Below are positions 1 through 64,000 of a stretch of 64,000 bases of DNA, in pieces. This stretch comes from Enterocloster lavalensis (lineage in GTDB: Bacteria; Bacillota; Clostridia; Lachnospirales; Lachnospiraceae), in the NCBI RefSeq assembly GCF_902364025.1, contig NZ_CABJCG010000020.1, positions 55,977 through 119,976 of the forward strand, written 5' to 3'. A program made the position numbers and the translations under genes. Numbering within the stretch: the first letter of the stretch is position 1; each line of letters starts with the position of its first letter. The notes beneath the pieces are model-generated. The model saw only the letters and a list, made by a program, of their open reading frames with translations. It searched no databases and was not told the DNA's origin.

Positions 1-1
1 G

Positions 2-727
2 AAAGAGTCCTACCGGGAGATGGGCATCCACACGGAGTATGTGTACCTGGATAAGGACTGCCCCACCGGCACAGGAGGCATTTTCCTGGACGCTCAGGGG
101 CAGAATAAGATTATCATTGTGCCGGGAGCCAACAGCAATGTGAGCTGCCGGGATATCGACAATATGCGGGAGGTGTTGCAGGGGGCCAAGATTCTGGGGA
201 CCCAGTTCGAGGTTCCGGCCGCCACCGTGGACTACGCCATCCGCACGGCGGACGGGATGGGGGTGCGGACTCTGCTGGATCCCGCGCCGGTGACGGCCTT
301 TGACGAGAGCCTGTACCCGCACATTTCCATCATCAAGCCCAACGAGTGCGAGGCCGCGGAGCTGACCGGAATCCGGGTGGAGGACACAGACAGCGCAGCC
401 AGAGCAGGAAAATGGTTTCTGGACAAGGGCGTGAAGGAGGCCGCCATCATCACCCTGGGCGAGAAGGGGGCCGTGCTGGTCACCAGGCAGGGCGTGAAGC
501 ATTTCCCGGGCCTGACCGTGAAAGCGGTGGACACCGGCGGCGCGGGCGACACCTTCGCGGGCGCGCTTCTGGCCGCCCTCAGCCGGGACTGGCCATTGGA
601 GAAATCCATCCGCTACGCCCAGTGCGCCTCCGCCATCTGCGTGACCCGCACCGGGTCCTACTCCATGACGCGGCAGGAGGAAGTGGACCGGCTCTTCGCC
701 GAGACCTACCCCTGCGAGGCGGTGTGA
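2..727 (+). CDS. rbsK: Ribokinase / PfkB-family sugar kinase (5' end outside window)
   Basis: The reading frame is open from the left edge, so the N-terminus, including the first substrate-binding segment, is missing. The visible part carries the ribokinase-type segments [14 protein letters not shown] and the PfkB signature 2, [13 protein letters not shown], whose last Asp is the catalytic base. Ribokinases phosphorylate ribose, and some relatives phosphorylate deoxyribose, at O5 using ATP in the cytoplasm. The gene is followed 46 bp later by deoC on the same strand. That context would fit entry of ribose or deoxyribose into the pentose-phosphate and acetaldehyde/glyceraldehyde-3-phosphate routes, so a deoxyribokinase role is possible. 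The family assignment is secure; the exact sugar is not. Confidence 0.88.
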
Positions 728-773
728 GGCCGGACTGCGGCGGCGCGGCCGGCAAATAGAAAGGAGAGCGATT

Positions 774-1433
774 ATGGACCGAACGAAAATTTTTCAGGCG
801 GTGGACCACACCCTGCTGGCGCAGACCGCCACATGGGAGGAAATCCGTCAGATTTGCGACGATGCGCTGGCCTGCCACACGGCCTCCGTGTGCATTCCCC
901 CTTCCTATGTAAAGAGGGCGGCGGAGTACCTGGCCGGGCGTATGGCCGTGTGCACGGTCATTGGATTCCCCAACGGGTATCAGACCACGGCCGTGAAATG
1001 CTTTGAGACAAAGGACGCCCTGGACAACGGGGCGGACGAGATCGATATGGTGATCAATATCGGGGACTTAAAGGACAAAAATTACGCTGCGATTGAGGAT
1101 GAGATCCGCAAATTAAAGGAAATCTGCGGGGAGAAAATCCTCAAGGTAATCATTGAGACCTGCCTGCTCACCGATGAGGAAAAAATCCAAATGTGCCAGA
1201 TCGTCACCGCCTCCGGCGCTGACTTTATCAAGACGTCCACCGGTTTTTCCAAGGCCGGGGCAACATTTGACGACATTGCGCTGTTTGCGGCCCACGTGGG
1301 GCCGGGCGTGCGCATGAAAGCGGCCGGGGGAATCCGTTCCTTTGCGGACGCGGAGAAATTCATGGAGCTGGGAGCCAGCCGCCTGGGCACCAGCCGGATT
1401 GTGAAACTGGCCAAGGCGGAACAAAACAGTTGA
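774..1433 (+). CDS. deoC: Deoxyribose-phosphate aldolase DeoC
   Basis: A 219-residue class I aldolase that cleaves 2-deoxyribose-5-phosphate into glyceraldehyde-3-phosphate and acetaldehyde. The Schiff-base lysine is visible in [10 protein letters not shown] (about Lys153), and the second conserved lysine in [10 protein letters not shown] (about Lys182). Length is normal for the short bacterial DeoC form. The start is supported by an AAAGGAGAG ribosome-binding site a few bases upstream. It lies directly behind the PfkB kinase gene and probably shares its transcript, giving a short deoxynucleoside/deoxyribose catabolic unit. No dedicated regulator is visible here. Confidence 0.95.
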
Positions 1434-1663
1434 TCACAGGCCGCTTCCCGGCGGCCATGGCCCCACAGAGGGCCGGATCAAGCCGGATGTTTTGCCATGC
1501 GAGCGGCAAAATGACCGGCACCGCGGGACTGCCGCCCCGGACTGAGCCTCAAACGGGCTCACGAAGAGGAGGCGGCCGTGGGAATAAATTCATACTACCT
1601 ACCTACCAAAATGGAGCCGTTCGGGGGACAATCCCGGGCGGTTTCCGCTTTGTGCGGTAAAAC
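1434..1663. other. Intergenic region without a supported gene
   Basis: A GC-rich gap between deoC and the exonuclease gene. It has short open frames without ribosome-binding sites or recognisable protein, and I see no convincing hairpin-plus-T-run terminator. Its right end carries the promoter described next. Confidence 0.5.
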
Positions 1664-1692
1664 TTGCAACCTGCCTTAAAAAGCTGTATACT
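1664..1692 (+). promoter_or_regulatory. Sigma-A-type promoter of the exonuclease gene
   Basis: TTGCAA and TATACT hexamers separated by 17 bp, about 50 bp upstream of the exonuclease start. It probably drives the exonuclease, small membrane peptide, VanW and AIRS_C genes, which are tightly packed or overlapping. Confidence 0.65.
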
Positions 1693-1743
1693 GAATGGCA
1701 TAAAAAACACATGAGAACTGATACTATTAGAAAAGAGGATACA

Positions 1744-2478
1744 GTGACAAATTCATACGTTGCGATTGATATCGAGACCACGGGCCTGGAGCCAAGGCTG
1801 GATAAGATAACGGAAATTGCCGCCCTGCGGGTGGTGGACGGGGCGGTGGAAGGCCGTTTTGTGACTCTGGTGAACCCGGGACGGCCGCTGGGCGAGCGGA
1901 TCGTGGAGCTGACGGGGATCACCGACGGCATGCTGGCCGGGGCTCCGGCCATCGGGGACGTGATCGGACCTCTGGTGCGCTTTTGCGGGGACCTGCCTCT
2001 TCTGGGCCACAACATCCTGTTCGACTACAGCTTTTTGAAGCGGGCCGCCGTGAACCAGGGGCTGGATTTCCAGCGGGAGGGCATCGACACGCTGAACCTC
2101 TGCCGCGCGTTTATGCCCGGGGAGCACAAGAAGAACCTTTCCGCCGCCTGTGCATTTTACTGCATCGAGCAGGTGGAGGCCCACCGGGCGGAGGCGGACG
2201 CCTTAAGCGCCCATCTGCTTTACCAGAAATTGCTGGAGGGCCGCGGGGAGGGCAGGGAGGAGCTGTTCACCCCGAAATCCTTGATTTACAAGGCAAAAAA
2301 GGAACAGCCCGTCACAAAAAGGCAAAAAGAATACTTGCAGGATTTAATAAAATGTCATAGAATAGACGTAACTGTGCAGATCGATACCCTGAGCCGCAAC
2401 GAGGCGTCCAGAATGATCGACAGGATTCTCTCACAGTACGGAAGAAAGGCAAAGATTAAAGAGGTGAATTTACAATGA
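1744..2478 (+). CDS. DnaQ/PolC-type 3'-5' exonuclease (DEDDh)
   Basis: The protein begins VTNSYVAIDIETTGLEP, the Exo I motif of DEDDh exonucleases with catalytic Asp and Glu in DIET. Exo II (LGHNILFDYSFL) and Exo III (HRAEADALSAHLLYQ) follow in order. The C-terminal 70 residues are lysine-rich and resemble no catalytic domain. I prefer the GTG at 1744, preceded by AAAAGAGG at good spacing, over the ATG at 1711 in the same frame, which lacks a ribosome-binding site. The free-standing exonuclease could proofread or trim DNA ends or RNA; the substrate cannot be told from sequence. Its stop codon overlaps the start of the small membrane peptide gene (ATGA). Confidence 0.85.
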   Translation: MTNSYVAIDIETTGLEPRLDKITEIAALRVVDGAVEGRFVTLVNPGRPLGERIVELTGITDGMLAGAPAIGDVIGPLVRFCGDLPLLGHNILFDYSFLKRAAVNQGLDFQREGIDTLNLCRAFMPGEHKKNLSAACAFYCIEQVEAHRAEADALSAHLLYQKLLEGRGEGREELFTPKSLIYKAKKEQPVTKRQKEYLQDLIKCHRIDVTVQIDTLSRNEASRMIDRILSQYGRKAKIKEVNLQ

Positions 2479-2585
2479 TTAACATGAGCGATCCGAAGAT
2501 GAAAAAGATTATTTCCACCATTATTGTAGTCGTGCTGGTGTTGGCGATGATCGTACCGATGGCGTTAAGCGCGCTGATGTATTAA
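2475..2585 (+). CDS. 36-residue single-span membrane peptide
   Basis: A short frame coding for 36 residues: a charged start (MINMSDPKMKKI) followed by one hydrophobic helix rich in Ile, Val and Leu (about residues 12-34). The ATG overlaps the exonuclease stop in an ATGA arrangement, typical of translational coupling, and the next gene begins 18 bp later. I do not recognise a named family. It is likely an inner-membrane micropeptide associated with the exonuclease/VanW transcript. Coding status rests on the overlap, the clean hydropathy pattern and the position in the operon. Confidence 0.65.
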   Translation: MINMSDPKMKKIISTIIVVVLVLAMIVPMALSALMY

Positions 2586-2603
2586 GTTACAAGAGGAGCA
2601 GTT

Positions 2604-4139
2604 ATGAAAAAGAGAGTATGGAAGAACGGCCTCGCTGCTGCGGCCCTGGGTATGGGGCTTCTCGCGGCAATGCCGTCCATGGCGTTCGGCGCGCAGGTAC
2701 TTCCGGAGGGACTGTACGTGGGTGAGCAGAGCCTGGGCGGCATGACTGAGGAGGAGGCGGAGAAGGCAGTGCAGGCCTATATCGACAACCTGACCGCGCT
2801 GCCTGTATCCGTGGATATAGATGGAACCACAGTGGAGACGACCACCGGGGAGCTTGGGCTTACCTGGTCCAATCCCGATGTGGTGAAGGAGACTGCGGAC
2901 CAGTACGAGTACGGAAGCCTGGTGAAGCAGTATATGGCGCGGAAGGATCTGGAACAGTCCCCCGTGAAACTGAGTCTTGAAGTTCAGACCGATCCCGCCA
3001 AAGTAAAAGCGTTTGTGGATGAGAAATGCCAGGGCTTTACCGCCCAGGCTCAGGATGCTTCCATCACCCGGGAGAACGGACAGTTTGTGATCACGGATTC
3101 CGTGGTGGGAGTGGCGGTAGACACGGCGGCCACGGAGGCGGCGTTAAACGAGGCCATCACAGCGGCGCTCGCGGATGGCGGCAGCACGCAGATTCAGGTA
3201 GCGGCCGCGGTGACGGAGCAGCAGCCCCGGATCAAGACCGAGGACCTGGCCACCATCCAGGATGTTTTAGGCACATTTACAACTGATTTTTCCAGCAGCG
3301 GCGCGTCCCGCTCCACCAACCTGACGGTGGGGGCGGCCAAGATCAACGGCCATGTGCTGATGCCCGGGGAGACCTTATCCGGTTATGAATGTTTACAGCC
3401 CTTCACCACGGCCAACGGCTACCGCACGGCGGCAGCCTACGAGAACGGCCAGGTGGTGGACAGCGTGGGCGGCGGCGTCTGCCAGATCGCGACCACCCTG
3501 TACAACATGGCGCTGAACGCGGAGCTTGAGATCACCCAGCGGCAGAACCACTCCATGATCGTCACCTACGTGAAGCCCTCCAAGGATGCGGCCATCGCGG
3601 GCACCTACAAGGACATCAAGTTCACCAACAACTACAGCACCCCCGTTTACGTGGAGGGCTATACTGAGGGAAAGAAGCTGACCTTTACGGTGTACGGCAA
3701 GGAGACCAGGCCCGCGAACCGCAGGGTTGAGTACGTTTCCGAGACTCTGGGCACCACCAGCCCCGGCGAACCGCAGCAGATCGTGGACAATTCTCTGGCG
3801 CCCGGCGCCAGGGTGAAGGTGCAGTCCAGCCACACCGGACTGCGTTCCAGGCTGTGGAAGGTGGTCTACGTGGACGACGTGGAGACGGAGCGCACTCTGC
3901 TGCACACGGATACCTACAACGCGTCCAAAGCCATTTACCGCGTCGGCCCGGCAGTGCCTGCGGAAGCGCCGGTTGAGACCCCGGCAGCGCCCACGGAGAC
4001 TCCGGTGGTTGAACCTGTGACCGGTGTGGACGGAGGTCCCGGCGTATCGCCGGCCCCCAGCCCGGAACCGGCTCCCGGCCCGGGGCCCGATCCGGCCCCC
4101 GCCACTGATCCGGCGGGTCAGCCGGGAGGTCCCCAATGA
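2604..4139 (+). CDS. Secreted VanW-family protein with PG-binding-like repeats
   Basis: A 511-residue protein with a signal peptide ending near AMPSMAFGA. Residues of about 30-215 form two repeats of the peptidoglycan-binding type found ahead of VanW (GLYVGEQSLGGMTEEEAEKAV and the QDASITRENGQFVITD segment). The VanW domain follows (about 240-355: LMPGETLSGYECLQPF, VGGGVCQIATTLYN). The region after it carries a G5-like stretch, and the last 60 residues are Pro/Ala/Gly/Glu-rich. VanW domains occur in vancomycin-resistance clusters and widely in Firmicutes surface proteins, but their biochemical role is not established. Here there is no vancomycin-resistance context. The start has an AAGAGGAG ribosome-binding site. 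Confidence 0.9.
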   Translation: MKKRVWKNGLAAAALGMGLLAAMPSMAFGAQVLPEGLYVGEQSLGGMTEEEAEKAVQAYIDNLTALPVSVDIDGTTVETTTGELGLTWSNPDVVKETADQYEYGSLVKQYMARKDLEQSPVKLSLEVQTDPAKVKAFVDEKCQGFTAQAQDASITRENGQFVITDSVVGVAVDTAATEAALNEAITAALADGGSTQIQVAAAVTEQQPRIKTEDLATIQDVLGTFTTDFSSSGASRSTNLTVGAAKINGHVLMPGETLSGYECLQPFTTANGYRTAAAYENGQVVDSVGGGVCQIATTLYNMALNAELEITQRQNHSMIVTYVKPSKDAAIAGTYKDIKFTNNYSTPVYVEGYTEGKKLTFTVYGKETRPANRRVEYVSETLGTTSPGEPQQIVDNSLAPGARVKVQSSHTGLRSRLWKVVYVDDVETERTLLHTDTYNASKAIYRVGPAVPAEAPVETPAAPTETPVVEPVTGVDGGPGVSPAPSPEPAPGPGPDPAPATDPAGQPGGPQ

Positions 4140-4738
4140 GGACAGCCGGACAGGGCCCCCAGGGCTTTGAAACGCGCGACGGTGAAATGAGACCCGGACA
4201 GGACCTGATCATGGCGGGATACGCCGGTCTGGACGGAGCCTGCGGCATTGCCCGGGCGCGCCGGGAGGAGCTGGAGCGCAGATTCTGCAGCGCGTTTTTA
4301 AAACAGCTGGCCGGTCCCACGGAATCTTCGCCCGCCGTATGGGCAGAGGAACACCTGGGAGCGGATATAACAGCTTATGAAGGATTGGGAGAGGGCGGCG
4401 TATTAGCTGCCCTCTGGAATTTATCAGGGGTTTTTAACGCGGGCATCGAGTTCGACCTGCGCCGGATTCCCATCCGCCAGGCCACGGTGGAGATTTGCGA
4501 GCTTTACGGGCTGAACCCCTACCGGCTGCGCTCGGGCGGAGGCTTTGTGGCCGCCGCGGACAATGGCGGGCGGGCGGTGCGCGCCCTGGAGGCGGCGGGG
4601 ATACCGGCCGCGGTGATCGGAAGCGTGATCCCGGGTACGGCCCGCAGGATGAGTCACGGCGGCGAGAGCGCCGGTTTTCTGGAGCGGCCCCAGCCGGATG
4701 AATATGATAAGATATGCGGCGATGAGCGGCAGACATAG
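4136..4738 (+). CDS. AIR synthase-related C-terminal domain protein
   Basis: A 200-residue protein whose second half resembles the C-terminal domain of PurM/HypE/ThiL-type enzymes: the ADITAYEGLGEGGVLAALWNL glycine motif, then IEFDLRRIPIRQATVEICEL and a region close to LNPYRLRSGGGFVAA. The N-terminal ATP-binding half of that superfamily is absent, so this is a single-domain relative rather than a complete AIR synthase or HypE. The ATG overlaps the VanW stop by four bases. The residue pattern supports a folded domain, but I infer no reaction. It could bind a nucleotide-like metabolite or pair with another protein. Confidence 0.7.
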   Translation: MRTAGQGPQGFETRDGEMRPGQDLIMAGYAGLDGACGIARARREELERRFCSAFLKQLAGPTESSPAVWAEEHLGADITAYEGLGEGGVLAALWNLSGVFNAGIEFDLRRIPIRQATVEICELYGLNPYRLRSGGGFVAAADNGGRAVRALEAAGIPAAVIGSVIPGTARRMSHGGESAGFLERPQPDEYDKICGDERQT

Positions 4739-4756
4739 AAAAGAGGAGAGGAAATT

Positions 4757-5239
4757 ATGAGAGAACGTATACTTGCGGTTATGGAGAAAAACAGCAGAAT
4801 TGATATAAAAGATCTGGCGATCCTGCTGGGCGAGAGCGAGGTGGCGGTGGCCAACGAGATCGCGCAGATGGAGAAGGAGCACATCATCTGCGGCTACCAC
4901 ACCCTGATCAACTGGGACAATACCAGCGACGAGAAGGTGGTTGCCTTAATCGAGGTGAAGGTGACGCCCCAGAGAGGCATGGGCTTTGACAAGATCGCGG
5001 AGCGGATTTACCAGTTCAGCGAGGTGGAGGCCGTGTACCTGATGAGCGGTTCCTTTGACTTCACCGTATTCATCGAGGGCAAGACCATGCGCCAGGTGGC
5101 GCAGTTCGTATCCGAGCGCCTGGCGCCCATGGAGTCTGTTCTGAGCACGGCAACCCACTTTGTACTGAAAAAGTATAAGGACCACGGCACCATCATCAGC
5201 GATCCGGTGCAGGACGAAAGGATGTTGATTACCCCATGA
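4757..5239 (+). CDS. Lrp/AsnC-family transcriptional regulator
   Basis: A 160-residue regulator with an N-terminal winged helix (IDIKDLAILLGESEVAVANEI) and a C-terminal RAM ligand-binding domain (VVALIEVKVTPQRG, VEAVYLMSGSFDFTVFI). Such proteins form octamers that sense amino acids. The stop overlaps the ATG of the following aminotransferase (ATGA), a very common gene pair in clostridia, so the regulator probably controls the aminotransferase and responds to its amino-acid substrate or product. A GAGAGGAAATT ribosome-binding site precedes the start. Confidence 0.92.
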   Translation: MRERILAVMEKNSRIDIKDLAILLGESEVAVANEIAQMEKEHIICGYHTLINWDNTSDEKVVALIEVKVTPQRGMGFDKIAERIYQFSEVEAVYLMSGSFDFTVFIEGKTMRQVAQFVSERLAPMESVLSTATHFVLKKYKDHGTIISDPVQDERMLITP

Positions 5240-6405
5240 GAAATCCATTATCCGATAAAATCGTGCAGATTCCCCCTTCCGGGATCCGCAAATTTTTCGA
5301 CATTGTCAGCGAGATGAGCGACGCCATCTCCCTGGGCGTGGGCGAGCCGGATTTTGACACGCCCTGGCATATCCGCGAGGAGGGCATCTATTCCCTGGAA
5401 AAAGGACGCACCTTCTACACCTCCAACGCAGGCCTGCGGCCTTTGAAAGTGGAAATCTGCGAGTATTTGAAGCGCCGCTGCGACGTGCTCTACGACCCGG
5501 ACCACGAGGTGCTGGTCACCGTGGGCGGCAGCGAGGCCATCGACATCGGCCTGCGCGCCATGTTAAACCCGGGCGACGAGGTGTTGATTCCCCAGCCCAG
5601 CTACGTGTCCTACATGCCCTGCGTGGTGCTGGCGGACGGCGTTCCGGTCGTCATTGAGCTGGAGGAGAAGGATCAGTTCAAGCTGACCCCGGAAAAGCTT
5701 CTGGAGAAGATCACCGACAAAACCAAAATCCTGGTGCTCCCCTTCCCCAACAACCCCACCGGCGCCATTATGGAGAAGGAAGAACTGGAAGAAATTGCCA
5801 GAATTGTCATTGAGAAGGATCTTTTTGTCATCTCCGACGAGATCTATTCTGAGCTTACATACAGCCAGCGCCACCACACCATCGCCGCGTTTCCCGGCAT
5901 GAAGGAGCGGACCATCCTGATCAACGGCTTCTCCAAGGCCTACGCCATGACCGGCTGGCGTCTGGGTTACGCCTGCGCTCCGGCAAACATTCTGGAGCAG
6001 ATGTTAAAGATCCACCAGTACGCTATCATGTGCGCGCCCACCACCAGCCAGTACGCGGCCATCTCGGCCATGAAAAACGGCGACGGCGACGTGGCTATGA
6101 TGCGCGAGTCCTACAACCAGCGCCGCCGCTATCTGCTCCATGCATTTAAGGAGATGAACATCGACTGCTTCGAGCCCCTGGGGGCCTTCTATACCTTCCC
6201 CAATATCAGCCGGTTCGGCATGAGCTCGGAGGAATTTGCCACCACCCTGCTGAAGGAGGAGAAGGTGGCCGTGGTTCCCGGCACCGCCTTCGGAGACTGC
6301 GGGGAGGGCTTTGTCCGCATCTCCTACGCCTACTCCCTGGAGAACTTAAAGGAAGCCTTAGGCCGCATCGGACGTTTTGTGAGCCGGCGTGACGGAAAGG
6401 CGTGA
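5236..6405 (+). CDS. Class I PLP-dependent aminotransferase
   Basis: A 389-residue fold-type I aminotransferase. The PLP lysine is in NGFSKAYAMTGWRLGY (about Lys234); other conserved segments are PFPNNPTGA, VISDEIYSEL and the C-terminal GEGFVRISYA with the substrate-carboxylate arginine. It resembles the aspartate/alanine/aromatic aminotransferases that accompany Lrp regulators. Donor and acceptor cannot be told from sequence alone. It overlaps the Lrp gene by four bases and is followed six bases later by trmL, so all three are likely one transcript ending at the strong terminator at 6951-7009. Confidence 0.93.
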   Translation: MRNPLSDKIVQIPPSGIRKFFDIVSEMSDAISLGVGEPDFDTPWHIREEGIYSLEKGRTFYTSNAGLRPLKVEICEYLKRRCDVLYDPDHEVLVTVGGSEAIDIGLRAMLNPGDEVLIPQPSYVSYMPCVVLADGVPVVIELEEKDQFKLTPEKLLEKITDKTKILVLPFPNNPTGAIMEKEELEEIARIVIEKDLFVISDEIYSELTYSQRHHTIAAFPGMKERTILINGFSKAYAMTGWRLGYACAPANILEQMLKIHQYAIMCAPTTSQYAAISAMKNGDGDVAMMRESYNQRRRYLLHAFKEMNIDCFEPLGAFYTFPNISRFGMSSEEFATTLLKEEKVAVVPGTAFGDCGEGFVRISYAYSLENLKEALGRIGRFVSRRDGKA

Positions 6406-6410
6406 TTTAG

Positions 6411-6920
6411 ATGATGAACATTGTACTTCTGGAGCCCGAGATGCCGGCCAACACCGGCAACATCGGCCGCACCTGCGTGGCCACCGGCACCCGGCTCCAT
6501 CTGATCGAACCCCTGGGCTTCAAGCTCAACGAGAAAGCCATCAAGCGCGCGGGGCTGGACTACTGGGATAAGCTGGACGTGCAGGTCTACGCCGATTACC
6601 AGGACTTCCTGGACCGCAATCCCCAGGCGATCGGCAACCTGTATTTTGCCACCACCAAGGCGCACCGGCTCTACACCGAGCCCGCCTACCGGCCGGACTG
6701 CTATCTGATGTTCGGCAAGGAGAGCGCGGGAATCCCGGAGGAAATTCTGGTGGCCAACGAGCCTTACTGCGTGCGGATTCCCATGTGGGGCGAAATCCGT
6801 TCCCTGAATCTGGCCAATTCCGTGTCCATTGTGCTTTATGAGGCGCTGCGGCAGAACCGGTTCGGGGAGCTCAACCCGGCGGGGCAGCTTCACCGCCTGC
6901 ACTGGAACGGGGAAAACTGA
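6411..6920 (+). CDS. trmL: tRNA (cytidine/uridine-34-2'-O)-methyltransferase TrmL
   Basis: A 169-residue SPOUT (trefoil-knot) methyltransferase of normal TrmL length. Diagnostic segments are LLEPEMPANTGNIGRTC at the N-terminus, the SAM-binding knot FGKESAGIPEEIL, and PMWGEIRSLNLANSVSIVLYE. It methylates the wobble-position ribose of certain leucine tRNAs. There are two adjacent ATG codons; the second would give the usual MNIVLLEP start. It closes the Lrp-aminotransferase transcript. Confidence 0.95.
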   Translation: MMNIVLLEPEMPANTGNIGRTCVATGTRLHLIEPLGFKLNEKAIKRAGLDYWDKLDVQVYADYQDFLDRNPQAIGNLYFATTKAHRLYTEPAYRPDCYLMFGKESAGIPEEILVANEPYCVRIPMWGEIRSLNLANSVSIVLYEALRQNRFGELNPAGQLHRLHWNGEN

Positions 6921-6950
6921 TTCTATCACTGTGTAAACACACCCATACCC

Positions 6951-7009
6951 AAAAGCGGGGCAGACGCGATTCCGGACCGGTCCGGAATTGCGGTCTGCCC
7001 CGTTCTTTT
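6951..7009 (+). terminator. Rho-independent terminator after trmL
   Basis: A long near-perfect dyad: AAAAGCGGGGCAGACGC pairs with its complement GCGGTCTGCCCCGTTCTTTT across an ATTCCGGACC/GGTCCGGAAT inner stem. It ends in a T-run. Confidence 0.9.
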
Positions 7010-7127
7010 GATGCAGCGCCGTCCCATTCACCACTATTCGCTCATATTCTCCCTGTTCCCTTCATACCCTAGAAGTAGCTGAAACGGCACTTCCCGTTTC
7101 GACTAGTTAGAGTGTGGAGGGGTTGAA

Positions 7128-8138
7128 ATGAACGAGAAGTATGTGGAAGCGCTGGAACAATATGAACTGGAAATCTTTTCCGTCCGCAAGGGCCGCGGGT
7201 CCTGGATCTGCGAGACGGAGGACGGCTGCAAATTGCTGAAGGAATACCGGGGAACCGTAAAACGTCTGGAATTTGAGGACCAGGTCCTGGACCAGTTGGA
7301 TACCGGCGGCGCACTGCGGGCGGACCGCTATGTCCGCAACCGGGAGGGCAGCCTTCTGTCCATCGCCGGGGACGGGACGCGCTATGTGTTAAAGGACTGG
7401 TTTCTGGACCGGGAATGCGACTTGAAGGATAACCGGGAGATCCGCCTGGCGGCCTCCCGGCTGGCTATGCTGCACAAAAGCCTGCGCAGGGTGCCGTTTC
7501 AGGAGGAGTGGAACATGGGCTCCATCCTGATCGAACCGTTGGAGACCGAGCTGGAGCGCCACAACCGGGAGCTGCAGCGGGCCAGGAACTACATACGGGG
7601 CAAGCGGAAAAAGTCTGAATTCGAGCTCTGCGTGATCGGCAATTACAATATGTTTTACGAGCAGGCGGTCCAGGCGGTGGAGGGACTAAAAGGGCTGTGG
7701 GAGGAAACCAGGGCCGCCTCCCTGGACGGTGAGGATTCAAAACCCCTGTACCTGTGCCACGGGGACTTAGACCAGCATCATCTGCTCATGGGAGACGGCT
7801 ATACCGCCATCATCGAGTACAACCGGATGCATCTGGGCGTGCAGTCCACGGACCTGTACCGCTTCATGCGCAAGGTCATGGAAAAACACAACTGGAACGT
7901 GGACCTGGGCCGCTCCATGATGGATGCCTACGAGCGCGTGCTGGACATGAGCTCCAAGGAGATGCGCTGCCTGTACTATATGTTTTTGTATCCGGAGAAA
8001 TATTGGAAGCAGATCAATTTTTACTACAACGCAAACAAAGCCTGGATTCCGGCCCGCAATATCGAGAAGCTGCGCAGTCTGGAAGAACAGCAGCCGGTGA
8101 GAAACCGTTTTTTGGAACAGATATTTGCGGGGATATGA
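7128..8138 (+). CDS. CotS-family spore-coat kinase-like protein
   Basis: A 336-residue protein of the CotS/aminoglycoside-phosphotransferase-like kinase fold. The catalytic loop LCHGDLDQHHLLM is present. Where a metal-binding Asp is usual (the DFG-like position), the sequence reads AIIEYNRM with Glu, and the loop Asn is replaced by His, so kinase activity may be altered or lost. The second half (VQSTDLYRFMRKVMEKHNWN and YPEKYWKQINFYYN) is typical of clostridial CotS proteins. These are coat or coat-assembly proteins in endospore formers. A GGAGGGG ribosome-binding site lies ahead of the ATG. It stands alone between two terminators/promoters. Confidence 0.85.
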   Translation: MNEKYVEALEQYELEIFSVRKGRGSWICETEDGCKLLKEYRGTVKRLEFEDQVLDQLDTGGALRADRYVRNREGSLLSIAGDGTRYVLKDWFLDRECDLKDNREIRLAASRLAMLHKSLRRVPFQEEWNMGSILIEPLETELERHNRELQRARNYIRGKRKKSEFELCVIGNYNMFYEQAVQAVEGLKGLWEETRAASLDGEDSKPLYLCHGDLDQHHLLMGDGYTAIIEYNRMHLGVQSTDLYRFMRKVMEKHNWNVDLGRSMMDAYERVLDMSSKEMRCLYYMFLYPEKYWKQINFYYNANKAWIPARNIEKLRSLEEQQPVRNRFLEQIFAGI

Positions 8139-8166
8139 GGAGCGTTAAGGACCTCCGGGGGCGAAT

Positions 8167-8196
8167 TTGTACTTCCTTTTTCTGGTGGGGTATAGT
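8167..8196 (+). promoter_or_regulatory. Promoter of the phosphohexomutase gene
   Basis: TTGTAC and TATAGT separated by 18 bp, about 58 bp upstream of the start codon. The -10 runs on into a second overlapping TATAAT. Confidence 0.55.
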
Positions 8197-8253
8197 ATAA
8201 TCTTAATCAGAAATACCCAGCGGAAAGGCTGAAACAGAAGGGAGTATGATGCT

Positions 8254-9990
8254 ATGAAGGATTACATGAAAATCTATGAAGAGTGGTTGAACAACCCCTA
8301 TTTCGACGAAACGACAAAAGAAGAGCTTCGCGCCATTGCGGGCGATGAAAATGAAATCAAAGAGCGTTTCTATATGGACCTGGAGTTCGGAACCGCCGGC
8401 CTGCGCGGCGTGATCGGCGCGGGCATCAACCGCATGAACATCTATGTGGTGAGAAGGGCGACCCAGGGGCTGGCCAACTACATTATCAAGCAGGGCGGCG
8501 CGGATAAGGGCGTGGCCATCGCCTACGACTCCCGCCGCATGTCGCCGGAATTTGCCATGGAGGCCGCAATGACCCTGGCTGCCAACGGCATCAAGGCTTA
8601 CAAGTTTGAATCCCTTCGCCCCACCCCGGAGCTGTCCTTCGCAGTGCGCGAGCTGGGCTGTATCGCCGGTATCAATATCACCGCCAGCCACAACCCGCCG
8701 GAGTACAACGGCTACAAGGTCTACTGGGAGGACGGCGCCCAGTTCACCCCGCCCCACGACAAGGGCGTGACCGAGGAAGTTCTGGCCATCGAGGACCTGT
8801 CCACGGTTAAGACCACGGACGAGGCCAGCGCTGCGGCCGCCGGCCTGTATCAGGTAATCGGCGCCGACATCGACGACAAATACATCGCCCAGGTGAAGGC
8901 CCAGGTGGTGAACCAGCAGGCCATCGACGAGATGCAGGACCAGATCACCATCATCTACACCCCCCTTCACGGAACCGGCAACATCCCGGCCAGAAGGGTG
9001 ATGAAGGAGCTGGGCTTCACCCACGTTTACGTGGTTCCGGAGCAGGAGCTGCCCGATGGGGAATTCCCCACCGTCAGCTATCCCAATCCCGAGGCCGCGG
9101 AGGCCTTTGAGCTGGGACTGAAGCTTGCCCGGGAGAAGGACGCGGACCTGGTGCTGGCCACCGACCCCGACGCGGACCGTCTGGGCGTGTACGTGAAGGA
9201 CGCCAAGTCCGGCGACTACATTCCGCTGACCGGCAACATGTCCGGCTCTCTGCTGTGCGAGTATGTGCTCAGCCAGAAGAAGGCCGCGGGCAAGATCCCG
9301 GCGGACGGCCAGGTGATCAAGTCCATCGTCTCCACCAACCTGATCGACGCTGTGGCCGATGCCTACGGAGCGGAGCTCATCGAGGTGCTGACCGGTTTCA
9401 AGTGGATCGGACAGCAGATTCTGAAAAATGAGGCCAGCGGCCACGGCACCTACCTCTTTGGCATGGAGGAGAGCTACGGCTGCCTGATCGGCACCTACGC
9501 CAGGGACAAGGACGCCATCTCCGCCACCGCCGCCCTCTGCGAGGCCGCCGCTTACTACAAAAAGCAGGGCAAGACGCTGTGGGACGCTATGCTGGACATG
9601 TATGAGAAATACGGCTACTACAAGGATGCGGTGAAATCCATCGGCCTGTCCGGCATCGAGGGGCTGGCCAAGATCCAGGCGATCATGGAGAACCTGCGCC
9701 AGAACACCCCCACCGAGGTGGGCGGCTACAAGGTGCTGTCCGCAAGGGACTACAAGCTGGATACCATCAAAGACATGGAGACCGGAGAGGTGAAGCCCAC
9801 CGGACTTCCGGCGTCCAATGTGCTGTACTACGATATGAACGACGGCGCATGGATCTGCGTAAGGCCGTCCGGCACCGAGCCGAAGATCAAATTCTACTAC
9901 GGCATCAAGGGCGAGTCCCTGGACGACGCGGAGGCTAAGGCAGCCGCTCTGGGCGAGGCCGTGATGGCGATGGTGGATCAGATGCTGTGA
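8254..9990 (+). CDS. Alpha-D-phosphohexomutase (phosphoglucomutase/phosphomannomutase)
   Basis: A 578-residue enzyme with all four family signatures in order: the phosphoserine loop TASHNPPEYNGYK (Ser about 145), the metal loop DPDADRLG, the sugar-binding loop GMEESYGCLIG, and the phosphate-binding loop RPSGTEPKIKFYYG. It interconverts hexose 1- and 6-phosphates. Length fits the Firmicutes PgcA type, which handles glucose phosphates; mannose-phosphate use is also possible. It is a single gene with its own promoter and a strong terminator at 10052-10108. Confidence 0.95.
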   Translation: MKDYMKIYEEWLNNPYFDETTKEELRAIAGDENEIKERFYMDLEFGTAGLRGVIGAGINRMNIYVVRRATQGLANYIIKQGGADKGVAIAYDSRRMSPEFAMEAAMTLAANGIKAYKFESLRPTPELSFAVRELGCIAGINITASHNPPEYNGYKVYWEDGAQFTPPHDKGVTEEVLAIEDLSTVKTTDEASAAAAGLYQVIGADIDDKYIAQVKAQVVNQQAIDEMQDQITIIYTPLHGTGNIPARRVMKELGFTHVYVVPEQELPDGEFPTVSYPNPEAAEAFELGLKLAREKDADLVLATDPDADRLGVYVKDAKSGDYIPLTGNMSGSLLCEYVLSQKKAAGKIPADGQVIKSIVSTNLIDAVADAYGAELIEVLTGFKWIGQQILKNEASGHGTYLFGMEESYGCLIGTYARDKDAISATAALCEAAAYYKKQGKTLWDAMLDMYEKYGYYKDAVKSIGLSGIEGLAKIQAIMENLRQNTPTEVGGYKVLSARDYKLDTIKDMETGEVKPTGLPASNVLYYDMNDGAWICVRPSGTEPKIKFYYGIKGESLDDAEAKAAALGEAVMAMVDQML

Positions 9991-10051
9991 TGCGTTGGCG
10001 CAGGCCGCGAAAGCGCATCGCCGCACGCAGTTAAACTTATGAAATGACCCG

Positions 10052-10108
10052 GCAGGGTATTGCAGAAGGGAAAATGACGAATTCCTCTGCAATACCCTGC
10101 TTTTTATT
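10052..10108 (+). terminator. Rho-independent terminator after the phosphohexomutase
   Basis: GCAGGGTATTGCAGA pairs with CTGCAATACCCTGC around an internal GGGAAAATGACGAATTCC loop, followed by TTTTTATT. Confidence 0.9.
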
Positions 10109-10119
10109 GTGAAATGTGC

Positions 10120-10148
10120 TTGACACTTGTAATGTATGATGATACAAT
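10120..10148 (+). promoter_or_regulatory. Strong promoter of the GntR-led operon
   Basis: TTGACA, a 17-bp spacer, then TACAAT, about 125 bp upstream of the regulator gene. It overlaps or abuts the operator described next. Confidence 0.8.
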
Positions 10149-10150
10149 TT

Positions 10151-10165
10151 CATTGTAGGACAATG
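10151..10165. promoter_or_regulatory. Putative FadR-type GntR operator
   Basis: A perfect palindrome CATTGTAGGACAATG lies immediately downstream of the -10. It contains the T-N-G-T-N3-A-C-N-A core that FadR-subfamily regulators bind. This suggests that the adjacent regulator represses its own operon. Confidence 0.65.
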
Positions 10166-10274
10166 AAGGTTAGATAATCGAATATAGTCATACTATGAAA
10201 AGTTATTCTTTTTTATTTTCACAATATCTCAAACTGTGATATGATAATGAGAAAGACTTAATTTAAAGGAAGGT

Positions 10275-10940
10275 ATGAATGTGGAAAATAAAATAAGATT
10301 GTCTGACACTGTGATGAAAGAACTGGAGGCCATTATCCTGAATATGAAGCCGGGGGACAAGCTGCCCACGGAGATGGAGCTGGCGGAGCGTTTTTCCGTA
10401 GGCAGGTCCACCATCCGCGAGTGCATGAAGGTATTCTCCGCCCGGAAGATGATTGTCAGGAGAAATGAGGGGACTTTTGTCTCCAGCCAGGTGAAGGAAT
10501 GCCTGGTGGACCCCCTGAATATTCTGGTCAGCATGGACATCGGAAATCTGACCGAGCTCATCGAGCTGCGGGAGATTCTGGAGACCGAGGCGGTGAAACT
10601 GGCGGTCCAGAGGGCCACGGACGAGGAGATCAAGGCCATCGAGCGGGCGGACTGGCGCATGGATGAGCCGGGGATTTCGCCGGATGAGATGCAAAGCCGG
10701 GATTTCGAGTTCCACAACGCGCTGGCAATGGCCTCCGGCAACTCTATTCTCACAGAGTTGATCAAGGCCATCCGAAAGGTGATTGCCGGTAAGCTGGAGG
10801 ACTCCACGGAGGCGCTGCCGATTTCCGGCGAAGGTTCACTGCTGCACAAGAAGATCATCAGGGCGGTTAAGGAGCGGAATCTGGAGGAGGCGCTGGAAGC
10901 CATGGAAGAGTATCTGATCATCACAGACTATAAGGCATAG
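10275..10940 (+). CDS. GntR-family regulator, FadR subfamily
   Basis: A 221-residue protein with an N-terminal winged helix (GDKLPTEMELAERFSVGRST) and an all-helical C-terminal FCD ligand domain (FEFHNALAMASGNSILTEL), which usually binds a carboxylate ligand and a metal. The start is supported by AAAGGAAGG. The gene leads an operon with the UPF0597 enzyme, two membrane proteins and an opine-dehydrogenase-like enzyme. The ligand is therefore probably an amino-acid or opine-type carboxylate; this is inference from context. Confidence 0.92.
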   Translation: MNVENKIRLSDTVMKELEAIILNMKPGDKLPTEMELAERFSVGRSTIRECMKVFSARKMIVRRNEGTFVSSQVKECLVDPLNILVSMDIGNLTELIELREILETEAVKLAVQRATDEEIKAIERADWRMDEPGISPDEMQSRDFEFHNALAMASGNSILTELIKAIRKVIAGKLEDSTEALPISGEGSLLHKKIIRAVKERNLEEALEAMEEYLIITDYKA

Positions 10941-10999
10941 GGCTGATTCAAATTTCCCATGCCTTCGGGAAGCAAACTAAAATGGAGGAGGACGTACAA

Positions 11000-12301
11000 A
11001 TGAATCAGGAACTGCTTGAAATTCTCAGAAAAGAAGTGAAACCGGCGTTGGGGTGCACCGGACCGATCGGGGTATGTTTCGGAGCGGCTCAGGCCTACGA
11101 TGCGATCGGGGGAGAGATCAAACGCATCGTGGCAAAGATTGACTGGGGAATGGCCAGCAAGATCGACGATGTTGCATTTCCGGGCACGGAGATGCTTGGC
11201 GTGGAGATGGCCATCGCACTGGGCGCTGTTTGCGGGGATCCGAAGGCCGGTCTGGAAGTGCTTCACAATGTGACCCCCGAGGGGGAACAGAAGGCGCGCA
11301 AGGTAGCTGAACTGGTTGAAGTGCATCCGATGTGGGAGCGCAAGGATATGAACATCTACATCGATATCACCATTGAGACTGACCGCGGAACCGGGCGTTC
11401 CGTAACCGCGGAGCGCAGCGACGGCCTGATTTTAAAGGAGCGCAACGGCGAGGTCATCGAGCAGTACGAGAAAGACAAGGGCGCTCAGGACGCCGCCTCC
11501 CCTATGCTGAAATACAAGGTCAAAGACTTTTACGAGTTTGCCACTACCACACCCATTGAAGAATTCGATCTCCTGCTGAAAGCCGCTGAGCTCAACACGG
11601 AGCTGGCCAATGAGACCATTACCCGCAATCTGGGGGCCGGCATCGGAACCGCGCTTTACAACAGCCAGGACGGGAATTTGATCACCAAGGCCAAGGCCTA
11701 TGCCGCGGCTGGCTGCGAGGCGCGCATGTCCGGCGTGAACCGTCCGGCCATGAGCTGCGCCAACAAGGGGAATGTGGGCATCGCGGCCTCCATGCCCATC
11801 GTAGTTCAGGCCAGGGAGCTGGGGCTGGGAGACGAGGCTATGCAGCGGGGGATCGCGCTCAGCTACTGCCTTGCCATCGCCATCATTCACCGCATCGGCA
11901 AAGACCCATCCATGTGCTCCTGCGAGGTTGCGGCGGCCATCGGCGTTGCGGCCGGCACGGTTCTGCTCCACGGGGGGACGCAGCAGCAGGTGGAGAACGC
12001 CATCCAGAACACCATCCCCAACATTTTCGGCGTGGTGTGCGACGGAGCGAAGCTGGCCTGCGCCCTGAGAATCTCCTCCGGCACGGGCATCGGCATTGAG
12101 GCGGCAAACCTGGCCCTGGCCGGAGTTCGTCTGGCCAACAATCAAGGGGTGTTGGCTGCCAATGCGGACGAGTCCATCAACATGATCGGCCACACCGCGC
12201 TGTACGCCATGGTGGACAGCGACCGGGAGCTGAGCCGTCAGATCTTTGCAAAGCGCAAACCGTTTCCGCTTATGAGGTTTGAAGACCGGCAGAAGCAGTA
12301 G
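11000..12301 (+). CDS. L-cysteine desulfidase / UPF0597 (YhaM, CyuA-like) protein
   Basis: A 433-residue member of the serine-dehydratase-alpha-like family that includes archaeal L-cysteine desulfidase and CyuA. Diagnostic segments are KPALGCTGPIGVCFG near the N-terminus, RMSGVNRPAMSCANKGNVG, MCSCEVAAAIGVAAG and VCDGAKLACALRISSGTG. The conserved cysteines are those expected to hold an iron-sulfur cluster. I place the start at 11000, preceded by GGAGGAGG, rather than at the ATG at 10982, which lies over the ribosome-binding site. The expected chemistry is beta-elimination from cysteine or serine. The neighbouring opine-dehydrogenase homologue leaves open a related amino-acid substrate. Confidence 0.85.
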   Translation: MNQELLEILRKEVKPALGCTGPIGVCFGAAQAYDAIGGEIKRIVAKIDWGMASKIDDVAFPGTEMLGVEMAIALGAVCGDPKAGLEVLHNVTPEGEQKARKVAELVEVHPMWERKDMNIYIDITIETDRGTGRSVTAERSDGLILKERNGEVIEQYEKDKGAQDAASPMLKYKVKDFYEFATTTPIEEFDLLLKAAELNTELANETITRNLGAGIGTALYNSQDGNLITKAKAYAAAGCEARMSGVNRPAMSCANKGNVGIAASMPIVVQARELGLGDEAMQRGIALSYCLAIAIIHRIGKDPSMCSCEVAAAIGVAAGTVLLHGGTQQQVENAIQNTIPNIFGVVCDGAKLACALRISSGTGIGIEAANLALAGVRLANNQGVLAANADESINMIGHTALYAMVDSDRELSRQIFAKRKPFPLMRFEDRQKQ

Positions 12302-12319
12302 TACAGGGAGGGAGAACGT

Positions 12320-13030
12320 ATGAATTATCTGGATATTGCCAACAGTGGATTTATGTTTATACTCTGTGCCATTCCGGTGTGTGTGATTCTGGTGCAGACG
12401 ATCCTGTTTATCCGCCTGGCCTGGAAACAGGGCATTGAAATTGGGTTTGACGAGGAAAAGATGAAACAGTGTGTCAAAACGTCGGCAACCTTTTCCATTA
12501 TCCCCAGCCTGACCCTGGTCACGCTTTTGGTGGCCCTGTCCGTCAGCATCGGCAAGTTCTTCCCCTGGCTGCGCCTCAGCAACATCGGGGCGGGCGCATA
12601 TGAGGCGGTTGCCGCCGGAGTGGGCCTCTCGGCCACCGGAGCCGCGGACTACAGCGAGCTGACGCTGGCCGGCTTCCTGACCATCATGATGTGCATGAAC
12701 CTGGGGATGTCGGTTGCGCCGCTGAATACGCTGATCACGCTCAAGTCCTACGACAAGACGCTGCGCAAGGCGAAAAAGTCCAATCCCTTCATGGTGATCG
12801 GCACTGCGGCCGCCTTCACCGGCATCATCGCGCGCCTTACCATCCCGTATTATGTGAATGTGACGGCTGTGCTTCCTTTTATCGCCACCATCACCGGTGC
12901 GGTTGTGATGTTCGCCTGCAACCAGATCGGCAAGAAACACAGTCTGTTTAAGGAATTTGGCCTGTCGTTCGGCATTATCGCCGGAGTGCTGATGTGTATC
13001 ATCGTATCGGCTGCCGGGATCGTAAAGTGA
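12320..13030 (+). CDS. Integral membrane protein, DUF5058-like
   Basis: A 236-residue protein with about five to six hydrophobic segments, beginning MNYLDIANSGFMFILCAIPV. A cytoplasmic charged loop (KQGIEIGFDEEKMKQC) precedes the second span. I recognise the DUF5058 type. It is followed 15 bp later by another polytopic membrane protein, so the two probably form a two-part transporter for the operon's substrate. Transport itself is inferred from the operon, not shown by motifs. Confidence 0.72.
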   Translation: MNYLDIANSGFMFILCAIPVCVILVQTILFIRLAWKQGIEIGFDEEKMKQCVKTSATFSIIPSLTLVTLLVALSVSIGKFFPWLRLSNIGAGAYEAVAAGVGLSATGAADYSELTLAGFLTIMMCMNLGMSVAPLNTLITLKSYDKTLRKAKKSNPFMVIGTAAAFTGIIARLTIPYYVNVTAVLPFIATITGAVVMFACNQIGKKHSLFKEFGLSFGIIAGVLMCIIVSAAGIVK

Positions 13031-13045
13031 TAAGGGGGAAAAAGC

Positions 13046-13750
13046 ATGGGAAAGAATCAGGAAAATGCGTCTGAGGGCTCCATTTTCAGCGCGTACGACA
13101 ATAAAGTGCACTATTACGGCCGCGTCACCATGGCGCTGGCTTTGGCGACCATGTTCCTGCCTGTACTGGGCGTGGCGCTGCGCTATCAGGTGGCCATTGA
13201 CTGGGCCGAGGTGGCGGTGGCTACAGGCGGTATTCTGGCGGCCTTCGGGCTGAACGGTCTGGTGGAGCCGTTTACCTTTGCACCGGTGCTGGGAGCGGGA
13301 GCCACCTACATGGCCTTCACCACCGGCAATGTGGGGCAGATGAAGGTGCCCTGCGTGGTTAACAGCCAGGGGATCATGGGAGTGGAAGCCGGAACCAAGG
13401 AGGGAGACGTGGTGGCCACTCTGGCGGTAGGCGTTTCCACGCTGGTCTCCACCATCATGGTGGCGCTTGCAATGGTATTCGTCACGATTATCTATCCGGT
13501 GTTGTCCCATCCGGTGATCGCACCCGGTATCAACAACGTTATGGCAGCTCTGTTCGGAGCTCTGGGCGTGATGATTTTTATGAAGGACCCCAAGGTGGCC
13601 TCTGTGCCTTACCTGGTGGGCGCTGTCATCGCGGCGGTTATGGGCGTGGGCTGGTTCAACGCCCAGGCGCTGTGGATGATGCTCCTGCTCATCGTAATCG
13701 CGGTGGTGTGGGCATACCAACTCTTTAAAAAAGGAGCTTTGAAGAAATAA
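13046..13750 (+). CDS. Integral membrane protein, putative transporter partner
   Basis: A 234-residue polytopic protein with a short hydrophilic N-terminus (GKNQENASEGSIFSAYDNK) and about six hydrophobic spans. It contains a small-residue-rich loop (AGATYMAFTTGNVGQMKVPC) that could line a substrate path. No named family recognised. It sits between the DUF5058-like protein and the dehydrogenase with gaps of 15 bp and 1 bp, indicating co-expression. I infer a joint uptake role for the two membrane proteins. Confidence 0.7.
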   Translation: MGKNQENASEGSIFSAYDNKVHYYGRVTMALALATMFLPVLGVALRYQVAIDWAEVAVATGGILAAFGLNGLVEPFTFAPVLGAGATYMAFTTGNVGQMKVPCVVNSQGIMGVEAGTKEGDVVATLAVGVSTLVSTIMVALAMVFVTIIYPVLSHPVIAPGINNVMAALFGALGVMIFMKDPKVASVPYLVGAVIAAVMGVGWFNAQALWMMLLLIVIAVVWAYQLFKKGALKK

Positions 13751-13751
13751 T

Positions 13752-14783
13752 ATGGACCGAAAATTAGCAGTGATCGGAAGCGGCGCCACAGGCTGCGCAA
13801 CGGCCGCCTATCTGACCATGAACGGATGGGAAGTGACACTTTGCGACACGGAAGAACAGGCGGGGGACTTTCCGGCGATTTGCAGCCAGAGCGGGATTTG
13901 CCTGGAGGGGGCAGTCAAGTCGGACAATCCGCAAATGCCCTGCTGCATTACCACGGATTTCGAGCGGACGCTTTTGGAAAACCGGCGGATCCTTGTCTGC
14001 GTTTCCTACGGCAGGCAGGAGGAGATCGCCCGGCGCTGCGGCCCTTATGTGAGGGCGGATCACGTATTCCTTCTGTCTCCCGGCAATCTGGGGTCGGCGG
14101 TCATGCGCAGGCACTTTAAAGAGGACGCGGTGACAGGGGAACTGTCGGGCAATCTGTGGGCCTGCCGCCGGAAACGGGCCGGTGTGATCACAGTGGCCCT
14201 ACCGCTGGGGACCGTTCGGGCGGCAGCTTACCCGTCGGAGGATTATCTGAAGCTGGAAGCCGCGTTTGGCAGTGTGTTTTCCATGGAGAAGGGGGAGAAT
14301 ATTATCGAGGCCGCGCTGAATTCCCCCAATGTGACCAGCCATCTGGCAGGCGCTGTGCTCAACGCAGTGTCGATTGAGCGGAAGAACAAGGATTTCTGCC
14401 TGTTTATGGACGGCATGGGTCAGGTACTGGTGGACTGTATTGACCAGCTGGAGGAGGAGCGGGACCGGGTACTTCAGACGGCGGGGCTTCAGATCTACAA
14501 GGGCCGGTCCAGGGGCTTAATGGAGCGGATTATGGAGTACGGCAGGCATCCGGAGCTGGATATTTTCCGCTCTCTGGACGGGCCGTCGGATTTCAGCCAC
14601 CGCTATGTAGCTGAGGATGCGTCCTGCGGCGTGGCGATGCTGATCTCGCTGGCCAGACATTACGGCGTGCCGGTTGCGCTGACAGAGGCGTTTTTCCAGA
14701 TATCGGGAAAAATCAACGGTACGGATTACGGAAAGACCGGACGGACGCTGGAAAATCTGCAACTTCAGCCGGATTGCATCTAA
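13752..14783 (+). CDS. NAD(P)-dependent octopine/nopaline dehydrogenase-family enzyme
   Basis: A 343-residue protein with an N-terminal Rossmann fold (KLAVIGSGATGCATAAYLTM). The C-terminal helical domain is typical of opine dehydrogenases, including NVTSHLAGAVLNAVSIE and SFDGPSDFSHRYVAEDASCG-like residues near 280-295. Opine dehydrogenases join or split an amino acid and a 2-oxoacid using NAD(P)H. The gene lies one base after the membrane protein and ends the GntR-led operon at a strong terminator. Whether it makes or degrades an opine cannot be decided, but with importer-like genes and a desulfidase a catabolic role is more likely. Confidence 0.8.
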   Translation: MDRKLAVIGSGATGCATAAYLTMNGWEVTLCDTEEQAGDFPAICSQSGICLEGAVKSDNPQMPCCITTDFERTLLENRRILVCVSYGRQEEIARRCGPYVRADHVFLLSPGNLGSAVMRRHFKEDAVTGELSGNLWACRRKRAGVITVALPLGTVRAAAYPSEDYLKLEAAFGSVFSMEKGENIIEAALNSPNVTSHLAGAVLNAVSIERKNKDFCLFMDGMGQVLVDCIDQLEEERDRVLQTAGLQIYKGRSRGLMERIMEYGRHPELDIFRSLDGPSDFSHRYVAEDASCGVAMLISLARHYGVPVALTEAFFQISGKINGTDYGKTGRTLENLQLQPDCI

Positions 14784-14800
14784 GATGATGATTGTAAATA

Positions 14801-14847
14801 AAACAGGGGGCAGGACTCGCGATTGTGCGAATCCTGCCCCTGTTTTA
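14801..14847. terminator. Bidirectional terminator between convergent genes
   Basis: AAACAGGGGGCAGGACTCGC pairs with the complement GCGAATCCTGCCCCTGTTTT; A- and T-runs lie on both sides. It serves the opine-dehydrogenase operon (+) and the CmpB-type gene (-). Confidence 0.88.
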
Positions 14848-14863
14848 TCGTCCATTCATAGGA

Positions 14864-16093
14864 TCAGTCCATAGTTTCCGGCTTGCCGTTGCCGTCCCCG
14901 TCCTTCTGCCTGCGCCCTACATTTTCCCGCAGCTCCTTTAAAGCCTCGCTGAAGCGGGAGGAGGAGGCGGAGGGATTGCCCTTTAAGAGGCTGCGGCGGT
15001 AGAAATCCATGTGGGAGGAGAGTTGATGCCGTTTCTCCGTGAGAGCGGTCAGACGCTGGGACAGAGCGGCCAGGCGTTCCCGGCGTTCCCGGTCCGCGGC
15101 CTCCGCTTTGGCGGCCGTATCCGCAGCCCCGCCTGGAAGTTCCAGCCGTCCGCCCGCCTGTGACGTTCCGGCGTCGGAATCCGCCTGGGCCCGCTGGGCC
15201 AGAACGCTTGAAACGCGGGCCGCGGCATCCTCGGTGAGGGAGGACAGGCGTTCCGCCGTCCGGGCCACCTTATCCGCGGTACCCTCCACGAACTCGCCCA
15301 TGCGCTCCGCGGTATCCTCCACAAATTCGCCCATGCGCTCCGCCGTGTCCTCCACGAACTCGCTCAACCGCGCCGCCTTACCCTCCATGCGGCTGACGGT
15401 GGATTCGCCGATGGCTCCGGCCTTTGCGGCTGCCTCGGATTTCAACAGATCCAGGCGCTGGGCTGCCTCGTCCCGCGCCTCGGACACCCGTTTGCTGGTC
15501 TCGCTTTTGAGCAGTGCCATCTGCACCTGGATATCATCCAGCTCCGCGCGCATTTTGGTCATGGCGTCCAGCACCTTAGCCAGATCAAGGGCCGCCCGCA
15601 CGGACTGCACGGCATCCGCCGTGAACATGACGGTGACAGCGCCCACCGTGATCAGGGCGGGGATGGGGTGGAGCAGAAGCACCAGGCGGGAAATGGGCGG
15701 ATGCACGATCTCCGTGAGGAAAATTGTAAGAAATCCCCAGGCAATGGAGGAACTCAGGCAGATATACCCGTTCAGATTAAAGCGCTGGTTGCTGTAATCC
15801 CAGTATTTCATCTTAAACAGCCGTTCCATGGCCCAGCCTGTGACGTACTCCAGCACCGTGGCGGCGATCATTCCGGAAATGTACACCAGGAACACGTTGT
15901 GCTTCAGCGGCAGGGACACCCACAGCATCATCACAGCCCCGGTGCCGTAAAGGGGCAGCATGGGAAGCCGCAGGAAACCGCGGTTCACAAACCGGCGCGT
16001 CTTGCACGACACGTAGGTGGACTCGAAAATCCAGCCGAAAAAGCAGTAAGTGTAAAAGATCAGCAGCCATTGGTACCAGGTGTAAGTGTACAT
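14864..16093 (-). CDS. CmpB-type membrane protein (putative ABC permease) with long coiled-coil tail
   Basis: A 409-residue protein. The N-terminal 185 residues hold about five spans of the CmpB-like 'putative ABC-transporter permease' family (QWLLIFYTYCFFGWIFEST, LPLYGTGAVMMLWVSLPL). The C-terminal 220 residues are a charged helical tail with near-identical 11-residue repeats of the type FVEDTAERMGE repeated three times (about residues 260-295). These resemble amphipathic apolipoprotein-like helices. I place the start at 16093, behind AAAGGAAG, rather than at an in-frame ATG 21 codons upstream. Many family members lack such a tail. Function is not established; no ATPase gene is adjacent. Confidence 0.75.
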   Translation of the reverse strand: MYTYTWYQWLLIFYTYCFFGWIFESTYVSCKTRRFVNRGFLRLPMLPLYGTGAVMMLWVSLPLKHNVFLVYISGMIAATVLEYVTGWAMERLFKMKYWDYSNQRFNLNGYICLSSSIAWGFLTIFLTEIVHPPISRLVLLLHPIPALITVGAVTVMFTADAVQSVRAALDLAKVLDAMTKMRAELDDIQVQMALLKSETSKRVSEARDEAAQRLDLLKSEAAAKAGAIGESTVSRMEGKAARLSEFVEDTAERMGEFVEDTAERMGEFVEGTADKVARTAERLSSLTEDAAARVSSVLAQRAQADSDAGTSQAGGRLELPGGAADTAAKAEAADRERRERLAALSQRLTALTEKRHQLSSHMDFYRRSLLKGNPSASSSRFSEALKELRENVGRRQKDGDGNGKPETMD

Positions 16094-16189
16094 ATCGATT
16101 CTTCCTTTACTCAGTCGATTGAAAATGCTGTTATTATCATACTGTGTTTTGGCCAAAAAAGCAACGTATGACCGCGGGCGGGGCAGAAC

Positions 16190-17059
16190 TCACCAGTCTA
16201 CGACCCGGTTGAAAAGAATAGCCTGCTCCGTACTGGTCCGCCGCAGGTAAATGTGGGTGGTCTCTATGCTATCATGCCCAAGAAGGTCTGAGAGAAATGC
16301 AATATCGCCGCCGTTTTCGATAAAATTTTTGGCGAAGCGGTGGCGGAAGGAGTGGGGATACATGACTTCCGGGTCCAGGTGATACCGGATGGCAAAGGTT
16401 TTGAGCTGCTTGCGGATTCCGGAAACGGTCATGGGGCGGCCAAGGCGGCTGATAAAAAGAGGGCCGTCTCGCCGTCCCTCCGCCGCCAGCCAGTCCAGGC
16501 ACTTTTTTTGGAGGGAGGAGGGGATGTAAATCCGCCGGGTCTTATTTCCCTTGGAGTAGAGGTCCCGGTAACCCACCTGCACGTCCGTAAAAACCAGTGC
16601 CACCAGCTCGCTGACCCGCACACCGGTGGCGGCAATGAAGCGCACAATAAAATAGAAGGTGTACTGCTCATCCTCCCACAGCCTGTTTTTCAGATATTCA
16701 TAGTCCGCCTGGCTGATGACGTGGTCGATGAAAGATTTTTGCTGGAGGCGGACGGAGGGGATTTTGTAGTCGTGGATATCCTGTGATTTCAGAAAACAGT
16801 TCAGCGCCCGGATGCGCATGTTGACGGTCTGGGGACGGTAGCGCTCCATCAGGGAAACTTTGTAGAGGCTCACATTATTCTGGTCCAGCACGGGGTAGCG
16901 GGAGAAAAAGGCTTTTACGCCGTAGAGGTAGGCCGAGATGGTATTGTCCGACAGATTGTTTGCAGCCATATACCGTCGGAACGCGTCGAGCAGCGCAGTC
17001 AGATCCCCGGCTGGTAGGACAGGAGAGGACGGGAAATCACAAAAAGATGGCGTACCCAT
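16190..17059 (-). CDS. Tyrosine recombinase (type 1), beside repeat-protein copy A
   Basis: A 289-residue XerC/XerD-like recombinase. The N-terminal SAM-like core-binding domain begins near LTALLDAFRRYMAANNLSDN. The catalytic domain shows Arg in AATGVRVSELV, Lys in the SKGNKTRRIYIP hairpin, HSFRHRF and LGHDSIETTHIYL with the nucleophilic Tyr. It ends NRVVDW. It is most like the upstream members of the two recombinase pairs near 49-50 kb and 59-60 kb, but here no second-type partner follows. It lies just downstream of copy A on the same strand, separated by a terminator. The placement suggests it acts on the repeat-protein sites, possibly together with a type 2 partner from elsewhere. Confidence 0.93.
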   Translation of the reverse strand: MGTPSFCDFPSSPVLPAGDLTALLDAFRRYMAANNLSDNTISAYLYGVKAFFSRYPVLDQNNVSLYKVSLMERYRPQTVNMRIRALNCFLKSQDIHDYKIPSVRLQQKSFIDHVISQADYEYLKNRLWEDEQYTFYFIVRFIAATGVRVSELVALVFTDVQVGYRDLYSKGNKTRRIYIPSSLQKKCLDWLAAEGRRDGPLFISRLGRPMTVSGIRKQLKTFAIRYHLDPEVMYPHSFRHRFAKNFIENGGDIAFLSDLLGHDSIETTHIYLRRTSTEQAILFNRVVDW

Positions 17060-17127
17060 ATTAAATTACTCCTTTTTTTTCGATTTTACGACAGAGGGAG
17101 TGTTGGCGCAAGGGGGAGATAAAAGAA

Positions 17128-17160
17128 CTGCACCATAACGGTTTTACGGTTATGGTGCAG
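17128..17160 (-). terminator. Terminator of repeat-protein copy A
   Basis: CTGCACCATAAC pairs with GTTATGGTGCAG. Read on the minus strand it is followed by a TTCTTTT run; a T-rich stretch also lies on the plus side. Confidence 0.8.
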
Positions 17161-17170
17161 CGCATTTTTA

Positions 17171-17185
17171 GCAATTAGAATTTTC
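17171..17185. repeat. 3' arm of the inverted repeat bracketing copy A
   Basis: GCAATTAGAATTTTC on the plus strand, inverted relative to GAAATTCCTAATTGC at 18953-18967 upstream of the same gene. The two arms bracket the coding sequence. Confidence 0.7.
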
Positions 17186-17200
17186 TGACGGACCTATGGA

Positions 17201-18913
17201 TTAGTCCTCGAGAACGATCTTGGTGATAGCATAGTTGCTGTCAACGGTGATCTTGTAGCCGTCGCCATCCTTAACGGTCTTGCCCTTGGCAACCGTACCG
17301 GAAGCGTTGATTACGCGGCAGTTTTTGGTCTTGTCGGTCTTGAATACCCAGGTGTCCTGATCTTTCTTGTATTCCTTGTCGTCTTTCTCCTGCAGCACTC
17401 CGCCGAACTCTTTGATGAACTGCTTGATATCAAAGCGGACTGTGCCGTCATCGGTATCGCCCAGTACCACATCGTCCTTAGTCAGAACAATGTCATACTT
17501 ATCTTCCTTATCCGCCTTGATCAGTTTACCGCCGACATAGTATTTCTTGTCGTCCAAGCCGGTGATGCCCACGCCCTTGTCGCTGCTGGTGGTCTTGAAC
17601 TTGAAGGTAGCGGTATCCCCATCCAGGGAAATAGTCTGCTTGCCGGTCTTCATTGCGCCGTCTTCAGAACTGCCGAAGTAGTAGAAGGCGTAGTTTCCCT
17701 TCTGCAAGTCGCCGCTGTCAGTGAGCTTGGCAACGGTTGTATTGAATTCGTCCTCATTCTCATAGGGGAATGTGGGGTCGTCACTGGCGATCTTCTCCGC
17801 AATCGCGGTATTGCTGCCATCCTCCATCCGCAGAAGAGCAAGTCCGCTGATCATGCGGCCATACTCGTCAAATGCATACTTTTTGCCTTTGTAACGCTCG
17901 ATGGTGTTGGTGTAAAGATTGCCGTCGGAATCTGCATAATACCAATACTCAGCATCTTCCTCGTATTTATCCTGATGCAGATAATAGCCAGGTACCACCT
18001 TGAACCAGTTCTTGGAATAACGGGCGCCGTCCTCGGGGCTGCTGTAGTACATAAAGGAACTGCTGTAGGTAGCGCTTCCCTGAGTGGAGATAATGGGGTT
18101 GCCGTCGCTGTCGGTTGCAGTATTTACTGCGGTGTGGCTCTTGTCAACCGGGCTTAAAGTCGTACTCCAGGAAGCGATCATACGGCCATATTTATCAAAG
18201 CCATATTTTCTGCCATTGATATTCTTTCCTTTGTGCTCGCCCTGCTTTTTGCCGGAGGCCTTAAAGTAGAAGTATCTGTCCTGCTCCTCATCCCAGAAAT
18301 CATCACCGGGCTGAGCGTCGTCGGCGTCCTCGTCGGTAATGGAGATCAGAGCAAAATTGTTTACAACCATTGCGCCGTCGTCCTCGCCGCCAAAATAATA
18401 ATCGCAGGTCTGCCAGGCGTCATCCTCGTCATCTCTCTCGAAGGAGGAGTTGACCCATCCAAACAGCATCTTACCGTCGGTATCAAAGGCATACTTTTTA
18501 CCATTAATGGTTTTAGCGGAAATGGTGGTTGCGGAATCGCTTCTCTTGTAAGCCTTACCATTGGACTGGAAATAGTACCAGTAATGATCCGGCTCATCTT
18601 CTTCGCCAGCGTCCTCGTTCTCAATGGCTACCCACTGATTGCGAACCATGGCGCCGTTGGCATCTACATAGTAATAGTCGTCGTCATCCTCGATCAGCAT
18701 ATCGGTTGCCATCTCGCCGCTGTCGTCCAGCCAGAACCAGTTATCGCCTGATTTCTTCCAGGAATCCGTCACCCGATCGCCATTCTTGTCATAATAAACC
18801 CAAGTCCCATCTTCCTCAGCCCAACCCTGAGCCGCAAAAGAGGTCATGGATGCACCAATGGCGAGCAGTGCTGCTGTGGATAATACAGCAACTAATTTTG
18901 TCTGCTTTCTCAT
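17201..18913 (-). CDS. Secreted cell-wall-binding repeat protein, copy A
   Basis: A 570-residue exported protein with a signal peptide (MRKQTKLVAVLSTAALLAIG, cleavage near SFAAQG). Tandem aromatic repeats of the cell-wall/choline-binding type follow, for example DGTWVYYDKNGD, INGKKYAFDTDGKMLFGW and KKYAFDEYGRMISGLALL. Between them are very acidic spacers (NEDAGEEDEPDHYW). The C-terminal 130 residues form a separate domain (FKTTSSDKGVGITGLDDKKY onwards) ending ITKIVLED. There is no LPXTG motif or enzymatic domain, so attachment is probably through the repeats. The first 224 bp from promoter to codon 46 are identical to copies C and D, although the rest is GC-richer and diverged. Its promoter lacks a good -35. 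The ribosome-binding site is AGGAGAG. Confidence 0.9.
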   Translation of the reverse strand: MRKQTKLVAVLSTAALLAIGASMTSFAAQGWAEEDGTWVYYDKNGDRVTDSWKKSGDNWFWLDDSGEMATDMLIEDDDDYYYVDANGAMVRNQWVAIENEDAGEEDEPDHYWYYFQSNGKAYKRSDSATTISAKTINGKKYAFDTDGKMLFGWVNSSFERDDEDDAWQTCDYYFGGEDDGAMVVNNFALISITDEDADDAQPGDDFWDEEQDRYFYFKASGKKQGEHKGKNINGRKYGFDKYGRMIASWSTTLSPVDKSHTAVNTATDSDGNPIISTQGSATYSSSFMYYSSPEDGARYSKNWFKVVPGYYLHQDKYEEDAEYWYYADSDGNLYTNTIERYKGKKYAFDEYGRMISGLALLRMEDGSNTAIAEKIASDDPTFPYENEDEFNTTVAKLTDSGDLQKGNYAFYYFGSSEDGAMKTGKQTISLDGDTATFKFKTTSSDKGVGITGLDDKKYYVGGKLIKADKEDKYDIVLTKDDVVLGDTDDGTVRFDIKQFIKEFGGVLQEKDDKEYKKDQDTWVFKTDKTKNCRVINASGTVAKGKTVKDGDGYKITVDSNYAITKIVLED

Positions 18914-19000
18914 AATTAATGCACTCTCCTTTTTCTTTTTGAAATACTTTTTGAAATTCCTAATTGCATTACGAGTTGATTATACTTCCAATAAGGGAAA
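18777..19000 (-). repeat. 224-bp identical head shared by copies A, C and D
   Basis: Base-for-base identical to 54227-54450 (plus) and 57916-58139 (minus). It covers the promoter -10, leader, signal peptide and first repeat. Identity ends abruptly at TTTCCC on the upstream side. Confidence 0.92.
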
Positions 19001-19007
19001 GTATGAG
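18979..19007 (-). promoter_or_regulatory. Promoter half-site / putative crossover site of copy A
   Basis: Read on the minus strand: poor -35 CTCATA, then the dyad TTTCC-CTTATT-GGAAG in the 17-bp spacer, then TATAAT. In this copy the dyad arms extend further: ATACTTTCC against GGAAGTAT. The -35 matches consensus at only three of six positions, so the copy is probably silent or weak as sequenced. Confidence 0.65.
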
Positions 19008-19043
19008 GAGTTGCCGGGAGAGGTTTAATTGCACGACAAAAAA

Positions 19044-19100
19044 AGAGATAAAGGCTCGCCGTGTGGGATCACGGTATTGCTCGCCTTTATCTCTTTCTTT
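19044..19100 (-). terminator. Strong hairpin terminator, minus direction
   Basis: AGAGATAAAGGC pairs perfectly with GCCTTTATCTCT. On the minus strand it is followed by seven T residues. It ends the putative small RNA read leftward from about 19235; a weaker T-run also lies on the plus side. Confidence 0.75.
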
Positions 19101-19235
19101 CGCAGGCTCAGCACCTGCGTGGGAATGGTAGGTATATTATAGTTTGTAAAAAAGAAAATGTTGATAGGGGGGTCGGACGGTTTTACCCGTCCGATATGAG
19201 TATGAAAAAGCTTTCTTTGCTTTACATGTATTATC
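19044..19235 (-). ncRNA. Candidate small RNA, copy 1 of 2
   Basis: A block shared with 39655-39825. On the minus strand it has a -10-like TATGATAATACATGT, an AAAGCTTTTTCATACTCATA segment, a stem (TCGGACGGG / CCCGTCCGA on the plus strand) followed by CCCCCC, and then a terminator hairpin. The stem sequence differs between the two copies but pairing is kept, which is the mark of a structured RNA. I do not recognise the family. Direction is inferred from the -10 and the terminator. On the plus strand the conserved ATGAGTATGAAAAAGC could instead start a tiny peptide. Confidence 0.5.
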
Positions 19236-19524
19236 ATACCGGAAAAATGTGAGGAAAATATGGACGTTCCATGAAAAAAAGATAAAAATTATTAGGAAAT
19301 CATGAAAGACAAACGGTCAATTATTATGGAAATCTAAAAACAAAGCGGGCCCTGCCCCAACAAATGCATACAATCTAAAAACATGTCGATGTACAAGCCC
19401 GGGCGGCAAATGATAAAATAAAAACAGAACGTAACAGAACATTTCACCGAGGCCAACGTGAATCACAACCGGCCGGCATGAGGGTGTGCCGGCCTCCACA
19501 AAAACAGACAGGGAGAGGTATCAG
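19236..19524. other. Intergenic region before the first ABC importer
   Basis: AT-rich on the left and mixed on the right. I see no convincing gene. The importer's promoter is presumably here but no clear -35/-10 pair stands out. Confidence 0.4.
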
Positions 19525-20925
19525 ATGAGAAAAAATATGAAAAAGGCAACTGCGCTTTTGATTGCGGCAGCCATGGCGGCGGGTCTGTCGGCCTGTTCTT
19601 CCGGGGGAGGCGGGGAAACAAAAGCGCCTTCCGGGACACAGGCTGCGGATTCCGGGACCTCCGGCGCCGCGGCTGAGTCCGCACCGGGTAAGGAGGAGGC
19701 AGCGAAAACCGCCTCCGATGAGAAGGTGACGATCCGTTTTTCCTGGTGGGGAGCCGATACCCGCCACGAAGCGACCTTAAAGGTGATGGACATGTACATG
19801 GAAAAGCACCCAAACGTCACCATTGAGGGGGAATACGGGGCGTTTGACTCATTTTATCAGAAGCTTCAGACCCAGTTGGGCGGAGGAACGGAGCCGGACA
19901 TCATTTCCGTGGACTATAAGTGGGTCAGCGACCTCACCGCCCAGGGCGAACTGTTCGTGGACATGAACAGCCTGACGGATCAGATCGACATGAGCGGATT
20001 CGACATGGATTTTGCGAAAATATATGGGGCAAAGGGCGATTACCTGATCGGCCTTCCGGTGGGAATCAACGGCATGGGTTATCTGTACAACGTGGAATTT
20101 TTAAAACAGTACGGTGTTGTGCCAAGCGACGACTGGACCTGGGAGACCGTGCTGGAGAACGGAAAAAAGGTGCAGGAACAGGACCCCTCCAAGCACCTCA
20201 TGTACAATCACGCGGATCACTGGGTCTACATGGTCAAGGCGATCTTAAAACAGATGAACGGCCAGAACCTGGTGAAGGACGACTACACCCCGGGCTTTAC
20301 CGCCGAGGAGATGGCGAAGATATTCGACTATGAGAGACAACTGGTGGAGACCGGGACCGTGCCTCCCTTTGCAGAGGGCGTGCTCTACGAGACCGTGTAC
20401 GCGGATCAGAATCCCAACTGGCTGAACCAGGATTTGGGAATTTTCCCCACTTCCTCCTCCCTGGTGCCCGGCATCGCCAAGGCCAGCGACTTCGAGCTGG
20501 CGACCCTGCGCTACCCGGTGGCAAAGGACGCCGTGGATCCCGGAATCCTGGTGACCCCGTCGGTGTTCCTCACCATCTCGGCCAACAGCAAGCACCCGGA
20601 TGTGGCAGCGGATTTTATCAACTATATGCTGAATGATCCGGAAGCCATCTCCGTTCTCAAGGATACACGTGGAATTCCGGCCAACGAGACGGCCAAGGAG
20701 CAGCTGGTGGAGGAAGGTGTTATTGACGGAAAGGTCTCCACCATGGTGGCCCAGGCCCTCAGCGGAGCCGGAGCAGCGGAGAACGGACCCAGCCTGAATT
20801 CGGAGGTTCTGGTGCTGTTAAAAGACTACATCCAGGAGGTCGGTTACCTTCAGATGACCCCGGAGGAAGCGGCGGCCGAATTCCGGTCCGAGCTGGAAGC
20901 GCTGTTGGAAACCATCAAACCGTGA
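19525..20925 (+). CDS. ABC importer sugar-binding lipoprotein (importer 1)
   Basis: A 466-residue extracellular solute-binding protein of family 1. The lipobox is AGLSAC with the lipidated Cys at residue 24. A low-complexity linker follows, then IRFSWWGADTRHEATLKVMD and DIISVDYKWVSDLT. I place the start at 19525 behind GGGAGAGG, not at an in-frame ATG 13 codons earlier. It delivers a carbohydrate to the two permeases downstream. The nearby GH28, GH105 and YesMN genes make pectin- or rhamnogalacturonan-derived oligosaccharides the likely cargo. No ATPase gene is present, so a shared MsmK-type ATPase elsewhere is expected. Confidence 0.92.
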   Translation: MRKNMKKATALLIAAAMAAGLSACSSGGGGETKAPSGTQAADSGTSGAAAESAPGKEEAAKTASDEKVTIRFSWWGADTRHEATLKVMDMYMEKHPNVTIEGEYGAFDSFYQKLQTQLGGGTEPDIISVDYKWVSDLTAQGELFVDMNSLTDQIDMSGFDMDFAKIYGAKGDYLIGLPVGINGMGYLYNVEFLKQYGVVPSDDWTWETVLENGKKVQEQDPSKHLMYNHADHWVYMVKAILKQMNGQNLVKDDYTPGFTAEEMAKIFDYERQLVETGTVPPFAEGVLYETVYADQNPNWLNQDLGIFPTSSSLVPGIAKASDFELATLRYPVAKDAVDPGILVTPSVFLTISANSKHPDVAADFINYMLNDPEAISVLKDTRGIPANETAKEQLVEEGVIDGKVSTMVAQALSGAGAAENGPSLNSEVLVLLKDYIQEVGYLQMTPEEAAAEFRSELEALLETIKP

Positions 20926-21276
20926 GGCTGAAGCCGAGGCCCCGCAGTGCGTAACCTGTAAAATAGAGACAAAATTGCCAAGGGGTATTGCCGGATCGAT
21001 CAAACGGACGCAATGCCCCTTCCTGTTGAACGAGACATGTTGCCGGGCCGGCCGCCAGCGGCCCGCGCCAGGGCCCTGCCTGTGCCACGGACCTGTCCGC
21101 GCCACGGCCCTGCCCGCACCAAGGCCCTGCCCGCGCCACGGACCCACCCGCGCCACGGTCCTGCCTGTGCCACGGCCCTGCCGGGCCGCCCATTACCCTG
21201 CGCGGAGTCTCCAGCGGGCCACCCCTTGTAAACCAACCATTCAACCGCACCACCCCGACGATTAGGAGATGATAAG
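20926..21276. other. Gap inside importer 1 operon, largely minisatellite
   Basis: 350 bp between the lipoprotein and permease genes. It contains the 17-bp tandem repeat at 21072-21182 and no credible gene. Open frames across it on both strands are a by-product of the repeat. Confidence 0.6.
21072..21182. repeat. 17-bp GC-rich tandem repeat, about 6.5 units
   Basis: Units of the form GGCCCTGCCCGCGCCAC with a few substitutions per unit, arranged head to tail without spacers. Confidence 0.9.
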
Positions 21277-22164
21277 ATGAAACGGACAGATCACCAGCCT
21301 GTGGCGTACCTGTTTATACTGCCCTGGATCATTGGATTTCTGATATTCCAACTGTATCCCTTTGTGGCGTCCTTTGTGTATTCCTTCACGGATTTCTCGC
21401 TGTTAAAGTCCATGAAATTCGTGGGCTTTAAAAATTACATCCAGATGTTTACCCGGGACCGGGTGTTCTACAAGTCCCTCTGGGCCACGGTGAAATACGT
21501 GCTGATCGCGGTGCCGGGCAAGCTGGTATTTGCCCTGATCATCGCCATGATCTTAAATATGAAGCTGAAATGCATCAATTTCTACCGGACCGTTTACTAC
21601 CTGCCCTCCATTCTGGGCGGTTCTGTGGCCATCTCGATCCTGTGGAAGTTCCTGTTCAGCAAAAACGGAACCGTAAACACCTTTCTGGCCCACCTGCATA
21701 TCCCGGCCCTGGACTGGCTGGGAAGCCCCAACCTGGCGTTAGTGACCATGGGGCTGCTGGTGGTCTGGCAGTTCGGCTCCTCCATGGTGCTTTTTCTGGC
21801 GGCGCTAAAAAACGTGCCCGCGGAGCTCTGCGAGGCAGCCCGGGTGGACGGAGCGGGGCGGATCCGCACGTTTTTCACCATCACCCTGCCCCTGCTTACG
21901 CCCACCATCTTTTTCAACCTGATCATGCAGATGATCAACGCCTTCAAGGAGTTTAACGCCCCGTTTCTGATCACCAAGGGCGGACCCTTAAACTCCACCT
22001 ACCTGTACGGCATGATGGTCTACGAGAACGCCTTCCAGCACTCCAAAATGGGCTACGCGTCGGCCCAGTCCTGGGTGCTGTTCATGATCATCCTGGTGTT
22101 CACGGCCCTCACATTCAAATCGTCCCCCTACTGGACATTCTACGAGGACGGAGGTGAATTCTGA
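21277..22164 (+). CDS. ABC importer permease, MalF type (importer 1)
   Basis: A 295-residue inner-membrane permease with six spans (YLFILPWIIGFLIFQLYPF at the N-terminus). The EAA loop that docks the ATPase is ELCEAARVDGAGRIRTFFTI. Typical MalF/UgpA family length for Gram-positives, without the long periplasmic loop of E. coli MalF. The stop overlaps the start of the second permease by one base (TGATG). It pairs with the following MalG-type permease. Confidence 0.93.
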   Translation: MKRTDHQPVAYLFILPWIIGFLIFQLYPFVASFVYSFTDFSLLKSMKFVGFKNYIQMFTRDRVFYKSLWATVKYVLIAVPGKLVFALIIAMILNMKLKCINFYRTVYYLPSILGGSVAISILWKFLFSKNGTVNTFLAHLHIPALDWLGSPNLALVTMGLLVVWQFGSSMVLFLAALKNVPAELCEAARVDGAGRIRTFFTITLPLLTPTIFFNLIMQMINAFKEFNAPFLITKGGPLNSTYLYGMMVYENAFQHSKMGYASAQSWVLFMIILVFTALTFKSSPYWTFYEDGGEF

Positions 22165-23000
22165 TGAAACGCGCGCACAGACTTGTGATCACTTACGGCC
22201 TGCTGACCGTCATCGGCATCGTGATGGTCTATCCCCTGCTTTGGATGATCTCCGCGTCCTTCAAGACCAACCGGGAGATTTTCAGCTCCCTGTCCCTGAT
22301 GCCCACCGAGATTCTGTGGGACGGCTACTCCAAAGGCTGGCAGAGCAGCGGCCAGTACACCTTTGCCACCTACTTCGCCAACACCTTTGTCATGGTGATT
22401 CCCACCGTACTTCTGACAGTGGCCTCCAGCCTGCCGGTGGCCTACGGCTTTGCCAGGTTCCGGTTCAAGGGCAAGGGCCTGCTGTTCACCCTGGTGATCG
22501 CCTCCCTCATGCTGCCTACGGAAGTGATTATCATTCCACGGTACATGCTGTTCAACAAGCTGGGCTGGCTGAATACCTACCTGCCATTCATCGTGCCGGC
22601 GGCATTTGCCACCTATTCCTTCTTTATATTTATGCTGGTTCAGTTTATCCGCGGGATTCCCAGAGAGCTGGACGAGGCGGCGCGCATCGACGGCTGCGGC
22701 CCCTGGGGCACCCTGGTGAACATCATTCTGCCCCTGTGCAAGCCCGCCCTGGTCTCCTGCGTGATTTTCCAGTTTGTGTGGCGCTGGAACGACTTTTTAA
22801 ATCCCCTGATTTACATCAGCAGCGTGAAAAAATACCCCCTGTCCCTGGCCCTGCGCATGGCTCTGGACGTGACGGACACGGTGAGCTGGAACCAGACCAT
22901 GGCAATGTCGGTTCTGGCTATGGTTCCCCCGGTGGCCCTGTTCTTCCTCTGCCAGAAATACTTTGTGGAAGGCGTGGCCAGCACGGGACTGAAAGGATGA
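22164..23000 (+). CDS. ABC importer permease, MalG type (importer 1)
   Basis: A 278-residue permease with six spans. The EAA loop is ELDEAARIDGCGPWGTLVNI, and the C-terminus FVEGVASTGLKG is typical of MalG/UgpE members. It overlaps the preceding permease and the following glycosidase-like gene (ATGA), so all are translated from one mRNA. Confidence 0.93.
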   Translation: MKRAHRLVITYGLLTVIGIVMVYPLLWMISASFKTNREIFSSLSLMPTEILWDGYSKGWQSSGQYTFATYFANTFVMVIPTVLLTVASSLPVAYGFARFRFKGKGLLFTLVIASLMLPTEVIIIPRYMLFNKLGWLNTYLPFIVPAAFATYSFFIFMLVQFIRGIPRELDEAARIDGCGPWGTLVNIILPLCKPALVSCVIFQFVWRWNDFLNPLIYISSVKKYPLSLALRMALDVTDTVSWNQTMAMSVLAMVPPVALFFLCQKYFVEGVASTGLKG

Positions 23001-24733
23001 TGGAAATGGACGGACAGAATCGAAGCTTTGAGGTGCGGGCGCTGGAGCTGCACAGCCAGTACGCCTGGGATTACAACTGGATCATCAAAACCATGGATTT
23101 TATGAAGGACCTGGACTTCAACACCCTGGTTCTCCACCGCAATGATTTTATCGACCTGATCATTTACCCGGGAAAATACTTCGGGTACGAGGAAAATGCC
23201 GGGGACACGATCTTTGAGACCTACAGCCACATATTCCGCAAGCTCTACCGGTATACCCCCACCAGGCGTTCCGGCCCCTACCAGCGCCGGGCGTTCTTAA
23301 AACGGGTGCTGGAGCAGGCCAAACGCCGGGGCATCGACGTGTACATCGAGAATAAGGAGCTTTATTTCCCCGACATTCTGTTGGAATTTTATCCCAATTT
23401 GGTCCACGACGGCCACATCTGTGCCACAGACCCCTTCTGGCTGGAATTCCTCCAGGTGAAATACCGGGACTTTTTCCGGGAATTTCCCGAGGTGGCGGGA
23501 ATCATCACCGCCCCGGCCACCGGCGAGAGCCGCGTTTCCATCAAATCCAACCGCTGCCAGTGTGAGCGCTGCCGTGACGCCCGGAAGGAGGAATGGTTCG
23601 ACAATGTGCTGCGGGCCATGTACGCCCCCATCCACGAGGCGGGGAAAACCCTGGTGGTGCGGGACTTCGTGTTTGATCCCCAGGCCCACGGCGAGATCGC
23701 GGAGGTGATGGAGCGGCTTCCGGAGGACGTGGTCATTTCCTTGAAAAATACGCCCCACGACTATTACCCCACGTTCCCGGACAACAGCCGGATTGGGAAT
23801 GTGGGAAATCATCGGCAGTGGATTGAGTACGACGCCATGGGCCAGTATTTCGGCTGGGGCGTGGCCATGGCGGACTTAACCGGGGATTACCGTCAAAGAA
23901 TGGGCTACGCCAGGCAAAAGGGCGCCACCGGCGTGGTGATCCGCACGGACTGGGAGAGCCTGGACGGCCACACGGCCTTTGGAACGCCCAACCGGATCAA
24001 CCTCTACGCCGGAGCCATGCTGGCGGCCGATCCCGGCGTGTTGGACCGGGACATTTACCTGCGGTTTCTGCGGTCTGAAAACTGGCTGAAGGACGGCCTT
24101 ACGCCGGAGGAAACCGACGAGGCCGCCCGGTGGTTCGGCCGTCTCATGGGCGGGACCTGGGAGGCCACCAGGCGGATGCTGTACGTGCAGGGCTGCGTGT
24201 TCTCGGATTCCAGCCTGATGCCCGTTTCCTTCGCCCACGCGTTCTGGCTGGCGGAGGAGAAAAACTCGCTGAAGGCCTGGGATCCCTCCAAGGCGGACGC
24301 CCTGGCGCCGGACCGGGAACACCTGGAGGCGGCCCTGGAGGAGAAAAAGGACGCGGTGGAGCGCATCGCCGCCCTGTGCGCCATTTCCCAGGAGCCTCCG
24401 GCGGGGATCCGGCCCGAAAAAGCCGGAGAACTGGCGCAGCGGTTTGCGATCCACCGCGAATACGCAAAAATGTACGCGGCCGCAGTGAACGCCCTGATGC
24501 TCACCCGGTACGTGCGGGAGACGGAGGAGGACCGGAACTCCGAATATTACCGGGCGATCTGTAGGAAGCGCCGCCAGGCGGTGGAAGCCCTGGCAGATTG
24601 GGAGATCAGGCTGCGCCGGATGGCGGTGGAGACGGATTACATGCCCCACACGGTGTACACGCTGATGGACGGGGACCGGATGCGCTGCCTGTACCGGGAT
24701 TTGAGAGAGGAGGAGACAGATGAGAACGGTTGA
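22997..24733 (+). CDS. TIM-barrel glycosidase-like protein, family not assigned
   Basis: About 579 residues, cytoplasmic (no signal peptide). The first 330 residues look like a (beta/alpha)8 hydrolase: LELHSQYAWDYNWIIKTMDF, a long central segment with TAPATGESR, and GATGVVIRTDWESLDGH. A CxCxxC cluster (NRCQCERCRDA) follows TAPATGESRVS, as in some bacterial glycosidases of poorly studied families. The last 200 residues are helical. It overlaps the permease stop (ATGA); three ATG codons close together could serve as the start. Its place in the operon suggests action on the imported oligosaccharide, perhaps on a uronic-acid linkage, but I cannot assign a GH family by eye. Confidence 0.6.
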   Translation: MMEMDGQNRSFEVRALELHSQYAWDYNWIIKTMDFMKDLDFNTLVLHRNDFIDLIIYPGKYFGYEENAGDTIFETYSHIFRKLYRYTPTRRSGPYQRRAFLKRVLEQAKRRGIDVYIENKELYFPDILLEFYPNLVHDGHICATDPFWLEFLQVKYRDFFREFPEVAGIITAPATGESRVSIKSNRCQCERCRDARKEEWFDNVLRAMYAPIHEAGKTLVVRDFVFDPQAHGEIAEVMERLPEDVVISLKNTPHDYYPTFPDNSRIGNVGNHRQWIEYDAMGQYFGWGVAMADLTGDYRQRMGYARQKGATGVVIRTDWESLDGHTAFGTPNRINLYAGAMLAADPGVLDRDIYLRFLRSENWLKDGLTPEETDEAARWFGRLMGGTWEATRRMLYVQGCVFSDSSLMPVSFAHAFWLAEEKNSLKAWDPSKADALAPDREHLEAALEEKKDAVERIAALCAISQEPPAGIRPEKAGELAQRFAIHREYAKMYAAAVNALMLTRYVRETEEDRNSEYYRAICRKRRQAVEALADWEIRLRRMAVETDYMPHTVYTLMDGDRMRCLYRDLREEETDENG

Positions 24734-25505
24734 GGAAATGTTTCGGGTGGACGGGAAAACCGCCCTGGTCACCGGCGGCGCCGGGGGAATCGGCCTGGCC
24801 TGCGCCAAAGCCCTGGCGGCCGCGGGGGCGGACCTGATTTTGTCAGATATCGACGGCGGGCGGCTGGACGAGGCGGCAGAGGAGATCCGGCGGGAAAACG
24901 GAACGTCCGGGGGCCGCTGTGTCACAGCGGTCTGCGACGTGGCAGACCTGCGGTCCGTGGAAAAACTTTTGGAGCAGGCCCGGGATAACGGCGGCGTGGA
25001 TATTCTGATCCACAGCGCAGCCGTCACCAACCGTAAACAGCTGTTGGACATGACCGAGGAGGAGTGGAACCACATTCTCACCGTAAACCTAAACGGAGCC
25101 TACCACATGGGAAAGCAGGTGGGGGAGCTGATGACCCGGCAGGGACGCGGTGGGAAAATGACCTTTATCGTGTCCACCGGCGCTTACCGGGCGGGCGTCA
25201 ACTTCGGGGCCTACAGCGCCAGCAAGGCGGGGGTGGTGATGATGATGAAAACCCTGGCTCTGGAGCTTGCGCCCTGGGGGATCAACGTGAACGCCATCGC
25301 GCCCACGGCCACGGAGACGCGTTTCACGGAGGACTATTACCGGGAGAATCCCCAGGCCAGGGAGCGGGCGCGGGCCAACCACCCCCTGGGGCGGCTGGCC
25401 CGGGCGGAGGACTACATGGGCACGGCTCTGTATCTCTCCTCCGCGGCCTCGGACTTCGTGACCGGCGCGCTCCTGGTGGTGGACGGGGGTAAAACCGCAA
25501 AATAA
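24720..25505 (+). CDS. Short-chain dehydrogenase/reductase (gluconate-5-dehydrogenase-like)
   Basis: A 261-residue classical SDR: cofactor motif TGGAGGIGLACAKAL, NAG-like HSAAVTN, catalytic Ser in FIVSTGAYRAG, YSASKAG with catalytic Tyr and Lys, and C-terminal VTGALLVVDGG. It oxidises or reduces a sugar, polyol or ketouronate with NAD(P). It overlaps the glycosidase-like gene by 14 bases and ends the importer 1 operon. Resemblance to KduD/IdnO-type enzymes fits uronate metabolism, but substrate choice is inferred from context. Confidence 0.85.
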   Translation: MRTVEEMFRVDGKTALVTGGAGGIGLACAKALAAAGADLILSDIDGGRLDEAAEEIRRENGTSGGRCVTAVCDVADLRSVEKLLEQARDNGGVDILIHSAAVTNRKQLLDMTEEEWNHILTVNLNGAYHMGKQVGELMTRQGRGGKMTFIVSTGAYRAGVNFGAYSASKAGVVMMMKTLALELAPWGINVNAIAPTATETRFTEDYYRENPQARERARANHPLGRLARAEDYMGTALYLSSAASDFVTGALLVVDGGKTAK

Positions 25506-25547
25506 CCGCGGACGGCATTAATGGAAAATGATGGAAAACACGAAAGC

Positions 25548-25577
25548 TTGCGCGCGGCAAAGCGCAGGTATTATAAT
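25548..25577 (+). promoter_or_regulatory. Promoter of the two-component system
   Basis: TTGCGC and TATAAT with an 18-bp spacer, 33 bp upstream of the response-regulator ATG. Confidence 0.5.
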
Positions 25578-25609
25578 AGTCTCATGACATAGGATAAAGG
25601 GGCGGGCGT

Positions 25610-26350
25610 ATGTATCAGATGATCGTGGTGGACGACGAGGCGGAGCTGCGGGAGGGAATCAGCAACTATTTCCCCTGGGAGAGCTTAAATATCCGGGTGA
25701 CCGGAATCTTTGAGAACGGGCGGACGGCCTTTGCCTATCTGAAGGCCCATCCGGTGGACATCGTGCTGACGGACATCCGCATGCCGTTTATGGACGGTCT
25801 GGAGCTGATCGAGAAGGCCAAGGCGGTGTCCCCGTCCACCTGTTACGTGATTCTCAGCGGATACCGGGAATTCGAGTACGCCAAGAAGGGCCTGCTTTTG
25901 GGGGTAAAGGACTATATCCTGAAACCCACCAAATATTCCCAGATTTACGAGGTATTTTCCCGCATCACCGCGGAGCTGGATCACAGCGCGGCGGCGGAGC
26001 GGCGGGAGGAAAATCTGCCGGACGCCGGGCGGTCCGTGATTTCCAGCGTGAAGAAATATATCCGCACCCACTATGCGGAGGTCACGCTGGACGGGGTGGC
26101 GGAGTATGTCCACCTGAATCCCTACTATCTGAGCACATTTTTCAAGCAGCAGACCGGAGAAAAGTTTTCCGACTATGTGCAGCGGGTGAAAATGGAAGCT
26201 GCCGCCAGCCTGCTGGAGCGGGGCGGCCAGAACGTGAAGGAGGTGGCGGAGGCGGTGGGTTACACCAATCCCAACAGCTTCACCCGGGCGTTCCGGCAGT
26301 ATTACCAGTGCAACCCAAAGGACTACCGGCGCATGAAGCAGGGGCTGTAA
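25610..26350 (+). CDS. YesN-type response regulator with AraC DNA-binding domain
   Basis: A 246-residue regulator. The receiver domain has MIVVDDEAELREGI and the phospho-acceptor Asp in VLTDIRMPFMDG (about Asp55). The C-terminal AraC/XylS double helix-turn-helix contains VTLDGVAEYVHLNPYYLST and VKEVAEAVGYTNPNSFTRAF. Shorter than many YesN proteins, with almost no linker. It is followed 22 bp later by its sensor kinase. In Gram-positives such pairs turn on carbohydrate importers in response to extracellular oligosaccharides. Confidence 0.94.
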   Translation: MYQMIVVDDEAELREGISNYFPWESLNIRVTGIFENGRTAFAYLKAHPVDIVLTDIRMPFMDGLELIEKAKAVSPSTCYVILSGYREFEYAKKGLLLGVKDYILKPTKYSQIYEVFSRITAELDHSAAAERREENLPDAGRSVISSVKKYIRTHYAEVTLDGVAEYVHLNPYYLSTFFKQQTGEKFSDYVQRVKMEAAASLLERGGQNVKEVAEAVGYTNPNSFTRAFRQYYQCNPKDYRRMKQGL

Positions 26351-26372
26351 TCAGGACAGGGAGGACATTGCC

Positions 26373-28190
26373 ATGAAAATGAAATTTTTCCGCAAGACCC
26401 TGTCCTTTTTCATCGTGCCGGTGATGATCCCGATCCTGATTCTGGGCACGCTCTCGGGCATCACCCTGAACCGGTACATGCGCCAGGGCATCGACGAGCG
26501 CTACGAGGACCGGCTGGAAAGCCACCGGACCAGAATCGACGCCATGATGAGCGAGCTGGACTGGCTGAACATGAATCTCAGCAACAACCCCAGCATCCAG
26601 TTTCGCCTAAAAAACATGATCAGCAAATGCAAGGACGGGATTCCGGCCAACACCTACGACGAGATCAACACCATCATGGACCTGCTGTACGGCTCCTACA
26701 ACGCCAACACGGCGGTGGAGTCCATTTACATCTATTTTAACAACGCGGGCCGCCAGTTCATCAGCAGCAACAACCGCATCACCAACCTGGACTATTTCTT
26801 CGACCAGGACTGGTACGACAGCTACCAGGCCCACATCGGCGGCCCGGAGCAGACGTGGAGCGAATTCCGGCAGATCGATCCCTACAACTTCGCAGGCTCC
26901 ACCCGGGAGATATTCACCATCTACCGCAAGATCTTTTCGCCGGGGAAACGGACCCCGGAGGGTGTGATTGTGCTGAACGTGCGGGGCGATCATGTCAACC
27001 GCACCCTAAACGAACTGGTGGGCGAGGAGAACCACCTGTTTTTCGTCACGGACGGGGAAGGGCGCGTGATTTTCCGCAACCGGCAGGCGGGTTCAGAGCG
27101 CGCGGAGTCCATTCTGGCGGCTGGAAACGCGCAGGAGGCCCGGATTACAGGGCAGGGAACCTACCGGGTCTACCGGCAGGAGTCCGGGGATCTGGGGTGG
27201 AACTACTGCCTGGCGGTCCCCGGCGAGGTGGCCTACCAGGTTCCCAACCGGCTGACCCGCATGGCCGCCGGGCTGATCTGCCTTGCGCTCTTTTTAAGCA
27301 CGGCCACGTCCTATTTCTTTGCCCGCAAGAATTATAAGTCCCTGATGGGGATCGTGGACATTTTCGACAAGGCGACCCACGGCCAGGAACTTCCGGCGCT
27401 GTCGCAGCGGACCACCGACGTCTACAATTACATTCTCTACAATATTGTGGAAACCTTCCTGCAAAATGATTTCCTGCAGGTCCAGCTCTCGGAGCGCAGA
27501 TACAAGTTAAAGGCCATGGAGCTGATGGCCCTGCAGTCCCAGATCAACCCCCATTTTCTCATGAACACGCTGCAGACCGTGTATTGGCGGTGCATTTCCC
27601 TGACCCAGGGCCCCAATCCGGCCACGGAGATGCTGGAAAACCTGTCTGAAATCCTCCACTATTCCCTGGAATCCAGCCAGGAGCTGGTTCCACTCAAGGA
27701 GGAAGTGAATATTACCCGGTGTTACCTGGATATACAGGTGCAGCGCTACAAAAACCAGTTCGACGTAATCTGGGACGTGTGGGCGCCCATGGAGGCGGTG
27801 ATGGTGCCAAAGCTGATCATCCAGCCCCTGATTGAGAACAGCATCTACCACGGCATCCGGGACAAGGCGGGCCATTCCACCATCAAGATCAAGATCGGCG
27901 CCAGGGACGGCTGGGTGGCGATCACCGTGCTGGACAACGGCCTGGGCATGGACCGGGAGCGCCTGGAACAGCTGAAAAAGCGGCTGGAGGGGGAGGACAC
28001 CCAGGAAGGCGTGCACATCGGCCTGCTGAACACCCATAAACGCCTGGAATTGATCTATGGCGGGGATTACAAAATACGCCTCCTAAGCCGCCCGGGCCGC
28101 GGGACCATGATTGAACTGAAAATCCGGGCCCTGCCACGGGACGGGCACGGCGGAGGAACGTTATCCGGCCATCAGCCCGGCGCAGTGTAA
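26373..28190 (+). CDS. YesM-type sensor histidine kinase
   Basis: A 605-residue membrane kinase. A first transmembrane segment (TLSFFIVPVMIPILILGTLSG) is followed by an extracellular sensor of about 250 residues, a second span (MAAGLICLALFLSTATSYFF), and a HisKA_7TM-less YesM catalytic part. The phospho-acceptor is the His in ALQSQINPHFLMNTLQ (about His394), and the ATPase domain has IIQPLIENSIYHGI and DNGLGM. It pairs with the upstream response regulator. Its sensor probably detects a pectin-type oligosaccharide or a lipoprotein-sugar complex, given the neighbours. Confidence 0.94.
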   Translation: MKMKFFRKTLSFFIVPVMIPILILGTLSGITLNRYMRQGIDERYEDRLESHRTRIDAMMSELDWLNMNLSNNPSIQFRLKNMISKCKDGIPANTYDEINTIMDLLYGSYNANTAVESIYIYFNNAGRQFISSNNRITNLDYFFDQDWYDSYQAHIGGPEQTWSEFRQIDPYNFAGSTREIFTIYRKIFSPGKRTPEGVIVLNVRGDHVNRTLNELVGEENHLFFVTDGEGRVIFRNRQAGSERAESILAAGNAQEARITGQGTYRVYRQESGDLGWNYCLAVPGEVAYQVPNRLTRMAAGLICLALFLSTATSYFFARKNYKSLMGIVDIFDKATHGQELPALSQRTTDVYNYILYNIVETFLQNDFLQVQLSERRYKLKAMELMALQSQINPHFLMNTLQTVYWRCISLTQGPNPATEMLENLSEILHYSLESSQELVPLKEEVNITRCYLDIQVQRYKNQFDVIWDVWAPMEAVMVPKLIIQPLIENSIYHGIRDKAGHSTIKIKIGARDGWVAITVLDNGLGMDRERLEQLKKRLEGEDTQEGVHIGLLNTHKRLELIYGGDYKIRLLSRPGRGTMIELKIRALPRDGHGGGTLSGHQPGAV

Positions 28191-28326
28191 ACCGGTCGGG
28201 AAAAATCACTGGATTGAAATCATCAAGCGGCAACCGTCGATTTGAAATAATGGGCGAAACCGCTGGGAACATGAAACAAATCGTGGTAAAATAAGTACAT
28301 TCACACCACGTTTGGAGGAAACCGCA

Positions 28327-29886
28327 ATGGAGTTTAACGTCATCTACACCAAAGGCCGCTGCGCCGTGCTGGAAACGGCCGACGGAGGCATTTACACCAC
28401 AAAGGAAACATATCAGCTGTTTTTAAACGGGGAGCCGGCCGGCCCGGTCCAAAAGGTGATCACCCCCATATACCGCCTGTCGCCCAGCACGGACTATCTG
28501 GCCGAGCTCAGGCTTGGGGACGGCGTTGTGGCTCAGGCCCGGTTTACCACAGAACCGGAGTCTGTGACCTTAAACGTCCGGGATTTCGGCGCGGCGGGGG
28601 ACGGAATAAAGGACGACACCCTGGCCATCCAGTCCGCCATCATGGCCTGCCCGCCCCAGGGCCGCGTCCTGATCCCGGCGGGCCGCTACTCCTTCGTCTG
28701 CCTGTTCTTAAAGGACGGGATCAACCTGGAACTGGAGAAAGGGGCGGAACTCTCCGCCGTCACCGACCGGGAGCGTTTCCCCTTCTACCCCGGCATGGTG
28801 CCCTATACCGACCAAACCGGGGATTACTGCCTGGGCACGTGGGAGGGAGATCCCCAGAAAATGTTCTGCGGCCTGATCACGGGCGTCCATGTGAAAAATG
28901 TAAACATCTACGGTGAGGGAACCTTAAACGGCAATGCCAGCCACGAAAACTGGTGGCATAACTGCAAGGAGATGAAGATCGCCTGGAGGCCAAGAGCCGT
29001 GTTCCTGAACGGGTGCGAGAACATTTCCCTGGTGGGCCTGACCGTCAAAAACTCGCCCAGCTGGACCATACACCCATATTTTTCCAATCACCTGCGTTTC
29101 CTTGGCCTTAATGTGCTGGCGCCCAAAGATTCCCACAACACCGACGGCCTGGACCCGGAAAGCTGCCGCCACGTGGAGCTGGCGGGTATCCATTTCTCCG
29201 TGGGGGACGACTGTATCGCCGTCAAGTCGGGGAAAATCTACATGGGAAAGACCTACAGGACGCCCAGCGAGCACATTACCATACGCCAGTGTTCCATGAA
29301 CGACGGCCACGGCAGCGTGGTGATTGGCTCGGAGATCGGCGCGGGAGTGCGGGACCTGATTGTCCGGGACTGCATATTTAAGGACACGGACCGCGGACTG
29401 CGCATCAAGACCAGGAGGGGCCGCGGGGAGGACTGCGTAGTGGACCGGGTCGCCTTTGAGAACATACGGATGGACGGCGTTCTCACCCCCTTTGTGGTCA
29501 ACTGCTTTTACTTCTGCGATCCGGACGGGAGAACGGAATACGTTCAGAGCAAAGAGCCTCTGCCGGTGGACGAGCGCACCCCCAGCATCCGGGAGCTGAG
29601 CTTTAAAGATATCCACGCCGAGAACGCCCACTACGCCGCCGTATGCGCCTACGGGCTTCCGGAGCAAAAGATCGGACACCTGAAATTTGAAAATATCTCC
29701 GTCTCCTACGCTCCCCAGGTCCAGCCTGAGATCCCCGCCATGATGGACGGCCTGGAACCCATGGCAAAGGCCGGCATTGTGGCAAGGAATGTCCGCCTCC
29801 TGACGCTGAAGAACGTGGACATAAAGGGCTGTGCCGGCGATCCGGTTCAGGCGGAGAATGTGGAAATCATTGAAAACGTGGAATAG
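28327..29886 (+). CDS. GH28 polygalacturonase-family glycosidase
   Basis: A 519-residue right-handed beta-helix enzyme. The pectate-lyase-like helix starts at LNVRDFGAAGDGIKDDTLAI. Catalytic residues are visible in HNTDGLD (about Asp273), GDDCIAVKSG (about Asp294/295) and GHGSVVIGSE (about His328). There is no signal peptide, so it acts in the cytoplasm on imported fragments, as exo-acting GH28 enzymes do in gut clostridia. I place the start at the ATG at 28327 behind GGAGG, not the earlier TTG. An N-terminal fibronectin-like segment (about 70 residues) precedes the helix. Confidence 0.92.
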   Translation: MEFNVIYTKGRCAVLETADGGIYTTKETYQLFLNGEPAGPVQKVITPIYRLSPSTDYLAELRLGDGVVAQARFTTEPESVTLNVRDFGAAGDGIKDDTLAIQSAIMACPPQGRVLIPAGRYSFVCLFLKDGINLELEKGAELSAVTDRERFPFYPGMVPYTDQTGDYCLGTWEGDPQKMFCGLITGVHVKNVNIYGEGTLNGNASHENWWHNCKEMKIAWRPRAVFLNGCENISLVGLTVKNSPSWTIHPYFSNHLRFLGLNVLAPKDSHNTDGLDPESCRHVELAGIHFSVGDDCIAVKSGKIYMGKTYRTPSEHITIRQCSMNDGHGSVVIGSEIGAGVRDLIVRDCIFKDTDRGLRIKTRRGRGEDCVVDRVAFENIRMDGVLTPFVVNCFYFCDPDGRTEYVQSKEPLPVDERTPSIRELSFKDIHAENAHYAAVCAYGLPEQKIGHLKFENISVSYAPQVQPEIPAMMDGLEPMAKAGIVARNVRLLTLKNVDIKGCAGDPVQAENVEIIENVE

Positions 29887-29900
29887 ATACACCCCATACA

Positions 29901-29938
29901 AAAAACGCCTGGAAGGCCGTGCCTTCCAGGCGTTTTCA
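29901..29938. terminator. Bidirectional terminator between GH28 and GH105
   Basis: AAAAACGCCTGGAAGGC pairs with GCCTTCCAGGCGTTTT, between two convergent genes. Confidence 0.9.
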
Positions 29939-29947
29939 ATCAATCAC

Positions 29948-31072
29948 TCAAACCGGCTCATGTTTCTTTAACAGCTCGATATAAGCCAGCACCAGCGGGG
30001 CCACCCCCTTGGCCTCGTTCTTTACGATGGGTTCCCGCATGTAATAATCAAAGGTTCCCTCCCGCCGCTCCACATTTCCCAGACCGGCCACCAGGCAGAT
30101 GCCATCCAGCTGCAGTTCGCCGTTCTCCACCGACAGATACCGGCTGCAGATGCCGTCAAACGCCTTTTCCCCGAAGGCGAAATAGGACGGGGGGAGCAGT
30201 CCGATCCGGGCGCTCTTCATGATCGCGTAGGCGAAAATAGCGGAACCGGAGGTTTCCAGGTAGTTGGGCTCAATTCCGCCCCGGTTAACCACCTGATACC
30301 ACATGCCGGACGCCTGATCCTGGTAGGGCAGCATGGCGTCGATCAGCTCCCGGTACATGGCGCTCAGCCGTTTTCTGGGCTCACCGGTCATCAGCTCTGC
30401 GGTGTCCACCAGCGCCATGGCGAACCAGCCCAGCGCCCTGAGCCAGAAGCTGTCGGACAGGCCGGTGACCGGATCGCACCAGAAGGCGGAGCGGGAATCG
30501 TCGTAAGCGTGGTAATACAGACCATTACGCGGATCTCTCATGTATTCCCGCACATTGCAGAACTGCCGGAGGATATCCCCGCAGTTTTTGCCTCCGTTGT
30601 ACTCCACCTCGTACTGCATATAAAATGGAAGCGCCATGTAAAGCCCGTCCAGCCAGATCTGATTGGGGTAAATCTGCTTGTGCCAGAAATTTCCGCCCTT
30701 CGTGCGGGGCTGGGTTTGCAGCTGGCTGTAAATAAGATCGATACCCTTCCGGTATTTCGCCTTTCCGGTCAGGTGGTATAAGTCAAAAAGTGTCTTTCCG
30801 GCGTTGACATTGTCCAGGTTGTAGTCCTCCGGGCGGTAAGAGACGATGGAACCGTCCTCATTGACAAAGCGGTCAATGAAGCCGTCGGCGAATTCCAGGT
30901 AGCTGGTATCCTGGTTCATATGATAAAGCTCCAGAACCGCTTTGATCATACAACCGTCGATGTAGTTCCATTTGAGGCCGCAGCCCTCCTCCCGCTTCTC
31001 TTTGAACCAGGCCGGGCATTCCGGGGTGCTGTTTTCCAGTAGCTGGCTGATATAACGGTCTAAAATTTCCAT
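29948..31072 (-). CDS. GH105 unsaturated rhamnogalacturonyl hydrolase
   Basis: A 374-residue (alpha/alpha)6-barrel protein of the YteR/YesR type. Conserved segments are LKWNYIDGCMIKAVLELY and YNLDNVNAGKTLFDLYHLTG (catalytic Asp region), IYPNQIWLDGLYMALPFY and RALGWFAMALVDTAELM. It removes the unsaturated galacturonyl residue left by pectate or rhamnogalacturonan lyases. The start at 31072 is preceded by AAGGAG; an in-frame ATG 21 codons earlier lacks one. No signal peptide, so it is intracellular. The gene is divergent from importer 2 and shares its operator region. Confidence 0.93.
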   Translation of the reverse strand: MEILDRYISQLLENSTPECPAWFKEKREEGCGLKWNYIDGCMIKAVLELYHMNQDTSYLEFADGFIDRFVNEDGSIVSYRPEDYNLDNVNAGKTLFDLYHLTGKAKYRKGIDLIYSQLQTQPRTKGGNFWHKQIYPNQIWLDGLYMALPFYMQYEVEYNGGKNCGDILRQFCNVREYMRDPRNGLYYHAYDDSRSAFWCDPVTGLSDSFWLRALGWFAMALVDTAELMTGEPRKRLSAMYRELIDAMLPYQDQASGMWYQVVNRGGIEPNYLETSGSAIFAYAIMKSARIGLLPPSYFAFGEKAFDGICSRYLSVENGELQLDGICLVAGLGNVERREGTFDYYMREPIVKNEAKGVAPLVLAYIELLKKHEPV

Positions 31073-31132
31073 TGAAATGACTCCTTCTTCCATAGTAAGC
31101 AGACTTCGATGATGATTAAAAAGGATGAAAAT

Positions 31133-31142
31133 CAAACGTTTG
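31133..31142. promoter_or_regulatory. LacI-type operator (GH105 side)
   Basis: Palindrome CAAACGTTTG, extended by GCA to the right. It has the central CG typical of LacI/GalR operators and lies about 60 bp upstream of the GH105 start. Confidence 0.55.
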
Positions 31143-31350
31143 CATTTATTGCATCATAACATAGAAACACAAAAAAAGGAATTGTACACTATCGATAAAA
31201 ATATGTGATAAAACCTGTCAAAATGTACAGTTGACAGATGAAATACAGAGTGATATTATAAAATCACAAGTTATTCATTGCACATTTGTTCTATGATTCA
31301 CAAAAAATGGTTCATAAAAATAGAAGATGTGCATTATTTTAAATTAATAA

Positions 31351-31366
31351 TTGCAAACCTTTGCAA
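31351..31366. promoter_or_regulatory. LacI-type operator (importer 2 side)
   Basis: TTGCAAACCTTTGCAA, a 16-bp palindrome with half-sites like those of the operator at 31133. It lies 45 bp upstream of the importer 2 lipoprotein start. Both are candidate targets of the LacI regulator encoded at the end of this operon. Confidence 0.6.
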
Positions 31367-31411
31367 AAACTGAAGAGCAATGCGGGAAAAATGAAAAGGA
31401 GGAAGAAATTT

Positions 31412-32812
31412 ATGAAAAAATGGAATCGCGTACTGGCGGCAGCTATGGCGGCTGTGATGGCAGCCGGTTTAACCGCGTGTGGAGGCGGCAAGGCGCCGGA
31501 GACCACTGCGGAGGCCACAGAGACGGCGAAGGCCGAGACGGAGGCCCAGGCAGCCGAGGAGACCACTGCGGCGCCCGCGGCAGCGGAAGGCCTTGCGGTC
31601 AACACCACGGACCCCATTGAGATCACCTTCAGCTGGTGGGGCGGAGACTCCAGACACGAGGCTACCCTGAAGGCGGTGGATGCATTCATGGAGAAATATC
31701 CCAATATCACGGTAAAAAGCTCTTACTCCGCATGGGACGGCTGGGAGGATAAGATGTCCTCACAGTTTGCAACCGGAACCGCACCCGACGTTAACCAGAT
31801 CAACTGGAACTGGATTACCTCCTTCAGCTCCGATGGAAGCGCCTTCTATGATCTGAACAAACTCTCCGACATCCTGGATCTGACCCAGTTCTCCCAGGGC
31901 TATCTGGACCAGTGCACCGTTGCAGGCAAGCTGCAGGGTGTGCCGATTTCCATGACCGGAAGAATCTTCTACTGGAATAAAACAACCTATGAAAAGGCGG
32001 GTCTTGAGACGCCCAAGACGCTGGCGGATCTGACCGCGGCCGGCAAGGTGTTTGAGGAAAAGCTGGGCAAGGATTATTATCCCCTGGCAATGAATGAGTA
32101 CGACAGAACCATTTTTATGGTATACTATCTGGAGTCCAAGTACGGAAAGGCCTGGGTTGAGAACAACCAGCTTCAGTACACCAAGGAAGAGATCGAGGAC
32201 GGCCTGCAGTTCATCCAGTCCCTGGAAGAGCAGCACGTGATCCCCTCCATCGCCACCATCGCAGGCGACGGAGCCGCTTCCTTTGACAAGAATCCCAAGT
32301 GGATGGAAGGCAAGTACGCCGGCATCTTTGAGTGGGATTCCGCGGCTCCCAAGCAGCAGGCCGCTTTGAACGAAGGACAGGAGTTTGTGGTAGGCGAGGA
32401 GCTGGCCGACATGGGCGACTACAAGGGCGGATTTGCCAAGGTTTCCATGTGCTACGGCATCTCTGAGAACACCAAGCACCCGGCGGAGTGCGCAGCGCTT
32501 GTGAACTTCCTGCTGAACGAAGAGGCTGGCGTGGCGCCGGTAGGCTCCGAGAGAGGAATCCCCTGCTCCGCAGCCGGTTTGCAGATTTGCAAGGATCAGG
32601 GGCTTCTGGATCCGATCGTCACGGAAGCCAACGAGAAGGTGCTGAGCTATGTGTCCTTCCCTCTGGATCCCAAGTTTGAGGCCAGCGCGTTAAAGGCCAC
32701 CAACGAAGGCGTTTACTGGGATGTGATGGCAGGCTTGAGCTACGGAGACTACGACATCGACGAGGCCTCCGACGTGCTGATCGAAGGGATCAACAAAGTC
32801 CTGCAGAAGTAA
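31412..32812 (+). CDS. ABC importer sugar-binding lipoprotein (importer 2)
   Basis: A 466-residue family 1 binding protein. The lipobox is AGLTAC with Cys23; an Ala/Glu/Thr-rich linker leads to ITFSWWGGDSRHEATLKAVD, which nearly repeats the same segment of importer 1. The start at 31412 has AAAAGGAGG upstream. The close match suggests the two importers arose by duplication and handle related oligosaccharides. It is first in a four-gene cluster with two permeases and a LacI regulator. Confidence 0.93.
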   Translation: MKKWNRVLAAAMAAVMAAGLTACGGGKAPETTAEATETAKAETEAQAAEETTAAPAAAEGLAVNTTDPIEITFSWWGGDSRHEATLKAVDAFMEKYPNITVKSSYSAWDGWEDKMSSQFATGTAPDVNQINWNWITSFSSDGSAFYDLNKLSDILDLTQFSQGYLDQCTVAGKLQGVPISMTGRIFYWNKTTYEKAGLETPKTLADLTAAGKVFEEKLGKDYYPLAMNEYDRTIFMVYYLESKYGKAWVENNQLQYTKEEIEDGLQFIQSLEEQHVIPSIATIAGDGAASFDKNPKWMEGKYAGIFEWDSAAPKQQAALNEGQEFVVGEELADMGDYKGGFAKVSMCYGISENTKHPAECAALVNFLLNEEAGVAPVGSERGIPCSAAGLQICKDQGLLDPIVTEANEKVLSYVSFPLDPKFEASALKATNEGVYWDVMAGLSYGDYDIDEASDVLIEGINKVLQK

Positions 32813-32889
32813 AGAATGAATGAAGAGCAGCACAGCGGTCTTCGCGCCATGCGGGGAGACCGCTGCAATTATGAGAAGGAGGGAACGGT

Positions 32890-33819
32890 ATGAAAAAGGC
32901 GGCAGTTAATGCTCAGCCCGCGGGCCGCAAAGGAATGAAAAAGGTAATAAAGGAGAACAAGGGGTTCTTCTTTATCCTTCCCTGGCTGATTGGATTCCTT
33001 ATTTTTAAAGTGTACCCCTTTGGGTCGTCCTTGTTTTACAGCTTTACGGATTACCATCTGTTCGACGGGATATCGAAATTCGGCCTGATGAACTACGATG
33101 AGATCATCCACACCAAGAAGATCGTAAAGGCCTTTGTGGTAACCATGAAATACGCGTTCATGACGGTTCCCCTCAAATTGGTGTTTGCTCTGTTTATCGC
33201 TTACATATTAAACTTCAAGCTGAAGGGCGTGAACCTGTTCCGAACCGCCTACTACATCCCCTCGATCCTGGGTGGGTCCATCGCCATCGCGGTACTGTGG
33301 AAAGCGGTATTTAAGGACGACGGCATCATCAACATGCTGCTGGGCTACATTGGCATCGAGGGCCCCAACTGGCTGGCCAGTCCGCCCCACGCCCTGTTTG
33401 TCATCTCCCTTTTGAGGGTCTGGCAGTTCGGTTCCGCCATGGTCATTTTCCTGGCCGCCTTAAAGGGCGTTCCCGGGGACCTGTACGAGGCGGCTTCCAT
33501 TGACGGAGCCGGAAAATGGAGACAGTTTTTCAGCATCACGGTGCCGCTCATCACGCCGGTGATCTTCTACAATCTGGTCACCCAGCTGTGCCAGGCGTTC
33601 CAGGAGTTCAACGGCCCCTTCATCATCACCCAGGGCGGCCCCAGAAACGCCACCATGCTGATCTCCATGCTGATTTACAACAACGCGTTCAAGAGCTACG
33701 AGATGGGTATGGCCAGCGCCCAGGCCTGGCTGCTGTTCCTGATCGTGATGACCTTCACGGCCGTTGCATTTATCAGCCAGAAGAAGTGGGTTTACTATTC
33801 AGACGAGGATGGGAGGTAG
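32890..33819 (+). CDS. ABC importer permease, MalF type (importer 2)
   Basis: A 309-residue permease with six spans (FFFILPWLIGFLIFKVYPFG) and EAA loop DLYEAASIDGAGKWRQFFSI. The start is behind GAAGGAGGG. It is clearly paralogous to the importer 1 permease. A short charged N-terminus precedes the first span. Confidence 0.93.
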   Translation: MKKAAVNAQPAGRKGMKKVIKENKGFFFILPWLIGFLIFKVYPFGSSLFYSFTDYHLFDGISKFGLMNYDEIIHTKKIVKAFVVTMKYAFMTVPLKLVFALFIAYILNFKLKGVNLFRTAYYIPSILGGSIAIAVLWKAVFKDDGIINMLLGYIGIEGPNWLASPPHALFVISLLRVWQFGSAMVIFLAALKGVPGDLYEAASIDGAGKWRQFFSITVPLITPVIFYNLVTQLCQAFQEFNGPFIITQGGPRNATMLISMLIYNNAFKSYEMGMASAQAWLLFLIVMTFTAVAFISQKKWVYYSDEDGR

Positions 33820-33823
33820 GAAA

Positions 33824-34681
33824 ATGACAAGGGAAACCAGAAGAGCCATCAACACGTTCATGCGTTATTTGGTCCTCATTGTCGTGGGCCTGGTGATGAT
33901 CTACCCTCTGATCTGGATGGTGGGAGCCACATTTAAAACCAACAACGAAATATTCAGCGGAATCGGTTTTATCCCCAAGAACCCCACGTTCTCCGGCTAT
34001 AAAAACGCTCTGAAGAACTACGGCGGCGACATTGACATTTTCAAAGCCATGATCAACACCTACAGCATCGTGCTGCCCAAGGTGCTGTTCACCATCATCT
34101 CCGCCACCGTTACGGCATACGGATTCGCGCGTTTTCAGTTCCGGGGGAAGAACCTGTTGTTTGCGGTGCTGATGTCCACCCTGTTCCTGCCCCAGGTGGT
34201 GCTGAACGTGCCTCAGTTCATCTTGTTCAACAAATTTGGCTGGATCGACTCCCCGCTGTACATGGCGCTCATCGTCCCCACCTTATTTGCCACCGACACT
34301 TACTTTGTGTTCATGTTGATCCAGTTTTTGCGGAACATCCCGGGCGAGCTGGAGGAGGCGGCCTGTATCGACGGCTGCGGCTCCATCAAGACCCTGTGGT
34401 ACGTGATCGTGCCCATGTTGAAGCCCTCCATCGTATCCTGCGCCCTGTTCCAGTTCATGTGGTCCTCCAACGACTTTATGGGCCCCCTGCTCTACGTGAA
34501 CACGCCCGCCAAGTATCCGGCCTCCATCTTCGTGAAAATGTCCATGGATGCGGACGCGGGCTTTGAGTGGAACCGCGTGCTGGCCATGTCGCTGATCTCC
34601 ATTATCCCGTCCCTGATCGTGTTCCTGGCGGCTCAGGACCAGTTTATCGACGGAATCGCAGCCGGCGGCGTAAAGGGATAA
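33824..34681 (+). CDS. ABC importer permease, MalG type (importer 2)
   Basis: A 285-residue permease with EAA loop ELEEAACIDGCGSIKTLWYV and C-terminus FIDGIAAGGVKG. I place the start at 33824 (GGGAGGTAGG upstream), just after the preceding stop, rather than at an ATG overlapping the first permease. No ATPase gene follows, as in importer 1. Confidence 0.93.
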   Translation: MTRETRRAINTFMRYLVLIVVGLVMIYPLIWMVGATFKTNNEIFSGIGFIPKNPTFSGYKNALKNYGGDIDIFKAMINTYSIVLPKVLFTIISATVTAYGFARFQFRGKNLLFAVLMSTLFLPQVVLNVPQFILFNKFGWIDSPLYMALIVPTLFATDTYFVFMLIQFLRNIPGELEEAACIDGCGSIKTLWYVIVPMLKPSIVSCALFQFMWSSNDFMGPLLYVNTPAKYPASIFVKMSMDADAGFEWNRVLAMSLISIIPSLIVFLAAQDQFIDGIAAGGVKG

Positions 34682-34682
34682 C

Positions 34683-34696
34683 CGGAAAACGCTTCC
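34683..34696. promoter_or_regulatory. Possible CcpA catabolite-response element
   Basis: CGGAAAACGCTTCC resembles the cre consensus (TGWAARCGYTTWCW) and lies just upstream of the promoter of the LacI gene. Confidence 0.4.
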
Positions 34697-34701
34697 CCTC
34701 T

Positions 34702-34729
34702 TTGCAAATAAGGAAAAGAATGCTATAGT
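34702..34729 (+). promoter_or_regulatory. Promoter of the LacI-family gene
   Basis: TTGCAA and TATAGT with 16 bp between, about 34 bp upstream of the start codon. Confidence 0.5.
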
Positions 34730-34762
34730 AAGACAAGAAACGCATTGACAGGAGTGTGACCT

Positions 34763-35752
34763 ATGGCAGTTACAATCAAGGACATTGCAAAAAAGGCGGG
34801 CGTATCCTATTCAACGGTATCCAGGGCATTGAACGATCAGAACGCTGACAAATCAGACAAGAAGAAGAGGATTTTAAGAATCGCCAAGGAGATGGGCTAC
34901 GTGCCCAACCAGGCGGCCATCAACCTTAAAATGTCAAGATCCTATGTGATCGGGCTCTATTTTTCCACGATCAGCAAGATGACCTCCCCCTTTGTGCTTC
35001 ACGATGTGCTGACCGGGGTCTACAGCGTGGTGGGCAGCCGGTACAATGTCGTGGTCAAGGGCATCGACATGCACGAGCCGGGCACGCTCAACCCCACCTA
35101 CTACGACGGCATCATCGTCCTATCCCAGCGGAATGAGGACCTGGCGTTCATGGAAGAGGTTATGGACAAGAACATCCCCATGGTGGTGATCTGCCGCACC
35201 GTGTTCCTGGACGTCCCCAATGTGACCACAGACGAGTCGCGGGCCGTGGAGAAGGCCATGGACTACCTGCTGGAAAACGGCCACAAAAACATCGGCGTGA
35301 TCGAGGGAGACCCGCGCCTGGATTCCACCAGGCTGCGCCACAGGGGATGGAGGGCAGCTGCCGAGGCCCACGGCCTCGATCCGGAGCGCATCCCGGTGGA
35401 GTACGGAAATTACCGTTTTACAAGCGGATATCAGGCGGCCAGGAAGCTGCTTGAGCAGGAACTGACCGCCATACTGTGCTTTAACGATGAGATGGCCTTC
35501 GGCGCCCGGGAAGCGATTGTGGAGCTGGGCCTTAAGGTTCCCGACGACATCTCCCTGATCGGATTCGACAACTGGGATATGTCGGGTTACGCCAGCATGA
35601 AGCTGACCACTGTGGAGCGGAACATGGGCGATATCGCAATCGAGGGCACCCGGATTCTCCTGCGCCGCCTGGAGGACGGAATCATCGACAACCGCAGAGT
35701 GTACCTGGAGAATAAACTGATCATCCGCGAGACGGTGAAGAAATTGAATTGA
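34763..35752 (+). CDS. LacI-family transcriptional regulator
   Basis: A 329-residue regulator. The helix-turn-helix and hinge are VTIKDIAKKAGVSYSTVSRALN and GYVPNQAAINLKMSRS; the sugar-binding domain resembles periplasmic binding proteins (TAILCFNDEMAFGAREAIVELG, ISLIGFDNWDMSGY). It probably controls importer 2, GH105 and perhaps GH28 through the CAAACGTTTG-type palindromes upstream. Its inducer would be a pectin-derived sugar; this is inferred from neighbours. Confidence 0.93.
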   Translation: MAVTIKDIAKKAGVSYSTVSRALNDQNADKSDKKKRILRIAKEMGYVPNQAAINLKMSRSYVIGLYFSTISKMTSPFVLHDVLTGVYSVVGSRYNVVVKGIDMHEPGTLNPTYYDGIIVLSQRNEDLAFMEEVMDKNIPMVVICRTVFLDVPNVTTDESRAVEKAMDYLLENGHKNIGVIEGDPRLDSTRLRHRGWRAAAEAHGLDPERIPVEYGNYRFTSGYQAARKLLEQELTAILCFNDEMAFGAREAIVELGLKVPDDISLIGFDNWDMSGYASMKLTTVERNMGDIAIEGTRILLRRLEDGIIDNRRVYLENKLIIRETVKKLN

Positions 35753-35803
35753 AAATGCCGCCGGACCGGAATGACTGCACCCCGATATTCTGCCTTAGAG
35801 ATG

Positions 35804-35857
35804 AAACGGGAGCGCTGCGAAATGACTATTTTTAGTCATGGAGCAGCGCTCCCGTTT
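35804..35857. terminator. Terminator after the LacI gene
   Basis: AAACGGGAGCGCTGC pairs with GCAGCGCTCCCGTTTT; an inner ATGACTA/TAGTCAT stem closes the loop. Confidence 0.88.
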
Positions 35858-35936
35858 TGTGGTTATAGAGACTGGGTGGGAGGGGCGGATCTGCCGGCAG
35901 TCTGAAGGGCGCTCAGCGAAAATATTCCGAAAAGAT

Positions 35937-35964
35937 TTGAATCGGCTATTCTGTATGCTATAAT
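35937..35964 (+). promoter_or_regulatory. Promoter of the large secreted protease gene
   Basis: TTGAAT, 16-bp spacer, TATAAT preceded by TG (extended -10). It leaves a leader of about 180 nt ahead of the gene. Confidence 0.6.
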
Positions 35965-36039
35965 AGAAAATATTTGGCGATGATAAAATCTTTTTTCGGA
36001 CGGAAATGCCCATCACATCAGCATTTCTGCCATATGAGA

Positions 36040-36140
36040 AAACGCCCTGCAAAAGGGGAAAAGGGTGCCGGAATGGCGCCCGGTTGATTTAGCGATACAG
36101 GCAATAAAAAACAGAAAATTCTGCAGGGCCGTTTTTGGTC
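36040..36140 (+). promoter_or_regulatory. Structured 5' leader, possible attenuator
   Basis: An outer stem CCCTGCA ... TGCAGGG encloses an inner perfect hairpin, GGGTGCC-GGAAT-GGCGCCC. The 3' half of the outer stem is followed by CCGTTTTTGG, so the closed form could act as a terminator. I do not recognise a known riboswitch consensus. Confidence 0.4.
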
Positions 36141-36153
36141 TGGTTAGGAGCGC

Positions 36154-39100
36154 ATGTACATGAGGGACAGACTAAAAAGAATCAGGACAAAAAGCAGAAT
36201 ATGGACAGCGCGTTTTCTGATCGTGGCGCTAGTCAGCTTTTCAGCGGAAACACTGGGCCCAATCCAGGCATGGGCTTCCCAGGCGTCTCCTGAAAATCAT
36301 GGGGACGGCTTTCCCGCGGAATATTTCTCCGGCCAGGGAGAAATATGGGAGAAACTGGAAACTAACGGCGAGGTTATGGTGGCATTTCCAAGCCAGATTG
36401 AGGCAGACATATCTTCTCCGGACGATGAGGACCGCTACTCCTTCCAACTGGAGGAAGAAAGCGATTTGACGTTGTCGCTGGAATCCGAATATCCCTGCGC
36501 CATGGAACTGATGTGCCAGGGGCAGGTAATCGGCGTTTCCGACCGGCCCTACAGCCAGATTCTGGAACCGAACGGACTGGAAGCGGGAACCTATACGGTG
36601 CGGGTCATACCCCGGGAACATGTGGATACCTCCACCTACACACTGCGCATTTCCCGTCAGAGCGACCGGAAAAAGCAGCCGGACTATTCGGAGGCGCACA
36701 TTGCCGGCACGCTGTTTGACCCTAAATCCCCATTCCGGGCAATCAATATCCGGAACGAGGAGGATAAAAACAGGGGCGGCAGCTCGGTGATGGCGATTCA
36801 TTATCTGGCCCACTGGCAGGGACCGGTGGATGAATCGGTGGTCCCTTATTATGATAAAGGCGATTTCAGCGAAAACCCCAGCGATTACATTCAATATAAA
36901 AAAGCAAAGCCCGACTTCCATGTACAAAATGCGGTCATATTGCCGGGATACCGGGAAAGCGGCGAACATATGGAACACTGGAAGAACGCGATTATGACAT
37001 ATGGGGCGGTTGATACCGGATTTTTTACCAGTTACAATTTCTGGGATAAAAATGAAGGCCCCGGTTATCCGGAGTGGGATTTTGAGTATTTTTATGTGCC
37101 GAAAGATTGGAATTACGAGAAATATGGAGGTCATGCCACCTTGATTGTGGGATGGGATGATACCGTTGAGCGGGAGAAATTCCGCATTACGGAAAGGGGA
37201 GAAGACGGTTCGATTATCCGCGAAACCATGCCGGAACGGGATGGGGCATGGATCTGTAAGGATTCTTATGAGGGGCTGACACCGGATTATTTTTATGTTT
37301 CCTACGAATCTCAGGATTTTGGAGGTCTGGAATTTACGCCCACGGCATTTGCTCCCCCGGAGAAGAACGACAACTATAATCATCTCTACAGCAATTCTCC
37401 CGGCGGGATGACGGATGCGGCGGCAAACTCCGAGGGCTTTTTAAGAGGCGTACAGACGTTTCAAAATGAAGGCGGCAGCGAACTTTTGAGGGCGGTGGGC
37501 TTTGCTGCAAACCAGAGTGAGCTTTCTTATGAGATAAGGGTTCGGATCGGGGATGGCCCGCTGGACCGGGTTAAATCCGGGTATTTGAAATATCCGGGCT
37601 TCTACACGGTCCGCCTGGACCAGGGCATTGTGATCCCGCCCGGTACGGCCTTTGAAATACATGTAGCTCTCAGCGGAGACAATGATAAGCGGATTTCATT
37701 TTACACATGCAAGAATGTGAAAGGCTGGATTGACGGTGTCAAGGAAATTCCTGGAAAATCCTACTATTATACGGACTGGGAGGGAGAGACGGAATGGATG
37801 GATGCCTCCGCAGAGGGAGAATATCCTTGCATTTACGCCTATACATATTCTCTGGGGAAACAGGATATCACCATCCTGGATAATAAGGAAGCGGCCGGAG
37901 AAATCGGAAAAGCCACGACTTCGGAGGCAGCCCGTGAGATACAGCGTGCCACCGCCTCGGAGGCTGACCAAGAAATACAGCGTGCCACCGCTTCGGAGGC
38001 GGATCGAGAAATACAACGTGCCACCGCTTCGGAGGCTGACCGAGAAATACAGCGTGCCACCGCTTCGGAGGCGAACCGTGAAATACAGCAGCCCGCCGCT
38101 TCCCAGACAGACCGGAACACAGACCGTGCCGCCGCTTCCAACGCGGAGCCGGATATTGAGCGTGCCACCCCCTCCCAGGCGGTCCTCAGGTATGATACCG
38201 CATCCGGGAGCAACGCCGCAAAAGTGGAGGAAAACGCCGAAGACGAAGAAAACGAATGGGAGGATGTCGTTCTGTTTGATGACAGTGAGGAGGCGGCGGC
38301 AGAGGCAGAGGCCGAGCGGGTGAAGGAACAGAACTTCCGGAGAATCCGGGAGGCGGAGTCCGGTGCGATTCCGAATGACAACCCAAATGAGTTTGAGGTC
38401 AATCCGCTGAACCTGGATTTCCCGGCCAAATACGATTCCAGGGACTACCACTTAATAACAAAGGCCAAGAACCAGGGAAACAGCAATCTCTGCTGGGCAT
38501 TTTCTGCAGCCGCAGCGCTGGAGACTGCCTATTTGAGATATGGGAATCAGATGATCGACTACCCCAGAGGATTAAATCTCGTATCCCGGGAAGCTCCGAT
38601 TGTGGACGGAACCATCTCATTAAAACTCAGAAAAGGGGAGGAAATCCCTTTGAACCTTTCAGCCGCCCTGTTTTCGGACAGTGAATCGTTCAATCCCGGA
38701 AGCCCTCAGATCTATTGGGAGATTTCCGGCGATTTGGGAAGCGTGGAGGGGGGACCGAAACTGTCGGAAAGCGGGCAGACGTTCTGCGCGCTGAAGGCGC
38801 TGGGACCGGGCCGGGTGACCGTAACCGCCGTCAGCATGGCGGATGTCAGCCTGAGAGTCTCGTGCCAGGTGGAGATTCTGGAAATGCTCACGGCCAGAGT
38901 CCGTATCGAACCGGAAACTATGACGATGGAGGTCGGGGAGACCGGGAATCTAAATACCACGGTGGAGGCCGATGAAGAATTGACGGTGATCTATTCCTCC
39001 GACAGACCCGATGTGGTCTCGGTGGATAAAAACGGGCGGGTAATGGCGTTGAAGCCCGGCACTGCGGTGATTACGGCAAAAGCGGGCGAAGGAAAAGCCG

Positions 39101-39594
39101 CCTGTACCATCACAGTGAACCACAGAGACAGCTCAGATTCCGATGATGACGGGGACTGGACCACGGCAGCCGGCCCGGGCGTTGCGGACACCGTCCGCGG
39201 AAGCTGGGAACCGGCCAATGGACAGTGGCGTTTCCAGAAGGAAGATGGAAGCTATGCCGCCTCCTCCTGGGAGCGGATCGGAGGCGTGTGGTATTATTTC
39301 AGAGAAGATACCTATGCGGCCTCCGGCTGGTTCCGGCAGGGAGATTTCTGGTATTACTTGAGCCGGGAGGCGGAAACTTTTGGCGGAATGCAGACCGGAT
39401 GGCTGTATGACCCGTCCTATGAGCGATGGTTTTATCTGGAAGAAAGCGGAACCATGGCGGTGGGGTGGAGGCAGATCGATGGAAAATGGTATTATTTTCA
39501 TGCGGTATCCGACGGTGAAATGGGCAAGATGTATGCAGGAGAACGGACTCCGGACGGATATATGGTAGGAACAGATGGCGAGTGGAGCCATTGA
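36154..39594 (+). CDS. Giant secreted papain-like (C1A) protease, catalytic halves in permuted order, with cell-wall-binding repeats
   Basis: 1146 residues. In order: signal peptide (to about residue 45); a PPC-like beta domain (55-170); the His half of a clostridial C1 protease (HYLAHWQGPVDESVV near 215-230, GGHATLIVGWDD with His about 327, WICKDSYEG near 370); a lectin-like domain (to about 570); a linker of about seven 12-residue repeats (REIQRATASEAD type, 585-680); then the Cys half (KNQGNSNLCWAFSAAAALE, Cys about 780); a bacterial Ig-like domain (about 925-1005); and C-terminal aromatic cell-wall-binding repeats (WYYFREDTYAASGWF, GKWYYFHAVSDG). Normally the Cys half comes first. The usual active-site Asn is Asp here (KDSYEG). 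The product is presumably an exported wall-attached protease or an inactive derivative. Confidence 0.82.
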   Translation: MYMRDRLKRIRTKSRIWTARFLIVALVSFSAETLGPIQAWASQASPENHGDGFPAEYFSGQGEIWEKLETNGEVMVAFPSQIEADISSPDDEDRYSFQLEEESDLTLSLESEYPCAMELMCQGQVIGVSDRPYSQILEPNGLEAGTYTVRVIPREHVDTSTYTLRISRQSDRKKQPDYSEAHIAGTLFDPKSPFRAINIRNEEDKNRGGSSVMAIHYLAHWQGPVDESVVPYYDKGDFSENPSDYIQYKKAKPDFHVQNAVILPGYRESGEHMEHWKNAIMTYGAVDTGFFTSYNFWDKNEGPGYPEWDFEYFYVPKDWNYEKYGGHATLIVGWDDTVEREKFRITERGEDGSIIRETMPERDGAWICKDSYEGLTPDYFYVSYESQDFGGLEFTPTAFAPPEKNDNYNHLYSNSPGGMTDAAANSEGFLRGVQTFQNEGGSELLRAVGFAANQSELSYEIRVRIGDGPLDRVKSGYLKYPGFYTVRLDQGIVIPPGTAFEIHVALSGDNDKRISFYTCKNVKGWIDGVKEIPGKSYYYTDWEGETEWMDASAEGEYPCIYAYTYSLGKQDITILDNKEAAGEIGKATTSEAAREIQRATASEADQEIQRATASEADREIQRATASEADREIQRATASEANREIQQPAASQTDRNTDRAAASNAEPDIERATPSQAVLRYDTASGSNAAKVEENAEDEENEWEDVVLFDDSEEAAAEAEAERVKEQNFRRIREAESGAIPNDNPNEFEVNPLNLDFPAKYDSRDYHLITKAKNQGNSNLCWAFSAAAALETAYLRYGNQMIDYPRGLNLVSREAPIVDGTISLKLRKGEEIPLNLSAALFSDSESFNPGSPQIYWEISGDLGSVEGGPKLSESGQTFCALKALGPGRVTVTAVSMADVSLRVSCQVEILEMLTARVRIEPETMTMEVGETGNLNTTVEADEELTVIYSSDRPDVVSVDKNGRVMALKPGTAVITAKAGEGKAACTITVNHRDSSDSDDDGDWTTAAGPGVADTVRGSWEPANGQWRFQKEDGSYAASSWERIGGVWYYFREDTYAASGWFRQGDFWYYLSREAETFGGMQTGWLYDPSYERWFYLEESGTMAVGWRQIDGKWYYFHAVSDGEMGKMYAGERTPDGYMVGTDGEWSH
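37905..38190 (+). repeat. 36-bp tandem repeat inside the protease gene
   Basis: Encodes 12-residue units of the type REIQRATASEAD. The central four are nearly identical at the DNA level and the outer ones degenerate. It separates the two halves of the protease domain. Confidence 0.88.
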
Positions 39595-39654
39595 CAGATT
39601 GAATTTCAGCAATAATGGGCCGTCGGCACAGCCTGCGGCCCGCTGCTTTCAAAC

Positions 39655-39825
39655 AAACAATAAATAAACCGCCTTGCCTGTGCAAGACGGTTAAACTTTT
39701 TAGGGGGGCCGGCTAAGGTGCGACCCTTAGCCGGTATGAGTATGAAAAAGCTTTGTGATTCCAAGTAATCACTTGAAACAAAGGCCTTGCTCACCTCTCG
39801 GTGAACATGTTATTATAATAGGCCA
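39655..39825 (-). ncRNA. Candidate small RNA, copy 2 of 2
   Basis: The second copy of the block at 19044-19235. Read on the minus strand it has TATTATAATAACATGT, AAAGCTTTTTCATACTCATA, a stem (CCGGCTAAGG / CCTTAGCCGG) followed by CCCCCC, and the hairpin at 39667-39692. Compared with copy 1, the stem sequence is different but pairing is conserved. An additional stem (CTTTGTGATT / AATCAC...CAAAG) lies near the 5' side. Coding potential on the plus strand is limited to about ten codons. Confidence 0.5.
39667..39692. terminator. Hairpin between protease gene and small RNA
   Basis: AACCGCCTTGC pairs with GCAAGACGGTT, with T-rich runs on both sides (CTTTTT on plus, TTTATTTATT on minus). It can end both converging transcripts. 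Confidence 0.7.
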
Positions 39826-39892
39826 GAATTGTGACAAAAGTATGTCTACACAATGAAAAAAACATAAAGAATATAAAAAACAAAAAAACCCT

Positions 39893-39920
39893 TTGAAAAC
39901 TTTGCGATATTGTATATAAT
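39893..39920 (+). promoter_or_regulatory. Promoter of mreB
   Basis: TTGAAA, 16-bp spacer, TATAAT, about 150 bp upstream of the mreB start. Confidence 0.6.
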
Positions 39921-40068
39921 AGAAGCAATGCAAGAATGGCAGTAGCCGCGCAACCCCTTATTTTACAAGCAAAAATGGGGTTTCCGACAGAGGCGGCGTG
40001 ACAGATGGGTACACTGTGTTCCGGGACAAGCCGCCCGGGATGCTTACAGCAAGGAGGAAATAAATTAT

Positions 40069-41088
40069 ATGTTTTCAATGATGTCAAATGATATTGGAAT
40101 TGACTTGGGAACCGCCAGTATCCTGGTGTACATCAAGGGTAAGGGCGTTGTGTTAAAAGAACCTTCCGTGGTCGCCATCGACCGCGACAGCAACAAGATT
40201 ATCACCTTCGGCGAGGAGGCCCGCCTGATGATCGGCCGTACGCCAGGCAACATCGTGGCCGTGCGCCCCCTGCGCCAGGGCGTGATCTCCGATTACACCA
40301 TCACCGAGAAGATGCTCAAATACTTCATCCGCAAGGCGGTGGGCAAGAAGACCCTGCGCAAGCCCAGAATCAGCGTGTGTATCCCCAGCGGTGCCACCGA
40401 GGTGGAGAAAAAGGCCGTGGAGGACGCCACCTACCAGGCCGGCGCAAGGGAAGTGGCCATCATTGAGGAGCCGGTGGCCGCAGCCATCGGAGCCGGAATC
40501 GACATCGGCAAGGCCTGCGGAAACATGATCGTGGACATCGGCGGCGGCACGGCCGACATCGCGGTCATCTCCTTAGGCGGCCCCGTGGTCAGCACCTCCA
40601 TCAAGGTGGCGGGCGACGACTTCGACGAGGCCCTGGTGCGCTACATGCGCAAAAAGCACAACCTGCTCATCGGCGAGCGGACCGCCGAGGAGATTAAGAT
40701 CAACGTGGGCGCGGCCTACCGTCGTCCCGAGGTCCTCACCATGGAGGTGAGAGGCCGTAACCTGGTAACCGGCCTGCCAAAGACCATTGTGGTGACCTCC
40801 GACGAGACGCTGGAGGCCCTGAGAGAGCCGGCCATGCAGATTGTGGACGCCGTGCACAACGTGCTGGAGCGCACCCCGCCGGAGCTGGCGGCGGATATCT
40901 TTGACCGCGGTATCGTGATGACCGGCGGCGGCTCCCTGCTCAGCGGCCTGGACGCCCTGATCGAGGAAAAGACGGGCATCAGCACCATGATCGCGGAGGA
41001 TCCCCTGACCGCGGTGGCCATCGGCACCGGCAAGTTTATCGAATTTGCCCACGGAATGGGTCTGGACGGGGAACGCGACGAATACTGA
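40069..41088 (+). CDS. mreB: Rod-shape protein MreB/Mbl (bacterial actin)
   Basis: A 339-residue actin homologue. The phosphate-1 loop is DIGIDLGTASILVYIKGKG, the adenosine/phosphate-2 region DIGGGTADIAVISLGG, and the C-terminal adenosine motif GIVMTGGGSLLSGL. It polymerises along the membrane and guides the elongation peptidoglycan machinery. The AAGGAGG ribosome-binding site fits the ATG. It is not followed by mreC/mreD, which suggests the monocistronic Mbl/MreBH-like version, but the recD2 gene is only 21 bp away and probably co-transcribed. Confidence 0.94.
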   Translation: MFSMMSNDIGIDLGTASILVYIKGKGVVLKEPSVVAIDRDSNKIITFGEEARLMIGRTPGNIVAVRPLRQGVISDYTITEKMLKYFIRKAVGKKTLRKPRISVCIPSGATEVEKKAVEDATYQAGAREVAIIEEPVAAAIGAGIDIGKACGNMIVDIGGGTADIAVISLGGPVVSTSIKVAGDDFDEALVRYMRKKHNLLIGERTAEEIKINVGAAYRRPEVLTMEVRGRNLVTGLPKTIVVTSDETLEALREPAMQIVDAVHNVLERTPPELAADIFDRGIVMTGGGSLLSGLDALIEEKTGISTMIAEDPLTAVAIGTGKFIEFAHGMGLDGERDEY

Positions 41089-41109
41089 TCCGGGGACTGA
41101 AAGCGCAAT

Positions 41110-43395
41110 ATGGCAACGATCACAGGATTTATTGAGAAAATCAAGTTCCGGAATGAGGAGAACGGCTACACGGTCCTGACCGCCACGGACCAGCACGACG
41201 GCGACGAGGTGGTCATGGTGGGAAACTTCGCCTATGTGGGCGAGGGTGACATGATCCAGGCCACGGGCCGTTTGACGGAACACCCCATATACGGTGAACA
41301 GCTGCAGGTGGAGAGCTACGAGATCAAGACTCCCGAGGACACGCTGTCCATGGAACGATATCTAGGCTCCGGTGCCATAAAAGGCATCGGGGCCGCTTTG
41401 GCTGCCCGGATTGTCCGCCATTTCAAGGCTGACACCTTCCGGATTATGGAGGAGGAGCCGGAGCGCCTCTCCGAGGTCAAAGGCATCAGCGAGAAGATGG
41501 CCATGGCCATCGCCGAGCAGGTGGAGGAGAAAAAGGACATGCGCCAGGCCATGATGTTCCTGCAGAACTACGGCATTTCCCTCAATCTCGCTGTAAAAAT
41601 TTACCAGGAGTACGGCCCCAAGCTCTACGGCATTTTGAAGGAAAATCCCTACCGGCTGGCCGACGACATTCCGGGCGTGGGCTTTAAGATGGCGGATGAG
41701 ATCGCCGGGAAGGTGGGCATTTTCACCGATTCCGACTACCGGGTGAAGGCGGGGATGCTCTACACCCTTCTGCAGGCGGTGGGAAACGGACATACATACC
41801 TGCCGTTAAACGAGCTGCTAAAGGAAGCCTCCGAGCTGCTGAAGGTGGCCCCCTCCGCTATGGACAAGCACCTGATGGACATGCAGATGGAGAAGCGCCT
41901 GGTGGTGAAAAATACCCCGGAGGGGCAGATCGTCTACTCCTCCCAGTATTATTACCTGGAACTGAACACGGCCCGGATGCTCCACGACTTAAACATCCGC
42001 GGCGGCATCCCGGAGACGGAGATCAAGAGCCGCCTGCTGAAGGTGGAGCAGCAGGAATCCATTCAGCTGGACGGACTTCAGGAGCAGGCGGTGATGGAGG
42101 CGGTGAACAGCGGCCTGTTAATCATCACCGGCGGCCCCGGAACGGGAAAAACCACCACCATCAACACCATTATCCGCTACTTTGAGATGGAGGGCATGGA
42201 AATTCTTCTGGCAGCCCCCACCGGCCGCGCGGCCAAACGTATGACTGAGGCCACGGGCTGCGAGGCCAGAACCATCCACCGCCTGCTGGAGCTGGTACCC
42301 GCCCCCGCGGCCACGGCCCGGGATATCCCGGGGGCTCCCGGCGGCAAGGGTGGGCCGTCCGGCATGGCGGGGATGCATTTTGAGCGCAACGAGGAGAATC
42401 CGCTGGATGCGGACGTTATTATCATAGACGAGATGTCCATGGTGGACATTCACCTCATGCACGCCCTGCTGCGGGCGGTGAATGTGGGAACCCGCCTGAT
42501 CCTGGTGGGCGATGTGGACCAGCTGCCCAGCGTGGGCCCGGGAAACGTGCTGCGGGACATGATCGATTCCCAGTGCTTCAACATGGTCAAGCTGACCCGC
42601 ATTTTCCGGCAGGCGGCTCAGAGCGACATTATCGTGAACGCCCACCGGATCAACGAGGGCCAGCCGGTGGACCTGGCCAAGCGCAGCAACGATTTCCTGT
42701 TCATCCGCCGGGAGAACCCGGACGCCATCATAAGCGCCATGGTCACGCTGATCCAGAAGAAGCTGCCCGGCTACGTCAAGGCCCAGCCCTACGACATCCA
42801 GGTGATGACGCCCATGCGCAAGGGAGCCCTGGGAGTGGAGCGGCTGAACCAGATTCTCCAGAGCTTCTTAAATCCGCCGGACAAGACCAAGACGGAAAAG
42901 GAATCCGGCGGCACCATCTACCGGGTGGGTGACAAGGTCATGCAGATCCGGAACAACTACCAGATGGAGTGGGAGATTGTGAACCGCTACGGAATCCCCA
43001 TTGAGACCGGGAGCGGAATCTTCAACGGCGACATGGGCATCATCCGGGAGATCAACGACTACGCTGAGCTTCTCACCGTGGAGTTCGACGAGGGCAAGCG
43101 GGTGGAGTACAGCTTCAAGCAGCTGGAAGAGCTGGAGCTGGCCTACGCCATCACCATCCACAAGTCCCAGGGCAGCGAGTACCCTGCGGTGATCATCCCC
43201 ATGCACAGCGGCCCGCGGATGCTCATGACCCGGAACCTGATCTACACCGCCGTCACCCGCGCCCGTACCTGCGTCTGCCTGGTGGGCCTGCCGGAGGTAT
43301 TTGCCGCCATGGCCGGCAACAGCATGGAACAGAAGCGCTACACAGGGCTGCGGCAGCGGATTGAAGAGCTGTATGCGTTGGAGGAAGAGGAGTAG
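41110..43395 (+). CDS. recD2: RecD2 ATP-dependent DNA helicase
   Basis: A 761-residue SF1B 5'-3' helicase. The N-terminal region has the OB-like segment ITGFIEKIKFRNEENGYTVL and helix-hairpin-helix repeats (IKGIGAALAARIVRHFKAD). Motif I is GGPGTGKTTTINT (residues 341-353); motif II is IIDEMSMVD; the C-terminal UvrD-like motifs are YAITIHKSQGSEYPAV and NLIYTAVTRART. RecD2 lacks RecBC partners and helps in fork restart and mismatch repair in Firmicutes. It is immediately followed by the comF-type gene. Confidence 0.95.
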   Translation: MATITGFIEKIKFRNEENGYTVLTATDQHDGDEVVMVGNFAYVGEGDMIQATGRLTEHPIYGEQLQVESYEIKTPEDTLSMERYLGSGAIKGIGAALAARIVRHFKADTFRIMEEEPERLSEVKGISEKMAMAIAEQVEEKKDMRQAMMFLQNYGISLNLAVKIYQEYGPKLYGILKENPYRLADDIPGVGFKMADEIAGKVGIFTDSDYRVKAGMLYTLLQAVGNGHTYLPLNELLKEASELLKVAPSAMDKHLMDMQMEKRLVVKNTPEGQIVYSSQYYYLELNTARMLHDLNIRGGIPETEIKSRLLKVEQQESIQLDGLQEQAVMEAVNSGLLIITGGPGTGKTTTINTIIRYFEMEGMEILLAAPTGRAAKRMTEATGCEARTIHRLLELVPAPAATARDIPGAPGGKGGPSGMAGMHFERNEENPLDADVIIIDEMSMVDIHLMHALLRAVNVGTRLILVGDVDQLPSVGPGNVLRDMIDSQCFNMVKLTRIFRQAAQSDIIVNAHRINEGQPVDLAKRSNDFLFIRRENPDAIISAMVTLIQKKLPGYVKAQPYDIQVMTPMRKGALGVERLNQILQSFLNPPDKTKTEKESGGTIYRVGDKVMQIRNNYQMEWEIVNRYGIPIETGSGIFNGDMGIIREINDYAELLTVEFDEGKRVEYSFKQLEELELAYAITIHKSQGSEYPAVIIPMHSGPRMLMTRNLIYTAVTRARTCVCLVGLPEVFAAMAGNSMEQKRYTGLRQRIEELYALEEEE

Positions 43396-43416
43396 GTTCC
43401 ACATCCGGAGGTGCTG

Positions 43417-44139
43417 ATGATTTTAAAATCCCTGACAGACTGCGCAATCGATGCGCTCTTTCCCCGCCGCTGCCCGGTCTGCGGCCGCATCGTCGTGCCC
43501 AGGGGGCGTCTGATCTGCCCCGGCTGCATGAACCGCCTGTCCTGGGTAAAACAGCCCGTCTGCAAGTCCTGCGGCAAGGAACTGTCCGTGGACACGGTGG
43601 AATATTGCTTCGACTGCGCACGCCGTCCCCGCAGCTTTGTATACGGCCGCGCCCTGATCAATTACAACGAAGCGGCTTCCCGCTCCATGGCCCAGATCAA
43701 GTACAACAACCGGCGGGAATACCTGGACTACTACGCCGGGGAGATGGTCCGCCGGCTTGGCCCTGCCGTTAAGGCGATGAAGGCTCAGGCCTTGGTTCCG
43801 GTGCCCGTCCACCCGGAGCGTTTGAAAACCAGGGGCTTCAACCAGGCGGAGGAGCTGGCACGGCGTCTGTCCGGCGGCCTGGGGCTGCCTGTGGAAACCG
43901 GCCTTCTGTCCCGCAACAAAAACACCGCGCCCCAGAAAGACCTAAACCCTGCCCAGCGCCTGAAAAACCTGGAGGAGGCATTTTCGGCAAAACGACCCCG
44001 GACAGGGCTTACATCCGTGATTTTGGTGGACGATATCTACACCACCGGCAGCACGGTGGAGGCCTGCAGCCGGGTTTTGACGCGGGCCGGCGTTTCCAGG
44101 GTATATTTTCTTTGTATCTGCATCGGAGGCGGGCGCTGA
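43417..44139 (+). CDS. ComF-family phosphoribosyltransferase-like protein
   Basis: About 240 residues. The N-terminal zinc-finger region has three CxxC pairs (FPRRCPVCG, ICPGCMNRL, CKSCGKEL) and a fourth (CFDCA). The C-terminal PRTase domain has the PRPP motif VILVDDIYTTGSTVEACSRV. ComFC proteins take part in DNA uptake for transformation and perhaps in purine-related metabolism. The start at 43417 sits behind CCGGAGG; a GTG at 43411 overlaps that site. The recD2-comF order is often seen in Lachnospiraceae. Confidence 0.9.
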   Translation: MILKSLTDCAIDALFPRRCPVCGRIVVPRGRLICPGCMNRLSWVKQPVCKSCGKELSVDTVEYCFDCARRPRSFVYGRALINYNEAASRSMAQIKYNNRREYLDYYAGEMVRRLGPAVKAMKAQALVPVPVHPERLKTRGFNQAEELARRLSGGLGLPVETGLLSRNKNTAPQKDLNPAQRLKNLEEAFSAKRPRTGLTSVILVDDIYTTGSTVEACSRVLTRAGVSRVYFLCICIGGGR

Positions 44140-44205
44140 GCCCCGCGCGGCTGGAATGCGGTTTCATGCCGGAAACCGGCGAAGGATGAATTGGGAGGAA
44201 GAAAA

Positions 44206-44379
44206 ATGGGAATATTTGACTATGAGGTGATACAGATCGACGGCGACTACGCCCATCTTAGGAACCTGGACCGTCCGGAGGACGGGTTAAAGCTGGTGGC
44301 AAGGGCGCTGCTGCCCCAGGAGATACAGGAGGGAAGCAGGCTGCATTACGAGTGCTTTGAGTACACGCTGGTTTGCTGA
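44206..44379 (+). CDS. Small conserved protein of 57 residues
   Basis: MGIFDYEVIQIDGDYAHLRN at the N-terminus, continuing to FEYTLVC. There is a good GGGAGGAAG ribosome-binding site. It is probably a small beta-sheet-rich cytoplasmic protein. I do not recognise a family. It lies between comF and the rpmG-secE-nusG operon. Confidence 0.7.
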   Translation: MGIFDYEVIQIDGDYAHLRNLDRPEDGLKLVARALLPQEIQEGSRLHYECFEYTLVC

Positions 44380-44522
44380 CAGTATCGGCATCCGAGCCTG
44401 GACCTCGGGCCCGGGCGTGTGCGCGGCGGTTTTCAGCTCTGTCAACCCGGCGGATATGCCAAAAATACCAGGTTTTTCCAGCGCAGAATCCGGCGAAAAC
44501 CCGTAAAAATCGCGCATTATGC

Positions 44523-44551
44523 TTGACAGTATGCGGTTATTGTGGTAAACT
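44523..44551 (+). promoter_or_regulatory. Promoter of the rpmG-secE-nusG operon
   Basis: Consensus TTGACA, 17 bp, TAAACT. About 100 bp upstream of rpmG. The region from 44380 to here holds nothing else that I can support. Confidence 0.8.
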
Positions 44552-44649
44552 GTACGGGCGAATGGAAGAGCTTAGGTCTTTTTTTTATGCTCAAAAATAA
44601 GGTCCTGAGCAAAATGTGAACTACGATAATATAAGTGGAGGTGGAAGTC

Positions 44650-44799
44650 GTGCGAACAAAGATCACACTGGCATGTACAGAATGCAAACAACGCAACTAC
44701 AACATGACTAAGGATAAGAAAACTCATCCTGACCGTATGGAGACCAAGAAGTATTGCAGATTCTGCAAGACCCATACGCTGCACAAAGAAACGAAGTAA
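44650..44799 (+). CDS. rpmG: Ribosomal protein bL33
   Basis: A 49-residue protein starting at GTG behind [30 protein letters not shown], then [16 protein letters not shown]. The two CxxC pairs bind zinc (the C+ form). It is the first gene of the rpmG-secE-nusG transcript. Confidence 0.96.
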
Positions 44800-44826
44800 T
44801 CCGGCTCAGTAAAGGACGTGAATGTT

Positions 44827-45090
44827 ATGGGAGAAACAGCAGCCAACACTGCAGTAACCACAGAGAAAGCGGCCAAGGCTGAAAAACCCGACAAGGCGAA
44901 AAAAGCCAAGAAGGAACAGAAGCCCAGCTTCTTTAAGGGGTTGAAAACTGAGTACAAGAAAATCGTCTTTGCTGACAGACAGACCGTTACCAAGCAGACC
45001 ATTGCCGTTGTCCTTTCATCTATTTTTCTGGGTGTGGTGATCATGCTCCTGGACATGGTGATCAAATTTGGTTTAGGATTTATCTTTTAA
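44827..45090 (+). CDS. secE: Preprotein translocase subunit SecE
   Basis: About 87 residues: a long Ala/Lys-rich N-terminus, the amphipathic SecE helix (FFKGLKTEYKKIVFADR), and one transmembrane span (AVVLSSIFLGVVIMLLDMVI). It forms the SecYEG channel. The ATG at 44827 has AAAGGA at proper distance; a GTG at 44818 lies too close to it. Confidence 0.93.
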   Translation: MGETAANTAVTTEKAAKAEKPDKAKKAKKEQKPSFFKGLKTEYKKIVFADRQTVTKQTIAVVLSSIFLGVVIMLLDMVIKFGLGFIF

Positions 45091-45108
45091 TAAGGCGAGG
45101 GTGAATGT

Positions 45109-45624
45109 ATGTCAGAAGCACATTGGTATGTAGTCCATACCTACTCAGGTTATGAGAACAAAGTCAAAGTCGACATTGAGAAGACGATTGAGAACAGAAA
45201 CCTTCAGGACCAGATCTTAGAAGTTTCCGTGCCCATGCTCCCGGTTGTGGAGCTGAAAAACGGCGTGGAGAAAAAAGCTGATAAGAAAATGTTCCCGGGT
45301 TACGTGCTGATCCACATGGTCATGAACGACGACACGTGGTATGTGGTGCGTAACACCCGCGGTGTCACGGGCTTTGTGGGTCCGGGCTCCAAGCCGGTAC
45401 CCCTGACCGAGGACGAGATGAAAGGTCTCGGCTTCCGACATGAGGATGTCGTCGTTGACTTTGAAGTTGGAGATACGGTCGTTGTAACAAACGGTGCCTG
45501 GAAAGATACCGTCGGCGCCATCAAGGCGATTAACGACGGCAAGAAAACCGTCACGATCAACGTGGAAATGTTCGGTCGTGAGACACCGGTTGAACTTGGC
45601 TTCGCGGAAGTCAAGAAAATGTAA
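45109..45624 (+). CDS. nusG: Transcription termination/antitermination protein NusG
   Basis: A 171-residue NusG with the NGN domain (AHWYVVHTYSGYENKVKVDI, FPGYVLIHMVMNDDTWYVVR) and the KOW domain (VGDTVVVTNGAWKDTVGAI). It binds RNA polymerase and links transcription to translation. Normal length and position ahead of rplK. Confidence 0.96.
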   Translation: MSEAHWYVVHTYSGYENKVKVDIEKTIENRNLQDQILEVSVPMLPVVELKNGVEKKADKKMFPGYVLIHMVMNDDTWYVVRNTRGVTGFVGPGSKPVPLTEDEMKGLGFRHEDVVVDFEVGDTVVVTNGAWKDTVGAIKAINDGKKTVTINVEMFGRETPVELGFAEVKKM

Positions 45625-45657
45625 CACAAGGAATCAGCCGCTGCGGGCGCAGCAGCT

Positions 45658-45700
45658 GGTGGGAGGGAGATTCCCGACAATACCACATAATTTTAGGAGG
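45658..45700 (+). promoter_or_regulatory. Hairpin immediately ahead of rplK ribosome-binding site (copy 1 of a repeated element)
   Basis: GGTGGGAGGGAGATTCCCG...CAATACCACA folds as GTGG/CCAC outside and GGGA/TCCC inside, 12 nt before TAGGAGG. Nearly the same sequence occurs ahead of rplA. Confidence 0.55.
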
Positions 45701-45708
45701 TGCCTAAG

Positions 45709-46134
45709 ATGGCAAAGAAAGTAACAGGTTACATCAAATTACAGATTCCTGCTGGTAAGGCAACACCAGCACCGCCAGTTGGACCGGCTCTTGGTCAGCA
45801 TGGTGTTAATATCGTACAGTTTACGAAGGAATTCAACGCTAGAACAGCAGATCAGGGTGATATGATCATCCCGGTTGTTATCACTGTATATGCGGACAGA
45901 AGCTTCAGCTTCATTACCAAAACCCCGCCGGCTGCCGTACTGCTCAAGAAGGCTTGCAATCTGAAGTCCGCTTCCGCAGTTCCGAACAAGACCAAGGTAG
46001 CCACCATCAGCAAGGCAGAAGTACAGAAGATCGCAGAACTGAAGATGCCCGACTTAAATGCCGCGAGCGTCGAAGCTGCAATGAGCATGATCGCCGGTAC
46101 TGCCAGAAGCATGGGAATCGTTGTAGAGGACTGA
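45709..46134 (+). CDS. rplK: Ribosomal protein uL11
   Basis: A 141-residue protein beginning [20 protein letters not shown], with the conserved [15 protein letters not shown] and C-terminal RNA-binding [10 protein letters not shown]. It binds the 23S GTPase-associated centre. Start chosen at 45709 behind TAGGAGG. Confidence 0.97.
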
Positions 46135-46139
46135 CTGTG

Positions 46140-46171
46140 AGCGCTTAGTGAGGTATCTCACGAACTTAGCG
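46140..46171. other. Intergenic hairpin between rplK and rplA
   Basis: GCGCTTAGTGAG pairs with CTCACGAACTTAGCGC with one small bulge; there is no T-run. Possibly an attenuation or processing element. Confidence 0.45.
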
Positions 46172-46268
46172 CAAACGTCGTTCGCGAATCTTAGCGAGGT
46201 CTTATCGAGTTTAGATGAGTGAACACACCCGATTAAAACATGCAAATTGATGGGATTAACATGAAAAC

Positions 46269-46305
46269 GTGGGAGGGAGATTCCCCGACAACACCACTAG
46301 GAGGT
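46269..46305 (+). promoter_or_regulatory. Hairpin ahead of rplA ribosome-binding site (copy 2 of a repeated element)
   Basis: GTGGGAGGGAGATTCCCCG...CAACACCAC folds like the copy ahead of rplK and leads directly into TAGGAGG. Confidence 0.55.
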
Positions 46306-46313
46306 TATTTAGA

Positions 46314-47009
46314 ATGAGATCAGGTAAAAGATATGCAGAGGCCTTTAAGAATGTGGACCGTACTGCACTTTATGACACCGCAGATGCGATTGCATTGGTT
46401 AAGAAGAATGCTTCTGCCAAATTTGACGAGACTGTAGAAGCCCATATCAGAACAGGCTGTGACGGACGTCACGCTGACCAGCAGATCCGTGGAGCCGTCG
46501 TGCTGCCTCACGGCACCGGCAAGGTAGTTCGTATTCTGGTATTCGCAAAGGGACCGAAGGCCGACGAGGCTCAGGCTGCAGGCGCAGACTATGTAGGCGC
46601 CGAGGAGCTGATCCCGAAGATCCAGAACGAGGGCTGGCTGGACTTTGACGTAGTTGTGGCAACTCCGGACATGATGGGCGTTGTAGGCCGTCTGGGCCGC
46701 GTACTGGGCCCCAAGGGCCTTATGCCCAACCCCAAGGCCGGAACCGTAACCATGGACGTTACCAAGGCCATCAACGACATCAAAGCCGGTAAGATTGAGT
46801 ACAGACTCGACAAAACCAACATTATCCATGTGCCAGTAGGAAAAGCTTCTTTCACAGAAGATCAGTTAGCCGACAACTTCCAGACGCTTATTGAAGCAAT
46901 CATGAAAGCGAAGCCGAGCACCGTTAAGGGCGCTTACCTTAAGAGCGTTACCCTGACCTCTACCATGGGTCCTGGCGTAAAGCTGAACGTAGCAAAGCTG
47001 ACCAACTAA
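46314..47009 (+). CDS. rplA: Ribosomal protein uL1
   Basis: A 231-residue protein with the L1 segments [39 protein letters not shown] and the C-terminal [11 protein letters not shown]. It builds the L1 stalk and in many bacteria represses its own operon by binding mRNA. Start placed at 46314 behind AGGAGG. Confidence 0.97.
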
Positions 47010-47044
47010 TTCGTGTTTGCGTATATTAAAGATGATTTTTCATC

Positions 47045-47073
47045 TTGACATCCATCATATCGTATGATATGAT
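47045..47073 (+). promoter_or_regulatory. Promoter of rplJ-rplL
   Basis: TTGACA, 17-bp spacer, TATGAT, directly upstream of the L10 leader. Confidence 0.85.
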
Positions 47074-47085
47074 ACCCGAGTATTG

Positions 47086-47213
47086 AATGCCTAAGACAGC
47101 AGGTGCCGCAAGGCGTAAGGCGTAACCGCCTGCCGAGGAACATACAAAAACTCAAGCTTTTTTGTGATGAGATTTTGCAGACCTCTCTGTCTTTGGACGG
47201 AGAGGTCTTTTCC
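47086..47213 (+). ncRNA. L10 ribosomal-protein leader
   Basis: Contains the conserved kink-turn features of the Firmicutes L10 leader (GCCTAAGACAGCAGGTG, then CCTGCCGAGG), followed by an intrinsic terminator (ACCTCTC ... GAGAGGT, CTTTTCC). The L10-L12 complex is known to bind such leaders and stop transcription when in excess. Confidence 0.88.
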
Positions 47214-47263
47214 ATGCTATGACGGTTTTCAATGCGAAAATTTTATAAGGAGGTAAACCATTC

Positions 47264-47764
47264 ATGGCAAAAGTTGAATTAAAACAGCCGGTTGTGGACG
47301 AGATCAAAGGTGTGCTTGACGGCGCTCAGGGAGCGGTTATCGTAGATTACCGCGGCCTTACAGTTGAGCAGGATACTCGTCTGCGTAAGCAGCTGAGAGA
47401 AGCTGGGGTGATCTACAAGGTATACAAGAATACCCTGATCAAGCGTGCCGCAGAAGGGACAGCGTTTTCCGCTCTGAATCCCGATCTGGAAGGCCCGACT
47501 GCTCTGGCCGTATCCAAGGAAGACGCCACAGCTCCCGCAAGAGTTCTGGCCAATTTCGCCAAGACTGCTCCCAAGCTGGAGTTAAAAGCATGTGTTGTTG
47601 AAGGCACATACTACGACACCAAGGGAACCCAGGTGATCGCTACCATCCCGTCCAGAGAAGAACTGCTGGGCAAGCTGCTTGGAAGCATCCAGTCCCCGAT
47701 TACCAACTTTGCCCGCGTTATCAATCAGATCGCGGAGTCCAAGGGCGGCGCTGCCGAGGCATAA
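47264..47764 (+). CDS. rplJ: Ribosomal protein uL10
   Basis: A 166-residue L10: KVELKQPVVDEIKGVLDGAQ, YRGLTVEQDTRLRKQLREAG, and the C-terminal helix that holds L7/L12 dimers. The ribosome-binding site is AAGGAGG. Controlled by the leader immediately upstream. Confidence 0.97.
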   Translation: MAKVELKQPVVDEIKGVLDGAQGAVIVDYRGLTVEQDTRLRKQLREAGVIYKVYKNTLIKRAAEGTAFSALNPDLEGPTALAVSKEDATAPARVLANFAKTAPKLELKACVVEGTYYDTKGTQVIATIPSREELLGKLLGSIQSPITNFARVINQIAESKGGAAEA

Positions 47765-47821
47765 GTTTCGGTCGCAATATTATCAGAAAACAAATTCGAA
47801 TTATAATAGGAGGAATATAAA

Positions 47822-48196
47822 ATGGCAAAGTTAACCACCGCAGAGTTTATCGAAGCTATCAAGGAATTATCCGTATTAGAACTGAACGATTTAGTAAAAG
47901 CATGTGAGGAAGAGTTCGGCGTATCCGCAGCAGCAGGCGTTGTAGTTGCAGCAGCAGGCGGCGCAGCAGCAGCTGAGGAAGAGAAGACCGAGTTCGACGT
48001 AGAGCTGACCGAGGTTGGCCCGAACAAGGTTAAGGTTATCAAGGTTGTACGTGAAGCCACCGGCCTGGGCCTGAAGGAAGCCAAGGAAGTAGTTGATTCC
48101 GCTCCGAAGGCTGTTAAGTCCGGCGTTTCCAAGGAAGAGGCCGAAGAGCTGAAGACCAAGTTAGAGGCCGAGGGCGCAAAGGTTACTTTGAAATAA
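47822..48196 (+). CDS. rplL: Ribosomal protein bL12 (L7/L12)
   Basis: A 124-residue L12: N-terminal dimerisation domain ([20 protein letters not shown]), Ala-rich hinge, C-terminal factor-binding domain ([20 protein letters not shown]). In most bacteria rpoB follows; here the next genes are minus-strand recombinases. Confidence 0.97.
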
Positions 48197-48285
48197 TTCC
48201 ACGAAACAATTTAGACGGCGGGAAAATTGGTGAGGAAGGCCGTGTCAAGCTTGCTTGTAAGCGGCCATCCACGCCAATTTTCACA

Positions 48286-48332
48286 TCGGATGAATATCCG
48301 ATGCTTCTTGACCGGCCTTTCCGGTCAAGAAG
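48286..48332. other. Two hairpins after rplL
   Basis: ATCGGATGAATATCCGAT and CTTCTTGACCGG/CCGGTCAAGAAG. They lack T-runs, so they are not terminators by themselves. Confidence 0.5.
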
Positions 48333-48365
48333 ACAAGCCGTCGGACGGTTGCGACGCTTTAAAAA

Positions 48366-48410
48366 GCGGCTGCAGAAGCATTCTCAAGCTTTTGCAGCCG
48401 CCTTTTTTTA
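48366..48410 (+). terminator. Terminator of the rplJ-rplL transcript
   Basis: GCGGCTGCAGAAGC pairs with GCTTTTGCAGCCGC and is followed by CTTTTTTT. It sits 8 bp before the end of the minus-strand recombinase gene. Confidence 0.9.
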
Positions 48411-48417
48411 TCCATTC

Positions 48418-49275
48418 TCACCACGTAACAATCTCATCAATCATCGCCCGCTGCTCTTTCGAGGACCGCGTCAAATAAATCCGTGTAGTCTCAATGCTGT
48501 CATGCCCCATCAGATCTGCCAGCAGCGCAATATCGTTAAATCTGGACAAAAAATTCTTTGCGAACCGATGCCGGAACGAGTGGGGGTAGACGGTATCCGG
48601 GTCGATCCGGTAACGCCTGGCCAACACTTTCAACTGCCAGCTGATCCCGCGGGCTGTAAACGGAGCGCCGTTTCGGTTGGTAAACACAAAACCGGTCTGA
48701 AGCCCTCTGGTCTCCAGCCAGTCCAGCGCGTCCCGGCACAGCGTTTCCGGAAAATAAACCCGGCGGACCTTTCCGCCCTTTGAGTACAGGTCCATATACC
48801 CCATGCGGATATGTTCCGCCTTGATCTGGAGCAGCTCGCTGATCCGCGCGCCCGTGCTCCCCAGAAAATGAACCACAAAATACCAGAATACGTCATGGTC
48901 CTCCCTAAGCCCCTTTTTAAGGCGCTCGTAATCCCGCTGGGAGATCACGTTGTCCAGAAAAGGCCTGTGCTGCAACTTGACGGCTGCCAGCCGGTAGCCG
49001 GCCGGTATTTCAGCGCCCTCCGATTCCAGAAGCTTCAGGTATTGATTCATTCCGTAAATGCGTGAATTGGCCGTGGAGGGCTTGTAATGGCTGATCAGGT
49101 AATTCCGGTAATCGTTCAGCGATTCCAGGCTCAGATTGCCGTACAGGGACTCGTAGAGCCACAGCGAACGGGCGTAGGTATTAATGGTATTTGCGGAGGC
49201 TCCGCGCTGCCTGAGCCGTTCTTTAAAATACTCCAGGCGCTGCTCTGCCTCCTCGTTCAGATCACAGTATTCCAT
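48418..49275 (-). CDS. Tyrosine recombinase, type 2, of pair 1
   Basis: A 285-residue XerC/D-like recombinase. The core-binding domain begins YFKERLRQRGASANTINTYA. The catalytic domain has GSTGARISELLQI (Arg), LYSKGGKVRRVYFP (Lys), YPHSFRHRF and LMGHDSIETTRIYLTRSS with the Tyr nucleophile. It ends DEIVTW, the mark of the second member of each pair here. It follows the type 1 gene with a 10-bp gap. It is clearly paralogous to the recombinase at 58652-59497 but GC-richer. Confidence 0.94.
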   Translation of the reverse strand: MEYCDLNEEAEQRLEYFKERLRQRGASANTINTYARSLWLYESLYGNLSLESLNDYRNYLISHYKPSTANSRIYGMNQYLKLLESEGAEIPAGYRLAAVKLQHRPFLDNVISQRDYERLKKGLREDHDVFWYFVVHFLGSTGARISELLQIKAEHIRMGYMDLYSKGGKVRRVYFPETLCRDALDWLETRGLQTGFVFTNRNGAPFTARGISWQLKVLARRYRIDPDTVYPHSFRHRFAKNFLSRFNDIALLADLMGHDSIETTRIYLTRSSKEQRAMIDEIVTW

Positions 49276-49285
49276 GTACTCACCC

Positions 49286-50122
49286 CTACCAATTTACAAC
49301 CTGATTGACAATCCGGGCCTGCTCCGTGCTGCTGCGCCTTAGATAAATCCGAGTGGTCTCCAAGCTCTCATGTCCCAGAAGATCAGACAGCAGCGTGATA
49401 TCCCCGGAATTTTCGATAAAATTTTTGGCAAAGCGGTGGCGGAAGGAATGGGGGTACATAACCTCGGGATCCAGACAATACCGGGCGGCGAAATCCTTCA
49501 GCCGCGAGCGCACCCCGGTGACGGACAGAGCGGAACCATAGCGGTTCAGAAAGAGAGGGCCTGTGGCGCGGTGTTCCAGTTCAAGCCAGTCCAGGATCGC
49601 GCATTTTAAGCGGGTTGGAACATAAACCCGGCGCATCTTATTCCCCTTGGAATAGACATCCTTGTGTCCGAGCTTTATATCCTCGATGCGGAATGTGACC
49701 AGCTCGCTGACCCGCACCCCGGTGGCCGCGGTCAGCCACACCAGGTAGAAGTAGCTGTATTCCTCATCCTCCCAAAGCCTGCGCTTCAAATACTCATAGT
49801 CGGCATGGGTTATAATCTTGTCCAGATAGGTCTTTTGCTGTACCTTCACCATGGAGAGAGGACAAATATCGGATTTGCAATACTCAAGATAGGAATTGAG
49901 CGCCCGGATCCGCAGGTTGACCGTTTGCGGTTTATAGTGCTCGATCAAATAAACTTTGTAAAGCTGCAGATTGCGGTAGGTCAGTCGGGAATAGCGGTGC
50001 AGATACTGTTCCACGGTAAAATGGTAAATGTGAATGGTGTTGGGGGCCAGATTATGGGACGACAGATAGGTGTCAAACCCCCGTCTGACCACGGCAGCGG
50101 CAGCTGTTTGGATTGCCGGCAT
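49286..50122 (-). CDS. Tyrosine recombinase, type 1, of pair 1
   Basis: A 278-residue recombinase with AATGVRVSELVTF (Arg), YSKGNKMRRVYVP (Lys), YPHSFRHRF and LLGHESLETTRIYLRRSS (Tyr), ending VNQVVNW. It belongs with the genes at 16190 and 59507 (type 1). The ribosome-binding site is AAGGAGGT. Type 1 and type 2 proteins differ in sequence throughout, which suggests a mixed tetramer like XerC-XerD. It lies directly downstream of repeat-protein copy B. Confidence 0.94.
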   Translation of the reverse strand: MPAIQTAAAAVVRRGFDTYLSSHNLAPNTIHIYHFTVEQYLHRYSRLTYRNLQLYKVYLIEHYKPQTVNLRIRALNSYLEYCKSDICPLSMVKVQQKTYLDKIITHADYEYLKRRLWEDEEYSYFYLVWLTAATGVRVSELVTFRIEDIKLGHKDVYSKGNKMRRVYVPTRLKCAILDWLELEHRATGPLFLNRYGSALSVTGVRSRLKDFAARYCLDPEVMYPHSFRHRFAKNFIENSGDITLLSDLLGHESLETTRIYLRRSSTEQARIVNQVVNW

Positions 50123-50158
50123 AGTTGCATTACCTCCTTCCGGTTGTATTTACGAGTC

Positions 50159-50189
50159 AGTATAACATTCGAAAACCGCAAAATGTCAA
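50159..50189 (-). promoter_or_regulatory. Promoter of recombinase pair 1
   Basis: On the minus strand TTGACA, then TTATAC/TATACT after 18-19 bp. Just past the -10 lies ACTCGTAA, the same octamer found just after the -10 of the repeat-protein genes. Confidence 0.55.
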
Positions 50190-50299
50190 TATGGTTCACA
50201 AAAAATTCACCATATTGTCGGAATTCTCTCGTACAAACCGTGAAAATGCCACATTATTGCCACGGAAATTTTACGTGAACTTTACAGATAGTGGTTAAA

Positions 50300-50425
50300 A
50301 CATGGGCCGCCGGCTGCGCCAGCGGCCCCATTGCGCTCAATTATGGCCAGCCGGCTAATCCGGCGGCCCATTGCGCTCAATAAAGGGCCACAGGCTGCGC
50401 CGGTGGCCCTTCGCGTTAAAGAAAA
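50300..50425. repeat. Three tandem GC-rich palindromes
   Basis: Three units of about 40 bp, each a GGCC...GGCC palindrome (for example GGCCGCCGGCTGCGCCAGC) followed by CATTGCGCTCAAT or a close variant. Between pair 1 and copy B. Confidence 0.75.
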
Positions 50426-50455
50426 GGCTGCTGCGCTTTTTACGGCACAGCAGCC
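50418..50455 (-). terminator. Terminator of repeat-protein copy B
   Basis: Minus strand: GGCTGCTG pairs with CAGCAGCC, followed by TTTTCTTT. A second palindrome, CTGCCCGGC/GCCGGGCAG with TTTT on the plus side, lies at 50472-50503. Confidence 0.75.
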
Positions 50456-50506
50456 CTGGAAAATCAGAGGTCTGCCCGGCACAGTATATCGCCGGGCAGT
50501 TTTGTC

Positions 50507-50522
50507 GCAATTTGGAATTTTC
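50507..50522. repeat. 3' arm of the inverted repeat bracketing copy B
   Basis: GCAATTTGGAATTTTC, inverted relative to GAAATTCCTAATTGC at 52258-52272. Confidence 0.65.
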
Positions 50523-50538
50523 TTATGTCAATGGAGGA

Positions 50539-52218
50539 TCAGTCTTCTAAAACAACCTGGGTGATCTGGTAGTTCTTCACATTGAACTTGTAGTCCTCGC
50601 CGTCCTTGGCGGCAGATTTATTCTTAACCATGGAGCCGGAGGTATTTACCAGATAAAGCTTAACGTTGGAGTCAATATCCTCATTCACATTCCAGGTAGT
50701 GGCGTCCTCGTCGTAATCCTTGTCGCCCGCCTCCAGTTCGTGGCAATACTCGGTGAGGAAATCATCGGTATCCATCTTCTCCATGGTCACGATGCCGTCC
50801 TCGTCCTCGCTGTAAATAACCACCTGATACTTATCGTCGCTGTCGGCCTCGATCAGCTTACCGGCGCTGTACAGCTTGTGGTCGTCGATTCCGTTGATGC
50901 CGGCGCCCTTACTGCTGCTGCTGTCCTTGAACTTGAAGGTAAAGGAGTCGCCGTCAATCTCAACCGTCTGTCTGCCGGTCTTCATGGCGCCGTCATCCGA
51001 GTCGCCGAAATAGAAGGAGCGGATCTCGCCGCTGGAAATCTGGGGAGCGTAGTGAACCACAAAATCGTCGAACGCATCCTCGGTGTCGTAGGGGATATCG
51101 CCGTCGTCAGCAAACTTCTGATCGATCTCGGAGGAATCCACCTTGCCGTTCTCGGTCGCCATCTGCAGGAATACCAGACCGTCAATCATACGGCCGTAGT
51201 TGTCAAACGCGTACTTTTTGCCCTTGATGGTCTTGATCACGTTGGAGTAAATCTCGCCGTCGCCGTCCGCATAGTACCAGTAATCGTCGCCGTCGTTGTA
51301 TTTATCCTCATGCAGGTAATAACCGGGAACAACCTTGAACCAGCCCTTGGTGGCGCGTGCGCCGTCCTCGGGAGTGCTGAAATACATAAAGCTGCTGGTA
51401 TAGGAGGCAACGCCCTGGGTTGCGGTGCTGTAGGAGGCGGTCTCCGTGAACCAGTCGGCGATCATGCGGCCATACTCGTCGAAGCCGTATTTTCTGCCAT
51501 TGATGGTCTTGGTCTTTAACGTATCGCCGTCCTCGGAATCCGCGGCAACCTTCTTGCCGGAAGTCTGGAAATAGAACCAGCGGTCCTGATCCTCGTCCCA
51601 GTATTCGTCGCCGGGCTGCAGATCCTCGTACTCATCGTCCACGATGGAAATCTGTCTCCAGCCCAAGCTCATAGCGCCGTCGTCCTCATCGCCAAAGTAG
51701 TAAAGGCTCTCTTTCCAGGCGTCGTCATCGGTCTGGCGCTCGCCGCCGCTCACCCACCCGTAGAGCATTCTGCCTTCCTCATCAAAAGCATACTTTTTGC
51801 CGTTAATGGTTTTGGCGGAAACAGAGTCCTCGCTGGCGTTGTCGGATCTGGTGTAGGCCTTGCCGTTAGCCTGGAAATAGTACCAGTAGTGGTCCGGCTC
51901 ATCCTCCTCGCCGGCGTCCTCATTTTCAATGGCAACCCACTGATTGGTGACCATCACACCGTTGGCGTCAACGTAATAGTAATCATCGTCATCCTCAACC
52001 AGCATATCAACCGCCATCTCGCCGTTGTCGTCCAGCCAATACCAGTTATCCCCGGATTTTTTCCACTCTTCGGTCACTCTGTCATTGCTGCTGTCATAAT
52101 AAACCCAGGTTCCGTCCTCCTCGGCCCAACCCTGAGCCGCGAAGGAAGTCATGGATGCGCCGATGGCCAGCAGTGCTGCCGTAGATAAGACGGCAACTAA
52201 TTTTGTCTGCTTTCTCAT
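50539..52218 (-). CDS. Secreted cell-wall-binding repeat protein, copy B
   Basis: 559 residues, with the same signal peptide (MRKQTKLVAVLSTAALLAIG) and repeat layout as copy A: EDGTWVYYDSSNDRVTEEW, INGKKYAFDEEGRMLYGW, FMYFSTPEDGARATKGWFKV. The C-terminal domain (SSSKGAGINGIDDHKLYSAG) ends YQITQVVLED. GC-rich like copy A. Its head is not identical to A/C/D: synonymous changes run through the signal peptide, and the promoter dyad centre is CGTATC instead of CTTATT. Its -35 (TCTATA) is poor. Probably a diverged member that may no longer exchange with the others. Confidence 0.9.
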   Translation of the reverse strand: MRKQTKLVAVLSTAALLAIGASMTSFAAQGWAEEDGTWVYYDSSNDRVTEEWKKSGDNWYWLDDNGEMAVDMLVEDDDDYYYVDANGVMVTNQWVAIENEDAGEEDEPDHYWYYFQANGKAYTRSDNASEDSVSAKTINGKKYAFDEEGRMLYGWVSGGERQTDDDAWKESLYYFGDEDDGAMSLGWRQISIVDDEYEDLQPGDEYWDEDQDRWFYFQTSGKKVAADSEDGDTLKTKTINGRKYGFDEYGRMIADWFTETASYSTATQGVASYTSSFMYFSTPEDGARATKGWFKVVPGYYLHEDKYNDGDDYWYYADGDGEIYSNVIKTIKGKKYAFDNYGRMIDGLVFLQMATENGKVDSSEIDQKFADDGDIPYDTEDAFDDFVVHYAPQISSGEIRSFYFGDSDDGAMKTGRQTVEIDGDSFTFKFKDSSSSKGAGINGIDDHKLYSAGKLIEADSDDKYQVVIYSEDEDGIVTMEKMDTDDFLTEYCHELEAGDKDYDEDATTWNVNEDIDSNVKLYLVNTSGSMVKNKSAAKDGEDYKFNVKNYQITQVVLED

Positions 52219-52257
52219 AATAAATGCACTCTCCTTTTTCTTTTTAAAATACTTTTT

Positions 52258-52312
52258 GAAATTCCTAATTGCATTACGAGTTGATTATACTTCCGATACG
52301 GGAAATTATAGA
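52258..52312 (-). promoter_or_regulatory. Promoter half-site / putative crossover site of copy B, variant centre
   Basis: Minus strand: TCTATA as -35 candidate, spacer with TTTCC-CGTATC-GGAAG, TATAAT, then GCAATTAGGAATTTC. The central six bases differ from copies A, C and D. Confidence 0.6.
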
Positions 52313-52321
52313 CACCAGCAA

Positions 52322-52335
52322 TGTAAATGCTTACA
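52322..52335. promoter_or_regulatory. LacI-type operator 1 of uxaB
   Basis: TGTAAATGCTTACA, near-palindromic, shortly upstream of the uxaB -35. It also lies just upstream of copy B's promoter on the other strand. Confidence 0.6.
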
Positions 52336-52353
52336 ATTTTTCTCCGAAACCTA

Positions 52354-52382
52354 TTGAATATTTCCGGAGAATGTTGTATAGT
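52354..52382 (+). promoter_or_regulatory. Promoter of uxaB
   Basis: TTGAAT, 17-bp spacer, TATAGT; flanked by the two palindromic operators. Confidence 0.65.
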
Positions 52383-52422
52383 AATCTCAGCAAATAAAAG
52401 GAAAGCGCAGTGCACCCAATAG

Positions 52423-52436
52423 TGTAAGCGCTTACA
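52423..52436. promoter_or_regulatory. LacI-type operator 2 of uxaB
   Basis: Perfect palindrome TGTAAGCGCTTACA about 40 bp downstream of the -10. It matches operator 1 at most positions and would block the transcript if bound. It also resembles a CcpA site. Confidence 0.65.
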
Positions 52437-52475
52437 ACTAGTCACTCACACTATTTCATATGGAGGTAGCAAATC

Positions 52476-53816
52476 ATGAGCAGTAACGTAAAAGAAACAG
52501 TCATCCAGTTTGGCGAGGGCGGATTTTTACGCGGTTTTGTGGACTATTTCTTCCACAAACTTCAGGAGAAGGGCCTGTACGACGGCAAGATCGTAGTAGT
52601 GCAGCCCATCGAGAAAGGTATGTGCCAGACCCTGGCGGAGCAGAACTGTGAGTACAACCTGTTCCTGCGCGGTATTGACAATGGCCAGGTTGTAAACGAG
52701 CACACCCATGTGACGTCCATTTCCCGTGCACTGAATCCCTACACCCAGTACGACGAGTACATTGCCCTGGCGTCCAACCCCGATCTGCGGGTTCTGGTTT
52801 CCAACACCACCGAGGCGGGCATCGAGTATGTAGGCACCGAGAAGCTCACCGACATGCCGCCCAAGGCCTATCCTGCCAAGCTGTGCCAGTTCCTGTACAA
52901 GCGCTACCAGGCCGGTTTAAAGGGCCTGATCCTGCTTCCCTGCGAGCTGATCGACGACAACGGCGACAACTTAAAGAAATGCGTGCTCCAGTACGCCGAT
53001 CTGTGGGAGCTGGAGGACGGATTCAAGAACTGGATCGAGACGGAAAATGACTTCTGCAGCACCCTGGTGGACCGCATCGTAACCGGTTACCCCAGGGACG
53101 AAGTAGAAGAGCTGACCAAGCAGATCGGCTACGAAGACAAGCTGATCGACACCGCAGAGATTTTCCACCTGTGGGTAATCGGCGGCCATCACGAGGACGA
53201 GCTGCCCTTCCAGAAGGCCGGCTACAACGTCGTATGGACCGACGACGTGCATCCTTATAAGAAGAGAAAGGTCCGCATCCTGAACGGAGGCCACACCTCC
53301 ATGGTACTGGGCGCCCATCTGTACGGCCTGACCACTGTGGGCGAGTGCATGCAGGACGAGACTGTCAGCTCCTTCCTGAAAAAGTGCATCTTTGAGGAGA
53401 TCATCCCCACTATCGGCGATACCGAGGACAACCGCAAGTTCGGCGCTGCCGTGCTGGAGCGTTTCTCCAACCCCTTCATCAAGCATCAGCTGTTAAGCAT
53501 CGCGCTGAACTCCGTGAGCAAATTTCAGGTCCGCGTGCTGCCCACCATTTTGGAATACAAAGAGAAATTCGGCCAATACCCGGCCGGCCTCACCTTCTCC
53601 ATGGCTGCCCTCATTTCCTTCTACCGCACCGACAAAGCCAACGACGGCGAGGAGATCATGAAGTTCATGAAGGATGCATCCGTCGAGGAGATCCTGAAGA
53701 GAGAAGATTACTGGCATGCAGACCTGACCGAAATGATTCCCATGGTTCAGGAATACTATGACCTGATCCAGGCCAAGGGAATGGCCGAGGCCTACAAGGA
53801 AGTTCTGGCCAAATAG
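52476..53816 (+). CDS. uxaB: Tagaturonate reductase-like mannitol dehydrogenase family enzyme
   Basis: A 446-residue NAD-dependent polyol/uronate dehydrogenase. The N-terminal Rossmann segment is VIQFGEGGFLRGFVDYF; the C-terminal domain holds the catalytic VRILNGGHTSMVLGAHLYGL (Lys/Asn/His region). UxaB reduces tagaturonate to altronate in galacturonate breakdown, which fits the pectin island elsewhere in the window. TGGAGG precedes the ATG. It is a single metabolic gene lodged between surface-protein copies B and C. A fructuronate- or other uronate-specific role cannot be excluded. Confidence 0.88.
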   Translation: MSSNVKETVIQFGEGGFLRGFVDYFFHKLQEKGLYDGKIVVVQPIEKGMCQTLAEQNCEYNLFLRGIDNGQVVNEHTHVTSISRALNPYTQYDEYIALASNPDLRVLVSNTTEAGIEYVGTEKLTDMPPKAYPAKLCQFLYKRYQAGLKGLILLPCELIDDNGDNLKKCVLQYADLWELEDGFKNWIETENDFCSTLVDRIVTGYPRDEVEELTKQIGYEDKLIDTAEIFHLWVIGGHHEDELPFQKAGYNVVWTDDVHPYKKRKVRILNGGHTSMVLGAHLYGLTTVGECMQDETVSSFLKKCIFEEIIPTIGDTEDNRKFGAAVLERFSNPFIKHQLLSIALNSVSKFQVRVLPTILEYKEKFGQYPAGLTFSMAALISFYRTDKANDGEEIMKFMKDASVEEILKREDYWHADLTEMIPMVQEYYDLIQAKGMAEAYKEVLAK

Positions 53817-54219
53817 GACTCCCGCCTCACATCGTGAAGGCGTAAACACCAAATCATTCCAGGGGAAACATGAGTATATCGAATGAGATAGATGCAAAAT
53901 GGGCGGCGCCGAATGCGCTGCCCGTTCTGCATCACAAGCGCAGGCCCGCTGCCCAAATCCCCGGCACCGGTGGCCTTCCGGAAGCTATCGTCAGGTTGCA
54001 TGGATGGATATGGAAGATTGTACTAATATCTGTACAATTTGCGATAAAAATAACACTTCTGTAATAATTATGTAAGAAAATGCACAGGTAAATGTTATGG
54101 TATTTTCGGCCGGACTATTATATACTAAATGCGTGTGATGGAGTTGGTGGTATGCCTCCAATATAAATTGTCATATTTTAAGCATTTTAGTAGAAAATAC
54201 AAAAAATGCAAAAAAACTA
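53817..54219. other. Intergenic region between uxaB and copy C
   Basis: The left half is GC-rich without a gene I can support; the right half is AT-rich and leads into the A-rich tract directly ahead of copy C's -35. No clear terminator follows uxaB. Confidence 0.45.
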
Positions 54220-54248
54220 TTGATAATTTCCCTTATTGGAAGTATAAT
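54220..54248 (+). promoter_or_regulatory. Complete promoter of copy C with crossover dyad in its spacer
   Basis: TTGATA, exactly 17 bp, TATAAT, with an A-rich UP-element-like tract just upstream. The spacer contains the dyad TTTCC-CTTATT-GGAAG (54227-54242). Sequence downstream of 54227 is shared with A and D; the -35 and everything upstream is unique to this locus. Confidence 0.8.
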
Positions 54249-54450
54249 CAACTCGTAATGCAATTAGGAATTTCAAAAAGTATTTCAAAAAGAAAAAGGA
54301 GAGTGCATTAATTATGAGAAAGCAGACAAAATTAGTTGCTGTATTATCCACAGCAGCACTGCTCGCCATTGGTGCATCCATGACCTCTTTTGCGGCTCAG
54401 GGTTGGGCTGAGGAAGATGGGACTTGGGTTTATTATGACAAGAATGGCGA
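54227..54450 (+). repeat. 224-bp identical head, copy C
   Basis: Identical to the heads of copies A (18777-19000) and D (57916-58139). C and D remain identical for about 11 bp more. Confidence 0.92.
54260..54274. repeat. 5' arm of the inverted repeat bracketing copy C
   Basis: GCAATTAGGAATTTC in the 5' leader; the matching arm is at 56078-56092. Confidence 0.7.
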
Positions 54451-56062
54451 CAAGGTTACCGAGGCTTGGAAAAAGTCTGGGGACAACTGGTATTGGTTAG
54501 ATGACAACGGCGAGATGGCCACTGATATGCTGGTCGAGGATGATGACAACTTTTACTATGTAGATGCCAACGGCGTTATGGTTCGTAATCAGTGGGTAGC
54601 TATTGAGAACGAGGATGCCGGTGAAGAAGATGAGCCGGATAATTACTGGTACTATTTCCAGGCTAATGGTAAGGCTTATAAGAGATCTGACAATGCTAGC
54701 TCCAATGCTATCAACGCTAAAGTTATCAATGGTAAAAAGTATGCATTTGATACCGATGGCCGTATGTTGTATGGCTGGGTAGTAGATGGCGAGCGCCAGA
54801 CTGATGATGATGCCTGGAAGGATGCAGATGCATATTACTTCGGCGATGAGAACGATGGTGCTATGTCCATCGGCTGGAGACTGATTTCTATTACAGATGA
54901 TGACGCCGAGAGCGCAGAGCCTGGTGATGAGTACTGGGATGAGGATCAGGATCGTTGGTTCTGGTTCAAATCTTCTGGTAAGAAGCAGGTTTCCAAAGAT
55001 AACAAAACCATTAATGGCAAAAAGTATGGCTTTGATGAATATGGTCGTATGATCGCTTCCTGGTATGCTGCTGATGTTACAGCTACAACCAGTACTGCAA
55101 AAACTCCTCTGGCAACCGATGCAAAGGTTCAGGGCGTTTCTGCCTACTCTGAAGGCTTTATGTATTTCAGCGATCCTGAAAGCGGCGCTCGTTATACCAA
55201 GGGTTGGTTTAAGGTAATTCCTGGTTACTATTTACATGAGTCCAAATATAATGACGGTGATGAGTACTGGTATTATGCAGATGGCGATGGCAACATCTAC
55301 TCTAACGTGATCAAAACAATTAAAGGCAAAAAATATGCATTTGATCAGTATGGCCGCATGATTAGTGGACTGGTATTCCTGGAGATGGGTAGCGAGGATA
55401 CTTCTTCCGAAATCGCTATGAAGTATGCTGATGATGCCGGAACTTATAACAAAGCTAATAAAGACGATTATAAGGCTAACGGCAATACCGGAGCTTATGA
55501 TACGGAAGATAACTTTGATCAGTTTGTAATCGATCATCAGGATGAGATTGCCTCTGGTAAGGTTAGAAGCTATTACTTCGGCAGCTCTGATGATGGCGCT
55601 ATGAAGACCGGAAAACAGAACGTAACGATCGATGGCGATTCCTTCACTTTCAAGTTCAAGACTGGCTCTAACCTGAAGGGTGCTGGTATCAATGGCTTTG
55701 ATGATGACAAACTGTATACTGCAGGTAAGCAGATCAAGGCTGATAAGGATGATAAGTACAAAGTTTATAAGGTAACCACCGGTACCGGAAACTACTGCCT
55801 GGTTGAGGATATGACTGTTAGCGCCTTCTTGAAGGAAGCGGCTGTTGATCCCGACGGCAAGTATGACGAGAAGAAGGAAGAAAGAGTTTGGACAATTAAA
55901 AATTACTCCAACAAGAAGGATGAGGATGGTAATAGTGTAAAATATTACTTACTGAATACTTCTGGCTCAGTTATTAAGAACAAGACCGGTGCTAAGGATG
56001 CAGATGATTACAAGTTCAATGTAAAGAGCAAAGAAATCACCGAGGTTATCCTTGAGGACTAA
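54314..56062 (+). CDS. Secreted cell-wall-binding repeat protein, copy C (probably the expressed copy)
   Basis: 582 residues. Signal peptide as in copy A, then aromatic repeats (DGTWVYYDKNGD, INGKKYAFDTDGRMLYGW, NGKKYGFDEYGRMIASW, KKYAFDQYGRMISGLVFL) separated by acidic stretches (NEDAGEEDEPDNYW). The C-terminal domain (GSNLKGAGINGFDDDKLYTA) ends KEITEVILED. Codon use is AT-rich, unlike copies A and B. It is the only copy with a near-consensus -35, so it is the one I expect to be transcribed in this orientation. It is convergent with copy D and separated from it by two related terminators. Confidence 0.92.
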   Translation: MRKQTKLVAVLSTAALLAIGASMTSFAAQGWAEEDGTWVYYDKNGDKVTEAWKKSGDNWYWLDDNGEMATDMLVEDDDNFYYVDANGVMVRNQWVAIENEDAGEEDEPDNYWYYFQANGKAYKRSDNASSNAINAKVINGKKYAFDTDGRMLYGWVVDGERQTDDDAWKDADAYYFGDENDGAMSIGWRLISITDDDAESAEPGDEYWDEDQDRWFWFKSSGKKQVSKDNKTINGKKYGFDEYGRMIASWYAADVTATTSTAKTPLATDAKVQGVSAYSEGFMYFSDPESGARYTKGWFKVIPGYYLHESKYNDGDEYWYYADGDGNIYSNVIKTIKGKKYAFDQYGRMISGLVFLEMGSEDTSSEIAMKYADDAGTYNKANKDDYKANGNTGAYDTEDNFDQFVIDHQDEIASGKVRSYYFGSSDDGAMKTGKQNVTIDGDSFTFKFKTGSNLKGAGINGFDDDKLYTAGKQIKADKDDKYKVYKVTTGTGNYCLVEDMTVSAFLKEAAVDPDGKYDEKKEERVWTIKNYSNKKDEDGNSVKYYLLNTSGSVIKNKTGAKDADDYKFNVKSKEITEVILED

Positions 56063-56077
56063 TCCTTAGTAAGAGAA

Positions 56078-56092
56078 GAAAATTCCAATTGC
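56078..56092. repeat. 3' arm of the inverted repeat bracketing copy C
   Basis: GAAAATTCCAATTGC, inverted relative to the 5' arm at 54260-54274. Confidence 0.65.
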
Positions 56093-56100
56093 TAAAATGA

Positions 56101-56157
56101 GGAGCTGTTGCTCAAGTAGATAAATATGCTACTTGAGCAACAGCTCCATTTATTTCT
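56101..56157 (+). terminator. Terminator of copy C
   Basis: A perfect 19-bp stem, GGAGCTGTTGCTCAAGTAG against its complement, then ATTTATTTCTTT. Confidence 0.92.
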
Positions 56158-56240
56158 TTGAAAAGTAGTGGTCTTTTGACAATAATCTATAAAATCGTTA
56201 ACAATAGCTTGATACCCACACCCCACATAGTTTTCTGCAT

Positions 56241-56294
56241 AAAAATGGAGCTGCTGCTCCAGTAGAGATTGTTCATCTACTATTGCAACAGCCC
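56241..56294 (-). terminator. Terminator of copy D, homologous to that of copy C
   Basis: GAGCTGCTGCTCCAGTAGA pairs with TCTACTATTGCAACAGC; on the minus strand it is followed by TTTTT. Its arms resemble those of copy C's terminator in inverted orientation. Confidence 0.85.
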
Positions 56295-56304
56295 ATTATA
56301 ACAA

Positions 56305-56318
56305 GCAATTAGTATTTC
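56305..56318. repeat. 3' arm of the inverted repeat bracketing copy D
   Basis: GCAATTAGTATTTC, inverted relative to GAAATTCCTAATTGC at 58092-58106. Confidence 0.65.
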
Positions 56319-56336
56319 AACGTATGACGATTTAGA

Positions 56337-58052
56337 TTAGTCCTCCAGCGTAATGGACTGAATAACGCCATCTTTGTTTACTTTAATCTTGTAGTCATCG
56401 CCATTCTTTACAGACTTTCCATTGCCCTCCACAATCTTACCAGATGTGTTTACCACACGATAAACATCCATGCCCTTAGCCTTGGAAAGATCCCAGAATG
56501 TAGCATCCTTAATGGATTCACGATCACTATCAGTTTTGCCAAGAAGTTCACTGATTTTTACATCATCATCAACTACAACCCAAGCATTTTCTTTAACGCC
56601 ATCAGCATCGGCGTATTTGGTGAACTTAACAATCTGATATTTATCATCCTTGTCAGCTTTGACTAATTTGCCACCGACATAGAACTTATCATCGTCAACA
56701 CCGGTAAGGCCAGCCCCTTTGATGTTGCTCTTGGTTGCGAACTTGAAAGCAAAGGTTTCGCCATCGATATCGATGTTCTGTCTGCCAGTCTTCATTGAAC
56801 CGTCATCAGCCCCGCCGAAGTACATAAAGCGGAAAGTACCGTTGGCTAGATCTTCAGCAAGATCTCCCATCGCAGTTTCATTAAATGCATCCTCGGTATC
56901 ATAGGAATACTGTTTATCATCATCGGCATACTTAACAATCTCTGTACCATCACTGTCACTGCTATCTGTATACTTAAGGAGTGCCAAACCAGAAATCATT
57001 CTACCATACTCATCAAACGCATATGTTTTGCCCTTGATTTTCTTTACTCTATTCGCAATGATATTGCCATCACCGTTTGCATAGTACCAATAATCCGCAT
57101 CATCTTCATATTTGGACTCATGCAGATAATAACCAGGAACTACTTTGAACCATCCCTTAGAGTAGCGAGCGCCATCCTCAGGATTGCTAAAATACATAAA
57201 GGAATGTGAATAGTCCGGATTGCCCTGGCTATCAGATGCTACAGTTGTGATGGAACCACTTGCCTTCTGAAGGTCTTCACTGTACCAGGAAGCTACCATA
57301 CGGCCATATTTATCAAATCCATATTTCTTTCCGTTGATCTTCTTATCAGTGAAAACTTTGTCTCCATCAGCATATTTCTTTTTACCAGAGGACTGGAAGA
57401 AGAACCAACGATCCTGATCTTCATCCCAGAACTCATCACCAGGCTGAATTTCATCAGCTTCTTCATCAGAAGTGATAGAAATTAATTCCCATGTATTAAC
57501 CCTCATGGCACCATCATCTTCGCCACCAAAGTAATACAGACCCTCCTGCCATTCAGTATCTTCATCGGTCACACGCTCAAAAGAATCATTTACCCAACCA
57601 TACAGCATCTTGCCATCAGTATCAAATGCATACTTTTTGCCGTTAATTGTTTTCGCAGAAATGGTAGAAGACGTATCACTTCTTCTGTAAGCCTTACCAT
57701 TGGCCTGGAAATAATACCAGTAATGATCAGGCTCTCCATCTTCACCTGCATCCTCATTCTCAACAGCTACCCACTGGTTAGTTACCATGGTGCCATTCTC
57801 ATTTACATAGTAATAGTTGTCATCATCCTCAACCAGCATATCAACGGCCATTTCACCGTTCTCATCTAACCAATACCAGCTGTCCCCAGATTTCTTCCAG
57901 GAATCGGTAACCTTGTCGCCATTCTTGTCATAATAAACCCAAGTCCCATCTTCCTCAGCCCAACCCTGAGCCGCAAAAGAGGTCATGGATGCACCAATGG
58001 CGAGCAGTGCTGCTGTGGATAATACAGCAACTAATTTTGTCTGCTTTCTCAT
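56337..58052 (-). CDS. Secreted cell-wall-binding repeat protein, copy D
   Basis: 571 residues with the shared signal peptide, then repeats (DKNGDKVTDSWKKSGDSW, INGKKYAFDTDGKMLYGW, NGKKYGFDKYGRMVASW, KTYAFDEYGRMISGLALL). The C-terminal domain (KSNIKGAGLTGVDDDKFYVG) ends GVIQSITLED. AT-rich. Head identical to A and C. The candidate -35 (TCAATA) is poor. Because it faces copy C, inversion between the two promoter dyads would put this gene behind copy C's -35 and silence C. Confidence 0.92.
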   Translation of the reverse strand: MRKQTKLVAVLSTAALLAIGASMTSFAAQGWAEEDGTWVYYDKNGDKVTDSWKKSGDSWYWLDENGEMAVDMLVEDDDNYYYVNENGTMVTNQWVAVENEDAGEDGEPDHYWYYFQANGKAYRRSDTSSTISAKTINGKKYAFDTDGKMLYGWVNDSFERVTDEDTEWQEGLYYFGGEDDGAMRVNTWELISITSDEEADEIQPGDEFWDEDQDRWFFFQSSGKKKYADGDKVFTDKKINGKKYGFDKYGRMVASWYSEDLQKASGSITTVASDSQGNPDYSHSFMYFSNPEDGARYSKGWFKVVPGYYLHESKYEDDADYWYYANGDGNIIANRVKKIKGKTYAFDEYGRMISGLALLKYTDSSDSDGTEIVKYADDDKQYSYDTEDAFNETAMGDLAEDLANGTFRFMYFGGADDGSMKTGRQNIDIDGETFAFKFATKSNIKGAGLTGVDDDKFYVGGKLVKADKDDKYQIVKFTKYADADGVKENAWVVVDDDVKISELLGKTDSDRESIKDATFWDLSKAKGMDVYRVVNTSGKIVEGNGKSVKNGDDYKIKVNKDGVIQSITLED

Positions 58053-58139
58053 AATTAATGCACTCTCCTTTTTCTTTTTGAAATACTTTTTGAAATTCCT
58101 AATTGCATTACGAGTTGATTATACTTCCAATAAGGGAAA
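57916..58139 (-). repeat. 224-bp identical head, copy D
   Basis: Identical to copies A and C and in inverted orientation to C, 3.9 kb away. Confidence 0.92.
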
Positions 58140-58146
58140 TTATTGA
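58118..58146 (-). promoter_or_regulatory. Promoter half-site / putative crossover site of copy D
   Basis: Minus strand: TCAATA, 17-bp spacer with TTTCC-CTTATT-GGAAG, TATAAT. The flank just beyond (58138-58157) is shared, inverted, with the flank of copy E. Confidence 0.65.
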
Positions 58147-58159
58147 AAGCTGGTAAAGT

Positions 58160-58651
58160 AACACAAAAAACAGCGCCTACAACGCATCATGTCATAGGCA
58201 CCGCCTTAATTTTACTCTACAAGATTTACTCTATTTGTTATCCGTTTTTACTTTTCAGTTCTATTGCAAAACCACTTAAATCAAATACTACCCAGTAATT
58301 TTTGCTATTAATGAAGAAATCATTTCTTTCAAGTACATCAACATCTATCTAAGGCTTTCTCAATTTGCATTTGCAGAAAAATTTTATGTTACTCAGTTTT
58401 TCAGTAAAAACTAATTTGCAGGTATAAAATTTATATAATACCTAATTAATACCACTGCTAAGCTATTCCCACATCCAACATACATGTCTGATTCGGAATA
58501 TCCAGCAAATAAATGGCGTGTAAGCGCGTATAACGCATTTCAAGCGTTTCAATGTCACTATTGCATATAAGCGTAGGGTAAAATATAAACGCCTGTAGAT
58601 TTGATCACAAAAGCATTATCGCAATGGTTATATTCCACATTTATACACTTT
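58160..58651. other. AT-rich intergenic region between copy D and recombinase pair 2
   Basis: About 490 bp without a supported gene. I see no terminator for the recombinase pair and no clear repeat. Confidence 0.45.
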
Positions 58652-59497
58652 TTACCAAGTAACGATTTTATCAATAAATTTTCGCTGCTCTAGCGATGAT
58701 TTAGTAAGATATATTCTCGTAGTCTCAATACTCTCATGTCCCATCAAATCGGCCAAAAGTGAAATGTCATTAAATTTGTTTAAGAAGTTTTTTGCAAATC
58801 GATGGCGAAAGGAATGAGGGTACACGGTTTCTGGAGGAATGTGATAACGAACCGCCAGAACCTTCAGTTGACTGCTGATTCCTCGGGGAGTAATCTGATC
58901 GCCTTTCTTGTTCACAAAGATAAATCCACTGTCGCGGCCTTCGATAGCCAACCAGGAGAGCATTTCCAGACATAATTTTTCAGGAAAATAAATTCTTCGG
59001 AGTTTTCCGCCTTTTGAATATAAATCCATGCAGCCAATACGAACGTGCTCTACTTTAATTTTCACCAATTCGCTGATTCTTGCTCCGGTAGCAGCCAGAA
59101 ACCTTACCACAAAGTACCAAAACATATTTCCATCACGTTTTAGACACCGTTTCAGTCGTTCGTAATCTCTTTTTGAAATGATATTATCTAAAAATGGCTT
59201 CTGTTGGCGTTTAACGGAAGGGAGCTTGTAGCTTTCCAGCTTCATTTCCGGATTGTCGCCAAGAGTTTCGATATATTGATTAATGCCGAATATTCGTATA
59301 TTAACAGTATTTGCTTTAAAATGCTCTAAAAGGTACTCTTTATATGATTGAAGATTGGGAATATTGACATCAGAATACAGTGAAAAGTAAAGCCGCACAG
59401 AAGCTGAATATGCGCTGATTGTATTGGGGGCCGCCCCACGTTTCCTTAAGTATTCCTTAAACGTCTCAATTTCTTTTTGTTGAAATTCGATCATCAT
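58652..59497 (-). CDS. Tyrosine recombinase, type 2, of pair 2
   Basis: A 281-residue recombinase: FLAATGARISELVKI (Arg), YSKGGKLRRIYFPEKL (Lys), YPHSFRHRF, and LMGHESIETTRIYLTKSS with the Tyr nucleophile, ending DKIVTW. AT-rich codon use matching copies C-F. It follows its type 1 partner with a 9-bp gap and is the counterpart of 48418-49275. Confidence 0.94.
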   Translation of the reverse strand: MMIEFQQKEIETFKEYLRKRGAAPNTISAYSASVRLYFSLYSDVNIPNLQSYKEYLLEHFKANTVNIRIFGINQYIETLGDNPEMKLESYKLPSVKRQQKPFLDNIISKRDYERLKRCLKRDGNMFWYFVVRFLAATGARISELVKIKVEHVRIGCMDLYSKGGKLRRIYFPEKLCLEMLSWLAIEGRDSGFIFVNKKGDQITPRGISSQLKVLAVRYHIPPETVYPHSFRHRFAKNFLNKFNDISLLADLMGHESIETTRIYLTKSSLEQRKFIDKIVTW

Positions 59498-59506
59498 ATT
59501 TTCTCC

Positions 59507-60361
59507 TCACCAGTCAACAATTTTATTTACAATCCGGTACTGTTCGCTACTGCTTCTACGAAGGTAAATTCTGGTGGTTTCTATGCTTTCGTGTCCCAGA
59601 AGATCCGATAACAGCGCGATATCCCCACTATTCTCTATAAAGTTTTTTGCAAATCTATGGCGGAATGAATGAGGGTAAACTACTTCCGGATCAAGATTAT
59701 AACGCAACGCAAACGCTTTCAACTGCCCTCGGATTCCTGAAGCTGTAATTGGGTTGCCAAAACGGTTTAGAAATAGAGCCCCTTTCTTTCTCCCATTTTT
59801 ATCGAGCCATACCTCAGTTTTTTGTTTGAGAATGGTAGGAATATAAATACGCCTCATTTTATTTCCCTTGGAGTAAAGATCTTTAAATCCAGACTTTACA
59901 TCTACAACTTCAAATTTGACAAGTTCGCTTATTCTGACACCGGTGGCCGCCATATAACGAATGACAAAATAGTACGAAAACTCGCCGTCTTCCCATAGCC
60001 GGCGTTTTAGATACTCGTAATCCGCCTGACTGATAATGCGGTCCAAGTACATTTTTTGTTGTATTTTAATCATGGTCATTTTGGAGTCTTTATGGTTTAG
60101 ATACTCCATGTAACAATTAAGAGCTCGTATTCGCAGATTGACCGTCTGTGGTTTATAGTGCTCCAACAGATAAACTTTGTAGAGCTGCAGTGTAGCAATC
60201 GTAAGCTCTTTATGAATCTCAAAAAATTGCCTGACTGCATAACAATACACACAGATCGTATTTGCCGACATATTCTTACTTGTTAAATAATCTCGGAACC
60301 CTTCTTGATATAAATCTGTATCTCTACTATCAAGCGAATCCGCCTCTTTTAAAACTGCCAT
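59507..60361 (-). CDS. Tyrosine recombinase, type 1, of pair 2
   Basis: A 284-residue recombinase: MAATGVRISELVKF (Arg), YSKGNKMRRIYIP (Lys), YPHSFRHRF, and LLGHESIETTRIYLRRSS (Tyr), ending VNKIVDW. The core-binding domain contains YLTSKNMSANTICVYCYAV. An AAAAGGAGGAG ribosome-binding site precedes the ATG. The pair lies between divergent copies D and E, whose upstream flanks form inverted repeats around it. Confidence 0.94.
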   Translation of the reverse strand: MAVLKEADSLDSRDTDLYQEGFRDYLTSKNMSANTICVYCYAVRQFFEIHKELTIATLQLYKVYLLEHYKPQTVNLRIRALNCYMEYLNHKDSKMTMIKIQQKMYLDRIISQADYEYLKRRLWEDGEFSYYFVIRYMAATGVRISELVKFEVVDVKSGFKDLYSKGNKMRRIYIPTILKQKTEVWLDKNGRKKGALFLNRFGNPITASGIRGQLKAFALRYNLDPEVVYPHSFRHRFAKNFIENSGDIALLSDLLGHESIETTRIYLRRSSSEQYRIVNKIVDW

Positions 60362-60512
60362 TTCAATCTCCTCCTTTTGATCAACATCATATAGTATATT
60401 AACCTATATATTCGCAAAAAGTAATATATTTTGATAAAATTTTAGATTCAAAAAGAAGATATCTTTCATAAAGTGTCCAAAATGGCATGGGAAACGAAAA
60501 AATTACTATGTT

Positions 60513-60553
60513 TTTACCAGCTTTCAATAATTATCCTTATTTGGAAGTATAAT
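60513..60553 (+). promoter_or_regulatory. Degenerate promoter/crossover site of copy E
   Basis: TTTACCAGCTTTCAATAATT matches the flank of copy D in inverted orientation for 20 bp. A damaged dyad (TATCCTTATTTGGAAG) and TATAAT follow. An extra base lengthens the spacer. Confidence 0.6.
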
Positions 60554-60618
60554 TAACTTGTAATGTAGTTAGAAATTTTAAAAAGTATTTCAAAATGAAA
60601 AAGGCGAGTGGATTAAGT

Positions 60619-62243
60619 ATGAGAAAGCAGACAAAATAGTTGCTGCATTATGCACAGCAATACTGTTCGCCGTTGGTGTATCCATAGCCTTTTTGTAGCT
60701 CAGAGCTGGGCTGAGGAAGATGGGACTTGGATTTATTATGACAAGGTTTCCGAGTCCTGGAAGAAGTCTGGGGACAACTGGTATTGGTTAGACGACAACG
60801 GCGCTATGGTTCGTAATCAGTGGGTAGCCATTGAGAACGAGGAGGCCGGCGAGGATGACGAGCCCGAACACTATTGGTACTATTTCCAGGCCAATGGTAA
60901 CGCATACAAGAGAAGTGACAGCGCAAGCACTGATGTTATTTCTGCAAAGGTAATCAATGGCAAAAAGTATGCTTTTGATACTGAAGGCAAAATGCTGTAT
61001 GGTTGGGTAAGCGACGGCGAGCGTCAGGCTGATGATGACGCTTGGAAGACATGCAAATACTACTTTGGTGACGAAGATGATGGCGCAATGTCTGTTGGCT
61101 GGAGATTGATCAGCATTACCGATGACGAAGCAGAAGATATTCAGCCCGGCGATGAGTTCTGGGATGAGGATCAGGATCGTTGGTTCTACTTCCAGTCCTC
61201 TGGTAAGAAGAAAGCAGCTGATGAGAACAATGGCGAAGTATATACTGATAAGTCGATCAATGGTAAAAAGTATGGCTTTGATTAGTATGGCTGTATGGTA
61301 CTTCTTGGTATGCAGATCTGAAGACTGCCAGCTTATCTGAGAGCAAGACTGATAAAGGTAGCGCTAGCCAGGGAACCAAAAAGTATGCTGAAGAGTTCAT
61401 GTATTTCAGCAGTCCCGAAGATGGAGCTCGTTATACCAAAGGCTGGTTCAAAGTGGTTCCTGGATATTATCTGCATCAGGCAAAATATAACGACGGCGAT
61501 GAGTGTTGGTACTACGCTGACGGTGATGGAAATATCGTGGCAAATGAGATCAAGACGATCAAAGGCAAGAAATATGCATTTGATGAGTATGGCCGCATGA
61601 TCAATGGTCTGGTGTTCTTAGAAATGGTGAATGGCGATACTGCAACTGACATTGCTCAGAAATTAGCAAATGATGACGATGATCGTCCCTATGATACGGA
61701 GGATAACTTCGATAATTTTGTAAACCACTATCACGATCAAATCAATAAGCATCAGATCAGAAGTTACTATTTTGGTAGTTCCGATGATGGCGCTATGAAG
61801 ACTGGTAAGCAGACTGTCGACATTGATGGCGATAGCTTTACACTCCCGTTCAAGAAGGGCAGAAATTTGAAGGGCTCCGGTTTAATCGGTGTTGATTGAT
61901 GATAAGTTATATATAGCCGGTAAATAGGTTAAGGCTGACAAGGATGACAAATATACTATCTACGGTTATAATAAGGCAGAGAACACCGTAACAGAGTATT
62001 CTGCTGCTGAGTTCATTAGCAAAAAGGTGAGCAATGTAAAAGTTGAAGGTGGTAAGGCTGAGGTCCTAATGATGATGGTGATCAGAAGTGGACCTTTAAT
62101 GATGCCAACGGTAATGGGGTTACTTATTATGTAATCGGAACCAGCGGCATTATTGTTAAGACAAAATCTAGCGCTAAGGATGCTGATGATTACAAGATCA
62201 ATGTAGGTAAGAAGGTTATCAAGTCTATTACATTAGAGAACTA
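60619..62243 (+). pseudogene. Degenerate repeat-protein copy E
   Basis: Aligns along its length with copies C and D but is broken. A one-base deletion after codon 6 (ACAAAATAG instead of ACAAAATTAG) ends the signal peptide. About one repeat is missing near 60800 (the part equivalent to MATDMLVEDDDNYYYV). There is a stop at 61285 where others read GFDEYG, an insertion near 61895, and another stop at 61927. The remaining frames still show DGTWIYYDK, INGKKYAFDTEGKMLYGW and KKYAFDEYGRMINGLVFL. The 3' end (ITLEN) and inverted-repeat arm are kept. It could still donate sequence by recombination. Confidence 0.9.
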
Positions 62244-62261
62244 ATTGTTCTAAGTAAATAG

Positions 62262-62275
62262 GAAATTCTAATTGC
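62262..62275. repeat. 3' arm of the inverted repeat of copy E
   Basis: GAAATTCTAATTGC. The 5' arm upstream of the pseudogene is degraded (GTAGTTAGAAATTT near 60566-60579). Confidence 0.6.
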
Positions 62276-62404
62276 TTAAAAAGAGAGGGTTGCGGGAAAC
62301 TAACAGTTGCCTACAATCTTCTTTTTCCAAGTTTTAAGATACAAACTAGAGAATTACAATATTATAATATTCCTTTTTCAACTAGCTTTTATTTTTATAC
62401 GCAA

Positions 62405-62436
62405 AAAGACGGTATAGAAAACTCCATACCGCCTTT
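62405..62436. terminator. Terminator of copy F
   Basis: GACGGTATAG pairs with CCATACCGCC (one G-T pair); on the minus strand it is followed by TTTTTGC, and on the plus strand by TTTTCTTTT. Confidence 0.8.
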
Positions 62437-62442
62437 TCTTTT

Positions 62443-62456
62443 GCAATTGGAAATTC
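62443..62456. repeat. 3' arm of the inverted repeat bracketing copy F
   Basis: GCAATTGGAAATTC. The 5' arm would lie beyond the right edge. Confidence 0.55.
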
Positions 62457-62471
62457 AACAATTATACTGGA

Positions 62472-64000
62472 CTATTTCTCCAGGGTAATGTAGTCAAGTA
62501 CGCCATCCTTGAAGTAGAACTTATAATCATCGCCATTCTTAGCACCGTTCTTGGTAGAGATGGTTCCAGTGGAATTAATCATAATTACACTCTTTTTCTT
62601 ATAATTATCATTAATTGTGTACTTATAGTTTTTATCCTTATCCTCAGAGACTTCATCTTTAATTAAATCCTTAACAGAAACTTCTTCATAGGAATAAGAT
62701 CCGTCATTGTTAAGCTCAAAGTTGGCAATCATATACTTGTCATCTTTGTCTGCTTTGATTAACTTACCACCAATGTAGAGCTTCTTGTCGTCGATTTCAG
62801 TAAAGCCCTGACCCTTCTTAGTGCTGCTGGTCTTGAACTTGAAGGTGATGGACTCTCCATCAAGAGAAACAGTCTGCTTACCAGTCTTCATTGCACCGTC
62901 ATCGGAACTGCCGAAGTAGTAAATAGCTTCGTTAGTGGCAAGGCTTCCACCGTTATCAGAAATACCAACATAGTCATCGAACTCATCTTCGTCATCGAAG
63001 TCATCGCTGCTCAGAATAGTCTTTCCGTCATTATCTAAAGTAATAACTCTTAAGCCATCAAGCATACGTCCAAAGCCATCAAATGCATACTTTTTGCCTT
63101 TGATTTTCTCGATAGTATTAGCATAGATGTTTCCATCACCATCCGCATAATACCATTTCTCAGCATCCTCATCATATTTCTCGGCATCCAGATAATATCC
63201 CGGAACTACTCTGAACCAGCCCTTGGTGTAACGAGCACCATCTTCAGGGGTGCTGAAGTACATAAACTGCTCAGAATATGCTTTTGTTCCCTGAGATCCG
63301 CTGGCCTTATCAGTTTCAGATAAAGAGGCCTCATCAACATCAGCATACCAAGAAGCTACCATGCGGCCATACTCATCAAAACCGTATCTCTTACCATTGA
63401 TTTTCTTATTGGTCTTATCTGTCTGCTTCTCACCAGAAGACTTAAACCAGAACCAACGATCCTGATCCTCATCCCAGTACTGATCGCCAGGCTGATCTGT
63501 ATCAGCAGCATCTTCGTCAAGGATATTGATTAAAGCCCAACCGATCTTCATTGCGCCGTCATCTTCGTCACCGAAGTAATATTCGCACTCTTTCCAAGCG
63601 TCATCATCAGTGCTTCTGTCACCAGTCTCTTTATCTACCCAGCCATACAGCATCTTACCATCGGTATCAAATGCATATTTCTTTCCATTGATAACCTTTT
63701 TGGATAAAGTATTGGAGGATTCAGACTTCTTGTAAGCTTTACCGTTAGCCTGGAAATAATACCAGTAATGATCCGGCTCACCGTCTTCTCCAGCATCTTC
63801 GTTTTCAATAGCTACCCACTGGTTGGTTACCATGGCGCCATTCTCATTTACATAATAGTAGTTGTCGTCATCCTCAACCAGCATATCAACAGCCATCTCG
63901 CCGTTGTCATCTAACCAATACCAGTTGTCCCCGGATTTCTTCCAGGACTCGGTAACCTTGTCGCCATTCTTGTCATAATAAACCCAAGTCCCATCTTCCT
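62472..64000 (-). CDS. Secreted cell-wall-binding repeat protein, copy F (N-terminus outside window)
   Basis: The frame is open to the right edge; the visible part is about 509 residues and lacks only the signal peptide. Repeats are as in C and D (EDGTWVYYDKNGDKVTESW, NGKKYAFDTDGKMLYGW, NGKRYGFDEYGRMVASW, KKYAFDGFGRMLDGLRVI). The C-terminal domain (SSTKKGQGFTEIDDKKLYIG) ends LDYITLEK. AT-rich. The last 40 bases at the edge are identical to the head of A, C and D, so the conserved head continues outside. It converges with pseudogene E, repeating the C/D arrangement. Confidence 0.9.
   Translation of the reverse strand, partial: EDGTWVYYDKNGDKVTESWKKSGDNWYWLDDNGEMAVDMLVEDDDNYYYVNENGAMVTNQWVAIENEDAGEDGEPDHYWYYFQANGKAYKKSESSNTLSKKVINGKKYAFDTDGKMLYGWVDKETGDRSTDDDAWKECEYYFGDEDDGAMKIGWALINILDEDAADTDQPGDQYWDEDQDRWFWFKSSGEKQTDKTNKKINGKRYGFDEYGRMVASWYADVDEASLSETDKASGSQGTKAYSEQFMYFSTPEDGARYTKGWFRVVPGYYLDAEKYDEDAEKWYYADGDGNIYANTIEKIKGKKYAFDGFGRMLDGLRVITLDNDGKTILSSDDFDDEDEFDDYVGISDNGGSLATNEAIYYFGSSDDGAMKTGKQTVSLDGESITFKFKTSSTKKGQGFTEIDDKKLYIGGKLIKADKDDKYMIANFELNNDGSYSYEEVSVKDLIKDEVSEDKDKNYKYTINDNYKKKSVIMINSTGTISTKNGAKNGDDYKFYFKDGVLDYITLEK

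Follow-up and report, generated by a model that had tools for sequence, protein, structure and literature searches.

A putative recombinase-driven surface-protein expression switch with its crossover site inside the promoter spacer in Enterocloster lavalensis and other Lachnospiraceae

Related switches and the anatomy of the locus

In Campylobacter fetus, sap surface genes with conserved 5' ends are switched by RecA-dependent inversion to one promoter, and in the fimS switch and the invertible promoters of Bacteroides, the whole promoter flips. In the vpma and vsp systems of Mycoplasma agalactiae and M. bovis (Xer1, Mbr), an inversion links a silent surface gene to a unique promoter; a tyrosine recombinase is encoded near the locus, and the recombination sites are located in 5' untranslated regions (excerpts of PMC2268961). 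In the vsa system of Mycoplasma pulmonis, inversion places one 5' end before different 3' parts, and the fixed part comprises the promoter, the ribosome site and the gene's first 714 nt (excerpts of PMC2268961). Fimbrial switches are described as invertible promoters, and the RecV switches of Clostridioides difficile (cwpV, flagellar) consist of short invertible regions switching adjacent genes (excerpts of PMC5903667).

The locus described here lies in a window of 64,000 nucleotides, the whole stretch of E. lavalensis DNA that was analysed. It resembles vpma/vsp, as far as these are covered by the excerpts, in having one promoter, silent surface genes and a tyrosine recombinase nearby; however, its site is located between -35 and -10 instead of in the 5' untranslated region, the silent copies retain a -10 and the copies are up to tens of kb apart. 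Unlike in vsa, the fixed part is limited to the promoter's upstream half. Conserved 5' ends and one promoter are shared with C. fetus sap, whose proteins are unrelated and whose switching depends on RecA. As in fimS and Bacteroides, inversion would decide whether a gene has a promoter, but here the crossover would split it. The C. difficile RecV switches share with this locus the class Clostridia, a tyrosine recombinase and a surface gene among the targets, whereas the excerpts of PMC5903667 mention no bank of silent bodies for them. In searches of open-access literature, no such system was recognised beyond the comparison systems in the excerpts of PMC2268961 and PMC5903667.

The gene copies and sites of the window are as follows:

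54220..54248, plus strand: only complete promoter of the gene family in the window (TTGATA at 54220-54225, 17-bp spacer, TATAAT at 54243-54248)
54227..54242, plus strand: putative recombination site of copy C, TTTCCCTTATTGGAAG, within the promoter spacer
54314..56062, plus strand: copy C, 582 aa, with a signal peptide-like start and choline-binding repeats
56337..58052, minus strand: copy D, 571 aa, convergent with C
58124..58139, minus strand: site of D, 16-mer identical to that of C, inverted
58141..58146, minus strand: TCAATA at the -35 place of D
17201..18913, minus strand: copy B0, 570 aa
18985..19000, minus strand: site of B0, identical 16-mer, with CTCATA at the -35 place
50539..52218, minus strand: copy A, 559 aa, whose flank and body stay together in the relative G001
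52290..52305, minus strand: variant site of A with spacer CGTATC, and TCTATA at the -35 place
60531..62244, plus strand: copy E, frame broken, site degenerate
62472..64000, minus strand: copy F, truncated at the window end, with the corresponding site outside the window

As the original prediction had it, C carries TTGATA where D has TCAATA, and the 17-bp spacer and TATAAT are present in both copies. Between -35 (TTGATA in C only) and -10, they have in common the dyad TTTCC-CTTATT-GGAAG, whose arms TTTCC/GGAAG are imperfect, the exact part being TTCC/GGAA only. The sites of C (plus) and D (minus) are 3.9 kb apart, and the two genes converge. An identical, inverted head had been noted for both and is present, but it extends over 236 bp from the site instead of the proposed 224 bp, which is the length common to C and the third exact-site copy at 19000 (minus). 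Likewise, the identity does end in the region of the dyad, though not exactly at it: four further bases, ATAA upstream of TTTCC, are also common to C and D, and the identity therefore ends 4 bp beyond the dyad, inside the -35 hexamer. The proposed C/D pair is real, yet it omits B0 (17201-18913), A (variant site 52305), the degenerate E and F; several partner pairs are possible, C/D among them. Because the two sites bound gene bodies and each site is located inside a promoter, no whole promoter is enclosed between two inverted repeats as in switches of the fimS or Bacteroides type.

Allowing up to three mismatches, the 16-mer site has 4 matches in the window versus 0.56 expected from shuffles. 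The copy C promoter is the best sigma-70-type match (11/12) of positions 50000-61500; the 26 promoter-like matches in this region do not exceed the number in shuffles (mean 22.8, sd 4.6). In C and D, which are putative choline-binding proteins, the choline-binding repeats (59.2 and 55.9 bits, respectively) exceed the gathering score of 27 bits. A phage origin was considered but is not supported, with 0 matches of the exact head pattern in viral_contigs.

Recombinases and the one-TTGATA rule

The two pairs of tyrosine recombinase genes noted before were confirmed at 48418-50122 and 58652-60361, together with a single gene at 16190-17059:

58652..59497, minus strand: tyrosine recombinase, second gene of a pair
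59507..60361, minus strand: tyrosine recombinase, first gene of this pair, query of the genome searches
48418..49275, minus strand: tyrosine recombinase, second gene of the other pair
49286..50122, minus strand: tyrosine recombinase, first gene of the other pair
16190..17059, minus strand: lone tyrosine recombinase, adjoining B0

PF00589 (Phage_integrase) is present in 5/5 of them, and the catalytic motif R-K-HxxR-H-Y is visible by eye in all five. All five score below the curated cut-off for the housekeeping XerC or XerD (e.g., 100.9 vs 335 bits). Relatives of the window recombinase (query 59507-60361, E <= 1e-55) occur in 14 of 16 site-positive genomes versus 1 of 32 site-negative genomes, the latter hand-picked and not a random draw (Fisher p 3.5e-9). 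A close recombinase was not found in the site-bearing genomes G188, G378 and G016; genera other than Enterocloster often have a single, non-adjacent recombinase gene.

The single good -35 of the original prediction recurs as a rule across the family. Exactly one TTGATA site is present in 22 of the 24 site-bearing Lachnospiraceae genomes of a hand-compiled list, and two are present in none; G065 and G420 have no site with TTG. Other, TTG-less sites accompany the TTGATA site in 16 of these 22 genomes; the site pattern of the survey overlooks some silent sites, one in G063 and another in G377. At the sequence level, one promoter thus stands beside several copies without one, as expected of a single-promoter system. 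The Enterocloster drafts G006, G013, G014 and G016 showed a TTG-less site only. Ten TTGATA sites, from the window and nine Enterocloster genomes, are located on homologous flanks.

The silent flanks are many and different, and their junction with the common head falls at one constant position in the site; for this comparison, one site with an N was left out and 35 silent flanks were collapsed to 29 (criterion: fewer than 22 identical bases among 37 upstream), and BLAST still finds homology among some of the 29. Also in line with a single-promoter system, 23 of 27 sites near the TTGATA site are inverted relative to it (p 3.1e-4, read by eye); further genomes contribute an inverted site in each of G419 and G414 and a direct one in each of G421 and G414. 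Of 24 genomes in which a TTGATA site is accompanied by another site, 7 have no known silent copy with the same 16-mer, as judged from spacers compared by eye.

Exchange of bodies between relatives

In sister species, the same promoter flank is followed by different bodies, a further property of single-promoter systems that is seen here between species. In the pair G063/G377, the predicted expressed body of one matches a silent-locus body of the other at 93%, versus 49% between the expressed bodies; in the other direction, the values are 76% and 49%. The pair G238/G419 is reciprocal, with 76% and 75% to silent bodies versus 58% between expressed ones; pair counts of this type take the best of several silent copies, which favours silent matches, and were made without too-short loci (both of G416, G420, G421 expression site, one of G238 and three of G285). 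Copy C of the window matches a silent G001 copy at 82% versus 73% for the G001 body behind the same flank. The Enterocloster body comparison covered copies of at least 250 aa and included the truncated G001 copy 5515001 (294 aa); because the identities of this copy rest on a short stretch, several cases of better silent matches are inflated. The joining of the good -35 flank to other bodies at the dyad, as originally predicted, is thus borne out between the sister species G063/G377 and G238/G419 and for the window versus E. asparagiformis. No body exchange was seen in the pair G418/G419.

In G001, the flanks on both sides of B0 (site 19000) are conserved and the body is not, which a one-site inversion leaves unexplained and which contradicts the idea that bodies always move with their own 3' flank. 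Since the B0 body was exchanged without its 3' flank, inversion is not the sole process, and gene conversion probably acts too. For copy A, which has a different spacer and a drifted head, flank and body each match at 99% in G001. In G377, repeats are located at contig ends past the genes, and the test of 3'-flank co-movement is weak there. Complementarity between the 5' and 3' untranslated regions is a candidate second boundary.

The original prediction had proposed a search for both orientations in assemblies of relatives; a net inversion of the segment between C and B0 was looked for in G001 and not seen, and no large inversions were seen between relatives. In G001, the recombinase-pair segment 58652-60482 is reversed (5507355-5509185). 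Draft contigs frequently terminate within a head or at its edge, although repeats by themselves also cause such ends.

A promoter probably shared by many bodies

What is observed, namely the anatomy of the locus, the rule of one TTG, recombinases that co-occur with the site and bodies exchanged across it between sister species, probably reflects a recombinase-driven expression switch for surface proteins with one promoter, many bodies and a crossover inside the promoter spacer. The flank of C would be the single chromosomal position with the upstream half of the promoter, consisting of an A-rich tract and the TTG within the -35, whereas the gene copies would bring the downstream half, namely spacer, -10, 5' untranslated region and signal peptide. 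A tyrosine recombinase, presumably one of the window type, may act at the promoter-spanning site, with the exact crossover placed by us in the 17-bp spacer. Recombination of two inverted sites would flip the intervening DNA, thereby joining a silent body to the good -35 and leaving its previous partner with a flank without one, in a step that we infer to be reversible within a clone. As the good -35 would be handed over in this way, one body is predicted to be transcribed at a time.

RecA-dependent homologous recombination or gene conversion between identical heads would instead make the dyad an upstream limit of homology and the recombinases bystanders. Heads within one genome are indeed almost identical, identity declines with distance from the head, the change of the B0 body between constant flanks fits gene conversion, and known sites do not match in the 7/24 genomes; however, the co-occurrence of recombinase and site (14/16 vs 1/32) and the joining of many silent flanks to the common head at the same point argue against this explanation, as do the drifted heads of copies with altered sites, though loss of homology alone could cause such drift. 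We consider it unlikely. A slow exchange, in which the recombinase reshuffles bodies over evolution and no phase variation occurs within a strain, which retains one expressed body, would account for the related bodies kept at the expression site in G002, G011, G004 and G005 (78-95%), for the lack of large inversions seen between relatives and for the fact that all evidence of exchange is between species. Present activity is nevertheless suggested by the inverted, often convergent sites near the expression site (23/27), by recombinase genes with intact motifs and by the contig ends at or inside heads, with the reservation about repeats made above, and slow exchange alone appears quite improbable.

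A dyad between -35 and -10 is in the usual position of an operator, and the copies could be regulated separately by a regulator binding there, the -35 differences being decay. This was rejected as the main reading because it leaves the one-TTG rule and the body exchange unexplained, along with the recombinase co-occurrence, and it is regarded as most improbable.

Under the recombinase-driven switch, the recombination site may well be the core promoter itself in at least 14 Lachnospiraceae genera: the left half-site would hold the TTG of the -35 among otherwise unconserved positions and the right half-site the -10; through strand exchange within the spacer, one of many genes with half a promoter would receive the only half-promoter with the -35. 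The same 30 bp would then be contested by recombinase and RNA polymerase, thereby coupling switching to transcription, and since the crossover would fall inside the promoter spacer, exclusive expression would be automatic. If this is true, common gut commensals possess a surface switch with one promoter and many genes, which would be recognisable from sequence by one rule, a single TTGATA among the sites of a genome, and their surface diversity towards phages, antibodies and neighbours would be measurable from long reads.

Copies of the surface-protein gene and their promoters

Six copies of one surface-protein gene family are located within the 64-kb window:

17201-18913, minus strand: copy B0, surface-protein family
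50539-52218, minus strand: copy A, surface-protein family
54314-56062, plus strand: copy C, surface-protein family
56337-58052, minus strand: copy D, surface-protein family
60531-62244, plus strand: copy E, surface-protein family, broken
62472 to window end, minus strand: copy F, surface-protein family

Copies C and D form a convergent pair. In C, D, B0 and A, TATAAT is preceded by a 17-bp spacer that contains a dyad (TTTCC-CTTATT-GGAAG in C; hereafter the site). The original prediction of an identical head in C and D, which extends from the site onwards, was borne out; however, the identity is 236 bp long, and the predicted 224 bp apply to C and B0. Upstream of the dyad, C and D only match in ATAA, and thus differ at the -35 place, where direct sequence comparison confirmed the predicted TTGATA for C and TCAATA for D; the corresponding bases are CTCATA in B0 and TCTATA in A. 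The promoter of C obtained the top score of its region (11/12).

The 5' UTR of copy C contains the sequence GCAATTAGGAATTTC (54260-54274), and the 3' UTR contains GAAAATTCCAATTGC directly past the stop codon (56078-56092), which is nearly the reverse complement of GCAATTAGGAATTTC; other copies are similar in this respect. The 5' form was matched in 33 and the 3' form in 25 of 50 copies, with 4 matches for the reversed control and 13 for the same-strand control; the near-palindromic nature of the motif partly accounts for the same-strand matches. One possibility is that the mRNA ends pair over a long range. The window also encodes a protein of 1146 amino acids with papain-like, lectin-like, Big_2 and choline-binding domains (36154-39594).

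Distribution and arrangement of TTGATA sites

Enterocloster is a member of the Lachnospiraceae, and the closest genome compared, G001, has 25% of the window's sampled words in common. A flank-plus-head query yielded at least a partial match in 16 of 17 Enterocloster genomes. TTGATA is present at 10 of the 33 sites tabulated for the window (five sites) and Enterocloster, one in the window and one each in nine genomes, and the flanks of all ten are homologous. A TTG-less site alone was found in G006, G013, G014 and G016; G008 has an N at the -35 place, and in G010 and G015 the flank was found but no full head. Contigs of the draft genomes G010, G006, G017, G036, G285 and G299 stop at or just within heads, which is what repeats or mixed arrangements would cause.

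A pattern allowing other -35 triplets detected 38 sites in 17 of 397 Lachnospiraceae genomes (14 genera), and the reversed pattern gave no match in the same 397 genomes. Extra species of two site-positive genera were searched, resulting in 24 site-bearing genomes; G165 was the sole genome available for its genus. Exactly one TTGATA was found in 22 of these, 16 of which also possess other sites, and two TTGATA sites were found in none of the 24; the pattern was built from TTGATA, so that silent (TTG-less) sites can escape it, whereas it would not miss another TTGATA site whose remaining sequence is intact. G065 and G420 (completeness 81%) lack TTGATA.

Comparison of 25 expression sites, picked by TTGATA, with 29 silent flanks revealed that, besides TTGATA, five A (-32 to -28), TA (-25/-24) and ATTT (-17 to -14) are invariant at the expression sites. 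The silent flanks mainly retain T at -25 (0.90) and C at -26 (0.62), as well as ATA at -20 to -18 (0.79, 0.90, 1.00). Judging from this pattern, the TTG sits at otherwise unconserved positions of an apparent left half-site.

On contigs with a TTGATA site, 23 of 27 other sites are inverted relative to it (counted by eye; p = 3.1e-4). The four direct cases comprise two altered sites (window copy E and G001 5515001) and two intact ones (G063, G238); among genomes added later, the site is inverted in G419 and direct in G421, and G414 has one inverted and one direct site, 2.1 Mb away. As for C and D, the next downstream copy is convergent in eleven genomes (the window, G001, G003, G008, G011, G063, G148, G165, G238, G244 and G419). 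A net inversion of the C-B0 segment was not seen in G001, which counts against the proposed switch.

Exchange of gene bodies between related species

Since the heads are common to all copies, the body, the part of the gene past the head, is informative. G063 and G377 are sister species with four copies per genome, one of which is on the expression flank, and the expression flanks of the two correspond to each other (86.8% over 302 bp). The expressed body of G063 is 93% identical (456 amino acids) to a silent-locus body of G377, but only 49% to the expressed one, and the expressed body of G377 shares 76% identity with a silent G063 body; the gene alignments start at the site. A reciprocal relationship was also found for G238 and G419, whose expressed bodies are 76% and 75% identical to each other's silent copies versus 58% between themselves. 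The flank of C matches the G001 expression flank (99% over 150 bp, 91% over 499 bp); the body of C reaches 82% identity with a silent G001 copy, compared with 73% for the body behind the matching flank. A silent copy was the better match in 13 of 20 ordered pairs in the genus of G238 and G419 and in 38 of 64 in the window's genus, in the latter often by a few percent; choosing the best of several silent copies biases these counts towards silent matches, and therefore only large identity differences carry weight.

Related bodies staying at the expression site in G002, G011, G004 and G005 (78-95%) count against exchange, and none was seen between G418 and G419. In 7 of 24 genomes with TTGATA and another site, a silent copy with the same 16-mer was absent among those examined (by eye). 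Both flanks of B0 (17201-18913, site at 19000) are conserved in G001, but identity between the bodies is as low as about 53-56%, which looks like a replacement of the gene from the 5' site to the 3' end. As one-site inversion cannot yield this pattern, it is probable that gene conversion or another point of exchange is also at work.

Copies with altered sites served as controls. Copy A has the spacer CGTATC instead of CTTATT, and both its flank and its body are kept in G001 (99% each); its head has drifted, with 88% identity in the signal-peptide stretch versus 100% among C, D and B0. The altered-site copies E, G001 5515001 and G001 5516591 have drifted heads and broken frames; a counterexample is an intact-site copy of G238 with a short frame (283 amino acids).

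Recombinases and the proposed switch

Five tyrosine recombinases are encoded in the window, all with a visible catalytic motif. They belong to two types: 59507, 49286 and 16190 are 54-61% identical to each other, 58652 and 48418 share 60%, and identities across types are 44-51%. Their closest solved structures are XerC-like, XerA and XerD, but they score far under the XerC/XerD cut-offs. Relatives (E <= 1e-55) were found in 14 of 16 site-positive versus 1 of 32 hand-picked site-negative genomes (Fisher p = 3.5e-9), and in 15 of 17 Enterocloster genomes, the exceptions being G016, which has one site, and G007, where no site was detected. A further point against the switch is that genomes of other genera often have a single recombinase that is not adjacent (e.g., 58 kb away in G063). 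The pair at 58652-60482 lies between D and E; in G001 (5507355-5509185) it has the opposite orientation and lies downstream of the gene bodies. G128 encodes a recombinase (C8:29150-29944) with 55% identity to 59507-60361, and pattern searches gave no site match in this genome; its version of the system may be a divergent one.

The sequence comparisons support an exchange located at the dyad or in its immediate vicinity. A recombinase would be its natural agent, and the sole good -35 comes from the expression flank. We infer that a single clone may switch back and forth and that transcription may be limited to the TTGATA copy. As far as the available descriptions of vpma/vsp go, these systems follow the same logic; however, their crossover is located in the 5' UTR, whereas the crossover proposed here would lie inside the promoter.
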